From positions 1 through 56,933 of the IMG/VR virus record IMGVR_UViG_3300027788_000013: 56,933 bases of DNA, one strand, 5' to 3'. The notes under the pieces are model-generated. The model was not told the DNA's origin. It made no database searches and was given only the letters and a program-made list of their open reading frames with translations. A program made the position numbers and the translations under genes. The DNA is from a virus. Shown piece by piece: positions 1 through 56,933 of the stretch (its first letter is position 1; each line of letters begins with the position of its first letter).

Positions 1-1
1 T

Positions 2-181
2 CCTAAAACAGGTAATGTTAAAAAAGTAAACTTTGGACACGGCGGAAGCAGTGTTAAAGGTAAAGCTATGAGCATTAAAAAGAATAATCCAAAAAGACGC
101 AAGAGCTTTAGAGCAAGACACAACTGTGATAATCCAGGACCGCGTACTAAAGCACGTTACTGGTCATGTAGGAAGTGGTAA
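2..181 (+). CDS. C-terminal part of a basic conserved phage protein (5' truncated)
   Basis: The reading frame is open from the left edge and stops with TAA at 179-181, so only the last 59 residues are present. The tail is very basic, with a run of Lys/Arg followed by a compact motif containing RARHNC, then GPRTKARYW and SCRKW at the end. I know closely similar C-termini from marine T4-like phage proteins of uncertain role, possibly head-associated. The two Cys and one His might bind a metal, but this is inference. The next gene starts one base after this stop, so the two are probably co-transcribed. No function is assigned. Confidence 0.7.
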   Translation, partial: PKTGNVKKVNFGHGGSSVKGKAMSIKKNNPKRRKSFRARHNCDNPGPRTKARYWSCRKW

Positions 182-182
182 T

Positions 183-521
183 ATGTTATTAAACGAACTA
201 TTCTCAAGTATTGGTAGAGCAGAACACGAACGTGAAGAAGTTAATTGGCATGACGACTTAAGAGTCTTTATTGACAATGACAACGAAGCAATGACCAACG
301 TGTTATTTCCTGCTATTAAGAAACATCAAAAATTTAAAGGTCACCCAAACGCATATAAAATTTATATTAGACCTTTAGAAAAGTGCAAAGAAATGTACTG
401 CAATAAATTTGATATTCAAAACCCTGAAGAAAAGTTCACTAGAGAAAACCTTATTTCACTTGCTAGAGCAATGGCTAAGGAACAAGACGAACATATAGAG
501 AATGGTGATTATGAGAATTAG
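183..521 (+). CDS. Conserved hypothetical protein with CTS-like N-terminus
   Basis: This 112-residue protein starts at ATG 183, one base after the upstream stop. AGGAAG at 170-175 makes a good ribosome binding site. A longer GTG frame from 126 exists but would overlap the upstream gene and lacks this site. No catalytic motif was recognised; the protein is acidic/basic mixed, with a helical C-terminal part rich in Arg, Ala and Glu. Its first residues, MLLNELF, resemble the N-termini of the genes at 511, 2526 and 3223, although the proteins are otherwise unrelated (see findings). Function unknown. Confidence 0.75.
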   Translation: MLLNELFSSIGRAEHEREEVNWHDDLRVFIDNDNEAMTNVLFPAIKKHQKFKGHPNAYKIYIRPLEKCKEMYCNKFDIQNPEEKFTRENLISLARAMAKEQDEHIENGDYEN

Positions 522-1125
522 AGATCTATTTGAAGCTGCTGGAGACAAGCATGTGTCTTTTTGCTTTGGACGTTTTAATCCACCTACCTTAGGTCATAAA
601 CAAGTGTTTGACACTTTAAAAAGTGTTGGTGGCGATTATAAAATCTATACTAGTCAAACCCAAAATAATAAAAAAGATCCCCTAGACTATGCTACTAAAG
701 TAAATTTTATTCGTAAAATACATCCTTCATATGCTGATAACGTAGTTGAAGATACAAACCTTAATACCATTCTTAAAGTAGCAGTATCGTTAGAAGACCA
801 AAATTATAATCATGTAACATTTGTTGCTGGTAGTGATAGAGTTGAAGCTATGGGCAAACTACTTAAAGATTATAACGGCAAAGAAGGCCCTCATGGGTAT
901 TATAATTTTGAAACAATCGATCTTAAATCCAGCGGTCAAAGAGAAGATGGTGCTGAAGGTGTAGAAGGTATTAGTGGTACACTAGCAAGAGCTGATGCTG
1001 CTAATAGTGATATAAATAAATTTGCACAACATACTGGTGCAGGTGAATTTGCTGACGAACTTTATAGCGCAGTAAGAAAAGGACTAGGTATTAAAGATGA
1101 AAACACAGGGGAAGACAATGAATAA
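511..1125 (+). CDS. Nucleotidyltransferase (cytidylyltransferase-like, HxGH superfamily)
   Basis: This 204-residue protein carries the nucleotidyltransferase signature GRFNPPTLGH at about residues 20-29 and an ISGTLAR element (ISxTxxR type) near residue 150. Together these define the fold that transfers NMP to phosphorylated substrates (NMNAT, CTP:phosphocholine or glycerol-phosphate enzymes). The first His of HxGH is Thr here, which I associate with phage members of the family. The substrate cannot be told. I chose ATG 511 over the frame start at 502 because it gives MRIRDLFEA, the N-terminal pattern seen in neighbouring genes. It overlaps the upstream gene by 11 bases and the downstream gene by 8, so translation is probably coupled. 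Confidence 0.8.
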   Translation: MRIRDLFEAAGDKHVSFCFGRFNPPTLGHKQVFDTLKSVGGDYKIYTSQTQNNKKDPLDYATKVNFIRKIHPSYADNVVEDTNLNTILKVAVSLEDQNYNHVTFVAGSDRVEAMGKLLKDYNGKEGPHGYYNFETIDLKSSGQREDGAEGVEGISGTLARADAANSDINKFAQHTGAGEFADELYSAVRKGLGIKDENTGEDNE

Positions 1126-2329
1126 TAAAATAAGAAATGAAGCTAGATCAAGTGCATCAGACCAAGCGGCAGCAGCTGGCGCTTATAATGGTGGCAAGAG
1201 TATCGGTAAGCAAAATAAAAAACCCGGGCAAATGAAACGTTCACAAGCAGATAAAGATGCTGGTGTTGCAAGGATGCGTGATGAAGATGAAGCCGCTAAA
1301 AAAGCACAAAGAGATAGATTTGCCGCAATGAAAAAAGAATCGTACACTCCTACAAAAGACAAAGATGATTACGATGCTAAAGCAAAGGTCTTACAAGGTA
1401 TTCAGTTAGATCCTGAAACTTCAAAAGATCCAGAACTTAGAAAAGAATTAATTAAACGCAAAAACGCATTAGAAAAAGACAAGGCAAAACTTACAGATGC
1501 GTACGATCATCCAGAAGGAGCGAAGCTATCACGTCTTGGTAGAATACTTATGGACAAAGCAATTACAACTAAAGACGATGCATTATCAAATGTACTGTCA
1601 AGAGTTGGAGACGAGCTAACACGTTATGGCGCACCAGGCGGAGCAAGAGATATTAAAGAGCTTGAGTCGAGAACAAAATTACCTCAAGCAAAAATTATGA
1701 AACTTATGTCATGGGCTGATTCACAAAAAGATGATAGCATATCTAAAGTTAAAGATCCTAAACCAAGCGATGAACCAGATGGAGAAGATGGAGAGTTTGA
1801 CGAAGATATGCAAGGTAAAGACAATATGGGCTTTACAGATAAACAAATTAAAATGGCATATGGTGTTCTAAACAACCCAAGATACAAGGGAGGTAACTAT
1901 TCAGGTGCTGTTGAAGTGATTAACAAAATTGCACCCGGCCTTGCAGATCATCCTAGTGTTGCAAAAGCACTACAAAGAACAAATGAAGCAGTTAAAGAAA
2001 GTGCTAACTTAACTGATAAAGAACTAGTAGACGCAGTGTTTAAAGCAATAGACCTAGCAAACAGTTTAGACGTACATTATGCTGTTGACAAAGTGGGCGA
2101 ATTTGCAGAAGATCTGTATAGTGCAGTAAACGGCACAAATGAATCAGTGTGTTCAGAATGTAACAAGCCTAGATTTGTTGCTATGCCAGAGTCAATTCAA
2201 AAGCAATACAGCACTGTTAACGAAGAAAAACAAAAAGGCGTTGACGGCAAAGTATGCTGGAAAGGCTACAAGCGTATGGGCACCAAGAAAAAAGGTGGCA
2301 AGACTGTAGACAACTGTGTTAAAATGTAA
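1118..2329 (+). CDS. Large conserved hypothetical phage protein with lysine-rich C-terminus
   Basis: This 403-residue protein starts at ATG 1118, seven bases after a GGGGAAG ribosome binding site; an upstream ATG at 1097 lies within the preceding gene. The first third is Ala/Lys/Asp-rich and low in complexity. The C-terminus has a motif with VCWKGYKRMGTKKKGGKT and ends in NCVKM, a tail I have seen on several T4-like marine phage proteins. A short Cys pair, CSEC, lies about 55 residues before the end. No enzyme motif was found. The N-terminus has Glu8-Ala9, a possible prohead-protease site (see findings). The last base overlaps the next ATG (TAATG). Confidence 0.75.
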   Translation: MNNKIRNEARSSASDQAAAAGAYNGGKSIGKQNKKPGQMKRSQADKDAGVARMRDEDEAAKKAQRDRFAAMKKESYTPTKDKDDYDAKAKVLQGIQLDPETSKDPELRKELIKRKNALEKDKAKLTDAYDHPEGAKLSRLGRILMDKAITTKDDALSNVLSRVGDELTRYGAPGGARDIKELESRTKLPQAKIMKLMSWADSQKDDSISKVKDPKPSDEPDGEDGEFDEDMQGKDNMGFTDKQIKMAYGVLNNPRYKGGNYSGAVEVINKIAPGLADHPSVAKALQRTNEAVKESANLTDKELVDAVFKAIDLANSLDVHYAVDKVGEFAEDLYSAVNGTNESVCSECNKPRFVAMPESIQKQYSTVNEEKQKGVDGKVCWKGYKRMGTKKKGGKTVDNCVKM

Positions 2330-2529
2330 TGACTGAACTAGACGATATTGTTAGACTTGCCGGCATTAATGAATTCAAAGGATATACTCCTTGGGAAGGC
2401 AGCAATATTAGTATTAGTGGAAATGAAAAAGGCGAGCTAATGAAACAGCATGATATTAAACCAGGCACCCCTGAATGGTTTAAACTATGGTTTTCATTAC
2501 CTAAGTTGACAGGCGAAAAAGCGATATGA
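2329..2529 (+). CDS. Small conserved hypothetical protein
   Basis: This 66-residue protein starts within the TAATG junction with the upstream gene and ends in an ATGA overlap with the next, so it sits in a translationally coupled chain. It has an acidic start (TELDDIVRLAGI) and a C-terminal stretch containing PGTPEWFKLWFS, which I recognise from small proteins of T4-like marine phages. No transmembrane segment, metal motif or catalytic site is visible. Function unknown; the conservation and junctions make it a real gene. Confidence 0.7.
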   Translation: MTELDDIVRLAGINEFKGYTPWEGSNISISGNEKGELMKQHDIKPGTPEWFKLWFSLPKLTGEKAI

Positions 2530-3218
2530 AAATATCTGAAATAATGATTGAAGGTGACGGGCGTAAGAAAGGTATCCACGGCAAAGGTCATCCTAAGCGC
2601 AAAAAGCAACAAGCTGCTATACATGCTAACGAAGCTGTTTTCATCAACATGATGAAATCTTTTATTGTAGAAAACTTTAAACTTAAAAACTTTACAGAAG
2701 AACTAGGAGAACTAGATCCTTCTACTGAAATATATATAGATATGGACGGAGTACTTGCAGACTTTTTTGGTGACTGGGCTAAACTAATGGGTGTAGATAG
2801 TTTCCGTGATATTAAAGACCCTGGTCCTGCACTTGCAAAAATTAGAGCAACAGATGACTTTTGGTTAAAGTTACCATTACTTCCAGAAGCAAAAAAACTA
2901 CTGTCATTAATTAAAGAAGTCAAAGGCGAATACAACATTTGTACAAGTCCGTTAGCAAATGATCCAAATTCAGAACCGCATAAGCGTGAATGGATTAAAA
3001 AGAATCTAGCATTTTTTCCACCTAAGAATATACACATTACACACGACAAGCCACAGTTTGCTAAAACAAACGATGGTGCACCTAATATATTAATTGATGA
3101 TTACGGTGTTAACATTAATGCATGGGAAGCAGCTGGTGGTATTGGATTCAAACATAAAGATCATAAGTTTGAGCGCACAGCTAAAGAAATTAAACAACAC
3201 ATGCAGAAAGGTAAATAG
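2526..3218 (+). CDS. HAD-family 5'(3')-deoxyribonucleotidase-like phosphatase
   Basis: This 230-residue protein has the HAD motif I DMDGVLADF with catalytic Asp72 and Asp74, motif II in CTSPL, a Lys-containing HDKPQF as motif III, and LIDDYG as motif IV. The DGVLADF form and the length of the catalytic part match the 5'(3')-deoxyribonucleotidase branch, which removes phosphate from deoxynucleoside monophosphates; substrate choice is inferred. About 60 residues precede the HAD domain: MKISEIMIEG, then a Lys/His-rich stretch. That extension is unusual for the family and could be a targeting or DNA-binding segment. It starts in an ATGA overlap with the previous gene. Confidence 0.85.
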   Translation: MKISEIMIEGDGRKKGIHGKGHPKRKKQQAAIHANEAVFINMMKSFIVENFKLKNFTEELGELDPSTEIYIDMDGVLADFFGDWAKLMGVDSFRDIKDPGPALAKIRATDDFWLKLPLLPEAKKLLSLIKEVKGEYNICTSPLANDPNSEPHKREWIKKNLAFFPPKNIHITHDKPQFAKTNDGAPNILIDDYGVNINAWEAAGGIGFKHKDHKFERTAKEIKQHMQKGK

Positions 3219-3222
3219 TAGT

Positions 3223-3612
3223 ATGTTATTAAGTGAATTATTTGCAGTTAAGCTCGAAGCTAAAGTCGAAATGTGCTCAGAAGCATGTTGCGGTAAGCCT
3301 GTAACAGAATGTTCTTGTGGACCAGACTGCAAACATTGTGACTGCTATGAAAAGAATAAAGGCGTAGAAGAAAGTGCTACAGCAGGCGCTACAGCAGCAG
3401 GAAACATTGCTAGTGTAGAAGCACCTCATTTAAGTCCAGGCAAAGCACGTGGTAAAAAGTCTTATACAGGCGACCCATGGGGCGGCAAATCAGGCACAAA
3501 AGCTCCACCTCAACCTAAAGTAAAGCAACCAAAAGCTGCTAATGGAACAGCTAAAAATGGGCTCGATATGAAGGGCAACATTTTTGGTGGCGGTGCGGCG
3601 ATAAAGAGATAA
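3223..3612 (+). CDS. Cysteine-rich, metallothionein-like protein
   Basis: This 129-residue protein starts at ATG 3223, four bases after the upstream stop; a longer open frame from 3094 lies inside the nucleotidase gene and is rejected. Residues 18-41 hold eight cysteines and one histidine, spaced CxxxCC, CxC, CxxxCxxCxC, which suggests a zinc or other metal cluster. The rest is Ala/Gly/Pro/Lys-rich and likely disordered, ending in GGGAAIKR. The start MLLSELF matches neighbouring N-termini. Whether it is a true metallothionein, a zinc-binding nucleic-acid protein or a structural peptide cannot be told from sequence. Confidence 0.75.
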   Translation: MLLSELFAVKLEAKVEMCSEACCGKPVTECSCGPDCKHCDCYEKNKGVEESATAGATAAGNIASVEAPHLSPGKARGKKSYTGDPWGGKSGTKAPPQPKVKQPKAANGTAKNGLDMKGNIFGGGAAIKR

Positions 3613-3615
3613 ATA
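3609..3615 (+). promoter_or_regulatory. Possible late-type promoter box ATAAATA
   Basis: ATAAATA overlaps the stop codon of the cysteine-rich gene and lies five bases before the next ATG. It matches the box found ahead of the structural operons on the minus strand. A start site at the usual distance would fall on the ATG itself. In AT-rich sequence this could be chance. Confidence 0.3.
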
Positions 3616-3620
3616 TTAAT

Positions 3621-3914
3621 ATGGAAAACAAACACCCAGATCACGAAGCTAAAATGGCCAAATCGGAATTAGTAAACATTGCTAAGAACGCTATGGATCT
3701 ATTTAAGATGATTGAAGAAGGTGACGAACTTGACGGATGGGTTAGCAGTTATATTACTATATCTAATGATCATATTAATTCCGTTCACGAAAAAATGTCC
3801 TATGACTTTCAGGCTAACAGCACTAGAGAAAAAGGACCACGTGAGTACGAAGCTAATGCTTGTGAAAGTATTCGCAATAAATTAAAAGAGCAATGGGACA
3901 AAACCAAAGGATAA
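3621..3914 (+). CDS. Conserved hypothetical protein (helical, T4-like marine phage family)
   Basis: This 97-residue, largely helical protein has a central segment with GDELDGWVSSYI followed by ISNDHINSVHEKM. I recognise this arrangement from cyanophage and pelagiphage proteins, sometimes as a domain within longer ones. No catalytic residues are evident. It is eight bases downstream of the Cys-rich gene and five bases upstream of the next, within the same plus-strand run. AAGAG upstream is a weak ribosome binding site. Function unknown. Confidence 0.7.
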   Translation: MENKHPDHEAKMAKSELVNIAKNAMDLFKMIEEGDELDGWVSSYITISNDHINSVHEKMSYDFQANSTREKGPREYEANACESIRNKLKEQWDKTKG

Positions 3915-3918
3915 AATT

Positions 3919-4941
3919 ATGGACTTTAGAGATATATTAAATAAACTTCCAAAGGAAGAAAGTAAAAACGCTAACACACATAGCGGTTCATTACAGCAAT
4001 TAGTTGAATCATCAGGCAACGCATATAAAAAAGTTGTGTTTGAAGGTTATACTGATAACGAGATTAGAGACTTATGTCATTCTAAAGACCACGACTGTGC
4101 AACAACAGTAGTACATTCTGTGTACGGTAAAGGTAAACCAGTTTACGAAAGCCATGCTATTCCAGATGATAGCGGTAACGTTGCATGGTACGATGTGCAG
4201 TTTAAACATGGTATTGAAAAGAAAGTTCCAGCTTCTGATATGGAAATTTTAGTTACTGAGTCCCACGGTGCTAAGAAGAAGAAAGCCAAAAAAGAAGATG
4301 TAAAGTCCAAAGATACAGCAGTTAAAGAAGGCGGTGGCCGTGATATGGAATGTGGTCATTGTGATGGCACAGGTAAACATGGTGCTAAAGATTGTAAAAA
4401 GTGTGATGGCACAGGCGAAGCTCAAGCTGACAATGATCCAATGAACAATGAATCAAAGTTCCGTAGCAAGTTTGAAGACATGGTAGCTGAAGCTGGTAAG
4501 CCAGACTTCTTAGATGTTGACAAAGACGGTGATAAGAAAGAGCCAATGAAGAAAGCTGCTAAGGACGCTAAGAAAGCACCAATGAAGAAAGATGCTAAGA
4601 AAGATGCACCTAAAGGCAAAAAAGAAATGTCAGACAAGCAGAAAAAATTCTTTGGTAAAAAGAATGAATCTATAAAAACTGCTAAAAAGACAGTTGCTGA
4701 ATCAGTTGAAGTAATTAAAGATCCTTCCAATCTAACTTACAAGGAAATGATTAAACTTGTACAAGAGAGCGGCGGACAACAACAAATTGATCCAGTAGAC
4801 GCAGTCCTTTGGACATGGGCACAACGAGTTGCTGCTTCTAAAGTAGAAGAGTCTAACAAAGCAGAAATTTTTGCAGGACTAATTTACGAGCGTAACGGCG
4901 GAACATTTAAAATGTTTGACGTACTAGCTGAAGACAAGTAA
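3919..4941 (+). CDS. Conserved phage protein with DnaJ-type zinc motif and lysine-rich region
   Basis: This 340-residue protein has an AAGGA ribosome binding site. Residues about 45-110 hold a domain I know from T4-like marine phages, with HSVYGKGKPVYESHAIPD and VAWYDVQFKHGIEK. Two CxxCxGTG knuckles follow near residues 144-165, as in the zinc region of DnaJ, then a DVDKDGD stretch that looks like a calcium-binding loop, then a strongly Lys-rich segment and a helical C-terminus. It could be a scaffold or nucleic-acid-binding protein, but this is inference. It is the last gene before a strong terminator. Confidence 0.75.
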   Translation: MDFRDILNKLPKEESKNANTHSGSLQQLVESSGNAYKKVVFEGYTDNEIRDLCHSKDHDCATTVVHSVYGKGKPVYESHAIPDDSGNVAWYDVQFKHGIEKKVPASDMEILVTESHGAKKKKAKKEDVKSKDTAVKEGGGRDMECGHCDGTGKHGAKDCKKCDGTGEAQADNDPMNNESKFRSKFEDMVAEAGKPDFLDVDKDGDKKEPMKKAAKDAKKAPMKKDAKKDAPKGKKEMSDKQKKFFGKKNESIKTAKKTVAESVEVIKDPSNLTYKEMIKLVQESGGQQQIDPVDAVLWTWAQRVAASKVEESNKAEIFAGLIYERNGGTFKMFDVLAEDK

Positions 4942-4963
4942 AAAGAATTTATCCAATTCTACA

Positions 4964-4998
4964 TAAAAAAGCCAGTTGCAGGTTGACTGGCTTTTTTT
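4964..4998 (+). terminator. Rho-independent terminator, plus strand
   Basis: The stem AGCCAGT (4970-4976) pairs with ACTGGCT (4986-4992) around a nine-base loop and is followed by seven T. An A-run precedes it, so it could also act on the other strand. It closes the left-hand gene run. Confidence 0.9.
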
Positions 4999-5011
4999 AT
5001 GACTATATAAT
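4983..5011 (+). promoter_or_regulatory. Near-consensus sigma70 promoter for the DsbA-like gene
   Basis: TTGACT (4983-4988) and TATAAT (5006-5011) are separated by 17 bases. The -35 box lies inside the loop and 3' arm of the terminator just described. The predicted start near 5018 leaves a short leader with AGGAG at 5024-5028 before ATG 5036. Confidence 0.8.
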
Positions 5012-5035
5012 ATAACTTCAACTAGGAGATAACTT

Positions 5036-5305
5036 ATGTCAAAAATGTACGGGCCCGAAGAAAAGGCAAAACTTGAACGTCTAATTAAAGAAGGTTCCAA
5101 TGTACTACGTGAAGTAGAAGATTTGAACGAAGGCTTAAAAGACACTGTAAAAGCAGTTGCAGAAGAACTGGAAATTAAACCGAGTATTATTAATAAAGCA
5201 ATTAGAATTGCACATAAAGATAGCTGGAATACCCAATTGGAAGAGTGGGAAGAAATTGAAGCCATCTTAGGTATTACTAAAAACCTCCCTGACGATAAAG
5301 AATAA
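5036..5305 (+). CDS. dsbA: DsbA-like double-stranded DNA-binding protein
   Basis: This 89-residue acidic, helical protein contains LKDTVKAVAEELEIKPSIINKAIRIAHK, which resembles the core of T4 DsbA, an 89-residue protein that binds double-stranded DNA and influences late transcription. Length matches exactly. It has an AGGAG ribosome binding site and its own sigma70 promoter, so it is probably made early. The match is from family recollection, not from an alignment; a generic small DNA-binding protein is the alternative. Confidence 0.65.
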   Translation: MSKMYGPEEKAKLERLIKEGSNVLREVEDLNEGLKDTVKAVAEELEIKPSIINKAIRIAHKDSWNTQLEEWEEIEAILGITKNLPDDKE

Positions 5306-5310
5306 TTCAC

Positions 5311-5592
5311 TTGAACAAGATCAAATCATTCTGGATTGATAGCTATCAATCTGATAAAGTTGCTTTTGCATTTGAACTTGTTAGTTTTGTATTTACTGTT
5401 GCTGCAAGTCTCACACTTGCTATGAACGCAACAAACCCTAACATGTCGCTCATATATCCTTTCTTTTTTGTAGGTAGCACAACACAATGCTACGCTGCTT
5501 ATAGAAGGGGAGCGGCATGGGTAATGCTACTAACAGGCTATTTTGGAATAGTAAACATATACGGCTATCTTGTTGCTACACACATCATATAA
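5311..5592 (+). CDS. Small conserved membrane protein
   Basis: This 93-residue protein has three probable transmembrane segments, around residues 16-38, 45-62 and 68-90. It contains PFFFVGSTTQCYAAYRRGAAW, a signature I know from membrane proteins of many T4-like marine phages. The only usable start in frame is TTG at 5311, five bases after the dsbA-like stop. Role unknown; remodelling of the host membrane is possible but unsupported. Confidence 0.7.
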   Translation: MNKIKSFWIDSYQSDKVAFAFELVSFVFTVAASLTLAMNATNPNMSLIYPFFFVGSTTQCYAAYRRGAAWVMLLTGYFGIVNIYGYLVATHII

Positions 5593-5598
5593 AACTAC

Positions 5599-5627
5599 TT
5601 GACACCCGGCGTTAATTATGCTATAAT
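5599..5627 (+). promoter_or_regulatory. Consensus sigma70 promoter, leaderless geometry
   Basis: TTGACA (5599-5604), 17-base spacer and TATAAT (5622-5627) are exact consensus. Only six bases separate the -10 box from ATG 5634, so the transcript should begin at or next to the start codon. Confidence 0.85.
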
Positions 5628-5633
5628 ACAAGT

Positions 5634-5879
5634 ATGATTAAACACAATAATAGCTTTTTTACAAGCATGAGTCACTACTTAAAATGGTTAGCTACTGTAA
5701 TTTTAGTTTTTGGAACTGGAGTTAATGCCTTAGGCTATTATCCTGCAGGTCCTGCTATATTAACAGTTGGCAGTGCTATTTGGCTCAGTGTCAGCATCAT
5801 GTGGAAAGAACCAGCATTAATAGTTACTAACGCAATCTTAACTGTAGTAGGGTTAGCCGGATTGTTGTACACGTTATGA
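5634..5879 (+). CDS. Small membrane protein
   Basis: This 81-residue protein has two or three hydrophobic segments (about residues 17-33, 39-56 and 60-80) and no soluble domain. No ribosome binding site precedes ATG 5634, and the promoter geometry predicts a leaderless message. An internal ATG at 5667 would give a shorter product, but also lacks a ribosome binding site. The overall look, with a central PAGPAIL segment, is that of small phage inner-membrane proteins. Function unknown. Confidence 0.65.
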   Translation: MIKHNNSFFTSMSHYLKWLATVILVFGTGVNALGYYPAGPAILTVGSAIWLSVSIMWKEPALIVTNAILTVVGLAGLLYTL

Positions 5880-5897
5880 TACACAGGGTAAATAAAA

Positions 5898-5975
5898 GTG
5901 AAGAAGGTAATCGCAGGCCATAAACTGCTTAATGGGTATTTGTCAGCCAGAAGTGACATACAGGAGAATAAATGA
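5898..5975 (+). CDS. Possible 25-residue leader peptide ahead of DNA polymerase
   Basis: A GTG-started frame runs from 5898 and its TGA overlaps the polymerase ATG as ATGA, the same junction used by several certain gene pairs in this window. AGGG at 5885-5888 could serve as ribosome binding site. The product begins MKKVIAGHKLLNGYL. It is short, so chance is quite possible. Within it, GCAG/CTGC (5913-5928) can form a small stem with an eight-base loop, loosely like the T4 gene 43 operator. Confidence 0.3.
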   Translation: MKKVIAGHKLLNGYLSARSDIQENK

Positions 5976-8641
5976 GTTACGTAGACGCTTTCTATAATCG
6001 CGATCAGGACGTTATTAACGTTGTTGAACGTGATGCAAAAGGTAATAGACATTACCGAGAATACAACCCAAGACATATTTTTTATTACGCAGACCCTAGA
6101 GGTAAGTTCCAGAGTATATATGGACAACCGCTATCAAGGGTAACTTGTAAAAACATCAAAGAGCTTCGCAAAGAACTTGCTATCCATAGCAACAAAAAAC
6201 TGTTTGAAAGCGATATTAATCCAATTTACAGAATGCTTGAAGATAACTATCTCAATCAAGACGCTCCTAAACTAAACGTTGCGTTTTTTGATATTGAGGT
6301 TGACTTTGATCCCGAGCGTGGATACGCTTCACCAGAAGATGCGTTTATGCCAATTACATCTGTTTCTGTGTATTTGCAGTGGATGGAAACAATGGTGTGT
6401 TTTGCAATTCCACCTAAGACACTAAGCATGGAAGAAGCAGAGAAAGCTATCGAAGGCATTCCTAATGTAATGCTGTTTAAGAAAGAAAGTGAAATGCTTG
6501 ATGCATTTCTTGATGTAATTCAAGAAGCTGATGTACTAAGTGGATGGAACAGCGAAGGCTTTGATATTCCGTACACAGTTAATCGTATTACTAAAACATT
6601 AAGCAAAGAAGATACAAAACGGTTGTGTCTTTGGAATCAATATCCTAAAAAGCGTGAGTATGAGAAGTTTGGTAAAACATCTGTAACTTATGATTTAATT
6701 GGACGAGTGCATGTAGACTCATTAGAACTATATAGAAAATATAATTATGAAGAACGCCATACATATCGACTAGATGCTATTGGTGAGTTAGAGATCGGTG
6801 AGAACAAAACTGTTTATGATGGTTCACTTGATGCACTATACAACAACAATTTTAGAACGTTTATTGAATATAACATTCAAGATACTGCACTACTAGACAA
6901 GTTAGATAAGAAACTGAAGTTTATTGATCTTGCAAATACTATTGCACACGAAAACACAGTTCTTATTCAAACAACTATGGGTGCTGTTGCTGTTACAGAA
7001 CAAGGCATTATTAACGAAGCACACAGACGTGGCTTTATTGTTCCAAACAGAATTCGCAGAGAGCCAGGCAGCGAGCCAGCAGCTGGTGCTTATGTAGCAT
7101 ATCCTAAAAAAGGTATTCACGAGTGGATTGGTAGTGTTGACTTGAACTCACTATATCCTAGTGTGATTCGTGCGTTAAACATGGGTCCAGAAACTATTGT
7201 TGGTCAACTACGTCAAGATGGTACTAAAGCACGTATTGAGGCTGAGATGGCTAAAGGTAAAAGTTTTGCTAGTGCTTGGGAAGGTCAGTTTGGTTCTGTA
7301 GAATACGAAGCTGTAATGGCTAAAGAAGTTGGTAGACAACTTACTATTGATTGGGAAGAAGGTGGCGGTGAAGACACTCTTAGTGCTGCTCAGGTATACG
7401 ATCTAATTTACGAAAGTAACCAGCCATGGATGCTTAGTGCTAACGGTACTATCTTTACACACGAAAAAGAAGGTATCATTCCTGGACTACTAAAACGTTG
7501 GTATAAAGAACGTAAAGAAATGCAAGGCAAGATGCGTGATGCTATTTCTGCAAATAATCCAATTGAAGAAGAATACTGGGCTAAAAGGCAGTTAGTTAAA
7601 AAGATTTTGCTTAACAGTTTATATGGTGCTATTCTTAATCCAGGTTGTAGATTCTTTGATAACCGTATTGGACAATCAACAACACTAAGTGGCAGAGCTA
7701 TTGTTAAACATATGGCTGCAAAGATTAACGAAATTATCACTGGCGAGTATGATCACACTGGCAAGTCAATTGTATATGGTGATACTGACTCTACATACTT
7801 TAGTGCATATAGCACACTTAAAGATGAGATAGATGCAGGTAATATTCCGTGGGATCGTGAAAGTGTTATGAACTTGTATGACACAATAGGCGACAACTGC
7901 AATACAACGTTTCCTAAGTTTATGATGGATGCATTCCATTGTCCAAAGAGTCGTTCAGATGTTATTGCGGCAGCTAGAGAAATTGTTGCAACCAAAGGTC
8001 TGTTTATTACTAAAAAGCGTTATGCTGTATTGTATTACGATATTGAAGGCAAACGTACAGATGTAGACGGTAAAGACGGAAAGATTAAAGCAATGGGCTT
8101 AGATCTTAAACGTTCGGATACTCCTGTTATTATTCAGGAATTTTTAAATGAAGTGTTGACTCGTGTACTTGCAGGTGCCGAACAACAAAATGTACTAGAT
8201 TACATTACTGAATTTAGAACAGAATTTAAAGCAAGACCTGGTTGGGAGAAAGGATCACCTAAACGTGCAAACAAAGTTACTGAATACCAAGCTAAAGAAA
8301 AGAAGCAAGGTAAAGCTAACATGCCCGGACATGTTCGAGCAAGTATTAACTGGAACACGCTAAAGCGTATGAATGATGACAAGTATTCTATTACTATCAC
8401 TGACGGTGCTAAAGTTATTGTTTGTAAAGTTAAACAGAATCCTATGGGCTATACAAGTATTGCATATCCTGTAGACGAACTAAGAATACCGCAATGGTTT
8501 AAAGAACTGCCATTTGATGGCGAGGCTATGGAAAATGCAGTCATTGACGAAAAACTTGGCAACCTTATTGGAGTATTGGATTGGGATATTAAATCTACTA
8601 GAAGTGATAATAACTTTAATAGCTTGTTTGACTTTGAGTAG
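5972..8641 (+). CDS. 43: Family B DNA polymerase (T4 gp43-like)
   Basis: This 889-residue replicative polymerase is close to the length of T4 gp43 (898). The exonuclease domain shows FFDIEVDF with Asp107/Glu109, SGWNSEGFDIPY, and YNIQDTALLD. The polymerase domain shows DLNSLYPS (motif A, about residue 388), KILLNSLYGA (motif B, about 545), YGDTDST (motif C, about 602) and a KKRY segment. All catalytic acids are present, so it should be active with proofreading. It is followed by a sliding-clamp-like gene. AGGAG precedes the ATG. Confidence 0.97.
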   Translation: MSYVDAFYNRDQDVINVVERDAKGNRHYREYNPRHIFYYADPRGKFQSIYGQPLSRVTCKNIKELRKELAIHSNKKLFESDINPIYRMLEDNYLNQDAPKLNVAFFDIEVDFDPERGYASPEDAFMPITSVSVYLQWMETMVCFAIPPKTLSMEEAEKAIEGIPNVMLFKKESEMLDAFLDVIQEADVLSGWNSEGFDIPYTVNRITKTLSKEDTKRLCLWNQYPKKREYEKFGKTSVTYDLIGRVHVDSLELYRKYNYEERHTYRLDAIGELEIGENKTVYDGSLDALYNNNFRTFIEYNIQDTALLDKLDKKLKFIDLANTIAHENTVLIQTTMGAVAVTEQGIINEAHRRGFIVPNRIRREPGSEPAAGAYVAYPKKGIHEWIGSVDLNSLYPSVIRALNMGPETIVGQLRQDGTKARIEAEMAKGKSFASAWEGQFGSVEYEAVMAKEVGRQLTIDWEEGGGEDTLSAAQVYDLIYESNQPWMLSANGTIFTHEKEGIIPGLLKRWYKERKEMQGKMRDAISANNPIEEEYWAKRQLVKKILLNSLYGAILNPGCRFFDNRIGQSTTLSGRAIVKHMAAKINEIITGEYDHTGKSIVYGDTDSTYFSAYSTLKDEIDAGNIPWDRESVMNLYDTIGDNCNTTFPKFMMDAFHCPKSRSDVIAAAREIVATKGLFITKKRYAVLYYDIEGKRTDVDGKDGKIKAMGLDLKRSDTPVIIQEFLNEVLTRVLAGAEQQNVLDYITEFRTEFKARPGWEKGSPKRANKVTEYQAKEKKQGKANMPGHVRASINWNTLKRMNDDKYSITITDGAKVIVCKVKQNPMGYTSIAYPVDELRIPQWFKELPFDGEAMENAVIDEKLGNLIGVLDWDIKSTRSDNNFNSLFDFE

Positions 8642-8658
8642 TTTGGATAAAAAAATTC

Positions 8659-8687
8659 TTGCTCTTTAACAAAAACCTAAATATAAT
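8659..8687 (+). promoter_or_regulatory. Probable promoter for the clamp-like gene
   Basis: TTGCTC (8659-8664) and TATAAT (8682-8687) with a 17-base spacer; the -10 is perfect and the -35 is partial. CTAAATA, resembling the late box, overlaps it at 8678-8684. GGAG at 8701-8704 serves ATG 8715. Confidence 0.5.
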
Positions 8688-8714
8688 GTATATAACAAAC
8701 GGAGAACTCTAAAA

Positions 8715-9452
8715 ATGAAAGACATACTAAAAGATATCGTAGATCACACACAGAACTTGGGATTCTTGACAACTGTCAAGGTATCTGGTGAAGAAAGTGA
8801 AACTACAATGTTTTCTATGGCTGATGATAGATCAGTTATTATGGAAGCAAAGACGCACAATCCTTATCCAGACATGCTTGGCACGTTTGGTATGCCACAG
8901 CTTCAAAAGTTAAAGTATTTGCTAGATGGTAGTGAATATAAAACTGACGCTAAGATTAGTGTAACAACTGGTGTGCGTAACGACCAAACTATTCCAACAG
9001 GAATTAAATTTGAAAACGCAACAGGCGATTTTAAAAACGACTATAAGTTTATGCTTATGGAAATTATTAATGAGAAGATGAAAACTGTTAAGTTCCGCGG
9101 TGTTAAGTGGGATGTAGAAGTTGTTCCATCACTTGCTGGTGTGCAACGTTTTAACTTCCAAGCAGGTGCTAATAGTGAGCATCCAACATTCTTAGCTAAA
9201 ACTGAGGACGGCAATTTGAAGTTTATCTTTGGTGATGCAGGTTCGCATGGTGGCGAGTTTGTGTTTGCTACTGACACTATAGGTACATTGGATCGTGGTT
9301 GGACTTGGCCTGTTGCAAGTATCTTAGCAATTCTTAAAATTGCAGATGTAAACAACACTAAGATGAGTCTTAGTAACGAAGGTGCTATCCAGATCGAATT
9401 AGACAGTGGTTTAGCAACATACAAATATATCATTCCAGCACAGGCGGCCTAA
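8715..9452 (+). CDS. 45: Sliding clamp-like DNA polymerase processivity factor
   Basis: This 245-residue protein sits directly after the polymerase. The C-terminal half, ending with MSLSNEGAIQIELDSG then TYKYIIP, has the beta-rich pattern and tyrosine/proline ending typical of PCNA and gp45 clamps. Its length is slightly above T4 gp45 (228). The N-terminal half is less clear and does not show an obvious gp45 start, so the call rests on context and the C-terminus. Clamp-loader genes (44, 62) are not in the window. An alternative is an unrelated replication accessory protein. Confidence 0.6.
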   Translation: MKDILKDIVDHTQNLGFLTTVKVSGEESETTMFSMADDRSVIMEAKTHNPYPDMLGTFGMPQLQKLKYLLDGSEYKTDAKISVTTGVRNDQTIPTGIKFENATGDFKNDYKFMLMEIINEKMKTVKFRGVKWDVEVVPSLAGVQRFNFQAGANSEHPTFLAKTEDGNLKFIFGDAGSHGGEFVFATDTIGTLDRGWTWPVASILAILKIADVNNTKMSLSNEGAIQIELDSGLATYKYIIPAQAA

Positions 9453-9460
9453 ATAATATT

Positions 9461-11008
9461 ATGAAAGAACCAGTCAACTTATCACCATTACAGAAAGACT
9501 ACGCTGTGTATTTGCCAGCTATTAGTTCTTTCTATAGTACCTACGTTGCTAAACAGCGACTAGGTGAATTTATTCCAAAAGAAAGAATTCCTGCGGGCTT
9601 TGACCGCGGAATTGAAGGCATGAACTTCTTAAACGAAGAACAAGGATACTTTACATACAAGTATGGTTTGTATTCAGCAGGTCACGCACAATTGAATCTT
9701 GAAAAGACTATGGTACAAGATGCTATGGTACAAGATAGAGATCGTGGTAAAACAATGATTTTAGGTGACTCAGGTGGATATCAGGTTGGTAAAGGTGTTC
9801 TTAAGTTTGATTGGTTAAACTTTGATGGTCCTGCTGCAAACAAGACTAGAGATGACATTCTTAATTGGCTAGAGCTTACAGCAGATTGGTCAATGCTACT
9901 TGATGTTCCGACTTGGGCATGTGATCATATTCATGCTCCTAAAACAGGACTTAAAGACTTTCAAGACTGCTTAGATAAAACACGTTTTAATAACAAGTAT
10001 TGGTTAGAGCGTAGACTAGGCGTAACTAAGTTTTTAAATGTACTACAAGGCTCAGACTGGGACACTGCTGAAAAGTGGTACGAAGGTGTTAAAGAGTTTA
10101 GTGATCCTGCTATTTGGGGTGACAAGGCTTGTGAAGGCTGGGCAATGGGTGGTGCTAATATGTGCAAGATGCCTATTACACTACGCAGACTTATGACAAT
10201 GAAATTTGACGGTATGCTAGAAGGTAAAGACTGGATGCACTTCTTAGGTACTGCACAACTTGATTGGTCATGTTACTTAACTAGTATTCAAAGACAAGTA
10301 CGTAAACATATTAATCCTAACTTTACAGTAAGTTTTGATTGTGCATCACCGTTTATTGCAACTGCACATGGTCTTGTTTACACTAACAGTCAACACACTT
10401 CAAAGCGTTGGTCAGTTATTATGGACAAAGCAATGGATAATAAAGCACTTGCTGGCAGACATGACATTCCGTTTCCGTTTGAAAGTGAAATTGGTAGGCG
10501 TTTAAGTGTTGCAGACATTTGTCATTATGCACCAGGTATGCTTAACAAGATTGGTAAAGAAGGTAAAACAAGTTGGGATAGCTTTGGTTATGCACTAATG
10601 ATGTCACACAACGTGTATCAACATATTGTTGCTGTACAACGTGCTAACAACTTAACAGATATCGAACTTGCAAAGCAACGTCCAGACTGGAGACATTGGA
10701 GAAAAGTTAAAGAAGCAGATAAGAGTGATGAGTACTCAGCTTGGGTACCACGTAATATTCTTTACTTCGATCGTTTTGTTGAAGAACTATTTGAACAGCC
10801 TACAAAAGAAGCAGCATTTGCAATGATTAAAGAAGCTGATGCGTTCCTTAAGAACTGTGAAGGTTCTAGACTACGTGGTGGTGTTACAAACATTGCTAAC
10901 TCGCTGTTTGTTGAAGTTGACGATGCAGGTGACGAAATTGTTCCGTGGACTGATGACAGAGAAGATGACGAACTAGCTAAATTAGAAACTGAGTTAACAG
11001 GAGAATAA
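9461..11008 (+). CDS. dpdA: DpdA-like DNA guanine transglycosylase
   Basis: This 515-residue member of the tRNA-guanine transglycosylase superfamily has GDSGGYQ with Asp103, GWAMGG at about 226-231, HFLGTA at about 260-265, and SFDCASP with the likely nucleophile Asp293. The size and the C-terminal extension match phage DpdA, which exchanges guanine in DNA for a 7-deazaguanine. Neighbouring folE, queD-like and queE genes support this. Whether the inserted base is preQ0 or an earlier intermediate is open, since queC is not seen. ATG 9461 follows a TAAATA box that contains the upstream stop codon. Confidence 0.88.
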   Translation: MKEPVNLSPLQKDYAVYLPAISSFYSTYVAKQRLGEFIPKERIPAGFDRGIEGMNFLNEEQGYFTYKYGLYSAGHAQLNLEKTMVQDAMVQDRDRGKTMILGDSGGYQVGKGVLKFDWLNFDGPAANKTRDDILNWLELTADWSMLLDVPTWACDHIHAPKTGLKDFQDCLDKTRFNNKYWLERRLGVTKFLNVLQGSDWDTAEKWYEGVKEFSDPAIWGDKACEGWAMGGANMCKMPITLRRLMTMKFDGMLEGKDWMHFLGTAQLDWSCYLTSIQRQVRKHINPNFTVSFDCASPFIATAHGLVYTNSQHTSKRWSVIMDKAMDNKALAGRHDIPFPFESEIGRRLSVADICHYAPGMLNKIGKEGKTSWDSFGYALMMSHNVYQHIVAVQRANNLTDIELAKQRPDWRHWRKVKEADKSDEYSAWVPRNILYFDRFVEELFEQPTKEAAFAMIKEADAFLKNCEGSRLRGGVTNIANSLFVEVDDAGDEIVPWTDDREDDELAKLETELTGE

Positions 11009-11009
11009 T

Positions 11010-11540
11010 ATGGAACGTACATACGAAGATGGTCACGTATCAAGTACAGCAAAATTTTTTGTAGGTGTAGAAGTTGAAAAAACTCCTGCATTTGGAAAGA
11101 AAACATTGTTCGTTACCGGTATTCATGATGTATCTGACATTCGTGACATGTTTAGCACATATGGCTGTGAACATATCTTTTTTGGTGCTAATCATAGCTT
11201 TGATCCACAAAAGTCGTGGGTAGCTGCAGACTGGGAAGAGTGGGAAGACATGATCGAAGTGTTCGTTAATGACGAAATTTTTTGTAGCTTAGATATTCCA
11301 ATTGCTGCTGTAGAAGACTTTATGGACAGTGGATTAGTAGAAAATATCTACTTTATTCCGCAGATCCGTGTACCATTGCCGTATGTTGATCAACTTGGTT
11401 ACAACGCTATGCTAAAAATTGATGACAAAGGCTTTAAGGCATCTAATCCAGGTGTTTGGTGTCATAGGGTTCGTGACCTTATGGATCATACTAAATTTAC
11501 TCATTGGAGTGAATATGACAAAGACAAACTTATTGATTGA
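11010..11540 (+). CDS. Conserved hypothetical protein next to dpdA
   Basis: This 176-residue protein starts one base after dpdA, with GGAG in the upstream end serving as ribosome binding site. Visible landmarks are FFGANHSFDPQKSW, an acidic WEEWEDMIEVF segment, the stretch SGLVENIYFIPQIRVPLPYV, and GFKASNPGVWCHRVRDLM. I know this pattern from T4-like marine phages but have no function for it. The tight linkage to dpdA makes a role in DNA modification possible but unproven. Confidence 0.75.
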   Translation: MERTYEDGHVSSTAKFFVGVEVEKTPAFGKKTLFVTGIHDVSDIRDMFSTYGCEHIFFGANHSFDPQKSWVAADWEEWEDMIEVFVNDEIFCSLDIPIAAVEDFMDSGLVENIYFIPQIRVPLPYVDQLGYNAMLKIDDKGFKASNPGVWCHRVRDLMDHTKFTHWSEYDKDKLID

Positions 11541-11565
11541 CTTCAATCAAGAAAGGTGTTATACT
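11537..11565 (+). promoter_or_regulatory. Near-consensus sigma70 promoter before the queD-like gene
   Basis: TTGACT (11537-11542), 17-base spacer, TATACT (11560-11565). The predicted start near 11572 lies past the first ATG at 11568, so transcripts from here could only use downstream ATGs such as 11625. The -35 overlaps the preceding stop codon. Confidence 0.65.
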
Positions 11566-11567
11566 AA

Positions 11568-12029
11568 ATGCAACAACGTGAATCTTATTACAACTATATG
11601 TTAAGACGTATGAAAGAAGAAAATATGGCAAACGATAAAGAAAATGCTATGCAAAATGCAAAGCGAATGATTTGGGTTACTTTCACTAAAGAAGGTATCC
11701 ATAAGTATCCTGCGGCACTAGATGATCCTAGTCTTGCAACAGGTGATGAATACGATGTTAGTTTTTTGGGTTATCCCCACAGACACATCTTTCATTTTAG
11801 AGTAGGTATCACTGTAACACATAACGACAGAGATATTGAGTTTATTCAATTCAAGCGTTGGCTTGAGAAACTGTATGAAGGTGAACTTAATGTAGATTAT
11901 AAATCTTGTGAAATGATGTCAGATGATTTGTATAAACAAATCACAACAAAACACCCCGGACGTGAAGTCCACATCGATGTCTCCGAAGACGGAGAAAACG
12001 GTGCCCATATTGAATATGCAAAGTATTAA
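11568..12029 (+). CDS. queD: QueD-like 6-carboxytetrahydropterin synthase (PTPS family)
   Basis: The protein has up to 153 residues. The features pointing to the 6-pyruvoyl-tetrahydropterin synthase family are an N-terminal His in KEGIHKYPA, the zinc-binding pair in PHRHIFHFRV (HxH followed by alternating residues), CEMMSDDL in the place of the PTSENL motif, and a closing strand ending in HIEYAKY. QueD turns dihydroneopterin triphosphate, made by FolE, into 6-carboxytetrahydropterin for QueE. The match is divergent and the catalytic Cys is not obvious. Translation may begin at 11568, or at 11625 for transcripts from the promoter at 11537-11565. Confidence 0.6.
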   Translation: MQQRESYYNYMLRRMKEENMANDKENAMQNAKRMIWVTFTKEGIHKYPAALDDPSLATGDEYDVSFLGYPHRHIFHFRVGITVTHNDRDIEFIQFKRWLEKLYEGELNVDYKSCEMMSDDLYKQITTKHPGREVHIDVSEDGENGAHIEYAKY

Positions 12030-12041
12030 AGGAGACCTACA

Positions 12042-12242
12042 ATGGGTTATTTTGCAGATCGGCCAGACGTGGTTAAGATCTTTACGGATCTCGAAGCGTA
12101 CAAAGAATTTTGTCGATTCAACGGTTTTAAATTTGATGAACGTGATCTTTATAAGCGAGAAAGTAGAGCTTTTAGAGCGTTTGAAAACCGCCATGGCTAT
12201 AAGAAGTCATTCCAAAAGAAATTTAATAAACGGAGAAACTAA
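12042..12242 (+). CDS. Small basic hypothetical protein
   Basis: This 66-residue protein is rich in Phe, Arg and Lys, including FRAFENRHGYKKSFQKKF near the end. AGGAG stands just before the ATG at 12042 and the stop is immediately followed by the glycosyltransferase ATG. A competing frame from 11923 overlaps it but lacks a ribosome binding site and runs across two real genes. No domain is recognised; the positive charge would suit nucleic-acid binding. Confidence 0.65.
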   Translation: MGYFADRPDVVKIFTDLEAYKEFCRFNGFKFDERDLYKRESRAFRAFENRHGYKKSFQKKFNKRRN

Positions 12243-13292
12243 ATGAACATATGGCTAGTTGACTTAGAAGCAGTAGAAACACGTTACACTAAGCAGTGGA
12301 AAACGCAGTTTCCAAATCTGTTGCGAGGACATGGCCATACAGTAACCGTAGTCAACGGTGGGGATACGCCTCAGGCAACAACTCCTGGGGCGTTCCTCAA
12401 CTTCGGTGGAACTAATGTTTACAAAAGTAAGCAGTTAGAAATTATTGCTGAAGCATTTTGTAAAGGAGAAGTAAAAGATGGAGATTATTTCCTATATACG
12501 GATGCGTGGAACCCAACTGTTATTCAGTTGCGCTACATGGCTGAACTGTTGGGCGTGGACATTCGAATTGGTGGCTTATGGCATGCTGGTAGTTATGACC
12601 CTGCTGATTTTTTAGGCAGACTGATCGGAGACAAACCGTGGGTAAGACATGCTGAAATGTCAATGTATGAATGTTATAATCATAACTTTTTTGCAAGTAA
12701 CTTTCACATTGACATGTTTTTAGAAGCGTTTAATGACAACTACAGTGTTGACATGGACAAAGCAATTAGAACTGGCTGGCCATTTGAGTATATGGCAAAT
12801 ACATTAACAATGTACAAAGGTATGCCGAAACGAGATCTTATTTTGTTTCCGCATCGTGTTGCTCCTGAGAAGCAAGTTGACATATTTGAAGATCTTAGAG
12901 AAGCACTTCCGCAATATGAATTTGTTGTTTGTCAAGAAAAACAACTATCGAAGAACGAATACCACAACTTATTAGGTGAAGCTAAACTAGTATTCAGTGC
13001 TAATTTGCAAGAAACACTTGGCATTAGTTGGTATGAGGGTGCGCTTGTAGACACTATTCCTATGGTTCCGGACCGTTTAAGCTATACTGAAATGGCATTA
13101 GACGAGTTTAAATATCCTAGTGATTGGACAACGTCATTTGCTGCATACAAAGAACACAAAGAACAAGTGGTTGCACAAATTATAGATTACATGGAAAATT
13201 ATAAAAAGTACTTACCTCGCCTAAATAAACAGGTACAAGTACTAAATGAGCAATATTTTAGTTGCTCAGATCTATTAAATGTGTTAAAATAA
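12243..13292 (+). CDS. GT-B fold glycosyltransferase in the deazaguanine cluster
   Basis: This 349-residue protein shows GT-B signs in its C-terminal half: FPHRVAPEKQVDIFEDL, where the linker Arg/Lys sit in GT4-type enzymes, and FSANLQETLGISWYEGAL, which fits the E-x7-E donor-site motif, followed by IPMVPDRL. The N-terminal half begins MNIWLVDLEAVETRY and is more variable. It lies between the queD-like gene and folE, in the same direction with no gap. Its acceptor is unknown; the DNA base or a nucleotide is an attractive but unproven idea. Confidence 0.75.
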   Translation: MNIWLVDLEAVETRYTKQWKTQFPNLLRGHGHTVTVVNGGDTPQATTPGAFLNFGGTNVYKSKQLEIIAEAFCKGEVKDGDYFLYTDAWNPTVIQLRYMAELLGVDIRIGGLWHAGSYDPADFLGRLIGDKPWVRHAEMSMYECYNHNFFASNFHIDMFLEAFNDNYSVDMDKAIRTGWPFEYMANTLTMYKGMPKRDLILFPHRVAPEKQVDIFEDLREALPQYEFVVCQEKQLSKNEYHNLLGEAKLVFSANLQETLGISWYEGALVDTIPMVPDRLSYTEMALDEFKYPSDWTTSFAAYKEHKEQVVAQIIDYMENYKKYLPRLNKQVQVLNEQYFSCSDLLNVLK

Positions 13293-13335
13293 TATAAAAG
13301 TTGGCAATCCACTGCCTAAACATCGGAGAATAAAA

Positions 13336-14025
13336 TTGAGTATAAGCGAAAAAATTAAAACAAAACTACAAGACGCAGGCGTTAGATTTTGGGCCGGCGA
13401 CAACATTAGTGAAGTCCTGCAAGAGGGCGACAAACAATTATTAATTGAAGAACTTACACCTAAGTTCGAAGCAGTATTAGACGGTCTTGTAATTGATCGT
13501 TATACAGATCCTAACAGTATGGATACTGGTAAACGCCTAGCAAAAATGTATGTAAATGAATTAATGGCAGGTCGATATGATCCTATGCCTAATGCAACTG
13601 CATTTCCTAATCACATAGATAACGGATACGAAGGTATGCTAGTTGTACGCAGTGAGCTTAAAAGTGTTTGCTCACATCATCATCAACCCGTAACTGGTGT
13701 TGCATATATTGGAATTATTGCTGGAGAAACTTTAATTGGACTTAGCAAATATACACGTATTGCACAATGGTGTGCTAGACGTGGCACATTACAAGAAGAA
13801 CTATGTAATGATATTGCTAGAGAGATTATGAGTTCAACTGGATCTACTAACGTAGGTGTTTACATCCAAGCAACACACGGGTGTTGTGAGAACAGAGGCA
13901 TTATGGCAAATAGCAGTCTTACACAGACAACTGTTTTAAAAGGTGCGTTTAAAGATGACGCTGGCACTAAGAAGGAATTTTTTGATAACATTAAACTACA
14001 GCAAGAATTTGCTTGTGGAAAATAG
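13336..14025 (+). CDS. folE: GTP cyclohydrolase I
   Basis: This 229-residue enzyme converts GTP to dihydroneopterin triphosphate, the first step toward 7-deazaguanines as well as folate. The zinc site is visible as VCSHHHQPVTG (Cys112, His115) and THGCCENRG (Cys183/184), and LSKYTRIAQWCARR matches the FolE helix that precedes the active site. Start is TTG at 13336 with CGGAGAA upstream; no in-frame ATG is near. With the queD-like and queE genes it supports a phage deazaguanine pathway. Confidence 0.92.
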   Translation: MSISEKIKTKLQDAGVRFWAGDNISEVLQEGDKQLLIEELTPKFEAVLDGLVIDRYTDPNSMDTGKRLAKMYVNELMAGRYDPMPNATAFPNHIDNGYEGMLVVRSELKSVCSHHHQPVTGVAYIGIIAGETLIGLSKYTRIAQWCARRGTLQEELCNDIAREIMSSTGSTNVGVYIQATHGCCENRGIMANSSLTQTTVLKGAFKDDAGTKKEFFDNIKLQQEFACGK

Positions 14026-14033
14026 GAGATAGT

Positions 14034-14249
14034 ATGCCAATACCAGAAAGAATAATTATGCCAGCAACAAAAGACCCAAGCATGGGACACTTTTACGTAA
14101 GCCTTGTTAAAAGTGCAGTACGCATTGTGGCAGGAGTGTCAATGATATACGGAGGCTACTACTTAGAATATTGGGGTACGCCATTTATAATCGCCGGAGT
14201 AGGCTTTGTAATTGCAGAGGCACTTGGCATATTAGAGGAGATAGTTTAA
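14034..14249 (+). CDS. Small membrane protein
   Basis: This 71-residue protein starts at ATG 14034 behind TAGGAG. An in-frame upstream GTG at 14013 lies inside folE and is rejected. It has two hydrophobic stretches, about residues 26-42 and 47-64, so it is probably a two-pass inner-membrane protein. Its stop codon overlaps the next ATG (TAATG). Function unknown. Confidence 0.6.
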   Translation: MPIPERIIMPATKDPSMGHFYVSLVKSAVRIVAGVSMIYGGYYLEYWGTPFIIAGVGFVIAEALGILEEIV

Positions 14250-14449
14250 TGCTAATTGAAGTTAAAGACGGACCATTTGCAAAAGCACTTGAAGAGAATT
14301 TAGATGACGGGGTCCTAATGAAAGAAGTAGTAATCCATAAAATTATAAACGGGTTACTAGTACGTCAAATTCACACTCGTGAGTATTCACAAAATAAAGA
14401 TGACTGGAACGATAGGTCGTCCAGTAAGCCATTATGCAAGACAAATTAG
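14249..14449 (+). CDS. Small hypothetical protein
   Basis: This 66-residue protein starts at the TAATG junction with the membrane-protein gene, with GAGGAG upstream. It contains KALEENLDDGVLMKEVVIHKIINGLLVRQ and ends polar. No domain is recognised. It overlaps the next gene by 16 bases. Confidence 0.55.
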   Translation: MLIEVKDGPFAKALEENLDDGVLMKEVVIHKIINGLLVRQIHTREYSQNKDDWNDRSSSKPLCKTN

Positions 14450-14661
14450 ATTTACACAAAAAAAGAGTCTATTCCGTTGTTCCGCCAACATCAGCTAACG
14501 ACTGTATGATACTTACACCGGCTGAAGCGTTTATGTACAATCTTCGAGGAATACCGTTAGTTGATATGACTGAGAGGCACGGAATGACTATTAACCGTTT
14601 AAAACTAAGCAGGAAGGATCTAAATCATGGGACCGTGGAACGAACAAGTACAATTGCGTAG
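14434..14661 (+). CDS. Small hypothetical protein
   Basis: This 75-residue protein overlaps its neighbours on both sides. The middle part, LTPAEAFMYNLRGIPLVDM followed by TINRLKLSRK, could form a small helix-turn-helix, but that is a guess. The ribosome binding site is weak, so it may rely on coupled translation from the gene before. Confidence 0.5.
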   Translation: MQDKLDLHKKRVYSVVPPTSANDCMILTPAEAFMYNLRGIPLVDMTERHGMTINRLKLSRKDLNHGTVERTSTIA

Positions 14662-14833
14662 ATCAAAATCTATTCAAACATTACTCGACACTAATCCTCA
14701 ATTGGATGAAGGTGTTCAAGGAATGTGGAAAAGAAAACTGAACGATCTTGCTGTTAACGAAGATGAATATAATTGCAGAGTTGTTGAGTTATATAAAAAT
14801 ATTAAAACGGATTGGCTAACAGATGTTTCTTAA
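14627..14833 (+). CDS. Small conserved hypothetical protein
   Basis: This 68-residue protein has a clear AGGAAGG ribosome binding site before ATG 14627. The sequence MGPWNEQVQLRR, then LLDTNPQLDEGVQGMW and NEDEYNCRVVELY, is one I recognise from small proteins of T4-like marine phages. It is helical and soluble. It overlaps the upstream gene by 35 bases and the downstream one by 11. Function unknown. Confidence 0.65.
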   Translation: MGPWNEQVQLRRSKSIQTLLDTNPQLDEGVQGMWKRKLNDLAVNEDEYNCRVVELYKNIKTDWLTDVS

Positions 14834-15251
14834 GTTTCTAAAACTAATTGGACGAGAGCGTATTATCTACGATAGAGATAACACAATTCCGTATCTAATT
14901 AGATACTATCTATTTTTAAAAGACAGAAAAAACTTTCCGTTTAATATTACTATGCACAAAGTACTAGTAAGTGACGAACCTACACTACACGATCATCCGT
15001 GGAGTTGGGGAGCATTAATTATTAAAGGTGGCTATTGGGAACACACTTCAGAAGGTAAGTTTTGGCGTGGGCCTGGTAGTATACGTTTTAGAACAGCAAA
15101 AGATTTGCATTGGTTAGAACTTGCTAAAGACGCAGACGGAAACGAAATTCCATGCTGGAGCATTTTTTATATGGGCAAGAAAGCTCAAGAATGGGGTTTT
15201 GTTAAAGATGGTAAATGGATACACAACGAGGATTATTTAAATCATGGGTGA
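14823..15251 (+). CDS. Cupin-fold protein
   Basis: This 142-residue protein has LHDHPWSWGALIIKGGYWE, a cupin motif 1 with His-x-His and a downstream Glu, then HWLEL for motif 2, and a C-terminal PCWSIFYMGKKAQEWGF segment typical of small stand-alone cupins that bind a metal. The reaction is unknown; such proteins range from dioxygenases to sugar epimerases. It sits between small unknowns and the phosphoribosyltransferase, overlapping the latter by eight bases. Confidence 0.75.
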   Translation: MFLKFLKLIGRERIIYDRDNTIPYLIRYYLFLKDRKNFPFNITMHKVLVSDEPTLHDHPWSWGALIIKGGYWEHTSEGKFWRGPGSIRFRTAKDLHWLELAKDADGNEIPCWSIFYMGKKAQEWGFVKDGKWIHNEDYLNHG

Positions 15252-15792
15252 TATTAAGAAACATTATTATAGCTGGGCTGACGTAGAAAAAATGTGTGTA
15301 AGCATTGTTAATCAGATGTACGCTGACAGTTGGCGGCCTGATTACATTGTAGGTCTAACACGAGGCGGAAATGTGCCTGCTACTATTATTAGCAACATGA
15401 CTGGCATACGTTGCGAAGCACTTAAAGTAAGTCTACGTGACGATAACAGTCAAAGCGAAAGCAACTTATGGATGGCAGAAGATGCATACGGATATGCAAG
15501 TGATACAAATATCGGTGGTCCTACTACAGCAAAGAAAATCCTTATTGTAGACGACATTAACGATACTGGTGCTACTTTCAATTGGATCAAGGAAGACTGG
15601 CCTGCTAGTTGTTTGCCTGATGATCCGAGATGGGAGAAAGTTTGGTATAGTAACGTTCGGTTTGCTACCCTAACTAATAATCTAGCAAGTGACGCTACAG
15701 TTCCTGTTAGTTACACATGTCACGAAATAAACAAATTTGAAGAAGATGTTTGGCTTGTTTATCCTTGGGAAAATGTAGGAGAGTACACATGA
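15244..15792 (+). CDS. Type I phosphoribosyltransferase
   Basis: This 182-residue protein has the PRPP-binding loop LIVDDINDTGAT at about residues 100-111, and an upstream LTRGGNVPA loop typical of purine phosphoribosyltransferases (hypoxanthine/xanthine-guanine type). It would join a base to PRPP, giving a nucleotide. In a cluster making deazaguanine bases it might act in purine salvage or on the modified base itself; the latter is inference. It ends in an ATGA overlap with the next gene. Confidence 0.85.
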   Translation: MGDIKKHYYSWADVEKMCVSIVNQMYADSWRPDYIVGLTRGGNVPATIISNMTGIRCEALKVSLRDDNSQSESNLWMAEDAYGYASDTNIGGPTTAKKILIVDDINDTGATFNWIKEDWPASCLPDDPRWEKVWYSNVRFATLTNNLASDATVPVSYTCHEINKFEEDVWLVYPWENVGEYT

Positions 15793-16022
15793 GTTATGAC
15801 GATCAATGCGCAGTAACATGCACACACAACGACAAAGTTGTAGATGCAGAAGTTGGCAATTTTAAATCTAAAGAGTTTGTTGAAGTATATATTGCAACAA
15901 ATAAAATTCACATGCGATGGAATGGTAAAACATACGTCGGCGGAATGGCTGGTATGGAATTTACTACACCGGGTCCAAGAGAATTTAAAGTAAAAACTGG
16001 ACGAGGTCGTTATGAAAGCTGA
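15789..16022 (+). CDS. Small hypothetical protein
   Basis: This 77-residue protein starts at ATG 15789 in an ATGA overlap; GGAGAG lies upstream. A longer frame from 15750 is inside the phosphoribosyltransferase gene. It is probably a small beta-rich fold, with VEVYIATNKIHMRWNGKTY and a closing EFKVKTGRGRYE. No motif is recognised. It overlaps the HIT-protein start by 11 bases. Confidence 0.65.
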   Translation: MSYDDQCAVTCTHNDKVVDAEVGNFKSKEFVEVYIATNKIHMRWNGKTYVGGMAGMEFTTPGPREFKVKTGRGRYES

Positions 16023-16386
16023 TACATTAGAGTTAGCAAAAAGCGAAGGCCGTGCTCCTTGGAATGACATTGAAATTGACACTAGAGATTTTACAGTGTT
16101 TCGTGACAAGTATCCGGTTACTGAAGGTCACACATTAATTGTACCTAAAACAGCAGACAGTGAAGGCATTATGAAATGTTTTAACTTTGCTGTTACTATG
16201 GGGTACGATAACGTAATCAGTGATAAGACTAATATCACAGGTTACAATATTGGTTTAAATGTAGGTGAGAGTGCAGGACAAACTGTTATGTATCCGCATG
16301 TACATTTAATCTTTCGTAGAGACGGTGATACGGAAGATCCTAAGGGCGGCGTTCGAGGCGTCATTCCGTCAAAACAACAATACTAA
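16012..16386 (+). CDS. HIT-family nucleotide hydrolase-like protein
   Basis: This 124-residue protein matches the histidine-triad family: an N-terminal FTVFRDKYPVTEGHTLIVPK, then NVGESAGQTVMYPHVHLIF, and the C-terminal GGVRGVIPSKQQY. Family members hydrolyse dinucleotide polyphosphates or nucleoside phosphoramidates. The triad His-x-His-x-His is here Tyr94-x-His96-x-His98, so the first His is lost while the usual catalytic His of the centre (His96) remains. Activity may be altered. It overlaps the previous gene. Confidence 0.8.
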   Translation: MKADTLELAKSEGRAPWNDIEIDTRDFTVFRDKYPVTEGHTLIVPKTADSEGIMKCFNFAVTMGYDNVISDKTNITGYNIGLNVGESAGQTVMYPHVHLIFRRDGDTEDPKGGVRGVIPSKQQY

Positions 16387-16399
16387 AAAAGGAAAGGGT

Positions 16400-16606
16400 A
16401 TGGAATTGAGACAGCAAATGATTAATGCAGCACGTAAACACGCTGAAGCTGAAATTGAACTACACAAAACAAATGTAGAAGTATACATGCAGAAAGTTGT
16501 AGGTATTGGAGAACATTCGGATATTATCGAAACGATCCAAAAAGAACTAGATAAAATGGCTTCTGCACACGATCGTCTAGAAATGTTAGACAAATATTTT
16601 GTCTAA
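16400..16606 (+). CDS. Small conserved helical protein
   Basis: This 68-residue protein starts at ATG 16400 behind GGAAAGG; an upstream in-frame extension from 16325 belongs to the HIT gene region. It contains ELRQQMINAARKHAEAEIE and a segment VGIGEHSDIIETIQKEL, then LDKYF, a pattern I know from cyanophages and related phages. Likely a short coiled-coil. Function unknown. Confidence 0.7.
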   Translation: MELRQQMINAARKHAEAEIELHKTNVEVYMQKVVGIGEHSDIIETIQKELDKMASAHDRLEMLDKYFV

Positions 16607-16787
16607 GCAATGGACAGTTAAAGTAGAAGAAGACCCGGAGACAGGAGAGGTAATTTTACCTTTTCCGCCGGATCTTCTCAGCCAAATGGGATGGGATTTT
16701 GGTGATACTCTTATTTGGGATGACAATCTTAATGGCACCTTTTCAATAAAGAAAAAGGTTGACAACACCGATGAAAAGAAGGTATAA
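16599..16787 (+). CDS. AbrB/MazE-like small DNA-binding-type protein
   Basis: This 62-residue protein starts with TTG at 16599, overlapping the previous stop by eight bases. The stretch PETGEVILPFPPDLLSQMG, then WDFGDTLIWDD, has the swapped-hairpin look of AbrB/SpoVT or MazE antitoxin domains: an ILPFP strand followed by LGWxxGD. No toxin gene accompanies it. It may be a small regulator, but DNA binding is inferred. Its 3' end contains the -35 box of the queE promoter. Confidence 0.6.
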   Translation: MSKQWTVKVEEDPETGEVILPFPPDLLSQMGWDFGDTLIWDDNLNGTFSIKKKVDNTDEKKV

Positions 16788-16788
16788 T
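16759..16788 (+). promoter_or_regulatory. Consensus sigma70 promoter for queE, leaderless geometry
   Basis: TTGACA (16759-16764), 18-base spacer, TATAAT (16783-16788). ATG 16795 is six bases beyond the -10, the same geometry as at 5622-5636, so the transcript probably starts at the ATG. Confidence 0.8.
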
Positions 16789-16794
16789 AGTAGT

Positions 16795-17718
16795 ATGAAT
16801 GAAACAATCGCAACTACCGAAGATACTAAGAAGTATTACTACAGTGAAATTTTTCACAGTATTCAAGGTGAAGGACAATACACTGGTGTTCCTACTGCTT
16901 GGATTAGATTCTTTTTATGTAACTTGCAATGTAACGGGTTTGGACAATTAGATCCAACTAATCCTGATACATACGAACTTCCGTTTGAAACTTTTGATTT
17001 ATCTAAAATTGATAAAGTAGAAGACTTACCTGTTTGGGATAAAGGTTGTGACAGCAGTTACACATGGGCTAAACGATATAAACACTTAATGGGGCAAGAA
17101 ACTCCTAAGGCATTAGCACATAAGATTATTGATATCTTAAAAACAGAGAGTAACCCGGAAGGGTTATTCTTACATCCTGTATCGCAACAGAGGCAACACT
17201 TCTGTGTTACAGGCGGCGAACCTATGATGCCACAAAGTCAGAAAGCGTTTATAGGTATTATGCGAGAGCTTAAAGCACAAAATAATTTACCCGCTAGTAT
17301 TACATTTGAAACTAACGGTACACAAAATCTTACACAAGAGTTTATTAACTTCTGGCAACAAGAAACAGAAATTGAATTATTCTTTAGTGTATCACCTAAA
17401 CTGTTTAGCACATCAGGCGAACTTGCTAAGAAAGCAATTAGACCCGAAGTAGTTGAGCAGTATCGTAAATTATCTAGCAAAGGACAATTAAAGTTTGTTG
17501 TTGGTAGTTTACAACGTGAGTGGGATGACATGGAGGCAGCTATAGCACAATTTCGTGAAGTAGATGTTGACTTTCCTATTTGGGTAATGCCCGTTGGTGC
17601 TAGAGAAGAAGAACAAACCGCAACCGCAGGGCATGTTGCAAAAATGGCATTTCAGAAAGGTTATAATGTAGCTGCTAGAGTACATGTATACTTATTTGGT
17701 AATGCAATTGGAACTTAA
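16795..17718 (+). CDS. queE: QueE-like 7-carboxy-7-deazaguanine synthase (radical SAM)
   Basis: This 307-residue protein begins with YYYSEIFHSIQGEGQYTG, the hallmark of QueE, and has FCVTGGEPMM, the SAM-binding GGE motif. QueE rearranges 6-carboxytetrahydropterin to 7-carboxy-7-deazaguanine. The iron-sulfur cysteines appear as Cys42, Cys46 and Cys85: the normal CxxxCxxC is split, with 38 residues between the second and third. I associate that with phage QueE proteins. Start ATG 16795 was chosen because the frame from 16759 begins within the promoter and lacks homology. It is likely leaderless. Confidence 0.88.
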   Translation: MNETIATTEDTKKYYYSEIFHSIQGEGQYTGVPTAWIRFFLCNLQCNGFGQLDPTNPDTYELPFETFDLSKIDKVEDLPVWDKGCDSSYTWAKRYKHLMGQETPKALAHKIIDILKTESNPEGLFLHPVSQQRQHFCVTGGEPMMPQSQKAFIGIMRELKAQNNLPASITFETNGTQNLTQEFINFWQQETEIELFFSVSPKLFSTSGELAKKAIRPEVVEQYRKLSSKGQLKFVVGSLQREWDDMEAAIAQFREVDVDFPIWVMPVGAREEEQTATAGHVAKMAFQKGYNVAARVHVYLFGNAIGT

Positions 17719-17727
17719 GGAGAATAT

Positions 17728-18108
17728 ATGTCATTTTTAACAAAAATACTTGGCTTAGATAAAATTAAAGAAATTAACAAAGCTAAAGACGAAGAACAGA
17801 ATAAACTGCTTAGTGCTAAAGATTTAGCAACTAAAAAGAAGCAACCGTGGGTAGGTGTAATTGATACACACATTAATAAAGATAATGTAAAGAACGGGTT
17901 CTTTGAACTCGACTGGAATGATCTGTTTATTAAACGTTTGATCAAAGAAGGATACGGAGTTGACAATGACAAGCATGAAGAAATTGTTGATCGATGGTTT
18001 CGTGAACTATGTGCTAACGTAGTTGTTGATGGTGACTTTGGCGGGCCTTTAGATGGTCTTCAAACTGGCAACATTGATATTAACAATGTAAAAAGAAATA
18101 ATGATTGA
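17728..18108 (+). CDS. Conserved hypothetical phage protein
   Basis: This 126-residue protein has AAGGAG upstream. The charged N-terminal helix is followed by QPWVGVIDTHINKDNVKNGF then ELDWNDLFIKRL, a pattern I recognise from T4-like marine phages. It contains no catalytic motif that I can see. The frame ends inside the region of the promoter for the exonuclease gene. Function unknown. Confidence 0.7.
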   Translation: MSFLTKILGLDKIKEINKAKDEEQNKLLSAKDLATKKKQPWVGVIDTHINKDNVKNGFFELDWNDLFIKRLIKEGYGVDNDKHEEIVDRWFRELCANVVVDGDFGGPLDGLQTGNIDINNVKRNND

Positions 18109-18133
18109 CATTGTGCGTAAAAGAGCGTATAAT
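18105..18133 (+). promoter_or_regulatory. Consensus sigma70 promoter for the exonuclease operon
   Basis: TTGACA (18105-18110), 17-base spacer, TATAAT (18128-18133). Start near 18140 leaves a leader of about 20 bases with AAAGGC before ATG 18162. Confidence 0.85.
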
Positions 18134-18161
18134 AACACTATAAACAATTAAAGGCAACGTA

Positions 18162-19151
18162 ATGACACATATTATAGTAGATACAGCAAATACATTTTTC
18201 CGTGCAAGACACGTTATTAATGGTAGTGCAGACATTAAGTTAGGTATGGCTTTTCATATTACACTTAACAGTATTAAGAAAGCATGGCAAGACTTCGATG
18301 GCACTCATGTTATATTCTGCTTAGAAGGTCGTAGTTGGCGCAAAGACTATTACGAGCCTTACAAACGTAATAGAAGTGATGCTCGTGCAGCACATAACGA
18401 ACAACAGCAAGAAGAAGAAAAGATCTTTTGGGAAGCGTTCGATACATTTAAAGACTTTGTTACAGATAAGACTAACTGTACTGTTATGCAACACAAACAG
18501 CTAGAAGCAGATGATCTTATTGCAGGTTGGGTACAAGCACATCCTGATGTTGATCATGTTATTATTAGTACAGATACAGACTTTCAGCAACTAGTTGCAC
18601 CTAACTGTAAACTGTATAATGGTGTACAAGAAGTAACAACTACACACAAAGGCTTCTTTGATAAGAAAGGCAAGTTTGTTATTGATAATAAAACTAAGCT
18701 GCCTAAAGCTATTCCAGATCCTCAATGGTTATTGTTTGAAAAGTGTATGCGTGGTGACACAAGTGATAATGTGTTTAGTGCTTACCCTGGTGTACGTAAG
18801 AAAGGCACTAAGAACAAAGTTGGTTTAACTGAAGCGTTTGAAGATAAGACTACAAAAGGTTACAACTGGAATAACTTGATGTTGCAACGTTGGGTAGATC
18901 ATAACGGTGCAGAACATCGTGTACTAGACGATTACGAACGTAACCGTGTACTAATTGATTTATCAATGCAACCTAGTAACATTAGAACTATTATTAATGA
19001 TGTAATTGAAGAAGCAATGGTTGCTAACAAGGACGTTAGTCAAGTTGGTATTAGGCTAATGAAGTTCTGTCATTTATATGACTTAAAAAGAATTACAGAT
19101 CAGGCGCAGGCATATGCTGAGCCATTAAATGCGAGGTATAACACAGTATGA
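18162..19151 (+). CDS. rnh: 5'-3' exonuclease / RNase H of the FEN family (T4 Rnh-like)
   Basis: This 329-residue protein, slightly longer than T4 RNase H (305), shows the FEN-family acidic clusters: VDTANTFFRAR at the N-terminus, LEADDLIAGW and STDTDFQQL centrally, and MRGDTSDNV. YEPYKRNR matches the helical-arch base. It should remove RNA primers and flaps during lagging-strand replication. It has its own consensus promoter and overlaps the next gene by four bases (ATGA). Confidence 0.88.
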   Translation: MTHIIVDTANTFFRARHVINGSADIKLGMAFHITLNSIKKAWQDFDGTHVIFCLEGRSWRKDYYEPYKRNRSDARAAHNEQQQEEEKIFWEAFDTFKDFVTDKTNCTVMQHKQLEADDLIAGWVQAHPDVDHVIISTDTDFQQLVAPNCKLYNGVQEVTTTHKGFFDKKGKFVIDNKTKLPKAIPDPQWLLFEKCMRGDTSDNVFSAYPGVRKKGTKNKVGLTEAFEDKTTKGYNWNNLMLQRWVDHNGAEHRVLDDYERNRVLIDLSMQPSNIRTIINDVIEEAMVANKDVSQVGIRLMKFCHLYDLKRITDQAQAYAEPLNARYNTV

Positions 19152-19624
19152 CACTAGACCTAAAAGCAAAACCCATTTTAGATGGAAAGTTTTGGATTGT
19201 AGAAAATGCAGGACAAAAAGTAGGAACACTTAGAAAGAACGAAGACAAGTTTGTTTTTAGTAACGAACACGGTGTTAAGTTCTATAATAGTAAATCAAGC
19301 ATTGTAAAAGAGTACGGAAAAGACTTTTTTGTTGCTAAGATTATAAAAGAAGCTACAGATGCTTTACCTAACGAAGTACAAGGGTATAAGTGTAGCACTT
19401 CACCGCATAACTCAATGTATGATATACAGAAACGTTTGCCACTGTTTACAAAAAGTAAAGACTCAAAGAGTTTGTACTGTGCAGGCTATTATGTAATTAA
19501 ATTCGATAAAGGTTGGGTTAAATCATTCTGTCCTAAGCTCATTACACTGCAACGATATGCGTATAAAGGGCCATTTAAGACTGATTTAGAAATGAAACAG
19601 GTGCTATCAAATGTCAACAAGTAA
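19148..19624 (+). CDS. Conserved hypothetical protein
   Basis: This 158-residue protein follows the exonuclease in an ATGA overlap. It is basic, with alternating strands and a central GYKCSTSPHNSMYDIQKRLP, then YCAGYYVIKFDKGW. I know similar proteins next to RNase H in T4-like marine phages. It may be a small DNA-binding protein; no motif proves it. It overlaps the next gene by 14 bases. Confidence 0.7.
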   Translation: MTLDLKAKPILDGKFWIVENAGQKVGTLRKNEDKFVFSNEHGVKFYNSKSSIVKEYGKDFFVAKIIKEATDALPNEVQGYKCSTSPHNSMYDIQKRLPLFTKSKDSKSLYCAGYYVIKFDKGWVKSFCPKLITLQRYAYKGPFKTDLEMKQVLSNVNK

Positions 19625-19859
19625 CCTTCCTCAATCGCTTCCCAGCATAGAGAAGGTGCTACAACGTATTGCTGTTGCAGAGCAAACTCATCAAAAAGAA
19701 GTAAGAATTACTATTGCTGAAGCAAGAGCATTGACACTTGAATTATCGTTGTTTACGGCTAAGCTAGGCGTGGTTGTTACAGACATTAACGAACAATTAA
19801 AGCAGATTAGACAAAATAGTGAGCAAGTAGACGTAAAGTTTGAAGGCGGACAGTTCTAA
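19611..19859 (+). CDS. Small conserved coiled-coil protein
   Basis: This 82-residue, nearly all-helical protein contains SIEKVLQRIAVAEQTHQ and ITIAEARALTLELSL, and ends VDVKFEGGQF. Marine T4-like phages have very similar proteins. The heptad-like leucines suggest a dimer. Function unknown. Confidence 0.7.
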   Translation: MSTSNLPQSLPSIEKVLQRIAVAEQTHQKEVRITIAEARALTLELSLFTAKLGVVVTDINEQLKQIRQNSEQVDVKFEGGQF

Positions 19860-19871
19860 AAAAGGATAAAT

Positions 19872-19905
19872 ATATACGTAGTTAATTAAAAAGGGTTACG
19901 TATAT
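19872..19905 (+). promoter_or_regulatory. Inverted repeat spanning a start codon
   Basis: ATATACGTA (19872-19880) pairs with TACGTATAT (19897-19905). The 16-base loop carries AAGGG, the likely ribosome binding site, and the 3' arm covers the first two bases of ATG 19904. The hairpin could modulate translation. Confidence 0.45.
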
Positions 19906-20188
19906 GAGCAGGCCAAAACCAAATGTTATTCTCGAACATATCAATCGAGAAACATATAAAGCAGAACAAATCTTAGAGAGCGAAGCAATTTGGGCGGTCT
20001 TCTATAAAGGAAAACCGTTTAACTTAAAAAGCGGAAGTATGGTGTCTAGTTACCCGGGACCTAAATATAAAAAGGTGTCTTTTTCTAATCCTGGACATGC
20101 TAGAAACTTAGCAAAGAAATTAAACTCAATGTTTAATACTACTGAATTTAAAGTCTACACACTAACTTCTGGAGCGGTGGAAGAGTAA
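19904..20188 (+). CDS. Small conserved hypothetical protein
   Basis: This 94-residue protein contains AIWAVFYKGKPFNLKS and YPGPKYKKVSFSNPGHARN, both familiar from T4-like marine phages, and ends with a short acidic tail. It is basic overall. The start codon lies within an inverted repeat (19872-19905). Function unknown. Confidence 0.7.
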   Translation: MSRPKPNVILEHINRETYKAEQILESEAIWAVFYKGKPFNLKSGSMVSSYPGPKYKKVSFSNPGHARNLAKKLNSMFNTTEFKVYTLTSGAVEE

Positions 20189-20192
20189 TGGT

Positions 20193-20597
20193 ATGGATCA
20201 CAAAGACAATTACACTAGGGTTTTTTTAAAAGCAGCAGGGTTGTCAGCGGGAACAGAAGACATCAAAGAAAAGAAACCTCAATGGTGGTGGAATGTAAGA
20301 AGTAAATCCAATGGTGGTTTAAGATTAACAGATGATGCTGTTACATTTATACATGATGTTGCACAGATTAAAACATATCAAGTAAAATTTCCAAAACAGT
20401 TTAAAATTACACCACAAGTACTTTTATGGCTTGACAATTTTATCGAATCGCCGTATTATATAACTAAGACGTCTATTAGTGTGCTTAAAGAGAAGTCAGC
20501 GTTTGAATTATATCTGTTTAGTGGCGATATAAGTAAAATGGGCTATAACAAAGCATTAGCTAAAAGAATTACTGAAGAAACTAAGAACCAAGATTAA
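20193..20597 (+). CDS. Conserved hypothetical protein
   Basis: This 134-residue protein starts four bases after the previous gene. Landmarks are KKPQWWWNVRSKSNGGLRL, ITPQVLLWLDNFIESPYYI and FELYLFSGDISKMGYNK. Similar proteins occur in cyanophages. The WWWN and PQVLLWLD segments suggest a winged-helix-like fold, but this is uncertain. Function unknown. Confidence 0.7.
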   Translation: MDHKDNYTRVFLKAAGLSAGTEDIKEKKPQWWWNVRSKSNGGLRLTDDAVTFIHDVAQIKTYQVKFPKQFKITPQVLLWLDNFIESPYYITKTSISVLKEKSAFELYLFSGDISKMGYNKALAKRITEETKNQD

Positions 20598-20617
20598 CTC
20601 CCATTAACTGAGCATAT

Positions 20618-20625
20618 TATAAATA
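20618..20625 (+). promoter_or_regulatory. T4-type late promoter box TATAAATA
   Basis: TATAAATA, the exact T4 late -10 consensus, lies in the 35-base gap before ATG 20633. The predicted start would be almost at the ATG, so it may serve this gene as a leaderless transcript or use an internal ATG. Confidence 0.5.
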
Positions 20626-20632
20626 TTATACA

Positions 20633-20902
20633 ATGATTGAACTTAATCCATTAGACGTACTAAGATCTAGAGAAGTAAAGAGCATGCCTCCGCACTTTTC
20701 TACCATGAAGATATCTGATAATGAAAGATATGATTATCAAATTATTGATTGGATCAAAGAAAAAACTATCGGAAGGTTTAGCATTAATGCATACCCTAAC
20801 GTTAGTAGTAACCAATTCAAAACATCTACATTTGTAGGGTTTGAAGAAGAAAAAGAGTTAACGTATTTTATGTTAGCTTGTCCATACTTAAGGAGAAACT
20901 AG
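20633..20902 (+). CDS. Small hypothetical protein
   Basis: This 89-residue protein has no ribosome binding site at ATG 20633. An internal ATG at 20684, preceded by GAGAAGTAAAGAG, is an alternative start. The body contains MKISDNERYDYQIIDWIKE and TFVGFEEEKELTYFML. No domain is recognised. It ends one base before the next ATG. Confidence 0.6.
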   Translation: MIELNPLDVLRSREVKSMPPHFSTMKISDNERYDYQIIDWIKEKTIGRFSINAYPNVSSNQFKTSTFVGFEEEKELTYFMLACPYLRRN

Positions 20903-20903
20903 A

Positions 20904-21173
20904 ATGGCTGAAGAAACAAAAGACCCAGTAGCTACAGAAGCACCAGTTGGTGGTCCTGTTCCTACTCCCCAAGCAGATGCTCCAGCAGCACCTGACTTAA
21001 ACATTAGTGACTTAACTGCTGTAAAAAGCATTATTGAAGTTGCAACACAACGAGGTGCTTTTAAAGCTGCAGAACTTGAAGCAGTAGGTAAAGCATTTAA
21101 TAAATTGTCAACGTTTTTAGATCACGTTGTTTCACAACAACAGAAAGATCAAGGAGAAGCAGATAATGGCTAG
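20904..21173 (+). CDS. Small conserved Ala/Pro-rich protein
   Basis: This 89-residue protein has a disordered Ala/Pro-rich first third, then DLTAVKSIIEVATQRGAFKAAELEAVGKAFNKL, a helical segment found in many T4-like marine phages. GGAG lies upstream of the ATG. It overlaps the next gene by eight bases. Function unknown. Confidence 0.7.
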   Translation: MAEETKDPVATEAPVGGPVPTPQADAPAAPDLNISDLTAVKSIIEVATQRGAFKAAELEAVGKAFNKLSTFLDHVVSQQQKDQGEADNG

Positions 21174-21804
21174 AAATATTAAACATGTTGGAAAGATGAC
21201 TAATACCGGTGACCATGTTGCTGTTGTATTTAGAACTCTTCCAGGAGAATCAGATAACGCACTAGTATTGCAAACAGCAACACTACCTGATAACTATCAC
21301 GATAGCTTAATGAAGCTTATCGAAACAGACCAAGCACAAGAAGCGTTTGAACTAGGTGAGTTTATGTTTAGAAACTCTTTTCCAGACGGACGTCCTATGC
21401 TTCAAGCAATGCAGGCAGACAATCGTCTTAAGAAAGTTCCAACAGCGAACGTTACTATGACACCAACGTCTGTTCAAGCAATTCAATTAAATGAATTAAA
21501 TGGATTTATTGCTGAACAAAAAAATTGTGCTATTGACGACTTGCATACATTTGTAAGCGGTGCTCCAAAAGCTCAAAGAGACAATAGTCTAGAGCCTAAG
21601 AAAGCTGCTCCAATTGCAGAAGCTGCTCCAGTTACACAAGCATCAGATAACGGTGTATTGAGTGATGATGATCTTGCTAAGTCATTTAGATCACAAGCTG
21701 ATAGACTCAGCAAAGAAGCTGCTGAATTAAGACGCCAAGCAGAAGACCTAGTTCCAACTAAGCGTAAAGCTAAGACGGCAACTAAAGTGTCTGAGAGTGT
21801 CTAG
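21166..21804 (+). CDS. Conserved hypothetical phage protein
   Basis: This 212-residue protein starts at ATG 21166 behind AAGGAG; an upstream in-frame ATG at 21127 lies inside the previous gene. The N-terminal half, with HVAVVFRTLPGESDNALVLQ and LPDNYHDSLMKLIET, is a domain I recognise from T4-like marine phages, probably virion- or head-related. The C-terminal half is Ala/Lys-rich with a helix of acidic and basic repeats. Function unknown. Confidence 0.7.
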   Translation: MARNIKHVGKMTNTGDHVAVVFRTLPGESDNALVLQTATLPDNYHDSLMKLIETDQAQEAFELGEFMFRNSFPDGRPMLQAMQADNRLKKVPTANVTMTPTSVQAIQLNELNGFIAEQKNCAIDDLHTFVSGAPKAQRDNSLEPKKAAPIAEAAPVTQASDNGVLSDDDLAKSFRSQADRLSKEAAELRRQAEDLVPTKRKAKTATKVSESV

Positions 21805-22105
21805 CAAACAGTACTTTCGTCCACCGAAGCATCTGGTCAAGGAATGGCCAGAAGTGTTCGACGACCTCTATATGAATACTATGCCCGTTGCGTATTTGGA
21901 TGCAATGCTATTAGAATTTAATGATGGAAGGATTTGGGAGATTAACATCAAAGAACATCTTGTTCAAGATGACCCAGATTCTGTAGCAAAAAAATTGCTA
22001 CAAACAATGAATGAATATAAAGATTCTATAAAGAAGGTAGATTTTAAAATTAATATAGATCTTCTTAAGAAAGAGATTCAAGATCGAACAAATAAACTAT
22101 TGTAG
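21797..22105 (+). CDS. Conserved hypothetical phage protein
   Basis: This 102-residue protein uses GTG 21797, overlapping the previous stop. It contains YFRPPKHLVKEWPEVFDDLYMNTMP and LEFNDGRIWEIN, a pattern well known among T4-like marine phages. Last plus-strand gene, followed at once by a terminator. Confidence 0.75.
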   Translation: MSSKQYFRPPKHLVKEWPEVFDDLYMNTMPVAYLDAMLLEFNDGRIWEINIKEHLVQDDPDSVAKKLLQTMNEYKDSIKKVDFKINIDLLKKEIQDRTNKLL

Positions 22106-22120
22106 TTTCTCAAATTAAAG

Positions 22121-22147
22121 AGCTAGTAGAAATACTAGCTTTTTTTT
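22121..22147 (+). terminator. Rho-independent terminator at the strand convergence
   Basis: AGCTAGTA (22121-22128) pairs perfectly with TACTAGCT (22133-22140) around a GAAA loop, followed by eight or nine T. It ends the plus-strand run. The minus-strand dehydrogenase gene stops within its T-tract. Confidence 0.9.
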
Positions 22148-23324
22148 ATGTTCTAGTATTACCGTAATGAATTACTTTATGTCTATTAGATTTGTATTCT
22201 CTCCACGGATCAACTACAACACTATCGTCATTTAACGATACATACAGCTCAGGATGAGACATAAGAACAACAGCACTGTATGTTCTATTGTTTGGTTCAA
22301 ATGCTAACGGATCAATTTGAATTGGCGGAAATCCTGCTTCGTTACAATAATGTCCTACTAGTAGTGCATAACTGCCATCAACATACGGAACTCCAGGCTT
22401 ATAAGCAATACCGTTAAGTAAGATAGGAAGATCGTACTGCGTAGCGTTGTCAATTAATACCTGTGCCATATTCTTTGCTTGTATTTCTCTAGCATTCATA
22501 ATAGCATCAAAAATATCATAGCCCAAATCTAATTTGTCTGCCATGTAGCGCAGTGCAATATTGTCACGTGGATGACATCCACCGCCATCGCCTAGTCCTG
22601 CTTTCATATAACTAGGTCCCATAATACGTTGTGTACTGTTAGCTAACGCATCTGTAACAACATCTACATTAATGTGTCCTTGCTTTTCAGCAACATCTTG
22701 AATCATATTAACAAGTCCAAGTTTCGTGCTAATAAATGTATTATAAAAAACTTTGATACACTCGCATTCATCCCAGGTGCCAATTTCGTATCTTGGATTG
22801 TTTTCCATAATTGTTTTATAGAAGTCTACAAGTTGTTTGGCATCACCGGTTTCACTACCATCTTCTGTACCAATCATTACCATCTCTGGATTGACCATGT
22901 CGTGTGCAACAGTACCCATTGCAATTAAGTATGGGTTGTATACAAACCGTGTGTTATGTATTAAAGGTACAAATTCTTCTCTTGTTGTTCCTGGTAGTAC
23001 TGTGCTAATAAGGACTAGTAATTGGTCTTTGCTCATATTAGCGTTTGCTTCTTTTAGTACATCTATTACAATGTCATAACTAAAATCTTTAGGTTCCAAA
23101 TGTGCTGTTGGTGCTCTACCATCATATGAAGGATCATGAGGTGTAGGTACTGCTACAAAAACAATATCTCGATCTTTAACCATTGTTGATATTGACGAAT
23201 GTACTGTTACTAAATTACTTGTAACTTCTCTAGTATCATATCCAGAAACGTTATGTCCTTTTTGAGCAATAGCTTCAGCGCATGGTAACCCCAATTTGCC
23301 TAGTCCTATGAATCCAATTTTCAT
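22146..23324 (-). CDS. UDP-glucose/GDP-mannose dehydrogenase family protein
   Basis: This 392-residue protein starts at the ATG giving MKIGFIGLGKLGLP, behind AAAGGAAAAA; an earlier in-frame ATG at 23342 has no good site. It has a Rossmann NAD motif at the N-terminus, a central ECIKVFYNTFISTKLGLVN, and the catalytic Cys250 in DGGGCHPRD (the family's GGSCFPKD loop). Such enzymes oxidise a UDP- or GDP-sugar to its uronic acid. The donor is unknown. It is the last gene of the minus-strand sugar island and is separated from the others by a 143-base gap. Confidence 0.85.
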   Translation of the reverse strand: MKIGFIGLGKLGLPCAEAIAQKGHNVSGYDTREVTSNLVTVHSSISTMVKDRDIVFVAVPTPHDPSYDGRAPTAHLEPKDFSYDIVIDVLKEANANMSKDQLLVLISTVLPGTTREEFVPLIHNTRFVYNPYLIAMGTVAHDMVNPEMVMIGTEDGSETGDAKQLVDFYKTIMENNPRYEIGTWDECECIKVFYNTFISTKLGLVNMIQDVAEKQGHINVDVVTDALANSTQRIMGPSYMKAGLGDGGGCHPRDNIALRYMADKLDLGYDIFDAIMNAREIQAKNMAQVLIDNATQYDLPILLNGIAYKPGVPYVDGSYALLVGHYCNEAGFPPIQIDPLAFEPNNRTYSAVVLMSHPELYVSLNDDSVVVDPWREYKSNRHKVIHYGNTRT

Positions 23325-23467
23325 TACATTTTTCCTTTTCAAATAACTGTATATATTTACAAAATATACTTAAAAGACCGTTTAAGCCTGGTTTTAAGCA
23401 GAGAGCGTTAAGTGTTAGTAGTACATGTTAAACACGCTGTATGACGCTTAAAATACGTCTTAGGCAC
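23325..23467. other. Intergenic region with TTAAG boxes
   Basis: This 143-base gap holds TTAAG at 23382, 23394 and 23408 and CTTAA at 23369 and 23447, two of them about 12 bases apart. It probably carries the promoter and operator of the dehydrogenase gene. No open frame was supported in it. Confidence 0.4.
23354..23359 (-). promoter_or_regulatory. Possible late-type TAAATA promoter
   Basis: On the minus strand TAAATA is followed by a 29-base leader with AAAGGA before the dehydrogenase ATG at 23324. The match is partial. The same gap holds five TTAAG or CTTAA boxes (see findings). Confidence 0.35.
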
Positions 23468-24613
23468 CTAATTCATAGGCTTTATAAGCTGTTGTCTACG
23501 GTATAATACCTTGTAATTATGCTCTGCAATTGGCCGTACTTTGGACATCCATTCTCGCCATTCAATTTTATTTAATTTGCATATTCGTTCAATTTCATCT
23601 ACAATAGCAATAGCTCTATCACCATGATCTTCTATCGAATCGTAATGCTCGTTAATGTGCGGAGCAAACGTTTTATATCCTAATTTTTTAAGATACTGTA
23701 ACGTATTTGGTGAACCTACAAGTATAAACGGATGACCCATAGCAATAGTTTTAAATATTTTTTCGCTTAGAAATGGCACGTTTTCATAAAATGTAGTTTC
23801 ACTAACTACACTAAAAAATGTTTCTTGATAGTAAGATTCAATTGAAGGTTGGTGTTCTGCTCTATTAGTAACTAAATCTTTCTCATCAAGATACATAGGA
23901 GGCAACTGCTGCACTCCTTCAGATCTTTTTAATATCTTAGTAATTTCTTTGTGGCCATAATGTTTTTTACTTAACCAATTCCATATTTGTTTCCACTCTC
24001 TACGATCATCTGATGGTGCTAGGCTAACATACCCTTCATCTAATAATCCTCTATCATATAGCATTGTAACTAATAAAGGACGATGCAATCTCCATCTTCT
24101 ATTTAAATTAAGAAACTTTTTAGTATACTTACGTTTCTTTTCTAACGTTGGTAGAGCGTTTCGTTGTCGTATAGTATCTTTACCGGTTGTTTCAAACAAG
24201 CTATACCACATAATTTTAATTTGTTCAGCATTATTCTTTTTACAATAGCTTAGTGTATAGCGTAACATAGTTGGCACACCTGACAAGAATACAACTTGAC
24301 TTGCTGGAATGTTGTACTTATTAACTATGTGTTTGTATATTGCATCTACACTTTCGTAGAAGTATTCTAACGAGTTATCTAACACCAAATATATATTGTT
24401 AATCTGCAATTCATGAATAGTGTGTTGATCTAAAATAGTATCTAACGGATAACATTCAAAACTGTTTGGGCCAGAAAATTGTATATACACGTAATCTAAG
24501 TTAAGTTTTAGTTTTGCATTTTCAGCAGGATTACTATCCATCGGAATCTTATTAGGATTATTTGAATTGTATGTTTGTAGATAAAATAAATCTTTAGAAT
24601 TTAAACAGGCCAT
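23468..24613 (-). CDS. Glycosyltransferase-like protein (exostosin-type C-terminus), copy 1
   Basis: This 381-residue protein has FLNLNRRWRLHRPLLV in the middle and, in the C-terminal part, VVSETTFYENVPFLSEKIFK then GHPFILVGSPNTLQYLKKLG. That second pattern resembles nucleotide-sugar binding regions of exostosin- or fucosyltransferase-like enzymes (TEKIxK, then a hydrophobic G-P-F-I stretch). The same arrangement recurs in the protein at 25376-26617. No classical DxD was seen. Its ATG overlaps the stop of the SGNH gene by one base. Confidence 0.6.
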   Translation of the reverse strand: MACLNSKDLFYLQTYNSNNPNKIPMDSNPAENAKLKLNLDYVYIQFSGPNSFECYPLDTILDQHTIHELQINNIYLVLDNSLEYFYESVDAIYKHIVNKYNIPASQVVFLSGVPTMLRYTLSYCKKNNAEQIKIMWYSLFETTGKDTIRQRNALPTLEKKRKYTKKFLNLNRRWRLHRPLLVTMLYDRGLLDEGYVSLAPSDDRREWKQIWNWLSKKHYGHKEITKILKRSEGVQQLPPMYLDEKDLVTNRAEHQPSIESYYQETFFSVVSETTFYENVPFLSEKIFKTIAMGHPFILVGSPNTLQYLKKLGYKTFAPHINEHYDSIEDHGDRAIAIVDEIERICKLNKIEWREWMSKVRPIAEHNYKVLYRRQQLIKPMN

Positions 24614-25389
24614 TATAATCTACTTTGCTTGTTATTGTGTTCATTCCACCAAGTTTCTAAGTCTTTAAAAGATTTTGCTTCACGCACTTTCATTTCAGAT
24701 TGATGTGCATATTCTGTCATGTTAGAAGTAACACGATGAGTAGGTAGCATTTTTTCTATGTATTTTACATGTCCTTTAGGTGTAGGATGATAGTCAGCAG
24801 TCTGACTATGTTTTCCGTGTCCTTTAATTGGAGTTACTGGCCATTGGCCATGATAGATAGTATCAACTATACTAGGCTTTAAATCAGCAATAGTGTGTTT
24901 ATATAGTTCTTGAATGTCAGTGTCTGGCTTTGATTGCTTATATTGATCTGCAGGAACTATAGGTAATTTTGTCATAGTCCACATATGAAAATTTGTATTA
25001 ATAGCTTTCATAGCTTGTCTAGTAGATTCAATTAATGCAAGATCTCGTAGTAAATAAAATCTAGCATCATACCATTTGTCAACCCACTCGGCACTATAAA
25101 AATTTTGAGATGTAATGTTACCAGGAGTTATCCAAGTATTGTCAAGGTACCTATCTTCTCTTGATATTGAACTCCACATTACAATTACAAGATCATCTTT
25201 ATTAAATTCATAACGTAAATTTGCTTCAGTTATACTATTAGCAATAAACAAATTGCCTGCGCCGCTTTGTGCAAAATTATAAGTAGAAGGAATTTCTTGT
25301 TTAATTATATCTGACCAAGTTGGCCATCTATATCTAGTTATGCTACACCCAAATGTAAAGCAACGTTTATAATCACTAAAGTTTTTCAA
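24613..25389 (-). CDS. SGNH-hydrolase-like protein
   Basis: This 258-residue protein shows block I as FTFGCSITRY with the candidate nucleophile Ser16, a GAGN segment at 43-46 for block III, and block V as DYHPTPKGH (Asp199, His201). These form the Ser-His-Asp system of SGNH hydrolases, which remove acetyl or other acyl groups from sugars or lipids. Position between two glycosyltransferase-like genes suggests deacetylation or acylation control of a glycan. It overlaps the upstream gene by 14 bases. Confidence 0.7.
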   Translation of the reverse strand: MKNFSDYKRCFTFGCSITRYRWPTWSDIIKQEIPSTYNFAQSGAGNLFIANSITEANLRYEFNKDDLVIVMWSSISREDRYLDNTWITPGNITSQNFYSAEWVDKWYDARFYLLRDLALIESTRQAMKAINTNFHMWTMTKLPIVPADQYKQSKPDTDIQELYKHTIADLKPSIVDTIYHGQWPVTPIKGHGKHSQTADYHPTPKGHVKYIEKMLPTHRVTSNMTEYAHQSEMKVREAKSFKDLETWWNEHNNKQSRL

Positions 25390-26617
25390 AGTATTTCTCC
25401 GCTGAATCAGTACAAGCTACAATAGCATCTGTATAAAAGTCTTTCATTCTTGCATGGGTAAAGTTGTGTTGAACAGCAGGAAATGCTTTTAGCAATCTGT
25501 TTACTTTTGTTTGTTTACTAAGACCAATCCATTCAATTAAATTTTGTTGTACAGTACGAAATCGCTCAATCGGGTCAACTATTAAATCATAGGGCTTACT
25601 AAACAAATTAAAATCTGTTCTAAACCCTAAAGATCGCAATCCTGCAAGTGTTCCTCTAGATCCAAGAACTATAAACGGATGTCCCATTGTAATAGGTTTG
25701 AATAATTTTTCAGTTAAAAATACGCTATTATCAAAATAAATTGTTTCAGTTACTACTGTTAACAGTGTATCAGAATATACTGTTGCGTTATACGAGTTTG
25801 CTGCATTGTTTGTGCTCCAGTCTCCGTCTATAAACCTAGGAGTAAACTCATGATGTCTTGCGTAGTTTTCTTTGCCTATTAATTCTTCAGCTCTTAGATC
25901 CTCGCCTTCTTTTACTTCGTTGCAACTTACAATACCTTCGTCAAGTAGGCCTTTAATTCCTAAGTCTGTTACATGTGCAGCTCTGTGAGGTCTATGCACT
26001 CTATTAAGACTGTTAAACGATTTAGCATTGTCTACATACATAGCAGCTTGGATTAGAGGCTTATAAGGTAAATTTCCGTCTAAGAATATTTTTAAAAAGT
26101 GATTAGAATATGCTACTTCAAACATTCTCACACTTCCACTAGTTTCTAACCATTCTTCGTAGTGCTGTACTACTAGCTGACTACCTTGCATAATATAGAC
26201 TGACAGTGGCGGCAATCCCCTTGCAATTGCTGATTTAGTAATTGCTGCAAACCCGTCACCGAGTGCTTTATGCTGAAACGGACCGCCTTCTTTATCAGCA
26301 CCTATTACTAGTCTAAGTTTGCCTCTCTTAACATAATCAACTATATGTTCAGGTAAGTTAGTAAAAATATCAGTTGGGCCGTTATGCACACTTGACAACC
26401 CAGTCCACCAACAAGGATCACCATTAACGTCAATATAATATATGCCAGGGGTGTGTTCGCAATTAACTAATTCTGAAACAGGTCTTTTCATTTTACGCAA
26501 AGTCTGTTTAATAACTGTACCGTTAGACGTTAAGTAAAAATCTGTTTTAGGAGTAGTTGATAGATAATCTAAATTTGAAGTTTCTTCGTCAAGAGTATCA
26601 AAGTAAAAATGCATCAT
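25376..26617 (-). CDS. Glycosyltransferase-like protein (exostosin-type C-terminus), copy 2
   Basis: This 413-residue protein is a paralogue of the protein at 23468: FNSLNRVHRPHRAAHV followed by GLLDEGIVS, and VVTETIYFDNSVFLTEKLFK followed by TMGHPFIVLGSRGTL. The N-terminal part is different and longer. It starts in an ATGA overlap with the radical SAM gene. The substrate is unknown. Confidence 0.6.
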   Translation of the reverse strand: MMHFYFDTLDEETSNLDYLSTTPKTDFYLTSNGTVIKQTLRKMKRPVSELVNCEHTPGIYYIDVNGDPCWWTGLSSVHNGPTDIFTNLPEHIVDYVKRGKLRLVIGADKEGGPFQHKALGDGFAAITKSAIARGLPPLSVYIMQGSQLVVQHYEEWLETSGSVRMFEVAYSNHFLKIFLDGNLPYKPLIQAAMYVDNAKSFNSLNRVHRPHRAAHVTDLGIKGLLDEGIVSCNEVKEGEDLRAEELIGKENYARHHEFTPRFIDGDWSTNNAANSYNATVYSDTLLTVVTETIYFDNSVFLTEKLFKPITMGHPFIVLGSRGTLAGLRSLGFRTDFNLFSKPYDLIVDPIERFRTVQQNLIEWIGLSKQTKVNRLLKAFPAVQHNFTHARMKDFYTDAIVACTDSAEKYFEKL

Positions 26618-27792
26618 TGAAATAATCCTACTAGTTCTGGAAATGTTTTATTAAAATTTTCATTTCTTATTATATCATAGTGTTCTGTTTTTTGTAAAAA
26701 CGTACTTACAAGGTTTGGTTTGTATGTAGCAGATGTTAACCCGTTAATTACAGGTTGCAAGTTTACATTTTTCTGTTCGTTGTTAAACTCTAATAATTTT
26801 TCTACAGTTTGTTTTTTAAATTCTTCTGGTAATACATCAAAGCTATAAAAGTCAGGATTTAAAATATTATAAAAGAGCGGATCATAATTATCATTAACAA
26901 GCTCGTTATCAACAAGGTAATGCATAAATTCTGGTAGTGTAGAAACATTAAACAACGATACTACAGTGTTAGTTTGTAAACTAATATGTGGAGTTTCAGT
27001 ACGTATCTTTCTCATATTAGTTTCTACATTTTTCCAATCAGTACCGTTTCTAATATATTCAGCACGACTACCGTAATGATCTAAACTTGCGCCAATATAA
27101 ACATTACTAAACTGTTTCCACAAATCTAATATATTTTTATTTTTATACTTTAATACAGAAACATTAGTGTTGTAACGTAGCTTTACATCAGTTCTGTTAT
27201 GCTTAATAAGATATTCTAAAATGTCATAATGTTTATCTGTTAGTAACGGTTCGCCACCTGCAAAATAAAATTCTTCTATAGTATCAAAGTGTGGCAAAAA
27301 CTGATTGTATAGATTGTCATTAGAAGTTCCGCCTGCAAAGGTAAACACATTTTTCTTACCTTCTTCTTTTGCCCAACTAGATGAATATGTGCCGCTGCAT
27401 GAACGACATTTGTAATTACAGATGTTACTCCATCTAATGTCTAAATACCTTAATTTATAATCATCAAGTGATCCGTCATCATTTGTGTTGGTTAGTGCAT
27501 TAGGAATATATTTTTCAAATTGTAAATTTGATGATTTTCTAAAACTATCATTGTTGTCAGCTTCGTCACGATAACATGCCAAACACTCTTTGCAACTTTT
27601 TCCTTGCAGCATGTTCTTACGCATAGTCTTAAACTTATCATTATTAAACGTTTGTTCTAATGTAGAGTTTTGAATATTGCCCATCGGCAATCGATAATCG
27701 CCTACACAGCAAGGTAACACGTTACCATCAGGGTTGGCATACACATGTACCCAAGGCAATATGCAAAATGTTTTAGACGCCGGCGCAGTCAA
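26614..27792 (-). CDS. Radical SAM protein, twitch/SPASM-like N-terminus, copy 1
   Basis: This 392-residue protein has a radical SAM CxxxCxxC at Cys125, Cys129 and Cys132 (SNICNYKCRSC) and a GGEP motif. The first 80 residues hold six further cysteines (10, 28, 29, 67, 70, 73) in a SPASM/twitch-like pattern, probably ligating an auxiliary cluster. Substrate is unknown; family members modify peptides or sugars. Start is TTG 27792 behind GAGGAG, since no ATG fits. Overlap with the upstream gene is 20 bases. Confidence 0.8.
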   Translation of the reverse strand: MTAPASKTFCILPWVHVYANPDGNVLPCCVGDYRLPMGNIQNSTLEQTFNNDKFKTMRKNMLQGKSCKECLACYRDEADNNDSFRKSSNLQFEKYIPNALTNTNDDGSLDDYKLRYLDIRWSNICNYKCRSCSGTYSSSWAKEEGKKNVFTFAGGTSNDNLYNQFLPHFDTIEEFYFAGGEPLLTDKHYDILEYLIKHNRTDVKLRYNTNVSVLKYKNKNILDLWKQFSNVYIGASLDHYGSRAEYIRNGTDWKNVETNMRKIRTETPHISLQTNTVVSLFNVSTLPEFMHYLVDNELVNDNYDPLFYNILNPDFYSFDVLPEEFKKQTVEKLLEFNNEQKNVNLQPVINGLTSATYKPNLVSTFLQKTEHYDIIRNENFNKTFPELVGLFQ

Positions 27793-29140
27793 AGTAAAAC
27801 TCCTCTAACTCCGGGAATGTTTCTACAAAGTTTACATTACGTCTACGATCGTATTCAGTAAACCATTGATAAAAATCTCTGCGGCCTTCTGTCAATTTTT
27901 CAACAGTATAATGTGTACTTTCCATATAGTCAACAACACGACGGAATTTTTCATATTCTAATTCACTAAACTTGTGTCTATCTTTATCATCTTGGTGATC
28001 AACAATATACTGTAAGTGCTGTTTCATGTAAGGCATAAATTTGTCTTTAGGCAAAATATTCATGTCGTACTGCAACGGCTCTTTTAAATATGGTGAGTCG
28101 AATCTAATACGCTGCCATTTAGTTTGATCATCACTGTTATACTTTACACGCCATTCTAGAATCTTTTCTAACAGTTTACTAAAATTAGTTACTGTTAGTA
28201 TGTTAAATGTAATCATAAATGTTAATGGCATATTGGTCTTAGTCATGTAGGTATCTAGGTTCTTTTCCCATAACTCCAAGTCTAGTCCTGTTCTAATATA
28301 CTCTGCTTGTTTACCCCAAGTGTCCATACTTGTAAATATTTTAAAGTCTTTAATACAGCCTTTGCTTACTAGACTGTTTACTTTATCAGTAAAACGTTCA
28401 ATAAGAATTGGCTTAACACCTAAGTTAGTGTTAATATTAAGTTCTAAATTAGGACATGGGTTCTTTTCTAACTCGTCAAACATACGCCATGTGCTTTGCT
28501 GTAGTAAAGGCTCGCCTCCAGTAATACGCAAAATAGTTAATGTCTTACGTAGTTCAGGCCACCATTCCCACCATGCTTTTACATAAGGATTGGTTTCTTC
28601 GTCTTTATGTATTTCAAACCAATCAATATCATTCCTATGATTCTTAACCATACTGTAAGGACCATTTTGTTCAATCTCTTTATAATATGCACTACTATGC
28701 TTAGGATGGCAATAACCGCATTTAAAATTACACTCATTACCAAAACTAACTTCTACATATTGCGGATTAACGTTTGCCATAGGATCTTCTTTAATAGCAT
28801 CAAAACGTTCTGGTGTATAGATACTTGCATTACGTTCTTTACGGTCACTAATATAGTCTTTGCCCATACATTCAACATTCCAGCAGTATTGACAACCACT
28901 TGGCTTTTCACCGTTCATCATTGCTTGACGTTCGGATTTCTTTTGTTTTGTATTATGTAATGCACTAGGATTATCTTTTAATTCTTCTAATGGGATCTTG
29001 TGGGGAGCAGGATGATAACAACTGTGTGTTTCACCTGTGCCTAAATATATAGTTGTGTGGTGCCATTTAGCCATACAAAACGTAGGACTTAATGCGTCCA
29101 TAATAGGTATAAACTGTTCTATTCTATCTTTATCTTGCAT
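27773..29140 (-). CDS. Radical SAM protein, twitch/SPASM-like N-terminus, copy 2
   Basis: This 455-residue protein shows CNFKCGYC (Cys137, 141, 144) and ITGGEPLLQ. Additional cysteines at 22, 41, 83, 86 and 91 match the auxiliary-cluster region of copy 1, so the two are distant paralogues. I chose ATG 29140 (MQDKDRIEQF) because AGGAAC precedes it; an upstream in-frame ATG at 29170 would extend the overlap. It probably acts in the same pathway as the adjacent copy. The substrate is not evident. Confidence 0.78.
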   Translation of the reverse strand: MQDKDRIEQFIPIMDALSPTFCMAKWHHTTIYLGTGETHSCYHPAPHKIPLEELKDNPSALHNTKQKKSERQAMMNGEKPSGCQYCWNVECMGKDYISDRKERNASIYTPERFDAIKEDPMANVNPQYVEVSFGNECNFKCGYCHPKHSSAYYKEIEQNGPYSMVKNHRNDIDWFEIHKDEETNPYVKAWWEWWPELRKTLTILRITGGEPLLQQSTWRMFDELEKNPCPNLELNINTNLGVKPILIERFTDKVNSLVSKGCIKDFKIFTSMDTWGKQAEYIRTGLDLELWEKNLDTYMTKTNMPLTFMITFNILTVTNFSKLLEKILEWRVKYNSDDQTKWQRIRFDSPYLKEPLQYDMNILPKDKFMPYMKQHLQYIVDHQDDKDRHKFSELEYEKFRRVVDYMESTHYTVEKLTEGRRDFYQWFTEYDRRRNVNFVETFPELEEFYFDCAGV

Positions 29141-30764
29141 CAAATTGTTCCTGTAGCCAATTAAAATCATTTATTTTACGTAAATTGTCTGGCTTATTAC
29201 TATTTTCAATTCCGTACTTTCGGCCTGCAATTGCTCCTTCTACTGCAAACTTACCAAATGGTCTTTCGTATCCTTCAGTTGTCCAAACATCTAAGCGGTC
29301 ATCTGTTTCAGAATGTTCTTGTCTGTTAATGGCTCTACTAGCTAATTTACAACATTCTCTAAATGCACTTTTCCATGTACTATAAGGATCTGTATTGAAT
29401 ACACTAACGTTACTTACTTCTGGCATTGGTTTAAACTTGGAAGAAAGGCTTGTGGTCATATCTGTAGTTGTATCAGTTATATCTAGTACTGCTTGAGTTG
29501 GTAATAACTTTGTGCCGCCATACCCATATTCTAAGTCGTTAACAGGATTTTTACTTCTCCATACATGTACCATATCTTGATCCCAATACGGAACTGTGTA
29601 ATCAAATTTAAAATTAGATACTATTTGAGAATCACCATCTACTACCCAAAACATATTTGTACTACATAACCTTGCTGCTGCAATGTGTGCTTGATGAATT
29701 CCTTTTACACCATGTACACGTTTTAATTTTAGCTTAGGGTTAACTGATCTAATATGATCTTGCAGTTGTGCAAACGTTTTTTCTGCATTAGGTTCTTGGT
29801 AACTAATAAAAACAATGTCAAACAACTCTGGAGTACTTGAAATAACATTTACATCTTTTTTGTTTGTATAGAATCTAGAATTAAATTCACGCTCTGTAAC
29901 TGGACGCTCTTTTGAAAATAGTACAACACCGTCATAGTGAATTCCATTTAGAAATACGTGTGTAAGTTTTCTATGATAGCTATCATATTTAGGAATGTAA
30001 TAATCAAAATTAAAATTAACATTTAGATTAGTGTACACACCCCAAAACATATCAAGTTTGCAAGAAGATAATGCATTTACATAATCTTGATATGACTCTA
30101 ATTGATACATTTCAAACGGAGTAGGATTACTTACAATAATATCTATTTCTTTTTTGTTAATAAAAAACCTATGCTCAAACTCTCTTTTTGATACTACATT
30201 ATTTTTATGACAAATAAACACACCGTCATAGGTCGTTGCGTTTTTAAAAATATGTACAGTATCTTTTTCCCATGTTGGTACTTGATACGTAGGAAAATTT
30301 AAAACATTTACATCAGACGGAACTGCCCATATATAATCTGATGTGCTATTTTTCTGGCCTTCTAATAACTCTTCATACGTACTACATGCTACTATATTAT
30401 AATCAACAGGTGTACTTGCAACAACATCTATTTCTTTTTTGTTAGTAAAAAATCTGTATTTCCATTCGTTGCGAGAGATGTCTGTATTTTTTGGAAACAA
30501 ACAAATTCCGTCATAATGCATACCGTTTTTAAAAATATGAATGTATTGGTTATCCCATTCAGTAACTCTGTATGTTAGATCAAAACTATCTGCAACTTCT
30601 AAATAATCCCAAACTACCCAAAAGTTTTTTGTTAACGACTTATTGTTTACTACTGAAAAGCTATCACAGTTATCTATTTTTTGTGCGTTAGGAAATCGTG
30701 CTTTGAATTTACTCCAAGCACTATCATTTATTTTTCCAAGACTAACAAAAAAGATATCATACAT
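29130..30764 (-). CDS. Glycosyltransferase with three internal repeats
   Basis: This 544-residue protein has a C-terminal GT-A-like domain with VHGVKGIHQAHIAAAR and the DxD-type VVDGDSQ (Asp376, Asp378), paralogous to the protein at 30757. Before it are three copies of a roughly 95-residue unit ending in HIFKNGMHYDG (76-86), HIFKNATTYDG (171-181) and HVFLNGIHYDG (269-279), each followed by a FxNKKEIDVV-like strand. The repeats resemble the segment just after the DxD (VHVWRSKNPVND). They may be degenerate copies of part of the catalytic fold. Confidence 0.72.
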   Translation of the reverse strand: MYDIFFVSLGKINDSAWSKFKARFPNAQKIDNCDSFSVVNNKSLTKNFWVVWDYLEVADSFDLTYRVTEWDNQYIHIFKNGMHYDGICLFPKNTDISRNEWKYRFFTNKKEIDVVASTPVDYNIVACSTYEELLEGQKNSTSDYIWAVPSDVNVLNFPTYQVPTWEKDTVHIFKNATTYDGVFICHKNNVVSKREFEHRFFINKKEIDIIVSNPTPFEMYQLESYQDYVNALSSCKLDMFWGVYTNLNVNFNFDYYIPKYDSYHRKLTHVFLNGIHYDGVVLFSKERPVTEREFNSRFYTNKKDVNVISSTPELFDIVFISYQEPNAEKTFAQLQDHIRSVNPKLKLKRVHGVKGIHQAHIAAARLCSTNMFWVVDGDSQIVSNFKFDYTVPYWDQDMVHVWRSKNPVNDLEYGYGGTKLLPTQAVLDITDTTTDMTTSLSSKFKPMPEVSNVSVFNTDPYSTWKSAFRECCKLASRAINRQEHSETDDRLDVWTTEGYERPFGKFAVEGAIAGRKYGIENSNKPDNLRKINDFNWLQEQFDAR

Positions 30765-31662
30765 ATTTTTTACTGTAGTACGTTTGTCCTAAATTTAATG
30801 ACTCGTCATATAGTTCAAGCATATACTTACTTGTGTCTGGTTCTAGCCAAACCCAATCGAGTCCTAAGTTAACTTTAATTTCATTACCTAATCGTTTTAT
30901 TTCTTGTATACAGGCTTCATTATCTTGAGCATAGCATTCTGCTTTTTCTTTATAGATATCACCTAACAGTTCAAAGTCTCTAACTTCAATATGATCCCAA
31001 TCTGTACAGTTAGTCATATGTGTACCTTGTCTTGCACCAAGTATTGCCATTAACCCGTTTTCACAATGCGAACCTACAGTTGACCACATTCTAAGTCTGT
31101 GAATATTATGCCACCATATCCTATCTTTAATTTCCATAGGAGGAACTTTTAATCCATCAAACAATGTCATCTTGACACCTTCTCGAAACCCTGCACGCCA
31201 AGCATGATAGGGATTACTATTAATCTTTGTATCACTGTATGTAACTGGAAAATTACGATAGCCGGTCTCCCAACAAAAATCTACTTGGGCACGTTCGCTA
31301 TCTGCATGTTCATGTGTTTTCATATTTAAAACATGCTCAGTATTCCAAAGTTTTAATCCACCATTGCCGTATCTTAATCCGTTAATTGTGTTTTTTCCAC
31401 ACCAACTATATACTTGAATTTCTGCATTTGACATATCAAGATCAAGATTTAAAAATTCAGGATATATAATATTATCAGCATCAACAGTTATAAACCAATC
31501 AGTTTCGCTTTGTTTTGCTGCTGCTTTGTGTGCTGCATCGCTACCTTTTACACCATGTACACGCTTTGCCCACGGAACTTTATTACATAAATCTGCATAG
31601 TGTAAATCAGCAAACGGTTCATCGTAGCTTAAAAAGAATATGTCAAACTCGACTACTCGCAT
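30757..31662 (-). CDS. GT-A-like glycosyltransferase
   Basis: This 301-residue protein has DIFFLSYDEP at the N-terminus, KRVHGVKGSDAAHKAAAK, and the metal-binding DxD as ITVDADN (Asp61-Asp63), followed by WCGKNTINGLRYGNGG. It is a single-domain relative of the repeat-bearing protein downstream. The donor and acceptor sugars are unknown. It starts in tandem with the upstream gene (TAAATG) and overlaps the next by eight bases. Confidence 0.75.
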   Translation of the reverse strand: MRVVEFDIFFLSYDEPFADLHYADLCNKVPWAKRVHGVKGSDAAHKAAAKQSETDWFITVDADNIIYPEFLNLDLDMSNAEIQVYSWCGKNTINGLRYGNGGLKLWNTEHVLNMKTHEHADSERAQVDFCWETGYRNFPVTYSDTKINSNPYHAWRAGFREGVKMTLFDGLKVPPMEIKDRIWWHNIHRLRMWSTVGSHCENGLMAILGARQGTHMTNCTDWDHIEVRDFELLGDIYKEKAECYAQDNEACIQEIKRLGNEIKVNLGLDWVWLEPDTSKYMLELYDESLNLGQTYYSKKYV

Positions 31663-32307
31663 TTAAATCTCCTCTAGCACATAGTTCTTAAATAATCTTC
31701 TAGTAAAGATACTAAACTTTCCTGTAATATCAACATCGTCAATTACAACAAATTTTTCATTTAGGTCTTCAAGTTTAACATCAAACATTTGTTGTGGAAA
31801 ATGAGGATCATTATAGTCAGCGACTGTAAAAGATAAAATAGTTTCTCCAGACCAAAACATTTTACGTTTTCCAGCTGGCTGCCATTCATTATCTAGTACT
31901 TTAGTTCCATTAAATTCTTCACTAAGCTCTACCTTAAGAGTTTTTGCGTCTTTATTATATGTAAGATAGATATCGGGTTTACAATCGTCTGTCCAACGCT
32001 TGTCAACAATTCTATGTAATACGTCATCAATTTTATTAAGAACTTTTTCTTCAGTAATCTCAAACTTTCCTTCGTTAGTGTCAAAGAAACAATTTGAAAT
32101 TTTAATTTCGCCATCAATAATTTTAACAGCAATATCTTCATCAATTTCTGTAATGTGTTCGTACTCTAATTGTACTGCTACAAACGGTCCTACACAAACT
32201 AACTGTCCTGTATCAGGTTCAAATGCTGCACCAAATTTTCTTTCTGGTTCTACATAGTTTTTAAGCCATTCGTCAAAGTCCGGCATAAATTCTTCTAACT
32301 CTTCCAT
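31663..32307 (-). CDS. Hypothetical protein inside the sugar island
   Basis: This 214-residue acidic protein starts at ATG 32307, which overlaps the upstream gene by 13 bases and has GGAG ahead. It contains GAAFEPDTGQLVCVGPF, a predicted beta-rich centre and NDPHFPQQMFDVKLEDLN. I cannot assign a domain. The position within a glycosyltransferase run and near the tail genes would fit a carbohydrate-binding or scaffold role, but nothing in the sequence proves this. Confidence 0.6.
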   Translation of the reverse strand: MEELEEFMPDFDEWLKNYVEPERKFGAAFEPDTGQLVCVGPFVAVQLEYEHITEIDEDIAVKIIDGEIKISNCFFDTNEGKFEITEEKVLNKIDDVLHRIVDKRWTDDCKPDIYLTYNKDAKTLKVELSEEFNGTKVLDNEWQPAGKRKMFWSGETILSFTVADYNDPHFPQQMFDVKLEDLNEKFVVIDDVDITGKFSIFTRRLFKNYVLEEI

Positions 32308-33134
32308 ACTAACTCCTCTAATACATTAATTGTTTCTAATGTAACCTTGTCTTTTTCAACATAATGTACAATATCGTTTTGCTGATAACTTCCTATTTTA
32401 AGTTTACCCTTGTCATTTAAATAATATCCCACATGATCTGTTGCTTTGTTTGCCGGCCATGGCCAATTTTGTACTCCGCCTTTTAGATGTACTACTCTTG
32501 GAAACTGCATAGGGTACGCAATTTCGTCTGTAATATCTAAAATCTTTGCAGCAATAGAAAACGCTTCGTCTGTTCCTATAACTTTAGGAGTATGTTCTTT
32601 TAAAAACATGTTTATATATTCGTTTGGATTATCCATTATTGAACGTTGCAGCATAAAGAACTCTGCTGCTAGTATACTATCTTTTTTAAAGAATGTAAAG
32701 AAAGAATACAAGTTTGGAAGAGAATTTTTAGTAAATGTTCTTCTATATATGTCACTAGTTACTAGTTCTCCCCTGTAAGTATACGCAGTGTTAGCAATAT
32801 ATAATTCAGAATTCTTAATAAAATAGTCAATCCAATGGCTATAATCTCTAAAAAATAGCATATCTGCATCTAAACACACTGTGTGTTCCCAAGGACTTAA
32901 TTCGTCCATATATGATCGGCCGTCCCAGTGTCCTTTTTTATCCCACTCGATAATTTCATCAAATACCCAAGGCGAATTAAAGTTTTCAATTTGGCTTTTA
33001 TCATCAATCACTAAGGCAACTTTGTCATAGCCAGGCTTTTGCGTATTTTTAATACTTAATGCAAGTGCATATGCTAGTTGTGCATAGTTATGTTCTGCTG
33101 ATGTAGCAACAACAATTAAATATCCAAAGTTCAT
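32295..33134 (-). CDS. Glycosyltransferase family 8-like protein, copy 1
   Basis: This 279-residue protein has VCLDADMLFF with Asp89-x-Asp91, the metal-binding motif, and a downstream FPRVVHLKGG strand. The N-terminal YAQLAYALALSIKNTQKPG resembles the start of glycogenin-like GT8 enzymes. It likely transfers a sugar from a nucleotide sugar. It starts in an ATGA overlap with copy 2. Confidence 0.72.
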   Translation of the reverse strand: MNFGYLIVVATSAEHNYAQLAYALALSIKNTQKPGYDKVALVIDDKSQIENFNSPWVFDEIIEWDKKGHWDGRSYMDELSPWEHTVCLDADMLFFRDYSHWIDYFIKNSELYIANTAYTYRGELVTSDIYRRTFTKNSLPNLYSFFTFFKKDSILAAEFFMLQRSIMDNPNEYINMFLKEHTPKVIGTDEAFSIAAKILDITDEIAYPMQFPRVVHLKGGVQNWPWPANKATDHVGYYLNDKGKLKIGSYQQNDIVHYVEKDKVTLETINVLEELVWKS

Positions 33135-33991
33135 ATCAACTCCATTAGTTTATCAACATTACGTTCTAGACTTTTCTTATTCATAATATGAATATCGTTG
33201 CCTTTTGATGATACTGCTAAGTAGTTTTCACCTAATGTAGGTGAACTTAAAAATTGTAAAGTAGAATTCTTAACATCAACTAGTATGTCTTTGTCTACAG
33301 TTGAGAATACTGGTGGTAATGTGTATTCTTCTTGGTCTTGGAAACCATTTAAAATATGATTAGCAATTGCAAAACTGATATCATTCCTATACATTCTAGA
33401 ATCAAACCTATATGTGTCTGCAAAAAACTTGTAATTGTCTTTAATATACTGTACTAGTCTAAAAAATATTTTAGTTTGATCGTTTTTTGTAAACATTACA
33501 GTAGTTGCCCATAATAACTTAACGCCAGTATCCGAAACGTATGTATCGTGGTAGCCTGTTCTGCTTTGTCCAATGATATCGTTATACTTGTGTGATATAA
33601 GTATATCTTGATCAACATCCCAATAGTTGTTTAACGTATCTGAGAACACTAAATAATCACAATCAATCATAAGTGTTCTTTCATAAGGAGTAATATCCCA
33701 AACATTAGGCCTATTAGAGTTATTAAAAGGTGCTACTTCAAACTCTTTGCCATCATGGAAAGTTCTTTGCTGTAATTGGGGCGGACGATCAACTAAAATA
33801 ATGCTGTCAAACACGTTGTTAGCGTTTTTATAAGTCTCAGATGTTTTCATATAGTCAACTGTAGAGTCATCAGTTACTAATGATACCGGATAGCCGAGAT
33901 GTTTTTTAGCAAGGCCACCCGCTACTACTGCCATTTTAGCATAATCCATCTGTCGATTATTATGCGCAAATATTACAATTCCGTTATCCAT
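33131..33991 (-). CDS. Glycosyltransferase family 8-like protein, copy 2
   Basis: This 286-residue protein has TLMIDCDYLVF with Asp110-x-Asp112, and GIVIFAHNNRQMDYAKMAV at the N-terminus. I chose ATG 33991; a TTG at 34003 would extend it by four residues into the upstream gene. It is probably related to copy 1 rather than a close duplicate. Its place between a tail-linked gene and other sugar genes marks the edge of the island. Confidence 0.7.
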   Translation of the reverse strand: MDNGIVIFAHNNRQMDYAKMAVVAGGLAKKHLGYPVSLVTDDSTVDYMKTSETYKNANNVFDSIILVDRPPQLQQRTFHDGKEFEVAPFNNSNRPNVWDITPYERTLMIDCDYLVFSDTLNNYWDVDQDILISHKYNDIIGQSRTGYHDTYVSDTGVKLLWATTVMFTKNDQTKIFFRLVQYIKDNYKFFADTYRFDSRMYRNDISFAIANHILNGFQDQEEYTLPPVFSTVDKDILVDVKNSTLQFLSSPTLGENYLAVSSKGNDIHIMNKKSLERNVDKLMELI

Positions 33992-33992
33992 A

Positions 33993-34343
33993 TTAATCCG
34001 CAATTAAACTTTCAACTGATCTGCTTTTTTTAAGTTTTTGATATTCTTCGTAGTATTCTAGAGTTGATGTCATGTATCTATCTAAAATTTCATCTTTAAA
34101 TTCTACTAAATTATCAATTAGAATAGGATTGTTGTTAACGTCAAGTAGAACTACGCCTTCAGTTCGTTCTGCTCCAATAAGCATTTGAACAAAGTTAATC
34201 AGTTCTCTATTAATTTTAAAGATTCCGCCATTAATGCCATAGGTTAATCTAGCATCAATTTTTTCTTTTAGGGTTTTACGTTGAATTGCAAAAGTTTCTC
34301 TGTATTTTGAAAAATCTAATGCTTGTTTTAGTTGTTCTTGCAT
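33993..34343 (-). CDS. Conserved small protein near tail genes
   Basis: This 116-residue protein begins with a helical segment (QALDFSKYRETF) and has RELINFVQMLIGAER and VLLDVNNNPILIDNL, ending KKSRSVESLIAD. I know the pattern from T4-like marine phages, where it lies near tail genes. GGAGG precedes the ATG and an ATAAATA box lies 30 bases upstream. Function unknown. Confidence 0.7.
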   Translation of the reverse strand: MQEQLKQALDFSKYRETFAIQRKTLKEKIDARLTYGINGGIFKINRELINFVQMLIGAERTEGVVLLDVNNNPILIDNLVEFKDEILDRYMTSTLEYYEEYQKLKKSRSVESLIAD

Positions 34344-34373
34344 GTAGCCTCCGAGTTATAGTAGCACTTATAA

Positions 34374-34380
34374 TATTTAT
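34374..34380 (-). promoter_or_regulatory. Late-type promoter ATAAATA for the 116-residue gene
   Basis: On the minus strand the box reads GCATAAATATT and starts 31 bases before ATG 34343. It lies in the gap behind the structural gene 34404-35432. It resembles the other boxes at 35449, 38164 and 46061. It may also be the main promoter for the sugar island. Confidence 0.55.
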
Positions 34381-34403
34381 GCGCTGTATAGCTGTGGACT
34401 AAG

Positions 34404-35432
34404 TTAACTGACTGTGATTGCTCCGACGCTTACAGTTGGGGTTGTAATGTTAAACCCTGTGCTGCCTGACGGGTATAAGCTAATAAATCCAGAGGCTTTT
34501 CTTGAGGTTGTAGCAACTTGGAGTGATGCAGGACCAACTACGTCCGGACCGTATGTATTACTACCTACTGATCCTTGAGCTGGAGGGCCACCTAATCCAA
34601 CGTGTCCGTCATTAAAGAATAACGTAAATTCTATACTCGAAGCAGTTCCGAGTGAATTAGTAACCCCTGGAGTTCTTGCATATATTCTATAGTAGTTTGC
34701 TGTGTATGGTGAAGATGCTGTTGCAGTATAAAACGGTTGTTGATATGTAGATTGGCATCTAAACCAATTATATCCGTCTGCGGGAGTTCCGCCAGTTGCC
34801 GGCGTTTGGCCACCAAAGCTCTGTGTGCCTGCTACTGATAATAAACTTGCCCACGATGCATCTTGAGCTGACCCAGAAGTTGCAGTTAATGCTGATGTAA
34901 ATTGTATTTGGCCGCCACTGTTAAAAAAGTGTCTTGCTTGTTGTGCAGTAGGCCATGACACACTAACAACACATGTTGCAGAACCTGCCCACGTACCTGC
35001 ATACGAAACATTACTATGGTTAGTAGTAGTTGCAACTGCTGCTGGTGGAACAATGTTTTTATTGTTTTGTAGTGGCACTAGAAGCTGAGACCATCTATTA
35101 AACGGACGTGAAGGACCAGCGTCATCTGTACTGTTGCTACTATCAATGATTTTATTAAGGCCAACGTTATTTGGCCAGCCACCGTAGTTAGATGGAGGAT
35201 TTGAACCGTAAATATGTCGATACCAGTTATACAGGTCTGTAATAACTCTACCATATTGTTCAATAGTAATTTTATCTGATTCACTAACGCCTAGTGCATT
35301 AATAGCTTGGCCATATCCATTTCTTGCATATGCATGAGAGGATGTGTTCGTAGAATTCCCCATGTAGAGATTCATGACGTTTACTAGGTTGTTGTATTCG
35401 TTTTTATCAATTTTATCGCCGATGCCGGACAT
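34404..35432 (-). CDS. Virion structural protein, paralogue A
   Basis: This 342-residue protein has a helical start (NEYNNLVNVMNLYMG) and a beta-rich body with ARHFFNSGGQIQFTS, SVAGTQSFGGQTP, YYRIYARTPG and EFTLFFNDGH. The same segments appear in the next gene (HFWNSGSRLRIT, SAAGSQTFGGRLP), so the two are paralogues. I associate the family with tail structures of T4-like marine phages. A late box lies 16 bases upstream. Confidence 0.7.
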   Translation of the reverse strand: MSGIGDKIDKNEYNNLVNVMNLYMGNSTNTSSHAYARNGYGQAINALGVSESDKITIEQYGRVITDLYNWYRHIYGSNPPSNYGGWPNNVGLNKIIDSSNSTDDAGPSRPFNRWSQLLVPLQNNKNIVPPAAVATTTNHSNVSYAGTWAGSATCVVSVSWPTAQQARHFFNSGGQIQFTSALTATSGSAQDASWASLLSVAGTQSFGGQTPATGGTPADGYNWFRCQSTYQQPFYTATASSPYTANYYRIYARTPGVTNSLGTASSIEFTLFFNDGHVGLGGPPAQGSVGSNTYGPDVVGPASLQVATTSRKASGFISLYPSGSTGFNITTPTVSVGAITVS

Positions 35433-35448
35433 ATGTTTTCCTCAACAG

Positions 35449-35455
35449 TATTTAT
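35449..35455 (-). promoter_or_regulatory. Late-type promoter ATAAATAC
   Basis: The minus-strand box ACAATAAATACTG lies 16 bases before ATG 35432, with TTGAGG in the leader. It matches the boxes at 38164 and 46061 base for base over ATAAATAC. Confidence 0.65.
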
Positions 35456-35466
35456 TGTACCAGCAA

Positions 35467-36369
35467 CTAAGAAGCACTGATCGCGGCGGCTGTGTATGCT
35501 GGCGATGTGATAGAAAATGCAGTATTAGCAGGCAATATTGTTCCTGTAGCTTTTAATTCTTCTACAGTAATAGAAAGAGTGCCGTCTACTGAATCTCCTG
35601 GAGCTGGTGCTCCTGGATCTGTATAGTTGTCTGATAATAAAACTTTAAAATCAAAGATTCTAGCTGTTCCAGCTGCATTACTAGCAACATCACATTTGCC
35701 TAAAATTTTGTATTCGTTGTTTGAATAAGGTGTACTTGCAGCTAACGTATAAAGTTGCTGATATGTGTTAGTCAGCATGTATGTGTGAGCTAAAGGTGTA
35801 GGTAATCTGCCGCCAAACGTTTGTGAACCAGCTGCTGATAACAAATCTGTCCATGCACCATTTTGTTGTGTTGCAGATCCAAACGCTCTGTTTGCTGTAA
35901 TTCTAAGTCTGCTTCCTGAATTCCAAAAATGCCTTGCATCGTCTGCATTGGCAAATGTCATAGTAACCACATGTTCAGCAGCACTACTCCATGCTGATGT
36001 GTAAGTTGTAGTAGCTTTTGGAGTAACTGTTAGTAGACCAGGATCGCAATCAAATCTATCACTTCTAATTTCATCTGCAAGAGCATTGTACCCATTAAAC
36101 GGATCACTTGCTCCTGCTGAAATAGGATCACCAATTTGTGCAATTGTTGCTGCTGGAACTAAACCGTTTTGATGAAAATATGCATTAACAATGTCAAACC
36201 TAATTGCATCAAAGTGAGACTTTAAAACTGTTTGCCCTGAAATAACTGTTGAGCTGTTTACAGTTTGGCCGTATCCGAATGTGCCGGTGCCACTACCAAT
36301 TACGTCAGAAACTTTGTTTCTTAACGTGTTTAGGTCTGTAGATAATATTTGTGCGCCGGTTGTAGCCAT
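35467..36369 (-). CDS. Virion structural protein, paralogue B
   Basis: This 300-residue protein shares its body with paralogue A and ends with a beta-rich tail. The N-terminus is a short helical region (LSTDLNTLRNKVSDVIG). Probably part of the tail or fibre assembly. It overlaps the upstream fibre gene by one base (TAATGG), so it is likely translated with it. Confidence 0.7.
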   Translation of the reverse strand: MATTGAQILSTDLNTLRNKVSDVIGSGTGTFGYGQTVNSSTVISGQTVLKSHFDAIRFDIVNAYFHQNGLVPAATIAQIGDPISAGASDPFNGYNALADEIRSDRFDCDPGLLTVTPKATTTYTSAWSSAAEHVVTMTFANADDARHFWNSGSRLRITANRAFGSATQQNGAWTDLLSAAGSQTFGGRLPTPLAHTYMLTNTYQQLYTLAASTPYSNNEYKILGKCDVASNAAGTARIFDFKVLLSDNYTDPGAPAPGDSVDGTLSITVEELKATGTILPANTAFSITSPAYTAAAISAS

Positions 36370-38135
36370 TATAATACTACCGCTTCAATAACTTTTGTTC
36401 CTGAATTTGAATTAGACTCTAACGCAATTGCAAACACATCAGGGTCAAGTGCTTGAGCAACTTTTGCATACCCGTCAGCGGCTGCAACTAGTTTATTACC
36501 TTTAGCGACAGCTCCAATTACTTTAACCGGAACTCTACCTTTAAGTGCAATGTACTGACCGCCTTCTAGCCATGCATTCATCATGTATGCAGGTTGTGCT
36601 GAAATAACACCTAACGCTCTATCGCCATCTTTACATTGTGTAACTTCTTCTTCGCCACCTACTGATACAACTGTTCCTGCTTCGTATTCATCATCAGTTA
36701 AATATTTTTCTGCAAGATCAGCATAACGTGCTGCTGTTGCAGTACCTTGGAATAGATTAGCAATTAAGTCTCCTGAACTATTTCTTGCTGCAATACTATT
36801 TGCTGTTGCAGTAGTCTTAGCTGTTTTATAGTTTGGATCTGAATCTGTAGCTGTGTCGTCGATTTTAATTCTGTCTGCTTTACTTGCTGTGCCGTTAAAC
36901 GTAGTAGCGTAAATTGTACCTGTAGCATCTCTAACTGCAATACTGTTTCCTGATGCAGGAACTGGAATAGATGGAGTAATACCGTTTAACGCACTTGCAT
37001 CAGATGCAGTACCTGTTAAGTTACCTTGTACTGATCCAAATAGTGTTCCGTATAATGAAGCTCCTGTGTAACCAATAGTTTTTGTTATACCATTAACCAT
37101 AATGGTTGAATCTGTTGCAAGTAAGCTACCTTGAGTATTACCATTTATATTACCTGTAAGTGGTCCTGTAAATGCTCCTGTAAATGTATCAGCATGTACT
37201 GCTGACCATTTTAATGAAGCTGAACCAAGTGTGTATGAACTTGTTACGCCAGGCAATAATCCTGTTGACGCTAACGTCATAACATTTTTTCTTGTTGTTC
37301 CGCTATCGTTAATAATAAATTTAACAGGGTTACCAAGTACACTCTCTAAAACAATTTCATCATCGTTTTCAACTCTAAGTCTAAAGTCACTTTGGTCACC
37401 AACTCTATAACCTGCATCTTGGAAATTAATTTCTTGGTTAAAGGTAATGCTACCTTTTTGTAAGTATTCTGTTGCGGCAACTCCGCCTAGCTTTAATGCA
37501 TTTGATGATGTTCCCCAATAAACATAATCATCTGTGGTAATACCATTGGCATCTGCTTTTGCCATAGTAATACCTTTCTTGATTAATGTAAAGTCATCAA
37601 TTGGGTTAATTGAACTGTTTAGTGTAAATTCTGTTTGTGAAACAATTGAAACAGTTTTTCCACCTGAATTAATTTTTAAAATAGAATGGTTAGTGTTGCC
37701 TGTGTCTTTAACAACTTGTGCAATTGCACCACTAGCACCTAAGTCTGGAGATGCTTCTGGACCTACTAATACAAACTCGCCGCCTGACCATGCATATAAC
37801 TGCTTTGCTGATGTATCCCACCAAATTTCACCTACTGCTAGTCCTGACGGAGCAACTGATGCAACTTCAGCACCGTTTGCTGTTTTCCATTTTGTTCCAT
37901 CATAAAATTTAAGTCTTAAAGAAGCACTATCAAACCAGATTTGGCCTAAAACTGCTTTTGGTGGAGCAGTAGTATTTGCAAAGTTTTCTAACAAATGTAA
38001 GAAGTTTTCGTTCTGTACTTCGCCATAACCTGCATAATTTTTACCAACGAAGCGTAAATCCGTACTGGTATCGATAGTTCCGTCTTCGACTGACGTTAAA
38101 AAAGTTCCGTTAAATTTATCTACTTGGTATGCCAT
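36369..38135 (-). CDS. Tail fibre protein with shared N-terminal domain, copy 1
   Basis: This 588-residue protein begins MAYQVDKFNGTF and continues with FVGKNYAGYGEVQNENFLHLLENF, then AVLGQIWFD and VGEIWWDTSAKQLYAWSG. These 130 residues recur at the start of the other three fibres. The C-terminus has ADLAEKYLTDDEYEAGTVV, GDRALGVIS and LKGRVPVKV, a segment common at the end of cyanophage fibre proteins and probably a trimer-forming region. A late box lies 28 bases upstream. Confidence 0.85.
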   Translation of the reverse strand: MAYQVDKFNGTFLTSVEDGTIDTSTDLRFVGKNYAGYGEVQNENFLHLLENFANTTAPPKAVLGQIWFDSASLRLKFYDGTKWKTANGAEVASVAPSGLAVGEIWWDTSAKQLYAWSGGEFVLVGPEASPDLGASGAIAQVVKDTGNTNHSILKINSGGKTVSIVSQTEFTLNSSINPIDDFTLIKKGITMAKADANGITTDDYVYWGTSSNALKLGGVAATEYLQKGSITFNQEINFQDAGYRVGDQSDFRLRVENDDEIVLESVLGNPVKFIINDSGTTRKNVMTLASTGLLPGVTSSYTLGSASLKWSAVHADTFTGAFTGPLTGNINGNTQGSLLATDSTIMVNGITKTIGYTGASLYGTLFGSVQGNLTGTASDASALNGITPSIPVPASGNSIAVRDATGTIYATTFNGTASKADRIKIDDTATDSDPNYKTAKTTATANSIAARNSSGDLIANLFQGTATAARYADLAEKYLTDDEYEAGTVVSVGGEEEVTQCKDGDRALGVISAQPAYMMNAWLEGGQYIALKGRVPVKVIGAVAKGNKLVAAADGYAKVAQALDPDVFAIALESNSNSGTKVIEAVVL

Positions 38136-38163
38136 TGTGCTTTATCTTCCTAGTTTGTAGTTG

Positions 38164-38170
38164 TATTTAT
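38164..38170 (-). promoter_or_regulatory. Late-type promoter ATAAATAC
   Basis: The minus-strand box TGATAAATACAAC lies 28 bases before ATG 38135, with AGGAAG in the leader. Confidence 0.65.
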
Positions 38171-38176
38171 CAACCT

Positions 38177-38620
38177 TTACTCTTCTTCTGGTGCTACAGG
38201 CTTAGGGTAAAAACTGTATACACTTGGGTTATCTTTATATGTTTGTAGTGCAGAATTGTAATTTACTGATTTTTGATTAATATATTCACGCATTTCAGTA
38301 AACTCGCTTGTAAGCGGAATTCCAGCTGCTTCTAAACAAGTTGCAATAATATTTAATTGCTTGTGAACAGGATATTTTACAAGAATTTGTTTATTGATAA
38401 CTTCTTCAATAGCAACTTCTTCAATTAACGGCACATCATTTAACGATCTTACACCGCCACTAGCATAGTCGCCCCACCAATATTCATTTTCAGTATCAAT
38501 GTCTATTGTTTTATGCGGCACTCCGCCTTCAGTAAGTCTTTCCGAAAACTCGCTGTCGTAGTCTTGTGCTGAGATCACTTGTGATCGATCAGTGTTAAAA
38601 ATTATAATTTGTTTGCTCAT
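38177..38620 (-). CDS. Hypothetical protein between fibre genes
   Basis: This 147-residue acidic protein contains IIIFNTDRSQVISAQDYDSEF and KYPVHKQLNIIATCLEAAG. It starts in an ATGA overlap with the oxygenase gene. Its position suits a fibre-assembly chaperone, but no motif shows this. Confidence 0.6.
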   Translation of the reverse strand: MSKQIIIFNTDRSQVISAQDYDSEFSERLTEGGVPHKTIDIDTENEYWWGDYASGGVRSLNDVPLIEEVAIEEVINKQILVKYPVHKQLNIIATCLEAAGIPLTSEFTEMREYINQKSVNYNSALQTYKDNPSVYSFYPKPVAPEEE

Positions 38621-39114
38621 CTAGTTCTTCCCCAACTTAATGCAAGACTTATCTTAGGTCTTTCATTTTGTTCTATTTTAGTAACTTCGTGTTCTAAATT
38701 AACTGGCATATCAATAAACATTCCAGGTGTTTCGTCAACTAAATTACTGTTACCTTCTTCATCGTACCAACAAAAGTGCGGAGCATCAGCTCTTAAAAAT
38801 ATTAGTTTAAACTTCCAATACCCGCCTGCACTATCTCGGTGCCTTTTTAAATAATCGCCTGGATCGTATTTGTTTATACAAAAACTATCACAAGTCTTAT
38901 CTTCTTCTGGAATTGATTCATTTATCAACTCCTTTAATTCGTTTGGCATGTTCCAACGGAACATACTTTTTAGTTTACTTTCGCCGTATGCAGTAACAAA
39001 ATTAAACTCTGCGCCTTGTTCTCTTACAAAAAAACTTTCTTCGTTTGCCTCTACTAACCTTACTATTTCATCAACATTTTTACAATAGTTCGGTATCAAC
39101 GATACCTGTGCCAT
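38617..39114 (-). CDS. 2OG-Fe(II) oxygenase (prolyl hydroxylase-like)
   Basis: This 165-residue protein has the iron-binding His92-x-Asp94 in LKRHRDSAGG, the second His at 142 in NLEHEV and the 2-oxoglutarate Arg at 152 in ERPKISLALSWG. It should hydroxylate a side chain or another substrate. I chose ATG 39114 in the TAATG junction with the upstream fibre gene. Being wedged between fibre genes, it may hydroxylate a fibre protein; this is inference. Confidence 0.8.
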   Translation of the reverse strand: MAQVSLIPNYCKNVDEIVRLVEANEESFFVREQGAEFNFVTAYGESKLKSMFRWNMPNELKELINESIPEEDKTCDSFCINKYDPGDYLKRHRDSAGGYWKFKLIFLRADAPHFCWYDEEGNSNLVDETPGMFIDMPVNLEHEVTKIEQNERPKISLALSWGRTR

Positions 39115-41345
39115 TAAATCGTACTCCAGGTTCCTGTATATGCCCAAGTACTACCATTGGATTGATAAATCAATTTATATCCTGTACTACTATTATAAAT
39201 CGAAGTACTAGTTGATACACTTGCAGTGGCCCAACGATATGCTAAGATCCATCTTCCTGCGCTAAAGCTACTTGAACTCCCTGCATAAATGTTGTTAATA
39301 ATTAATTCAAATGTCTGTCCACTTGCTGTACTTGCTGGTAGATATGCTTGAATAAGATCAGCATATTGTGCATCAGGTGAGCTAGTATTTGGAGCTGGTG
39401 AACTAATTGTCATAGTTCTTTTAATTGTAGTGTTAACAACGTTTTGTACAAATGCTGTTGTAGCAATTAATGTTGAACTATCTGCTGTTGCTTGAGTAAC
39501 TGCATAAGATGCATTAGTTGCATTAGTTGCATTAGTTGCAGTAGTCGCCGACGTTGCTGTAATTGCTGTAGTTGCTGTAGTTGCTGTAGTTGCATTACCT
39601 GTTAAGTTTGCAGTAATTGTACCAGCACTAAAGTTACCACTTGCATCACGAGCAACTACTTTATTTGCTGTGTTTGCAGTTGTTGCATCTACATTAAATG
39701 AGGTGCTAGTAATACCGTCATATGCTAACCCTGTAATATAACTACCAGCTGTTAGTGTTGAAAATGTAATAGTATCCCATACCGGCTGCCCTGATCCAGT
39801 TGATTTTAATAACTGACCTGCAACGCCTGATGGTATATGAGCCGTTGTTCCTGCAGCAGTTTGATACGGCATTGTTCCGCCTGCTCCGCCAGCAACGTTT
39901 GTTGCAGTAGTTGCAGTAGTTGCATTACCTGTAACATTACCAGTCAAGTTACCTGTAAAGTTTTGTGAGTATGTATTCTTAAAACGTAATGCACTAGATC
40001 CAAGATCTAAATTTACATCATTGCTTGGAATAAATCCTGCATTTAAACTAGGTGATCTTGTTGGTCCGTATAAATTTAATTGATAATCTACACCTTCTGT
40101 TGCAGCTAAACTAATTTGGTTAGTTGCTTTTATTTCAGTAGCATTAACTGTACCGTCAAGCACTAAATTTCCATTAATTGTAATATTTCCAGCAGTGTTA
40201 AGTGTTGTTAATGTACCTACACTTGTTAATGCAGATGAAATTACAGTATTATGTAAATTAGTACCTGTTAGTGTATTAGCATCAGATGTAACTGTAATGT
40301 CAGTTGTTCCGTCAAACCCAACACCGTTAATATTTCTTGCTGTTGATAGACGCTGTGCTGCGGCTGCTGTTCCTGAAAGAGATGCTCCTATAAATCTTGC
40401 TGCTGTAACATCACCTGTAAAACTTGCTGTTGCACCTGCAACGTCACCTGCAACGTCACCTGTTAAGTTTGCAGTAATTGTTCCTGCTGCAAAATTACCC
40501 GAACTGTCTCTTGCTACAATTTTTCCAATTTGATTTAAACTAGATGCATCAACTGCCCAAGATAAAGTACTTCCACCATCAAAGTCTGTACCTGTAAGGT
40601 ACCCGCCTGCTTGTAGACTGTGAGGTGTTTGCGCTCTAACTGTAAGGTCTGACGATCCGTCAAAAGTAACACCATTAACTAGTACTGGATGTTCTAGTCT
40701 TACTGCCTTGTCAGCAACACCTTGTAGTGTGGCCATTACCTTTGTAGTTGCTGCTAGGTTAATACCTGCAATTAAATCGGTAAATCCTGGAACTGCATTT
40801 GATGATGCAATTGTAAATGGACTTGATGTTACTATTCCTATTACAATATCATTAACAACGAGCTGTATAACTGGATATGTTGCTCCTGCGTCTGATACTA
40901 ATGACGTAGATTTAGCTCTAGTTTCAAGAAATCCTTCTGCACTCTCTGGACCTATTTTAATCCATTCAATGCCGTTATAAACATGTAGTGATGGTATTGC
41001 TGGTGTTAGTGCTGTTGGCGCACTTTTTAACCAAAAAGATCCTGTTGCTGGTGTTGTTGGCGATGTTGCACCTACTGATGCTGCACCTACTTCTACCCAG
41101 TCTTCACCATTGTAAATCTTTAAAATATTTAATATTGAGTCAAACCAACATTGCCCTACAATAGGTGTAGCAGGAGCTGAACGGTTTGCAAAATTCTCTA
41201 AAAGGAATAAAAAGTTTTCATTTTGAATTTCACCGTATCCAACGTAGTTTCTACCAACAAACGATAAACTTGTTGTTGAATCAACTGCTGCATCTTGTAG
41301 TACAACTAATTGAGTACCGTCGGTTTTATTAATTACATAAGCCAT
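39114..41345 (-). CDS. Tail fibre protein with shared N-terminal domain, copy 2
   Basis: This 743-residue protein starts MAYVINKTDGTQL with the shared domain (FVGRNYVGYGEIQNENFLFLLENF). The middle contains repeated Gly/Asn/Thr segments such as GNLTGNVTGNATTATTATNV and alternating Thr/Ala triplets (encoded at 39511-39600). The C-terminus is a small beta-rich head with YKLIYQSNGSTWAYTG. It should form a long fibre whose tip recognises the host. GGAGCG precedes the ATG. Confidence 0.85.
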   Translation of the reverse strand: MAYVINKTDGTQLVVLQDAAVDSTTSLSFVGRNYVGYGEIQNENFLFLLENFANRSAPATPIVGQCWFDSILNILKIYNGEDWVEVGAASVGATSPTTPATGSFWLKSAPTALTPAIPSLHVYNGIEWIKIGPESAEGFLETRAKSTSLVSDAGATYPVIQLVVNDIVIGIVTSSPFTIASSNAVPGFTDLIAGINLAATTKVMATLQGVADKAVRLEHPVLVNGVTFDGSSDLTVRAQTPHSLQAGGYLTGTDFDGGSTLSWAVDASSLNQIGKIVARDSSGNFAAGTITANLTGDVAGDVAGATASFTGDVTAARFIGASLSGTAAAAQRLSTARNINGVGFDGTTDITVTSDANTLTGTNLHNTVISSALTSVGTLTTLNTAGNITINGNLVLDGTVNATEIKATNQISLAATEGVDYQLNLYGPTRSPSLNAGFIPSNDVNLDLGSSALRFKNTYSQNFTGNLTGNVTGNATTATTATNVAGGAGGTMPYQTAAGTTAHIPSGVAGQLLKSTGSGQPVWDTITFSTLTAGSYITGLAYDGITSTSFNVDATTANTANKVVARDASGNFSAGTITANLTGNATTATTATTAITATSATTATNATNATNASYAVTQATADSSTLIATTAFVQNVVNTTIKRTMTISSPAPNTSSPDAQYADLIQAYLPASTASGQTFELIINNIYAGSSSSFSAGRWILAYRWATASVSTSTSIYNSSTGYKLIYQSNGSTWAYTGTWSTI
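39511..39600. repeat. In-frame 9-base repeats within a tail fibre gene
   Basis: Direct repeats of GTTGCATTA and GTTGCTGTA (three or more copies each) encode a Thr-Ala-Thr/Asn run. Each unit is nine bases, so copy changes keep the frame and alter fibre length. Confidence 0.75.
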
Positions 41346-41367
41346 TTAGAACGCTCCTATTTTCATA

Positions 41368-43236
41368 TTATGGTAGCACCTGATCGTTAAGATGTTGCCA
41401 ATTACCACCTAACAACTGGAACGTTTTAATAATTCTAGATGTTGTAATACCTGCTGCTGGAATACTTGCAGTATCAAGCGACACATTTACCACTCCTGGT
41501 GCTGTACCTGTCGGAGTATTAAATGTAGCTGTGGCTTGATCTAATAACGGATTTAAATTAACCGAAACTGTTGAGTTACTTAAAAGTGTTGCTAAGATTC
41601 TTGCTATTGTACCAGTTCTATACTCTGCTGGTGGTGCTAAGTTTGTCAAAATTTCTGATGCAATATAACTGTTTGGTTTACCATCTGATAAGTCCATGCT
41701 AAATGCTAGTGATCTAGTTTCAGCAATATCGTCTACATATTCTTTTGTTGCGGCATCTTGCGGATTAGTTGGATCTAACATTCCTGTAATTTTAGGAGAT
41801 CCAATTAATGCAACGTTACCTGTGCCATTTGGTTCTATTTCTAAGTTGTCGTTATTAGCAAGAGTTGAAATTTTATTATCTTCAAGTCTCATCTGCGCTA
41901 CAGGTGGTAGCCCAGGGCCAACGTTAACAACGTTTTGCGCACCAAAGCTAGTAACACCTGGAATAGCTGTAATACCAGTACCTAATGAATTTCCGCTTAG
42001 TACTGTAACGCCGTTAATTTTAAATTCTTTACCTGTTGCAAGGTTTACATGTTCTGAACTTGTCCATGCTTGTGATGCTAGTGCTGGATATTCTGCTGTT
42101 GCTCCAAGGCCGTCTTTTGAGTACATCAACACTTTGTCTGTTGTGCCTTTTAATACTAAACCTCCACCGTCAGCAATCTCATCTGAATTAGATCCACTGT
42201 CGCCTGTTTGTGCTAGTACAATGTATTTGTCTTCAACTACTAGTTCGGTTTGTCTAATTGTAGCAAGATCGCCATCATTAATAACTAAACTTCCTCTAAT
42301 AGTAACATCGCCTGCAACTTCTAACTCTCCACCAAGTTTAACAGCACTATCTATAGCACCTTCGTATAAATCAATCTGTCTATTAGCTGGATCAATTTTT
42401 ATTGCAATCTCTTGCGAAATGCCTTTTCTTACATCTAAAATCAATAATTTATTTTCAGCAGCGTTTGATAGTTTAACGTTACCGTTGTCAACTGACAAGT
42501 TAGCTTGTGATGCAGATCCTACAACTAGTCCTAAATCACTTTCAATTCTAAGTGTATTAGTTAAAGAGTTAGCAGTGTCTTTTCTAACATAGTTTGTAGA
42601 ATCAACGTTGGCTAACTTTTCAGAGTTTGTACAAGTAACATCAAATTTAATTCCTGCTAGTGTACCTTGGTTAAATCCTGGAATGATTGCTCCGCTAAAT
42701 CCATCAATATCATTTTTAGGAGTAAACGTATCTTTAGCAAATATACCTAACAAAATACCATTATTATATAATGACGAAATAACACGAGTTTGGTTTAGCG
42801 TATCAAGTATGCTTGTTACAACAATACCACTTACTCCTTGTGCATCAGAATATGCTGGGCCTAGTAAGATTGTACTTGTACCATCAAAGAAATATAGCTG
42901 TTTAGCAATGTCGTTAAACCACAAGTCACCTACACCTAGTGTAGCTGGTTGTGTGTTAGCAATTGTTGCAGAACTTACAGGAACAAATGCTGTTCCGCTA
43001 TATACTTTTAGTTTTGATTCAGATGCATCAAACCAAATTTGCCCTTTAATTGGAGCAGTTGGTGCAGTTACGTTTGAAAAGTTTTCAAGTATTTTAATAA
43101 AGTTTTCATTAAGTACTTCGCCGAAGCCACTATAGTTCTTACCAATCAGCGTAATGTCAGTTGAGATATTATCAATTTGACCGTCTGCGACTGTTGAAAC
43201 TATTGTGCCGTCTGTTTTATTAATTTGATATGCCAT
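41368..43236 (-). CDS. Tail fibre protein with shared N-terminal domain, copy 3
   Basis: This 622-residue protein begins MAYQINKTDGTIV, with FSGAIIPGF further on, and has the shared 130-residue N-terminal domain. The middle is beta-rich with hexad-like repeats; a C-terminal segment (LDPTNPQDAATKEYVDDI) resembles the phage-fibre repeat that precedes a head domain. It is followed by 22 bases to the next fibre gene. Likely part of the same tail fibre complex. Confidence 0.83.
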   Translation of the reverse strand: MAYQINKTDGTIVSTVADGQIDNISTDITLIGKNYSGFGEVLNENFIKILENFSNVTAPTAPIKGQIWFDASESKLKVYSGTAFVPVSSATIANTQPATLGVGDLWFNDIAKQLYFFDGTSTILLGPAYSDAQGVSGIVVTSILDTLNQTRVISSLYNNGILLGIFAKDTFTPKNDIDGFSGAIIPGFNQGTLAGIKFDVTCTNSEKLANVDSTNYVRKDTANSLTNTLRIESDLGLVVGSASQANLSVDNGNVKLSNAAENKLLILDVRKGISQEIAIKIDPANRQIDLYEGAIDSAVKLGGELEVAGDVTIRGSLVINDGDLATIRQTELVVEDKYIVLAQTGDSGSNSDEIADGGGLVLKGTTDKVLMYSKDGLGATAEYPALASQAWTSSEHVNLATGKEFKINGVTVLSGNSLGTGITAIPGVTSFGAQNVVNVGPGLPPVAQMRLEDNKISTLANNDNLEIEPNGTGNVALIGSPKITGMLDPTNPQDAATKEYVDDIAETRSLAFSMDLSDGKPNSYIASEILTNLAPPAEYRTGTIARILATLLSNSTVSVNLNPLLDQATATFNTPTGTAPGVVNVSLDTASIPAAGITTSRIIKTFQLLGGNWQHLNDQVLP

Positions 43237-43248
43237 TTATATCTCGCC

Positions 43249-45390
43249 TTATGTCGTTGTAAACGCTGGTGGTCCAGATCGTATAATATAGTTAAGTGTT
43301 AAATACGGATTCATAATACCCACTAACGAACCTAATGCAAAGTCAGTGCTTGGCTTTTTAATACCGCCGGACTGTTGCAAGTACTGTGCTTGGCCAACTG
43401 CTGTTGGACCTAATCCAGTTGTACCTGGGCTAACAATAGCAGAGTCAATTCTAACTGCCGAGTATTGAACTCCGTTTGCTGTCATGTTGTGTTCGTGATC
43501 TGGTAAGTTGCCAAGTGTTAGTCCTACCGCAGATGCACCAGCTGCGCCTGCAAGTGTTTGAGCTTCTGTACCTTCAACTCTTGATGGGCTTGGTTCACCG
43601 CCGCCATTGTCAACAAATCCGCCAATTGCATTTGGAACATTAATATTGTTATCCATATTATGTTTACCTAATGCAAAACGTCCACGTAAGTCTGGAAGTC
43701 TAAATGTTCCTACACCGTTAAGTGCTGCTGATCCGTTATATGTTGTTCCAATAATGTCAAACAATTCTGGAAACTTAGATCTTTCAACTTCGCCACCATC
43801 ACATAATAAAAAACCATTGGGTGTTGCTGATCCTGCATATGGCATAATACCGCCTAGTGGAATACCTAAGTCGCCGACGAATGTATCTCTAGTTTGTTTT
43901 AATAGCCCAGTTGCGCCTCCAGCTTCTGCTGAAGATCTGTATACCAGCAAAAAATCATTTTTATCTGATATGTTTGGTGCTGGTTCATCTCTATCTTTAA
44001 CAATGTTAGCTGTTAGTGTAGTTTGGAAAGTTTTAGTATAGTTTCCAACTTGTCCGTCAAATTGTACTGCTGGCGACACAACGTCACCTACAAGTGAAAA
44101 ACTAGTAACATTTTTTAAGTTTGTTGCAGTATTAGCATTACCTGTAATGTTACCGTTAATTGTACCAATAATTTCATCAGCTTTAATTGATTTAGCATAT
44201 ACTGTGTTCCACCGATTAGTCTCTTCACCAACATTATATGTGTCATTTGTTTGCGGTCTTAAAGTCTGTGATTTAATCGTGCCAGTAATATCTGCTGCGC
44301 CGCCAACTAAAATATTTTTAGCAACAGCAATACCGCCTGCTGTAATAATACTACCTGTTGATAAGTTTGTTGTTTCAGCAACGTTAGTGATCTTAATTGC
44401 GCCAGTTAATCCAAAATTACCGTCAACATCAAGTGCTTCTTCTGGAGCAGCAAGGTTAATGCCAATTTTATTATCAAGCACTCTAAGAATTGTAGTTGGA
44501 ATGCCGTTTCTGTTAATTTGTAGATCTAATGAACTACCTGCTGCTGAATTATAAATCTTTGCTGCTGTTGCTGATGTTGTTACTTGGAAGTTACCGTCAA
44601 CTCCAATAGTTAAACCTGCATTATTTCTAACATTAAAACCAAAATCAGTTGTATTAATAATATCGCTTCTTAAAAACTTACCTGCTGATACTTCAACTCC
44701 GCCTATGTTTAACGCATCTGCATTTTTTGCAGTACCAATTAGTTTAGGAAGGTTGCCGCCTAAGAATAATGAAGCAAATTCAGTTCTTTCTGTGTCGTTT
44801 GCAGGAGTAGCAACATTAAGACCTGCTTTAATAGTTGCAAATCCTTTAATATTAACTTTAGGAGTAAATGAATCTTTTGAAACAACAACAATCGGTTGGT
44901 CAGCAATATATAAAGTTAAAATACTTTTTGTTTGGTTATCTGAGTCTGCAATATTTTCAACTGCTGGGCCGTATCGTAAACCGTCAATTGAACTTTCTGC
45001 TGGTCCAACTAATAGCCATCTAGTTCCTGTGTAAATTCTTAGCTGCTGGTTTGTTGTATCAACCCAAAGTTCACCAACTTTAGAATTTTCTACGCTTGGC
45101 TCAGTAACACTCTTTTGAATGTTTGATGCTGCTTTCCATGCAGTGTTATCAAATAATTGTAGTACACCGTTAGTAGTATCGTACCATAACTGGCCTTCGA
45201 CTGGATTAACTGGTGCATTAGCACTTGCAAAGTTTTCTAAAACAGAAAGAAAGTTTTCAGCAATAATTTGTCCGTATCCAGTAACGTTACGTCCTGGAAA
45301 TGTTAAACTAGTATCCTGACTAGACGTATTATCGAAAACTGTAATTGGAGTTTTGTTTTCGCTGTCTGTAAAATTAACAATATATGGCAT
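43249..45390 (-). CDS. Tail fibre with Phage Tail Collar domain, copy 4
   Basis: This 713-residue protein has the shared N-terminal domain (YIVNFTDSENKTPITVF, then FPGRNVTGYGQIIAENF) and a C-terminal collar domain: MPYAGSATPNGFLLCDGGE, TFRLPDLRGRFALGK, then GNLPDHEHNM and MNPYLTLNYIIRSG. The GG(E)-x-LPDLRGRF pattern and the His-rich HEH are diagnostic of the T4 gp12-type collar. It starts behind GGAGG, three bases after the upstream stop. Confidence 0.9.
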   Translation of the reverse strand: MPYIVNFTDSENKTPITVFDNTSSQDTSLTFPGRNVTGYGQIIAENFLSVLENFASANAPVNPVEGQLWYDTTNGVLQLFDNTAWKAASNIQKSVTEPSVENSKVGELWVDTTNQQLRIYTGTRWLLVGPAESSIDGLRYGPAVENIADSDNQTKSILTLYIADQPIVVVSKDSFTPKVNIKGFATIKAGLNVATPANDTERTEFASLFLGGNLPKLIGTAKNADALNIGGVEVSAGKFLRSDIINTTDFGFNVRNNAGLTIGVDGNFQVTTSATAAKIYNSAAGSSLDLQINRNGIPTTILRVLDNKIGINLAAPEEALDVDGNFGLTGAIKITNVAETTNLSTGSIITAGGIAVAKNILVGGAADITGTIKSQTLRPQTNDTYNVGEETNRWNTVYAKSIKADEIIGTINGNITGNANTATNLKNVTSFSLVGDVVSPAVQFDGQVGNYTKTFQTTLTANIVKDRDEPAPNISDKNDFLLVYRSSAEAGGATGLLKQTRDTFVGDLGIPLGGIMPYAGSATPNGFLLCDGGEVERSKFPELFDIIGTTYNGSAALNGVGTFRLPDLRGRFALGKHNMDNNINVPNAIGGFVDNGGGEPSPSRVEGTEAQTLAGAAGASAVGLTLGNLPDHEHNMTANGVQYSAVRIDSAIVSPGTTGLGPTAVGQAQYLQQSGGIKKPSTDFALGSLVGIMNPYLTLNYIIRSGPPAFTTT

Positions 45391-45393
45391 CTA

Positions 45394-46035
45394 TTAAACC
45401 TCCGTAAAGCCGGTTAAGCTCTGTACCCTAATTGTGTAATCAATTTGTAAGAGTCTGTTTAGCGACTTTTGAACTGGGTGGAAAACTACATGTGTTAAAA
45501 GTTTGCCTGTTCCTACTGGATCATACCATTTAAGTCCAAGCTCGTCAAAAACAAAGTTACTGTCCATGTCAACACTATTATCAAATGCTTGTTGATCGTC
45601 TGGCTCACCGTAATCTAATGTACAAGTTATAACAATATCACTATATGTTGCTCCGCTAATATGTCTAATTTCCATTTTATTTCTTACTGGGTCAGCATTA
45701 GCAATTGAGTTTTGATCAACAACTTTAGTATATGTTTGATTATAAAGACTGGAGTTTGCACCGATTGTGTTAGGTGTTAGATATGTAATTAAGCCTGTAG
45801 GATCAACAGTAGTACCGCCGCTACCAAACGCCATTTCGTAGACAGTGCCTATCCCTTGATTTGAAAGACTGTTAACTATTGCAACACTCATATTTTCATA
45901 ATGAATAGCATTGCGCTTATCCTGAAACACTTCTCCTGTTTCTGGATCGAAGATCTTAATATGCCCTTCAAAATGGAACCCTCCGGTCTCATTTAATCCA
46001 GGTTTGTTTGGCGTTTTATTTTGTTTATCTGACAT
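45394..46035 (-). CDS. Virion structural protein
   Basis: This 213-residue protein starts at ATG 46035 behind CTGGAAG. An upstream frame to 46095 lies in the giant gene. It contains FHFEGHIKIFDPETGEVF and DNSVDMDSNFVFDELGLKWYD, a pattern I know from T4-like marine phages in tail/baseplate context. Probably a small tail or baseplate protein. It has its own late box at 46061. Confidence 0.75.
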   Translation of the reverse strand: MSDKQNKTPNKPGLNETGGFHFEGHIKIFDPETGEVFQDKRNAIHYENMSVAIVNSLSNQGIGTVYEMAFGSGGTTVDPTGLITYLTPNTIGANSSLYNQTYTKVVDQNSIANADPVRNKMEIRHISGATYSDIVITCTLDYGEPDDQQAFDNSVDMDSNFVFDELGLKWYDPVGTGKLLTHVVFHPVQKSLNRLLQIDYTIRVQSLTGFTEV

Positions 46036-46060
46036 GTGTTTATCTTCCAGTTTCATAGTG

Positions 46061-46067
46061 TATTTAT
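46061..46067 (-). promoter_or_regulatory. Late-type promoter ATAAATAC
   Basis: The minus-strand box GAATAAATACACT contains the TAA stop of the giant gene. It lies 25 bases before ATG 46035 and probably drives the fibre operon 46035 to 38177 or beyond. Confidence 0.65.
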
Positions 46068-49000
46068 TCCGGTAACTTTGATGTCTTGGCAGCAATGAAC
46101 TGACTAATCGGTGAACTGTTTTTAAGCAGCGTAGCGCCGGTTGTAGCAGTGGTTGTGCCTCTATCGTACCATACTTTTCCTTGTTGTTTAATAATACTAA
46201 TACGTGTACCTGCGGATGGTACCGTTGTTAGCCTAATATACGCTGTATCTCCGTCAACACTAAATTCAGCTTCAACTTTTTTATCACCCATTGGGCTAGT
46301 TGCGCTAAGAGTTTCATCGTATTCTTCAATGTAAGTCTTGCGTAATCTTCTACCGCCTGCAAACACTTCAATCGAATCACATCTTCCGTAAATAGCTGGA
46401 ATTGCGCCTGCATACCAATCTGTAACAGTACTTAGCTTAGGAACGAACGGTAATGGTCCTATTAACTGACTACTGCCATCACTTACAAAGTCATATCTTT
46501 CATGTACATCTTTGTAAGGTATAATTTCGTTTTTGCTTAGATCAACTACAAATGAACCTTTTACAGTTACATTATTAATTCCTGTACCCTGCGAGCCACG
46601 TCTCAGTTGTCCTAACACATTGCCTTGCTTAGTCATGTATTCAATTTTCTCTCCATTGATCTCAACAATACCAGCTGAATTAATAGTTGATTGTGGATTA
46701 AACAATGTTGACGCATCTGTTAATGTAATAGTAGTATCGTAATAATTTAAATCTTTATCAAGTACAAGACTATCAGTAATTGCATATCTAGTATAATGAT
46801 TCTTGTTTAACATGTCTTTGCTGACTTCGTATGCACTTGGTAATGCAAATACATTTGTGCCAAAAGCAACAATATCAAAAACATCACTAGTTACATTTGA
46901 GCCTTCAATGTATATTGCTCCTCTAACTACATCTAGTTGATAATCAATATCCTGAGTTAACTTTGATCCGTTTCTATAAATCCAAACATAACTTACTGAA
47001 AGTGGTTTGAACGCAATTGGGTAAAATGATCTACCGCCAGCGAATTGATCAGTAACGATTTGCATTGACGGATATTCACTAAACCAAGTTACGTTGATAG
47101 TGTCGCCTGCAACTAATGAAGTAGTATCGTTAATAATAATGTTATTACCAACAACAGAGTACTGTGCATTTAAATTGTTTTCAATTTTAATAACATCACC
47201 CACTGCTAGATTTTCAGCAGTAATTTCTAATTCTTTAGTTGTACCGTTATAAACATAATCTGTAATGAATGTTCTAAGTTCGTTGTTAATATAAACTTTA
47301 ATATTAGTTGGAACAATAGAACCAGATGATGCAATAGGATCAATACCTAAAATAAACTTTTTAACTACACCGTCGTATACATTATAGATAGTATCAGCAC
47401 TTTTTAGTTTCTTATTATTAACTTCAACAATAGTAGATGCCAATGCGCTTTCTCTAGTTAGCTGCACAAAGTTATCTAAATCGTAACTTCTAGTACTACC
47501 TTCATAAACAAATTCTTGTTGGTTAATTCTAATCAAAGACTGTAATGTACTATCAACATCAGTAGACGCACCTAATGCAACAATTTTAATAATTGCAAGT
47601 CTATCAGGATTTGTACCAAATTGTACTAATGTTCTATCTGGTGTTTCGGGTAGTATGTTAGTACTACTTCTAAATCCTGTATCTTCTTGTACTCCGTTAA
47701 CTGTTACAAAGATAGTTGCAGTTTCATCGTAGTTTGCATTTGTTAGATACAAGCTAGTTTCGCCGTCGGCAATAAACTCTTGGTAATCAAGAATAGCAAT
47801 GCCGCCTAATCCAATTGAAAGTATTTCAATTTTTGCATTTAATGCAGGTGCAGTTGAAAATTCAATAGTGCTAGATGCAATATTAACAACATATGTTGCC
47901 GGTAATTGTTTTATACTATCAACATATACAATAACTGATTTAGATTCTAGAATTTTTTGACCTATTCCAAACACAGTTGTTGTAGCATCGCCAAGTTTTA
48001 CAGTTGCATTTAAAGGAGCACCTCTATCCTCTGTTGTATTTTGAAATACTTTAATACTTAAACTATCTAATACTTGTCCTGGAACATTTTCTTCAGTTGC
48101 AGCAACTTGTTCTGGACTAAAATATGAGCCGCCATCAATAACAATATCTTCAGCTCTTAATCCTGTTGCTGATGCATAAGCACCTTCCATTGCTGACAAT
48201 GTGCCACCTGTTAATTGTGTATCTAATAAGTTAATATCATTAATAGTAACAGCGCCATCGCTTTCCGCAGGACGGAATATTAATATATCGCCTGTTTGTG
48301 TTGATACATTTTCTCCAATATGAACTATGTTAGTACTACCATCTCCAACAAATGTCGGCATTTGTGCATGTGGATTAACAGTACTTGATGAATCCCAACT
48401 TTCTGTGTAGTTTGGATCGTCAATTCTAAGTGTAGGAGGTTCTTGTACACCTTGTTCAATTTGTAGATCTTGAATATCGTCTTGTATAACAATACCTGCT
48501 CGTTTTAAGTAGATGTTAATTACTTGACCGTCTGCTGGTGTGTATGGTAATACTACATCAAGTGTGCTACCGTCTGCAACATGGTAGTAATCAGCCGATG
48601 CTTCTACACTATCCCAACTATCAGTAAACCAAGGTAGAGCGTCCCAGCCTCCAGTTACTTCAAATGTTGTTCCTTGTACTTGAACTCCACCAAAATCAAT
48701 TCCTGTCATAAGCTGGTCAAGCTCGTCACCGAGCATGCCTGAGACCGGAGAATAGTATTTGTTAATTCTACTAACACTATCTAAAATTTCATCGTTTTTC
48801 TGATATGTAATTTTAATTGTATCACTTGCTGCCGGTGGTGTATTAAAGGTAATTTTACCTTTAAGTTGTTTATAAACATCAGAGTCTAATGTGTACAACG
48901 AAATATTGTATTCGTTGTCAAGAACAAGTTGGCCGTTCTGTATAATTGTAATATTTGACTTTTGTCTAGTAGGAGGATATGTTAAATTAAACACCGCAGT

Positions 49001-52000
49001 TGAACCCGTTGCTACAAAATTCTCTTCTTGAGTAAAGTTTTGATAAAGTCCTGTTTTAGAGAGCCTATCAAACTTAATACCAAGTTGCATTGAACGTGCT
49101 TTACCGTTACCTAGAATAGCAACAGCGTTGGCAGTGTTAGGTGATGTACCATTTCCGCCAACTAACGTTACTGTTGGGGTTGATGTGTATCCAGCACCGT
49201 GTTCAGATAGTCTAATTCCAACTACTTTTCCACTAGTAATATATGCTGTTGCTTTAGCTCCAGAGCCTCCGCCGCCAGTGATCAATACTCTAGGAGCTTC
49301 TGTATAATCAGCACCTTTATTAGAAATATTAACACCTGTAATCTCATATCCTTTATTGTCATTCCAATATTTGTATGGATATGTGCTTACTATTTTATCG
49401 TTTGCACTCACAGGAACAATTTTGCCTGCTTCTGTTGAGTAGTAAGGAGGTAAATCAAAGTCTGATATACCTGCATTAGCAGTATCAGTAGTATCATACT
49501 TACTGATGTATTCTCTTACTGTTGTACTATATGGTTTAACTTCATTAATATAATCTAAATAACTTTCTAAACTGTCATTTCTATAATTTGTTTTTTGTTT
49601 TAATGTTCCAACATTGTGAGTTGCATTTAAGAAACTAGTTTTAAATGCCCAATCAACGTATGTTTGTTCAGCAAATACATAACGCACTGATGTAAAGAAT
49701 AATTTATTCCACTCAACAGCATAATCACCAATACAAATATCTTCTTTAATTGCTTTCATAATGTATCTTAACTCAAATGATACTTCTTTATCATAAAAGT
49801 CAATATCAAAGCTATCAACATTATCATAACCTACACCATTTAATGATGCGTCATACAATAAATTCGATAGTTGAATAGTACCTAGTTCTCTACCAATTAA
49901 TACATAATTGTTTAGGCCTGCATTTTCAGTATCAGTAACTTTTCTAAACACTGCCCAGCCGCCGGAGCCATATTCTTTAATACGGATTAAGTCGCCAATT
50001 GAAACCTCAATAGTTGGAAGTTGATATACACTAATTATTTCTTGAATAATTCTTGATGTAGGACCAAAGTCATTATCCCACCAATCAGCGTAGGACCAAT
50101 ATGCTGGTGTGTTAAACGCTTGAGATCTACTTCTGTAAAAAGTTTTTCTTACATCGTCCCATGAGTAAATGCTCCAAAAGCCTCGTGCTGTAGAATCACT
50201 GTTAACTAACACACTAAACTGTCTTGGTTTAGTAATAATTGTAGTGTAAAGTTTACCTGGATTTACAATAGTAACTCCAGTTACTCTACCTTGGCTATCA
50301 ATGGTAGTAGTTGCTTCTGCGTTTACACCGTCACCTTCAAATTCGATAGAAGGAGCAATTTTATAACCAAAGCCCGGATCAATAATATCAATAGAATTAA
50401 CTTCGTTGTCAATGATATTTGACCTTAATTTACACGCTTTAACTCTAGTAGTACCAACTTCTAATAAATCAATATAAGTGTCTGCTGTTGTATCATACAA
50501 GTTTAGTAATACACTTGGCTCAGCATCTACACTATTAAGTGTTTTAAAATTAATAGAATCTGCAAACGCTTCGTTGTGCAGCACTTTATTAATATTAGTA
50601 ATAAGTGTTTTTAGGATTGCCCTTCTCTCAACAAACATACTTTGTCTTGGTCTAAAAGCAATACCATATTTTTGTTTTTCAGGAAGATCTGATGCAGGTA
50701 TTCTATTACCTTGCATATCACGCCCTACCAAACTATCAATCCATTTATTTTCTAATGATAAACTAGGTAAGCTGTCTGAAACACCTTCTGTTAATAGTTG
50801 GTATTCGTTGTGTACTTGATTTTGTTGTTCAGTTGAATTATAATATTCAATGTTAAACAATGAATAATCTTCTGTAACTGTTGACTTATAGTTGAATAGT
50901 AAAAACTTGTCTGTATCAATAAATGCTGCATAGGTTTGTCCTAATGCACTAGGATCGTTAATTAAGTTAAACACATCGGCAGCTGAAATATCTCTATCAG
51001 TATTGCTTGGTACAGTTACTTTTCCTTTAACCCAGAAGTAATAAAGTGTTTCTGTTTGTAATCCAGTGTTAGGATTATAATCCTGTCTAACGCAATATGC
51101 AGAGTCGTCTGCATACAGTGGTTGCCCTGAAATACCCAACGGTACTCCTTCGTTAGTGTCTGCTAAAATTGCCCATTCAGATGGAAGTAATTTTGATTCT
51201 ACCCATTCGTAAATATCAATCGATGCGCCAGGTGCTAATGCTCCCCATGATCCAATTCTATATGATGCATCACCTTGCTCGTAGTCATACCATTTAGCTG
51301 TAGAAATATCCCACCATAGTTTACCTACGTTAGAAGACTTCCAGCATATCGAGCTATCAATAACCGCATCGGTTGCTGTGCCATTGCTATAAATTGCAGG
51401 ATCGTATGGAACTTTAAACGATAGTTCTCTTTCTGCTGCTGCTAATAATTTTAATTTAGCAGGATCAAATATTTCAATGTCAATAATTTTTGTATCATCA
51501 ACAGTATCATAAAGTGATAATCTTTTAAATTTATCAATATCAACTGTAAGTGGCTGTGATCCAATAATGTTTAATGAATTAGAGTTTGTAGTTTTTTCAA
51601 ATAAACGTACTGTACCTGTCTTGTCGCCTTCAAATGCAATATTAACTCCGTGCGGTGCTGGAGAAATATATCCAGGTGAGCCAACTAGTATTGCATCTCT
51701 CGATGCTGAAATACTATATCCAAAAGATTCATTTAATGAAAGCGCATCATCAAGTTTTTCTGTTAAGAAGAATGTTTCAGATGTGCCTTTTTTCTCAAAT
51801 ACATAAACCGCTCCAGCAAACCCGTCATAGTCTTTAAATCTAGTTCTAGTTCTATCAAACGATGTTTGTGAAGCATCAAATCTAGTTTGTAATGCATAAG
51901 GAGAATTAGTTGCTCCTACTGCAATAATTTCTGTTCCGCTAGATATTGAAATATCTTGTCCAAACATTTCATTTGGATAATTTGTAAAACTTGTTAATTT

Positions 52001-55000
52001 CTGTTTTAATCTATAAGCATACTCTGTTGAGTCTGAATCATATTTGAATACATACGCACTTCCTTGATTCTGGAAGTTCTTATCTGCTAGTGGGCTAGTT
52101 ACAACTAGTGTATTACCAGTATAATCTAATGCTATTGCAAATCCAAACTTATCGCCTGAGCTAATAACTTCACTTGCATCAAGGTCACTTAGGTATGGTA
52201 ATGAATCTGCATTAATTTGTTGAATTAAATTATAAGCACCTGAGTTAGTATCTTTCTTGTAAAGGAATACTTTTCCTGAAGCAGTATCTGTACTATCTCC
52301 AACATTAACCCAAGGTTGGCCAGCATCAGGCAATTCGTTGTAGCTTCTAATAGTGCTATCAGCACCTACTGCATTTGGACCTTCGTTTTGTAATTGGTGA
52401 TATGTGCTTTGAAATTTTACAACATCACCGTGCTTATATTCATAATTGTTTTTCCACAGCCCTTTATAATTTGGAAAATACTGCCCGTCACTATTAGGTG
52501 CTCCAACAGCTAGTATTGTTCCATTATAATTCATTGCTAGTGAGGTACCAAAACGATCATCTTGTTTGACCATTTCAAGTATTTGATTCTCGTCAAGTAT
52601 TCCTGCATCTAATGTTGATCCGTCATCGCCAGTTGCAAGTGATTGTGGTAAAGATGCACCTGTTGTAACTGGATCCATTACTTGCCAGTCATTTGAGTAA
52701 AGTGTTAATGAACTTCCGTCGGATACATTATCAACTAATGCTTTCCACATTTCACCGTTTGAATAAACAATCGATCCTTTAGGATAAAAAGTAGAATCAT
52801 CAGCAGCATATGTGCCTCTATAATTCTTGTTATAATCTAAGCGCCAGCCATCAGTAGCATTGTATGTATAAAGATACACACGCCCTTTGTTATCCTGAGA
52901 ACCCGGTGCAGATACTGCCATAAAATATGTGCCAGCGGTATCTTTGCTTAATGTAATTTTTGAACCGAATCTTTCACGAGCATAAAATCTTGGACTTACT
53001 TGTATATCAATTAAATTCCACTGTTGAGAACCATACTGGTATATAAACATTGCTCCAGTTTCAAAATCTCCTGCATTTGACCCGCTACTAACTGCTTTTA
53101 TGTTTTGTACTTCTGTCCATTCATTACTGTAAACATCAATAGTACTACCGTCACCTTGAATGTTGTCAGTAGCTTTGTAAAGTCTTCCAGCATACAAAAC
53201 AATATCGCCAATAAGATAGTTTGCATTTACATTAAAAGCACCTTTATAGTTACTTGTAATTCCACTTGCTAAAGGAGCTCCGACTACAAGCCATTCACTA
53301 TCAGGCGAAATTGCAATTTCGTTACCAAACGATCCAGTAGCTGCTGATTGCGCCCAAACCGGTGGCTCTAATAATTGCTTAGATGACAGGCCAGTAGCAG
53401 TTTTAACATAGATACCTACTTTACCTTCGTCTGGAATACCAACAATAGCTTGTTTTAACAAATCACTGTATACTGTTTTCTTGCCAACACTTTCTGGAGT
53501 AGTAATACCAAAATCAATAATTTTACTTGGTGTAAATTGTTTTGTTTTTTCTGCTACTTCCCAACGTCCATTTACATTAGAATCTACAAATACTTTTGAG
53601 CCGTTAGTTAATAGTGCAACATGTTCCGGATTCATTGATTCATAAGATCCAAATCGTGCAGTAGTAAGAAGCATTGGATATGTTGCTGTGCTAGGATCAT
53701 ATCCATCAGCTGCATCAAACGTTTCTGTATGTTGTACAGTTATAGAAGTAGTAGTTGCTGCTTTAACTTTCCAAAATTTGTTCAACCCTACAATAGTAGT
53801 AATACCAAACATGTCATCAACTTTTAGCATGTGTGCTTTATCAAAGTCAAATGTTACTTCGTTGTCATCATTACTTGTAACGTTGGTTATTTTTAAATCA
53901 TAAACAGTATTTGCTCTAAGTACTGTCCAAGAAGGCCCATCAAAGGTTACCCAAATGTGACTGTTGTCGTTAACTAGTGAAATATCTAAATCTAAAATAC
54001 TATCTTTGTTTGTAACTGTAAAATCTACTTGACCAAATTTCACATACCCTGCTGTTTTAACAGGTTTAGAATCGTAACTAACAGGACTAATGTTAGTTGA
54101 ATATGGAGTTGGCGCATATTGAAAGTTTGTTTTATCAATTCTATAATATCTATCAACTGTAGTTTCTGCCGAAGGTTGTATAATAACAGGCTGCGGATTT
54201 AATTGAAATTTATCTGTTTCTAGTTTAATTTCAATTTTTGTAGACTGATCAACTCCGCCTAGTTGGCCTACTCTAAATCCCCATTCTTCGTTTAGGTCAA
54301 CTGCTGATGTGTTAGTATCAGCACCTAATTTAGTAAACAATTTTGTAACAGCGTTGTTTGTGCCTTTTTCTCTAATAAATCCTTGATACAATTGAAACTG
54401 AGTAGTTGGATCTTCAGATAAGTTTTCTAAATAACTTCTAGTTTGATAACCTATTGTATGCCTTGCTAAATCTCTTTGGCTTTTGCCAAGTCCTTCAGAA
54501 GAAACATCAAAGTAATCTTCAATTTGATTAATTCTATAATCAAAGTTAGGAATCAATTGCTTAACTGGCTCTGAATCTAATAAGGTCCAGTTGCTGTCTA
54601 AGAAAGTTTCGTCACTAGTGTGATTGCTTCTTGCAGTATACTTGTAAGATCTATAAGAAACAATATCGCCTAATTTATAATCATAGTAAGGAGACCATGT
54701 TCCAATAGAAACATTATCAAACAAAAATCCAGGACTAGTATAATCACCATCCCAATCAGTTGTTCTAAATCCCTGGGCTTTGATTCTTTCTTGTCTATAA
54801 CCTGTCGCTTTATCAAAAATAGTATCGTTGAATACTGTTTTATCATCAAATATTGCTACATGCTCTTTAACAACATAATTTATTTTTAATAGATAAATGC
54901 CTTGCGTTGTATCTGTTGTACTAATTTCAACATTTTGAAAACTTCTTGATACATCTAAAAACTGAGGATCTAATGCAGACCCGTCTGCGTTTAGTACATT

Positions 55001-56933
55001 GTAATCGTAGAAACCATCTAATAGACTTTCAGCAACACCAACTGCAAGATTAATGTCCATACGTGTTGCGCCAGGACTAACTGTTAGGATAGATCCTTGT
55101 GCCCAGTTGTGAACTGACCAGTACATAAATTCTTTTGCTGCTGTTACAAAATCTTGTACTACCTGATTAGTGCCGTCATAGTTTGCAAAATTAAAACCTT
55201 GTCCTTTAAGATATTCTTGATACCCTAGTAGAAAATCTACTACACTTTGAATAGTATTAAATTCTGTTCCGTAGCTAACATTAACAACATCAAAAGTATT
55301 AAAACTTCTTCTACGCTGTGCTATTACAGCATTATCAACTGGTAGGTCTGGAAGTTTAACTAGTTTATCTTCACTAAACGTGTCTCCTTGAGTGTGAGTA
55401 GAATTAGCTCTGTAAAATACTCCTCTATAAGAAACAATTTGTCCATTATTAAATGTTTTTCCTGCTTCCCATTCTGAATACGCTGCTGAAGTTCCTGCAA
55501 CTGAAATTACAGGATCTTTCTGAAGCGGATAAGGTGTATATGTTTTAAAATACGGATTAACATTATCGTATCCGTTAATTGTCCAACCAGACGCTGTCTT
55601 TTCAAAAATCACACCACTGTATGTTGCTGAAGAAATTGGTGAACTCACATTAAAGATAATGTCATAGTTTTCTTGAGGTATAAACACACTAGTACTCGAC
55701 GAACTAGGATTCTTACTATCTAACAAGTATCGTTGTTGCTCTTGGTCAACAAATCCGCTTAGTCTAGAAGTAAGCCTAACATTGATATTAGAAATAGTTT
55801 TTTGTGCTTCAGATATCAATTCACCTTGAGATTTAATATAAGATGAAAGATAGTACGATAGTCCAGCAACTTGAGTTGTTCCTGAAACTGGAAGCTGTAG
55901 TTGGCTAAGAGTTAAAAACGTATCTGTAGTGGTATGCACTAGCTGATTAATAATATTACGTTTTGCAATAGCTCTATCAAAGTTTAAAATTAAGTAATCA
56001 AAAGGCTTTAACAATGCCAATGCAGTAGTAACTGCAAATGGATATTCAGAACTAGATTTCCATGCATATTCAACAGGACTAACATCTCCTAGTTTGAACG
56101 AGCCTCTGTTGTTTATAAGTTGGAAGTTACCTGCAAGTCCTGACGTTAGCGGGTCTAATAAGTTACCGTCACAGTCGCATGGTATATGAGTTAATATACT
56201 TGGTCTTGCATATCTAGGATAAATTCCAGCTGTAGTACCTTGTGCAATTTTACCAGCTTGAATATCTTCCCATAAAACTAAGTTACCGTTTGTGTACGGT
56301 GCTGCTCCATATTCTGTATCCCACCAAGTTGGCTTTTCTGTAAAACCAAGCATTTCCCATGGATGAGTATGTGGTCTATCAGTATCATAAAAATGCTTGT
56401 ACACCCCTCTCCAATATCCCGGCAAGTTTACAGTGCCTGTTGGGTCTGTCATATTTGAATATGTATATGTAAACGGCTCACCATCAACAAAGGCATCATT
56501 TACTGTATATGATAAATTAGTATTTTGTACCCAAGATAAAAACTCTTGGTTAATAACGCTATCTAGCTCTTCTTTTGTAAATGTTGCATTGCCATAATAT
56601 CCGCCTAATGCTTTATCGATATCAAATACAGCAGGATCATATTGTTGTTTAATGTTGTTATAAATTCTGTATTCAAACTCTAAAAGTAAATCATCTCTAA
56701 AGTCATCATATGATGTTGTTTTACTACCATCATGTCCTTGAATTACATTCTTAGGAGTTCTATAAGTATCGTCTAAATACATCTCAGGTTTGAACTTAGG
56801 ATATACACCAATTGAAGTAGGCGTTGGAGGAACATGGCTAAATGCCGTTGACACATATTCTCTAATTTCTATTCTGTCGTCTTCTTCTAGTGTAGTTGAA
56901 ATATCAATAAATCCAAACGCACTATTAATTGTG
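46064..56933 (-). CDS. Giant multi-domain virion protein, 5' end outside the window
   Basis: The frame is open from the stop at 46064 to the right edge, giving at least 3622 residues. A GTG at 56854 is not the start: the frame continues upstream with FGFIDISTTLEEDDRIEI. Six FG-GAP-like blades (such as LVVGAP, LAVGAP, ILVGSP) lie between about 51.6 and 53.3 kb, interleaved with five WxxG-type segments that look like small carbohydrate-binding modules (for example KLGDIVSYRSYKY). GAGYTSTPTV-type repeats follow near 49.1-50.4 kb. It probably forms a baseplate or tail structure that binds glycans. It is the first gene of the minus-strand operon. Confidence 0.85.
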   Translation of the reverse strand, partial: TINSAFGFIDISTTLEEDDRIEIREYVSTAFSHVPPTPTSIGVYPKFKPEMYLDDTYRTPKNVIQGHDGSKTTSYDDFRDDLLLEFEYRIYNNIKQQYDPAVFDIDKALGGYYGNATFTKEELDSVINQEFLSWVQNTNLSYTVNDAFVDGEPFTYTYSNMTDPTGTVNLPGYWRGVYKHFYDTDRPHTHPWEMLGFTEKPTWWDTEYGAAPYTNGNLVLWEDIQAGKIAQGTTAGIYPRYARPSILTHIPCDCDGNLLDPLTSGLAGNFQLINNRGSFKLGDVSPVEYAWKSSSEYPFAVTTALALLKPFDYLILNFDRAIAKRNIINQLVHTTTDTFLTLSQLQLPVSGTTQVAGLSYYLSSYIKSQGELISEAQKTISNINVRLTSRLSGFVDQEQQRYLLDSKNPSSSSTSVFIPQENYDIIFNVSSPISSATYSGVIFEKTASGWTINGYDNVNPYFKTYTPYPLQKDPVISVAGTSAAYSEWEAGKTFNNGQIVSYRGVFYRANSTHTQGDTFSEDKLVKLPDLPVDNAVIAQRRRSFNTFDVVNVSYGTEFNTIQSVVDFLLGYQEYLKGQGFNFANYDGTNQVVQDFVTAAKEFMYWSVHNWAQGSILTVSPGATRMDINLAVGVAESLLDGFYDYNVLNADGSALDPQFLDVSRSFQNVEISTTDTTQGIYLLKINYVVKEHVAIFDDKTVFNDTIFDKATGYRQERIKAQGFRTTDWDGDYTSPGFLFDNVSIGTWSPYYDYKLGDIVSYRSYKYTARSNHTSDETFLDSNWTLLDSEPVKQLIPNFDYRINQIEDYFDVSSEGLGKSQRDLARHTIGYQTRSYLENLSEDPTTQFQLYQGFIREKGTNNAVTKLFTKLGADTNTSAVDLNEEWGFRVGQLGGVDQSTKIEIKLETDKFQLNPQPVIIQPSAETTVDRYYRIDKTNFQYAPTPYSTNISPVSYDSKPVKTAGYVKFGQVDFTVTNKDSILDLDISLVNDNSHIWVTFDGPSWTVLRANTVYDLKITNVTSNDDNEVTFDFDKAHMLKVDDMFGITTIVGLNKFWKVKAATTTSITVQHTETFDAADGYDPSTATYPMLLTTARFGSYESMNPEHVALLTNGSKVFVDSNVNGRWEVAEKTKQFTPSKIIDFGITTPESVGKKTVYSDLLKQAIVGIPDEGKVGIYVKTATGLSSKQLLEPPVWAQSAATGSFGNEIAISPDSEWLVVGAPLASGITSNYKGAFNVNANYLIGDIVLYAGRLYKATDNIQGDGSTIDVYSNEWTEVQNIKAVSSGSNAGDFETGAMFIYQYGSQQWNLIDIQVSPRFYARERFGSKITLSKDTAGTYFMAVSAPGSQDNKGRVYLYTYNATDGWRLDYNKNYRGTYAADDSTFYPKGSIVYSNGEMWKALVDNVSDGSSLTLYSNDWQVMDPVTTGASLPQSLATGDDGSTLDAGILDENQILEMVKQDDRFGTSLAMNYNGTILAVGAPNSDGQYFPNYKGLWKNNYEYKHGDVVKFQSTYHQLQNEGPNAVGADSTIRSYNELPDAGQPWVNVGDSTDTASGKVFLYKKDTNSGAYNLIQQINADSLPYLSDLDASEVISSGDKFGFAIALDYTGNTLVVTSPLADKNFQNQGSAYVFKYDSDSTEYAYRLKQKLTSFTNYPNEMFGQDISISSGTEIIAVGATNSPYALQTRFDASQTSFDRTRTRFKDYDGFAGAVYVFEKKGTSETFFLTEKLDDALSLNESFGYSISASRDAILVGSPGYISPAPHGVNIAFEGDKTGTVRLFEKTTNSNSLNIIGSQPLTVDIDKFKRLSLYDTVDDTKIIDIEIFDPAKLKLLAAAERELSFKVPYDPAIYSNGTATDAVIDSSICWKSSNVGKLWWDISTAKWYDYEQGDASYRIGSWGALAPGASIDIYEWVESKLLPSEWAILADTNEGVPLGISGQPLYADDSAYCVRQDYNPNTGLQTETLYYFWVKGKVTVPSNTDRDISAADVFNLINDPSALGQTYAAFIDTDKFLLFNYKSTVTEDYSLFNIEYYNSTEQQNQVHNEYQLLTEGVSDSLPSLSLENKWIDSLVGRDMQGNRIPASDLPEKQKYGIAFRPRQSMFVERRAILKTLITNINKVLHNEAFADSINFKTLNSVDAEPSVLLNLYDTTADTYIDLLEVGTTRVKACKLRSNIIDNEVNSIDIIDPGFGYKIAPSIEFEGDGVNAEATTTIDSQGRVTGVTIVNPGKLYTTIITKPRQFSVLVNSDSTARGFWSIYSWDDVRKTFYRSRSQAFNTPAYWSYADWWDNDFGPTSRIIQEIISVYQLPTIEVSIGDLIRIKEYGSGGWAVFRKVTDTENAGLNNYVLIGRELGTIQLSNLLYDASLNGVGYDNVDSFDIDFYDKEVSFELRYIMKAIKEDICIGDYAVEWNKLFFTSVRYVFAEQTYVDWAFKTSFLNATHNVGTLKQKTNYRNDSLESYLDYINEVKPYSTTVREYISKYDTTDTANAGISDFDLPPYYSTEAGKIVPVSANDKIVSTYPYKYWNDNKGYEITGVNISNKGADYTEAPRVLITGGGGSGAKATAYITSGKVVGIRLSEHGAGYTSTPTVTLVGGNGTSPNTANAVAILGNGKARSMQLGIKFDRLSKTGLYQNFTQEENFVATGSTAVFNLTYPPTRQKSNITIIQNGQLVLDNEYNISLYTLDSDVYKQLKGKITFNTPPAASDTIKITYQKNDEILDSVSRINKYYSPVSGMLGDELDQLMTGIDFGGVQVQGTTFEVTGGWDALPWFTDSWDSVEASADYYHVADGSTLDVVLPYTPADGQVINIYLKRAGIVIQDDIQDLQIEQGVQEPPTLRIDDPNYTESWDSSSTVNPHAQMPTFVGDGSTNIVHIGENVSTQTGDILIFRPAESDGAVTINDINLLDTQLTGGTLSAMEGAYASATGLRAEDIVIDGGSYFSPEQVAATEENVPGQVLDSLSIKVFQNTTEDRGAPLNATVKLGDATTTVFGIGQKILESKSVIVYVDSIKQLPATYVVNIASSTIEFSTAPALNAKIEILSIGLGGIAILDYQEFIADGETSLYLTNANYDETATIFVTVNGVQEDTGFRSSTNILPETPDRTLVQFGTNPDRLAIIKIVALGASTDVDSTLQSLIRINQQEFVYEGSTRSYDLDNFVQLTRESALASTIVEVNNKKLKSADTIYNVYDGVVKKFILGIDPIASSGSIVPTNIKVYINNELRTFITDYVYNGTTKELEITAENLAVGDVIKIENNLNAQYSVVGNNIIINDTTSLVAGDTINVTWFSEYPSMQIVTDQFAGGRSFYPIAFKPLSVSYVWIYRNGSKLTQDIDYQLDVVRGAIYIEGSNVTSDVFDIVAFGTNVFALPSAYEVSKDMLNKNHYTRYAITDSLVLDKDLNYYDTTITLTDASTLFNPQSTINSAGIVEINGEKIEYMTKQGNVLGQLRRGSQGTGINNVTVKGSFVVDLSKNEIIPYKDVHERYDFVSDGSSQLIGPLPFVPKLSTVTDWYAGAIPAIYGRCDSIEVFAGGRRLRKTYIEEYDETLSATSPMGDKKVEAEFSVDGDTAYIRLTTVPSAGTRISIIKQQGKVWYDRGTTTATTGATLLKNSSPISQFIAAKTSKLPE

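Follow-up and report, generated by a model that had tools for sequence, protein, structure and literature searches.

Candidate capsid-targeting leaders on enzymes encoded at the left end of a viral contig

Results

The left end of the window (the whole 56,933-nucleotide stretch analysed here, from IMG/VR record IMGVR_UViG_3300027788_000013) is likely a cluster of cargo genes in which the N-termini of the proteins encoded from positions 511 and 2526 would serve as T4-type capsid-targeting leaders, an assignment that is less certain for the proteins at 183 and 3223. Given the T4-like tags here and the presence of tagged proteins of relatives inside purified particles, this marine T4-like phage is likely to bring a preformed set of enzymes into its host. 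The left-end features are as follows, with a slash marking the putative cut.

1-181, plus strand: 3' end of the preceding gene, read completely on contig G001 (55128-56273); leader-like start MRDLLNKLKLLE/SAV, ending in the module KSFRARHNCDNPGPRTKARYWSCRKW
183-521, plus strand: 112-aa protein, function not assigned; partial leader MLLNELF (183-203)
511-1125, plus strand: predicted nucleotidylyltransferase (PPAT/NMNAT superfamily), 204 aa, from Pfam, PHROG and fold; leader MRIRDLFE/A
511-534, plus strand: codons of the proposed capsid-targeting leader MRIRDLFE, predicted cut before Ala9
1118-2329, plus strand: low-complexity protein, 403 aa; start MNNKIRNE/A, no L/I-x-E fit
2225-2323, plus strand: C-terminal module CWKGYKRMGTKKKGGKTVDNCVK of the 1118 protein, common to the virion-detected S-SZBM1_139 and S-CREM2_160
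2329-2529, plus strand: conserved 66-aa protein, start MTELDDIVRLAGINEF, similar to the LRRLAGL tail of the relatives' scaffold gp22
2526-3218, plus strand: predicted HAD-type 5'(3')-deoxyribonucleotidase (NT5C), 230 aa; Pfam NT5C, PHROG 2643
2526-2552, plus strand: codons of the proposed leader MKISEIMIE, predicted cut before Gly10
3223-3612, plus strand: Cys-rich protein, 129 aa; leader MLLSELFAVKLE/A, in orthologues MKIFEITE/A and MKIFEITE/S
3370-3414, plus strand: ESATAGATAAGNIAS, near-copy of the protease site and mature N-arm of gp23 in the relative G006 (LSE/SATSGATAAGNIAT)
3621-3914, plus strand: leaderless 97-aa protein, with homology to segments of fusion proteins in relatives
3919-4941, plus strand: modular 340-aa protein, start MDFRDILNKL, with a DnaJ-type Cys motif and the module KPDFLDVDKDGDKKEPM

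N-terminal leaders in the window

An earlier note on this DNA had proposed that unrelated left-end proteins begin with a common-looking N-terminus, and all of the N-termini it quoted are present: MLLNELF (183), MRIRDLFEA (511), MNNKIRNEA (1118), MKISEIMIEG (2526) and MLLSELF (3223). Two of these, at 511 and 2526, are clean tags, but MLLNELF and MLLSELF match in part and have no Glu-Ala or Glu-Gly at residues 8-9. The claimed Glu followed by Ala or Gly is found as E8/A9 in the 511 and 1118 proteins and as E9/G10 in the 2526 protein, although the 1118 site is a poor one; the L/I-x-E motif holds for 511 (L-F-E/A), whereas 1118 has an Arg three residues before the cut (I-R-N-E). The residues before the cut are M-I-E/G in the 2526 protein and K-L-E/A in the 3223 protein, where the site lies at E12/A13 and is cleaner in the orthologues (MKIFEITE/AKVEMC). 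The candidate bulky anchor residues are I3 and L6 (511) and I3 and I6 (2526). For the 511 gene there is an alternative in-frame ATG at 502; the orthologues favour 511. Within the window alone, a loose count of L-x-E near the start is barely over chance, and with so few genes its N-termini are no more than suggestive.

Similar starts recur in relatives, on different proteins. Orthologues of the 183 protein begin MKLNELFSPIG, and in relatives with this orthologue an unrelated protein is headed by MKLNELFSE/A, which also stands at the head of the L010 segment homologous to the 1118 protein. The C-terminal module of the gene at 1-181 sits behind MTKTFKDYLKE/A or MKKFKQYIDE/G, and the relatives' nucleotidase fusion behind MKLFEFLKE/D, MRFSEIRE/D or MKLRELFE/Y. 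Modules of the 3919 protein also occur in the virion-detected S-SCSM1_92 and S-CREM2_111. The modules of the cluster are plainly shuffled among its proteins.

Predicted enzymes and a gp23-like arm

The 511 protein matches Pfam CTP_transf_like above the cut-off and PHROG 3041/395, and its FGRFNPPTLGH and GISGTLAR correspond to the (H/T)xGH and (I/V)SxT motifs of the nucleotidylyltransferase superfamily. A sequence search of solved structures gave no useful match, so the protein was classed by fold, with Foldseek returning PPAT and NMNAT matches at a TM of about 0.5-0.6. We thus assign it to the NMNAT/PPAT type of this superfamily, with NMN or phosphopantetheine as candidate substrates. In the AlphaFold model, residues 1-10 have a pLDDT near 50, which exceeds 90 from residue 11 onward, and the leader appears as a detached, low-confidence helix outside the predicted fold.

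The 2526 protein is predicted to be an NT5C deoxyribonucleotidase of the HAD type from its family match (Pfam NT5C, E=1.8e-8, 34.9 bits against a cut-off of 24.8; PHROG 2643) and its DMDGVLADFF, which fits the DxDGV motif; it has an N-terminal extra stretch of about 55 aa. The 3223 protein holds a near-copy of the prohead-protease site and following arm of the major capsid protein, as its local alignment with the G006 gp23 arm scores 67, a value reached by 0 of 5,000 shuffles. No family match to an ADP-ribosyltransferase domain of the Alt type was found in the proteins of 183-5305.

Enrichment of the leader across relatives

Among the relatives, the motif stands at the start of 81 of 2,782 proteins and at 7 of 12,796 internal methionines, an approximately 50-fold enrichment; it was written after inspection of the data, and many of its members are homologous. 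T4-derived patterns and shifted registers gave a 4.6- to 12-fold excess (p=3e-11 to 1e-29). Single-linkage clustering placed most leader proteins in one group because of their shuffled modules; under a coverage rule the leader heads about 26 non-homologous families, and within a single phage group, proteins without homology to one another carry the same leader. The motif excess is therefore clear across the relatives, not from the window alone.

Leaders and virion detection

Orthologues of the 511 protein are present in the mass-spectrometry virion proteomes of S-SM1, S-SCSM1, S-CREM2 and S-SZBM1, and in these four cultured cyanophages they start MKKFSAFLNE/A, MKSFLQFLKE/A, MKNFSSFLTE/A and MRFRQFIIE/A, the cyanophage orthologues having their bulky hydrophobics at positions 4 and 7. 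The authors of the proteome papers noted that such virion-detected proteins may be contaminants. In three jumbo phages that are not T4-like (RaK2, an Asteriusvirus and a Wroclawvirus), the nucleotidyltransferase begins directly at the enzyme domain, homologues in one freshwater contig group also lack a leader, and the enzyme of HTVC008M (MKTLKELLRKK) and a few other homologues have no Glu.

For S-CREM2, a pattern fixed from T4 capsid-targeting mutagenesis alone fits six proteins, and 5 of the 6 were detected in virions (p=0.003) while abundant replication proteins were not; the cytidylyltransferase, a SAM hydrolase and a kinase are among those detected. Counting non-structural proteins, the pattern fits 5 of 15 detected and 1 of 166 undetected ones (p=1e-5); a loose test for L-x-E within the first 14 residues was not significant in this phage (p=0.09). 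Further, the S-CRM01 kinase, reported in virions, starts MISFDQFLSE/K. The S-SZBM1 proteins 191 and 192 have clear leaders, yet are absent from the detected virion proteins. It strikes us as distinctly improbable that the shared N-termini are chance, or a functionless trace of shuffled gene starts, with abundant contaminants accounting for virion detection: such an origin would suit the small excess in the window and the shuffled modules of the cluster, but not the strong N-terminal enrichment in many families or the S-CREM2 coincidence.

Head genes and the fate of the leader

No head genes were found in the window, and gp21, gp23, terminase and sheath were found neither in its phage's longer contig (G001) nor in the relatives G003 and G004, all three of which are probably partial contigs. 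The relatives G005, G006, G007, Melnitz and C48C1 encode a prohead protease of the S77 family together with gp22/gp23 head genes; G006 has a syntenic cargo cluster, and it and G007 have gp21, gp22 and gp23. The leader end resembles the same phage's own gp23 site in G007, where both read KYLAE/A, and in S-CREM2 (SFLTE/A versus LLTE/A).

Sequence comparison thus establishes that the leader is shared, its likeness to T4 leaders and gp23 sites and its co-occurrence with virion detection in relatives. The capsid targeting suggested in the earlier note is well supported by leader-bearing orthologues in virions, the S-CREM2 coincidence, the shared modules and the gp23-like arm. The support is nevertheless partial, since the 1118 site is not a proper one, Glu-Ala is missing from the end of two leaders and the phage's own head and protease genes were not seen.

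In the capsid-targeting reading, the leader's two bulky hydrophobics, three residues apart, would dock the protein to the scaffold core during prohead assembly, a gp21-type (S77) protease would cut after the final Glu and free the mature enzyme inside the head, and the enzymes would accompany the DNA into the host and work there ahead of phage gene expression. For the window's phage, we infer this packaging, cutting and ejection, and the role of the enzymes in the host. Docking could also be the whole function, with the proteins being prohead-core parts digested by the protease (cf. T4 gp67, gp68 and gp22) and little or no delivery. The C48C1 65-aa protein starting MRTFKELRE/A, which lies immediately ahead of gp21 where T4 has gp67/gp68, and the many low-complexity cluster proteins with internal L-x-E sites agree with this, but a scaffold would have no use for intact enzyme domains whose catalytic residues are conserved, and mature virions yield the orthologues, so we regard it as unlikely.

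Peptides of the xxLF kind are similar to clamp-binding motifs, and the window's DNA polymerase ends in NNFNSLFDFE. On another reading, the enzymes would be recruited to the replisome by an N-terminus that binds the sliding clamp or RNA polymerase, and its likeness to T4 leaders would be accidental. This seems to us very unlikely indeed, as it leaves unexplained the conserved Glu plus small residue, the gp23-site likeness and the link to virion detection, and the S-CREM2 late sigma gp55 and gp33 start without a leader.

Discussion

Cyanophage virion proteomes repeatedly contain a cytidylyltransferase/NMNAT-like enzyme, and their authors could not decide between packaging and contamination. A recognisable packaging leader would explain why the enzyme is there, and would make cargo predictable across hundreds of marine phage genomes from their sequences. 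If capsid targeting is correct, T4 internal-protein delivery, known for small anti-restriction proteins, would also cover metabolic enzymes, and the leaders could serve to direct proteins into the heads of other T4-like phages. More tentatively, and as a possibility rather than an expectation, marine T4-like phages in general may load modular cargo by several capsid-derived tags: a leader cut by the prohead protease, copied gp23 cleavage arms and copied LAG motifs from the C-terminus of the scaffold. The enzymes loaded in this way would vary (nucleotidyltransferases, nucleotidase, SAM hydrolase, kinase, even a Cas9-like nuclease) and would act on the host at infection.

Our best reading is that this kind of leader is already known from T4 and that the metabolic-enzyme cargo cluster is a new variation. 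In T4, published mutagenesis assigned residues 4 and 7 to targeting and residues 8 and 10 to processing, with the protease cutting after L/I-x-E (PMC9026906). Our open-literature search for capsid targeting and cyanophages returned only a T4 review. The T4 record has MKTYQEFIAE/A at the start of IPII and IPIII and SFLTE65/A as the gp23 site. Like the capsid-targeting sequences of IPI, IPII and IPIII, the putative window leaders combine bulky hydrophobics three apart with an x-E/A end and precede diverse proteins. The T4 internal-protein leader has about 10 residues and those of the window 8-9, with anchors at 3 and 6; being 1-2 residues shorter, they match in spacing, not in the exact positions 4/7/10. 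Unlike the T4 internal proteins, the window cargo consists of recognisable enzymes, whose packaging is predicted.

T4 Alt, an ADP-ribosyltransferase carried in the head, is likewise an enzyme cargo and begins MELITELFDED, the MELITELF quoted in the earlier note being close to MLLNELF and MLLSELF; homology ends at this leader-like start, and the window instead encodes a nucleotidyltransferase, a nucleotidase and function-unassigned proteins. S-SM1 T4-GC190, S-SCSM1 ORF91, S-CREM2 ORF154 and S-SZBM1_140 share an orthologous domain with the 511 protein (33-38% identity), and like these cytidylyltransferase/NMNAT-like proteins it has an N-terminal leader and neighbouring virion proteins, although it is shorter; the published reports left their packaging open and proposed no signal. 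The phiKZ-like giant phages also have ejection proteins whose propeptide is removed by a prohead protease and which are delivered with the DNA, as predicted here, but they belong to another phage group, their propeptides are of the S/A-x-E kind and no relation to the window proteins was found.

Left-end genes and their N-termini

The likeliest explanation for the N-termini at the left end of the window (56.9 kb, viral) is a T4-type capsid-targeting leader carried by clustered cargo proteins that include metabolic enzymes. The genes, by start position, are:

left edge: C-terminal end of a protein whose tail reads ARYWSC
from 183: 112-aa protein
from 511: nucleotidyltransferase
from 1118: 403-aa low-complexity protein
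from 2329: 66-aa protein
from 2526: HAD-type deoxyribonucleotidase
from 3223: Cys-rich protein
from 3621: 97-aa protein
from 3919: 340-aa modular protein
from 5972: DNA polymerase, right of the cargo genes

The earlier note had quoted a common-looking start for several of these proteins; all of its N-termini were correct, but a clean leader followed by a gp21-like site is present in only two. Cleavage (written / below) is likely ahead of Ala9 and Gly10. The 80.9-kb contig IMGVR_UViG_3300027791_001841 encodes an identical nucleotidyltransferase and continues further left. The cargo cluster is separated from the DNA polymerase by a small DsbA-like late-transcription regulator (5036-5305; Pfam Phage_DsbA, E=6e-7). 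On the minus strand, one open frame of ~3,600 codons (46064-56854) adjoins several tail-fibre-like genes (36369-45390).

Leaders in relatives

Among viral contigs, the nucleotidyltransferase recurrently starts MKIRELFEA, MFLRELFEA, MRLRQLFEA, MLLTELYET or MLLRQLYEA, and in other phages the nucleotidase domain is preceded by MRFSEIRE/D, MRLRQLYE/D, MKLRELFE/Y, or MKLFEFLKE/D and then a GRIVKGVNTT module. These varied starts indicate that leaders of differing length are swapped ahead of one domain and that one leader heads different domains. Orthologues of the 3223 protein start MKIFEITE/AKVEMC, and in relative L010 MKLNELFS opens both the 183 orthologue and one unrelated protein, where it continues to E/A. 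Relative G006, which has gp20, gp21, gp22 and gp23, carries a cargo cluster in syntenic position (226-233 kb) with a nucleotidyltransferase starting MFVRDLFEA; this enzyme (229422-231506), which takes the position of the window's own, belongs to another subfamily (GGFHPFHPGH), the tag being kept and the enzyme swapped. In Melnitz (14914-16866), a single 650-aa protein with the leader MKKFSEIIE/A joins the nucleotidyltransferase to a module of the RHKC...GYWAC type, the one present in the window's left neighbour.

The motif, which was defined after examples had been seen and many of whose carriers are homologous, begins 81 of the relatives' 2,782 distinct proteins versus 7 of 12,796 internal methionines; under a coverage rule the carriers form 26 families. 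Patterns written from T4, with shifted registers, gave N-terminal excesses of 4.6- to 12-fold (p from 3e-11 to 1e-29).

Published virion proteomes

Of the steps proposed, the one with the strongest support is that the nucleotidyltransferase is packaged. Mass spectrometry has placed this enzyme in the virions of four cyanophages, S-SM1 (PMC3037559), S-CREM2 (PMC10665884), S-SCSM1 (PMC9602691) and S-SZBM1 (PMC9146016), and in the genome records it starts MKKFSAFLNE/A, MKNFSSFLTE/A, MKSFLQFLKE/A and MRFRQFIIE/A, respectively. In S-SCSM1 the virion annotation extends to the neighbouring proteins 89, 90, 92 and 93. A pattern derived solely from T4 mutagenesis matched 6 of 218 S-CREM2 proteins, five of them virion-detected (6, a SAM hydrolase; 13; 14, a kinase; 136; 154; p=0.003). 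With tail, baseplate and capsid proteins set aside, it occurred in 5/15 detected versus 1/166 undetected proteins (p=1e-5), and ranking by plain similarity to the T4 leader placed the same five within the top six. Counting against a link between leader and virion, the leader proteins 191 and 192 of S-SZBM1 were not detected in its virion proteome.

The virion-detected Cas9-like protein of S-CREM2 has RFASFMAE/A at residues 18-25, within an N-terminal segment that is a separate protein, g128 (SLDSFIKE/A), in S-CRM01. Because this leader-like module stands alone there, the arrangement suggests that the nuclease is fused to a packaging module. The Cas9-annotated nuclease is S-CREM2 gene 12 (7704-10313); g128 occupies 5422-5973 of S-CRM01.

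Structure of the nucleotidyltransferase

Homologues in the jumbo phages RaK2, an Asteriusvirus and a Pseudomonas Wroclawvirus lack a leader, the enzyme domain beginning from the first residues, as do those of a freshwater contig group (MKKHVAFAFGRFNPPT). The HTVC008M enzyme (3950-5740) starts MKTLKELLRKK, with the targeting anchors and no cleavage Glu; it is perhaps packaged yet untrimmed. In the AlphaFold model of the window's enzyme, pLDDT is ~50 over residues 1-10 and exceeds 90 in the domain, which starts at residue 14; the fold matches phosphopantetheine and nicotinate/NMN adenylyltransferases. We infer that cargo is ejected and functions in the host; that an NMNAT-like enzyme restores NAD early in infection is only a suggestion.

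Other capsid-derived signatures

VEE/SATAGATAAGNIAS in the 3223 protein resembles LSE/SATSGATAAGNIAT at the presumed cleavage site of G006 gp23 (score 67, reached by 0 of 5,000 shuffles), and the corresponding arm of a cyanophage gp23 is likewise copied in virion-detected S-CREM2_160 and S-SCSM1_97. The C-terminal module of the 1118 protein is shared with virion-detected S-SZBM1_139 and S-CREM2_160, and modules of the 3919 protein with S-SCSM1_92 and S-CREM2_111. An L-K-x-L-A-G motif of the 66-aa family recurs at the end of the scaffold gp22 in G006 and a second relative, G007. Written L-[KR]-x-L-A-G-[LIV], it starts the 66-aa family (window 2329-2529), ends gp22 (G006 86583-87671; G007 93372-94457) and lies inside other leader-bearing proteins (58 occurrences versus 1 in shuffled proteins); it is possibly another scaffold-docking motif.

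Comparison with T4

The T4 record gives MKTYQEFIAEA as the start of IPII and IPIII, MKTFKEFTS as that of IPI and MELITELFDED as that of Alt; gp23 is cut at SFLTE/AEIGG. According to a review, residues 4 and 7 of IPIII chiefly govern targeting and 8 and 10 processing, with gp21 cleaving after L/I-x-E (PMC9026906). Marine phages have near-T4 leaders (MKKFKQYIDE/G, MTKTFKDYLKE/A, MKQFKEYLTE/A); in those of the window the two hydrophobic anchors are spaced as in T4, but the leaders run 1-2 residues shorter. The T4 review (PMC9026906) had already proposed the leader as a possible means for T4-like phages to take along a variety of proteins; new here is that a T4-type leader is recognised on marine T4-like phage enzymes and tested against existing proteomes.
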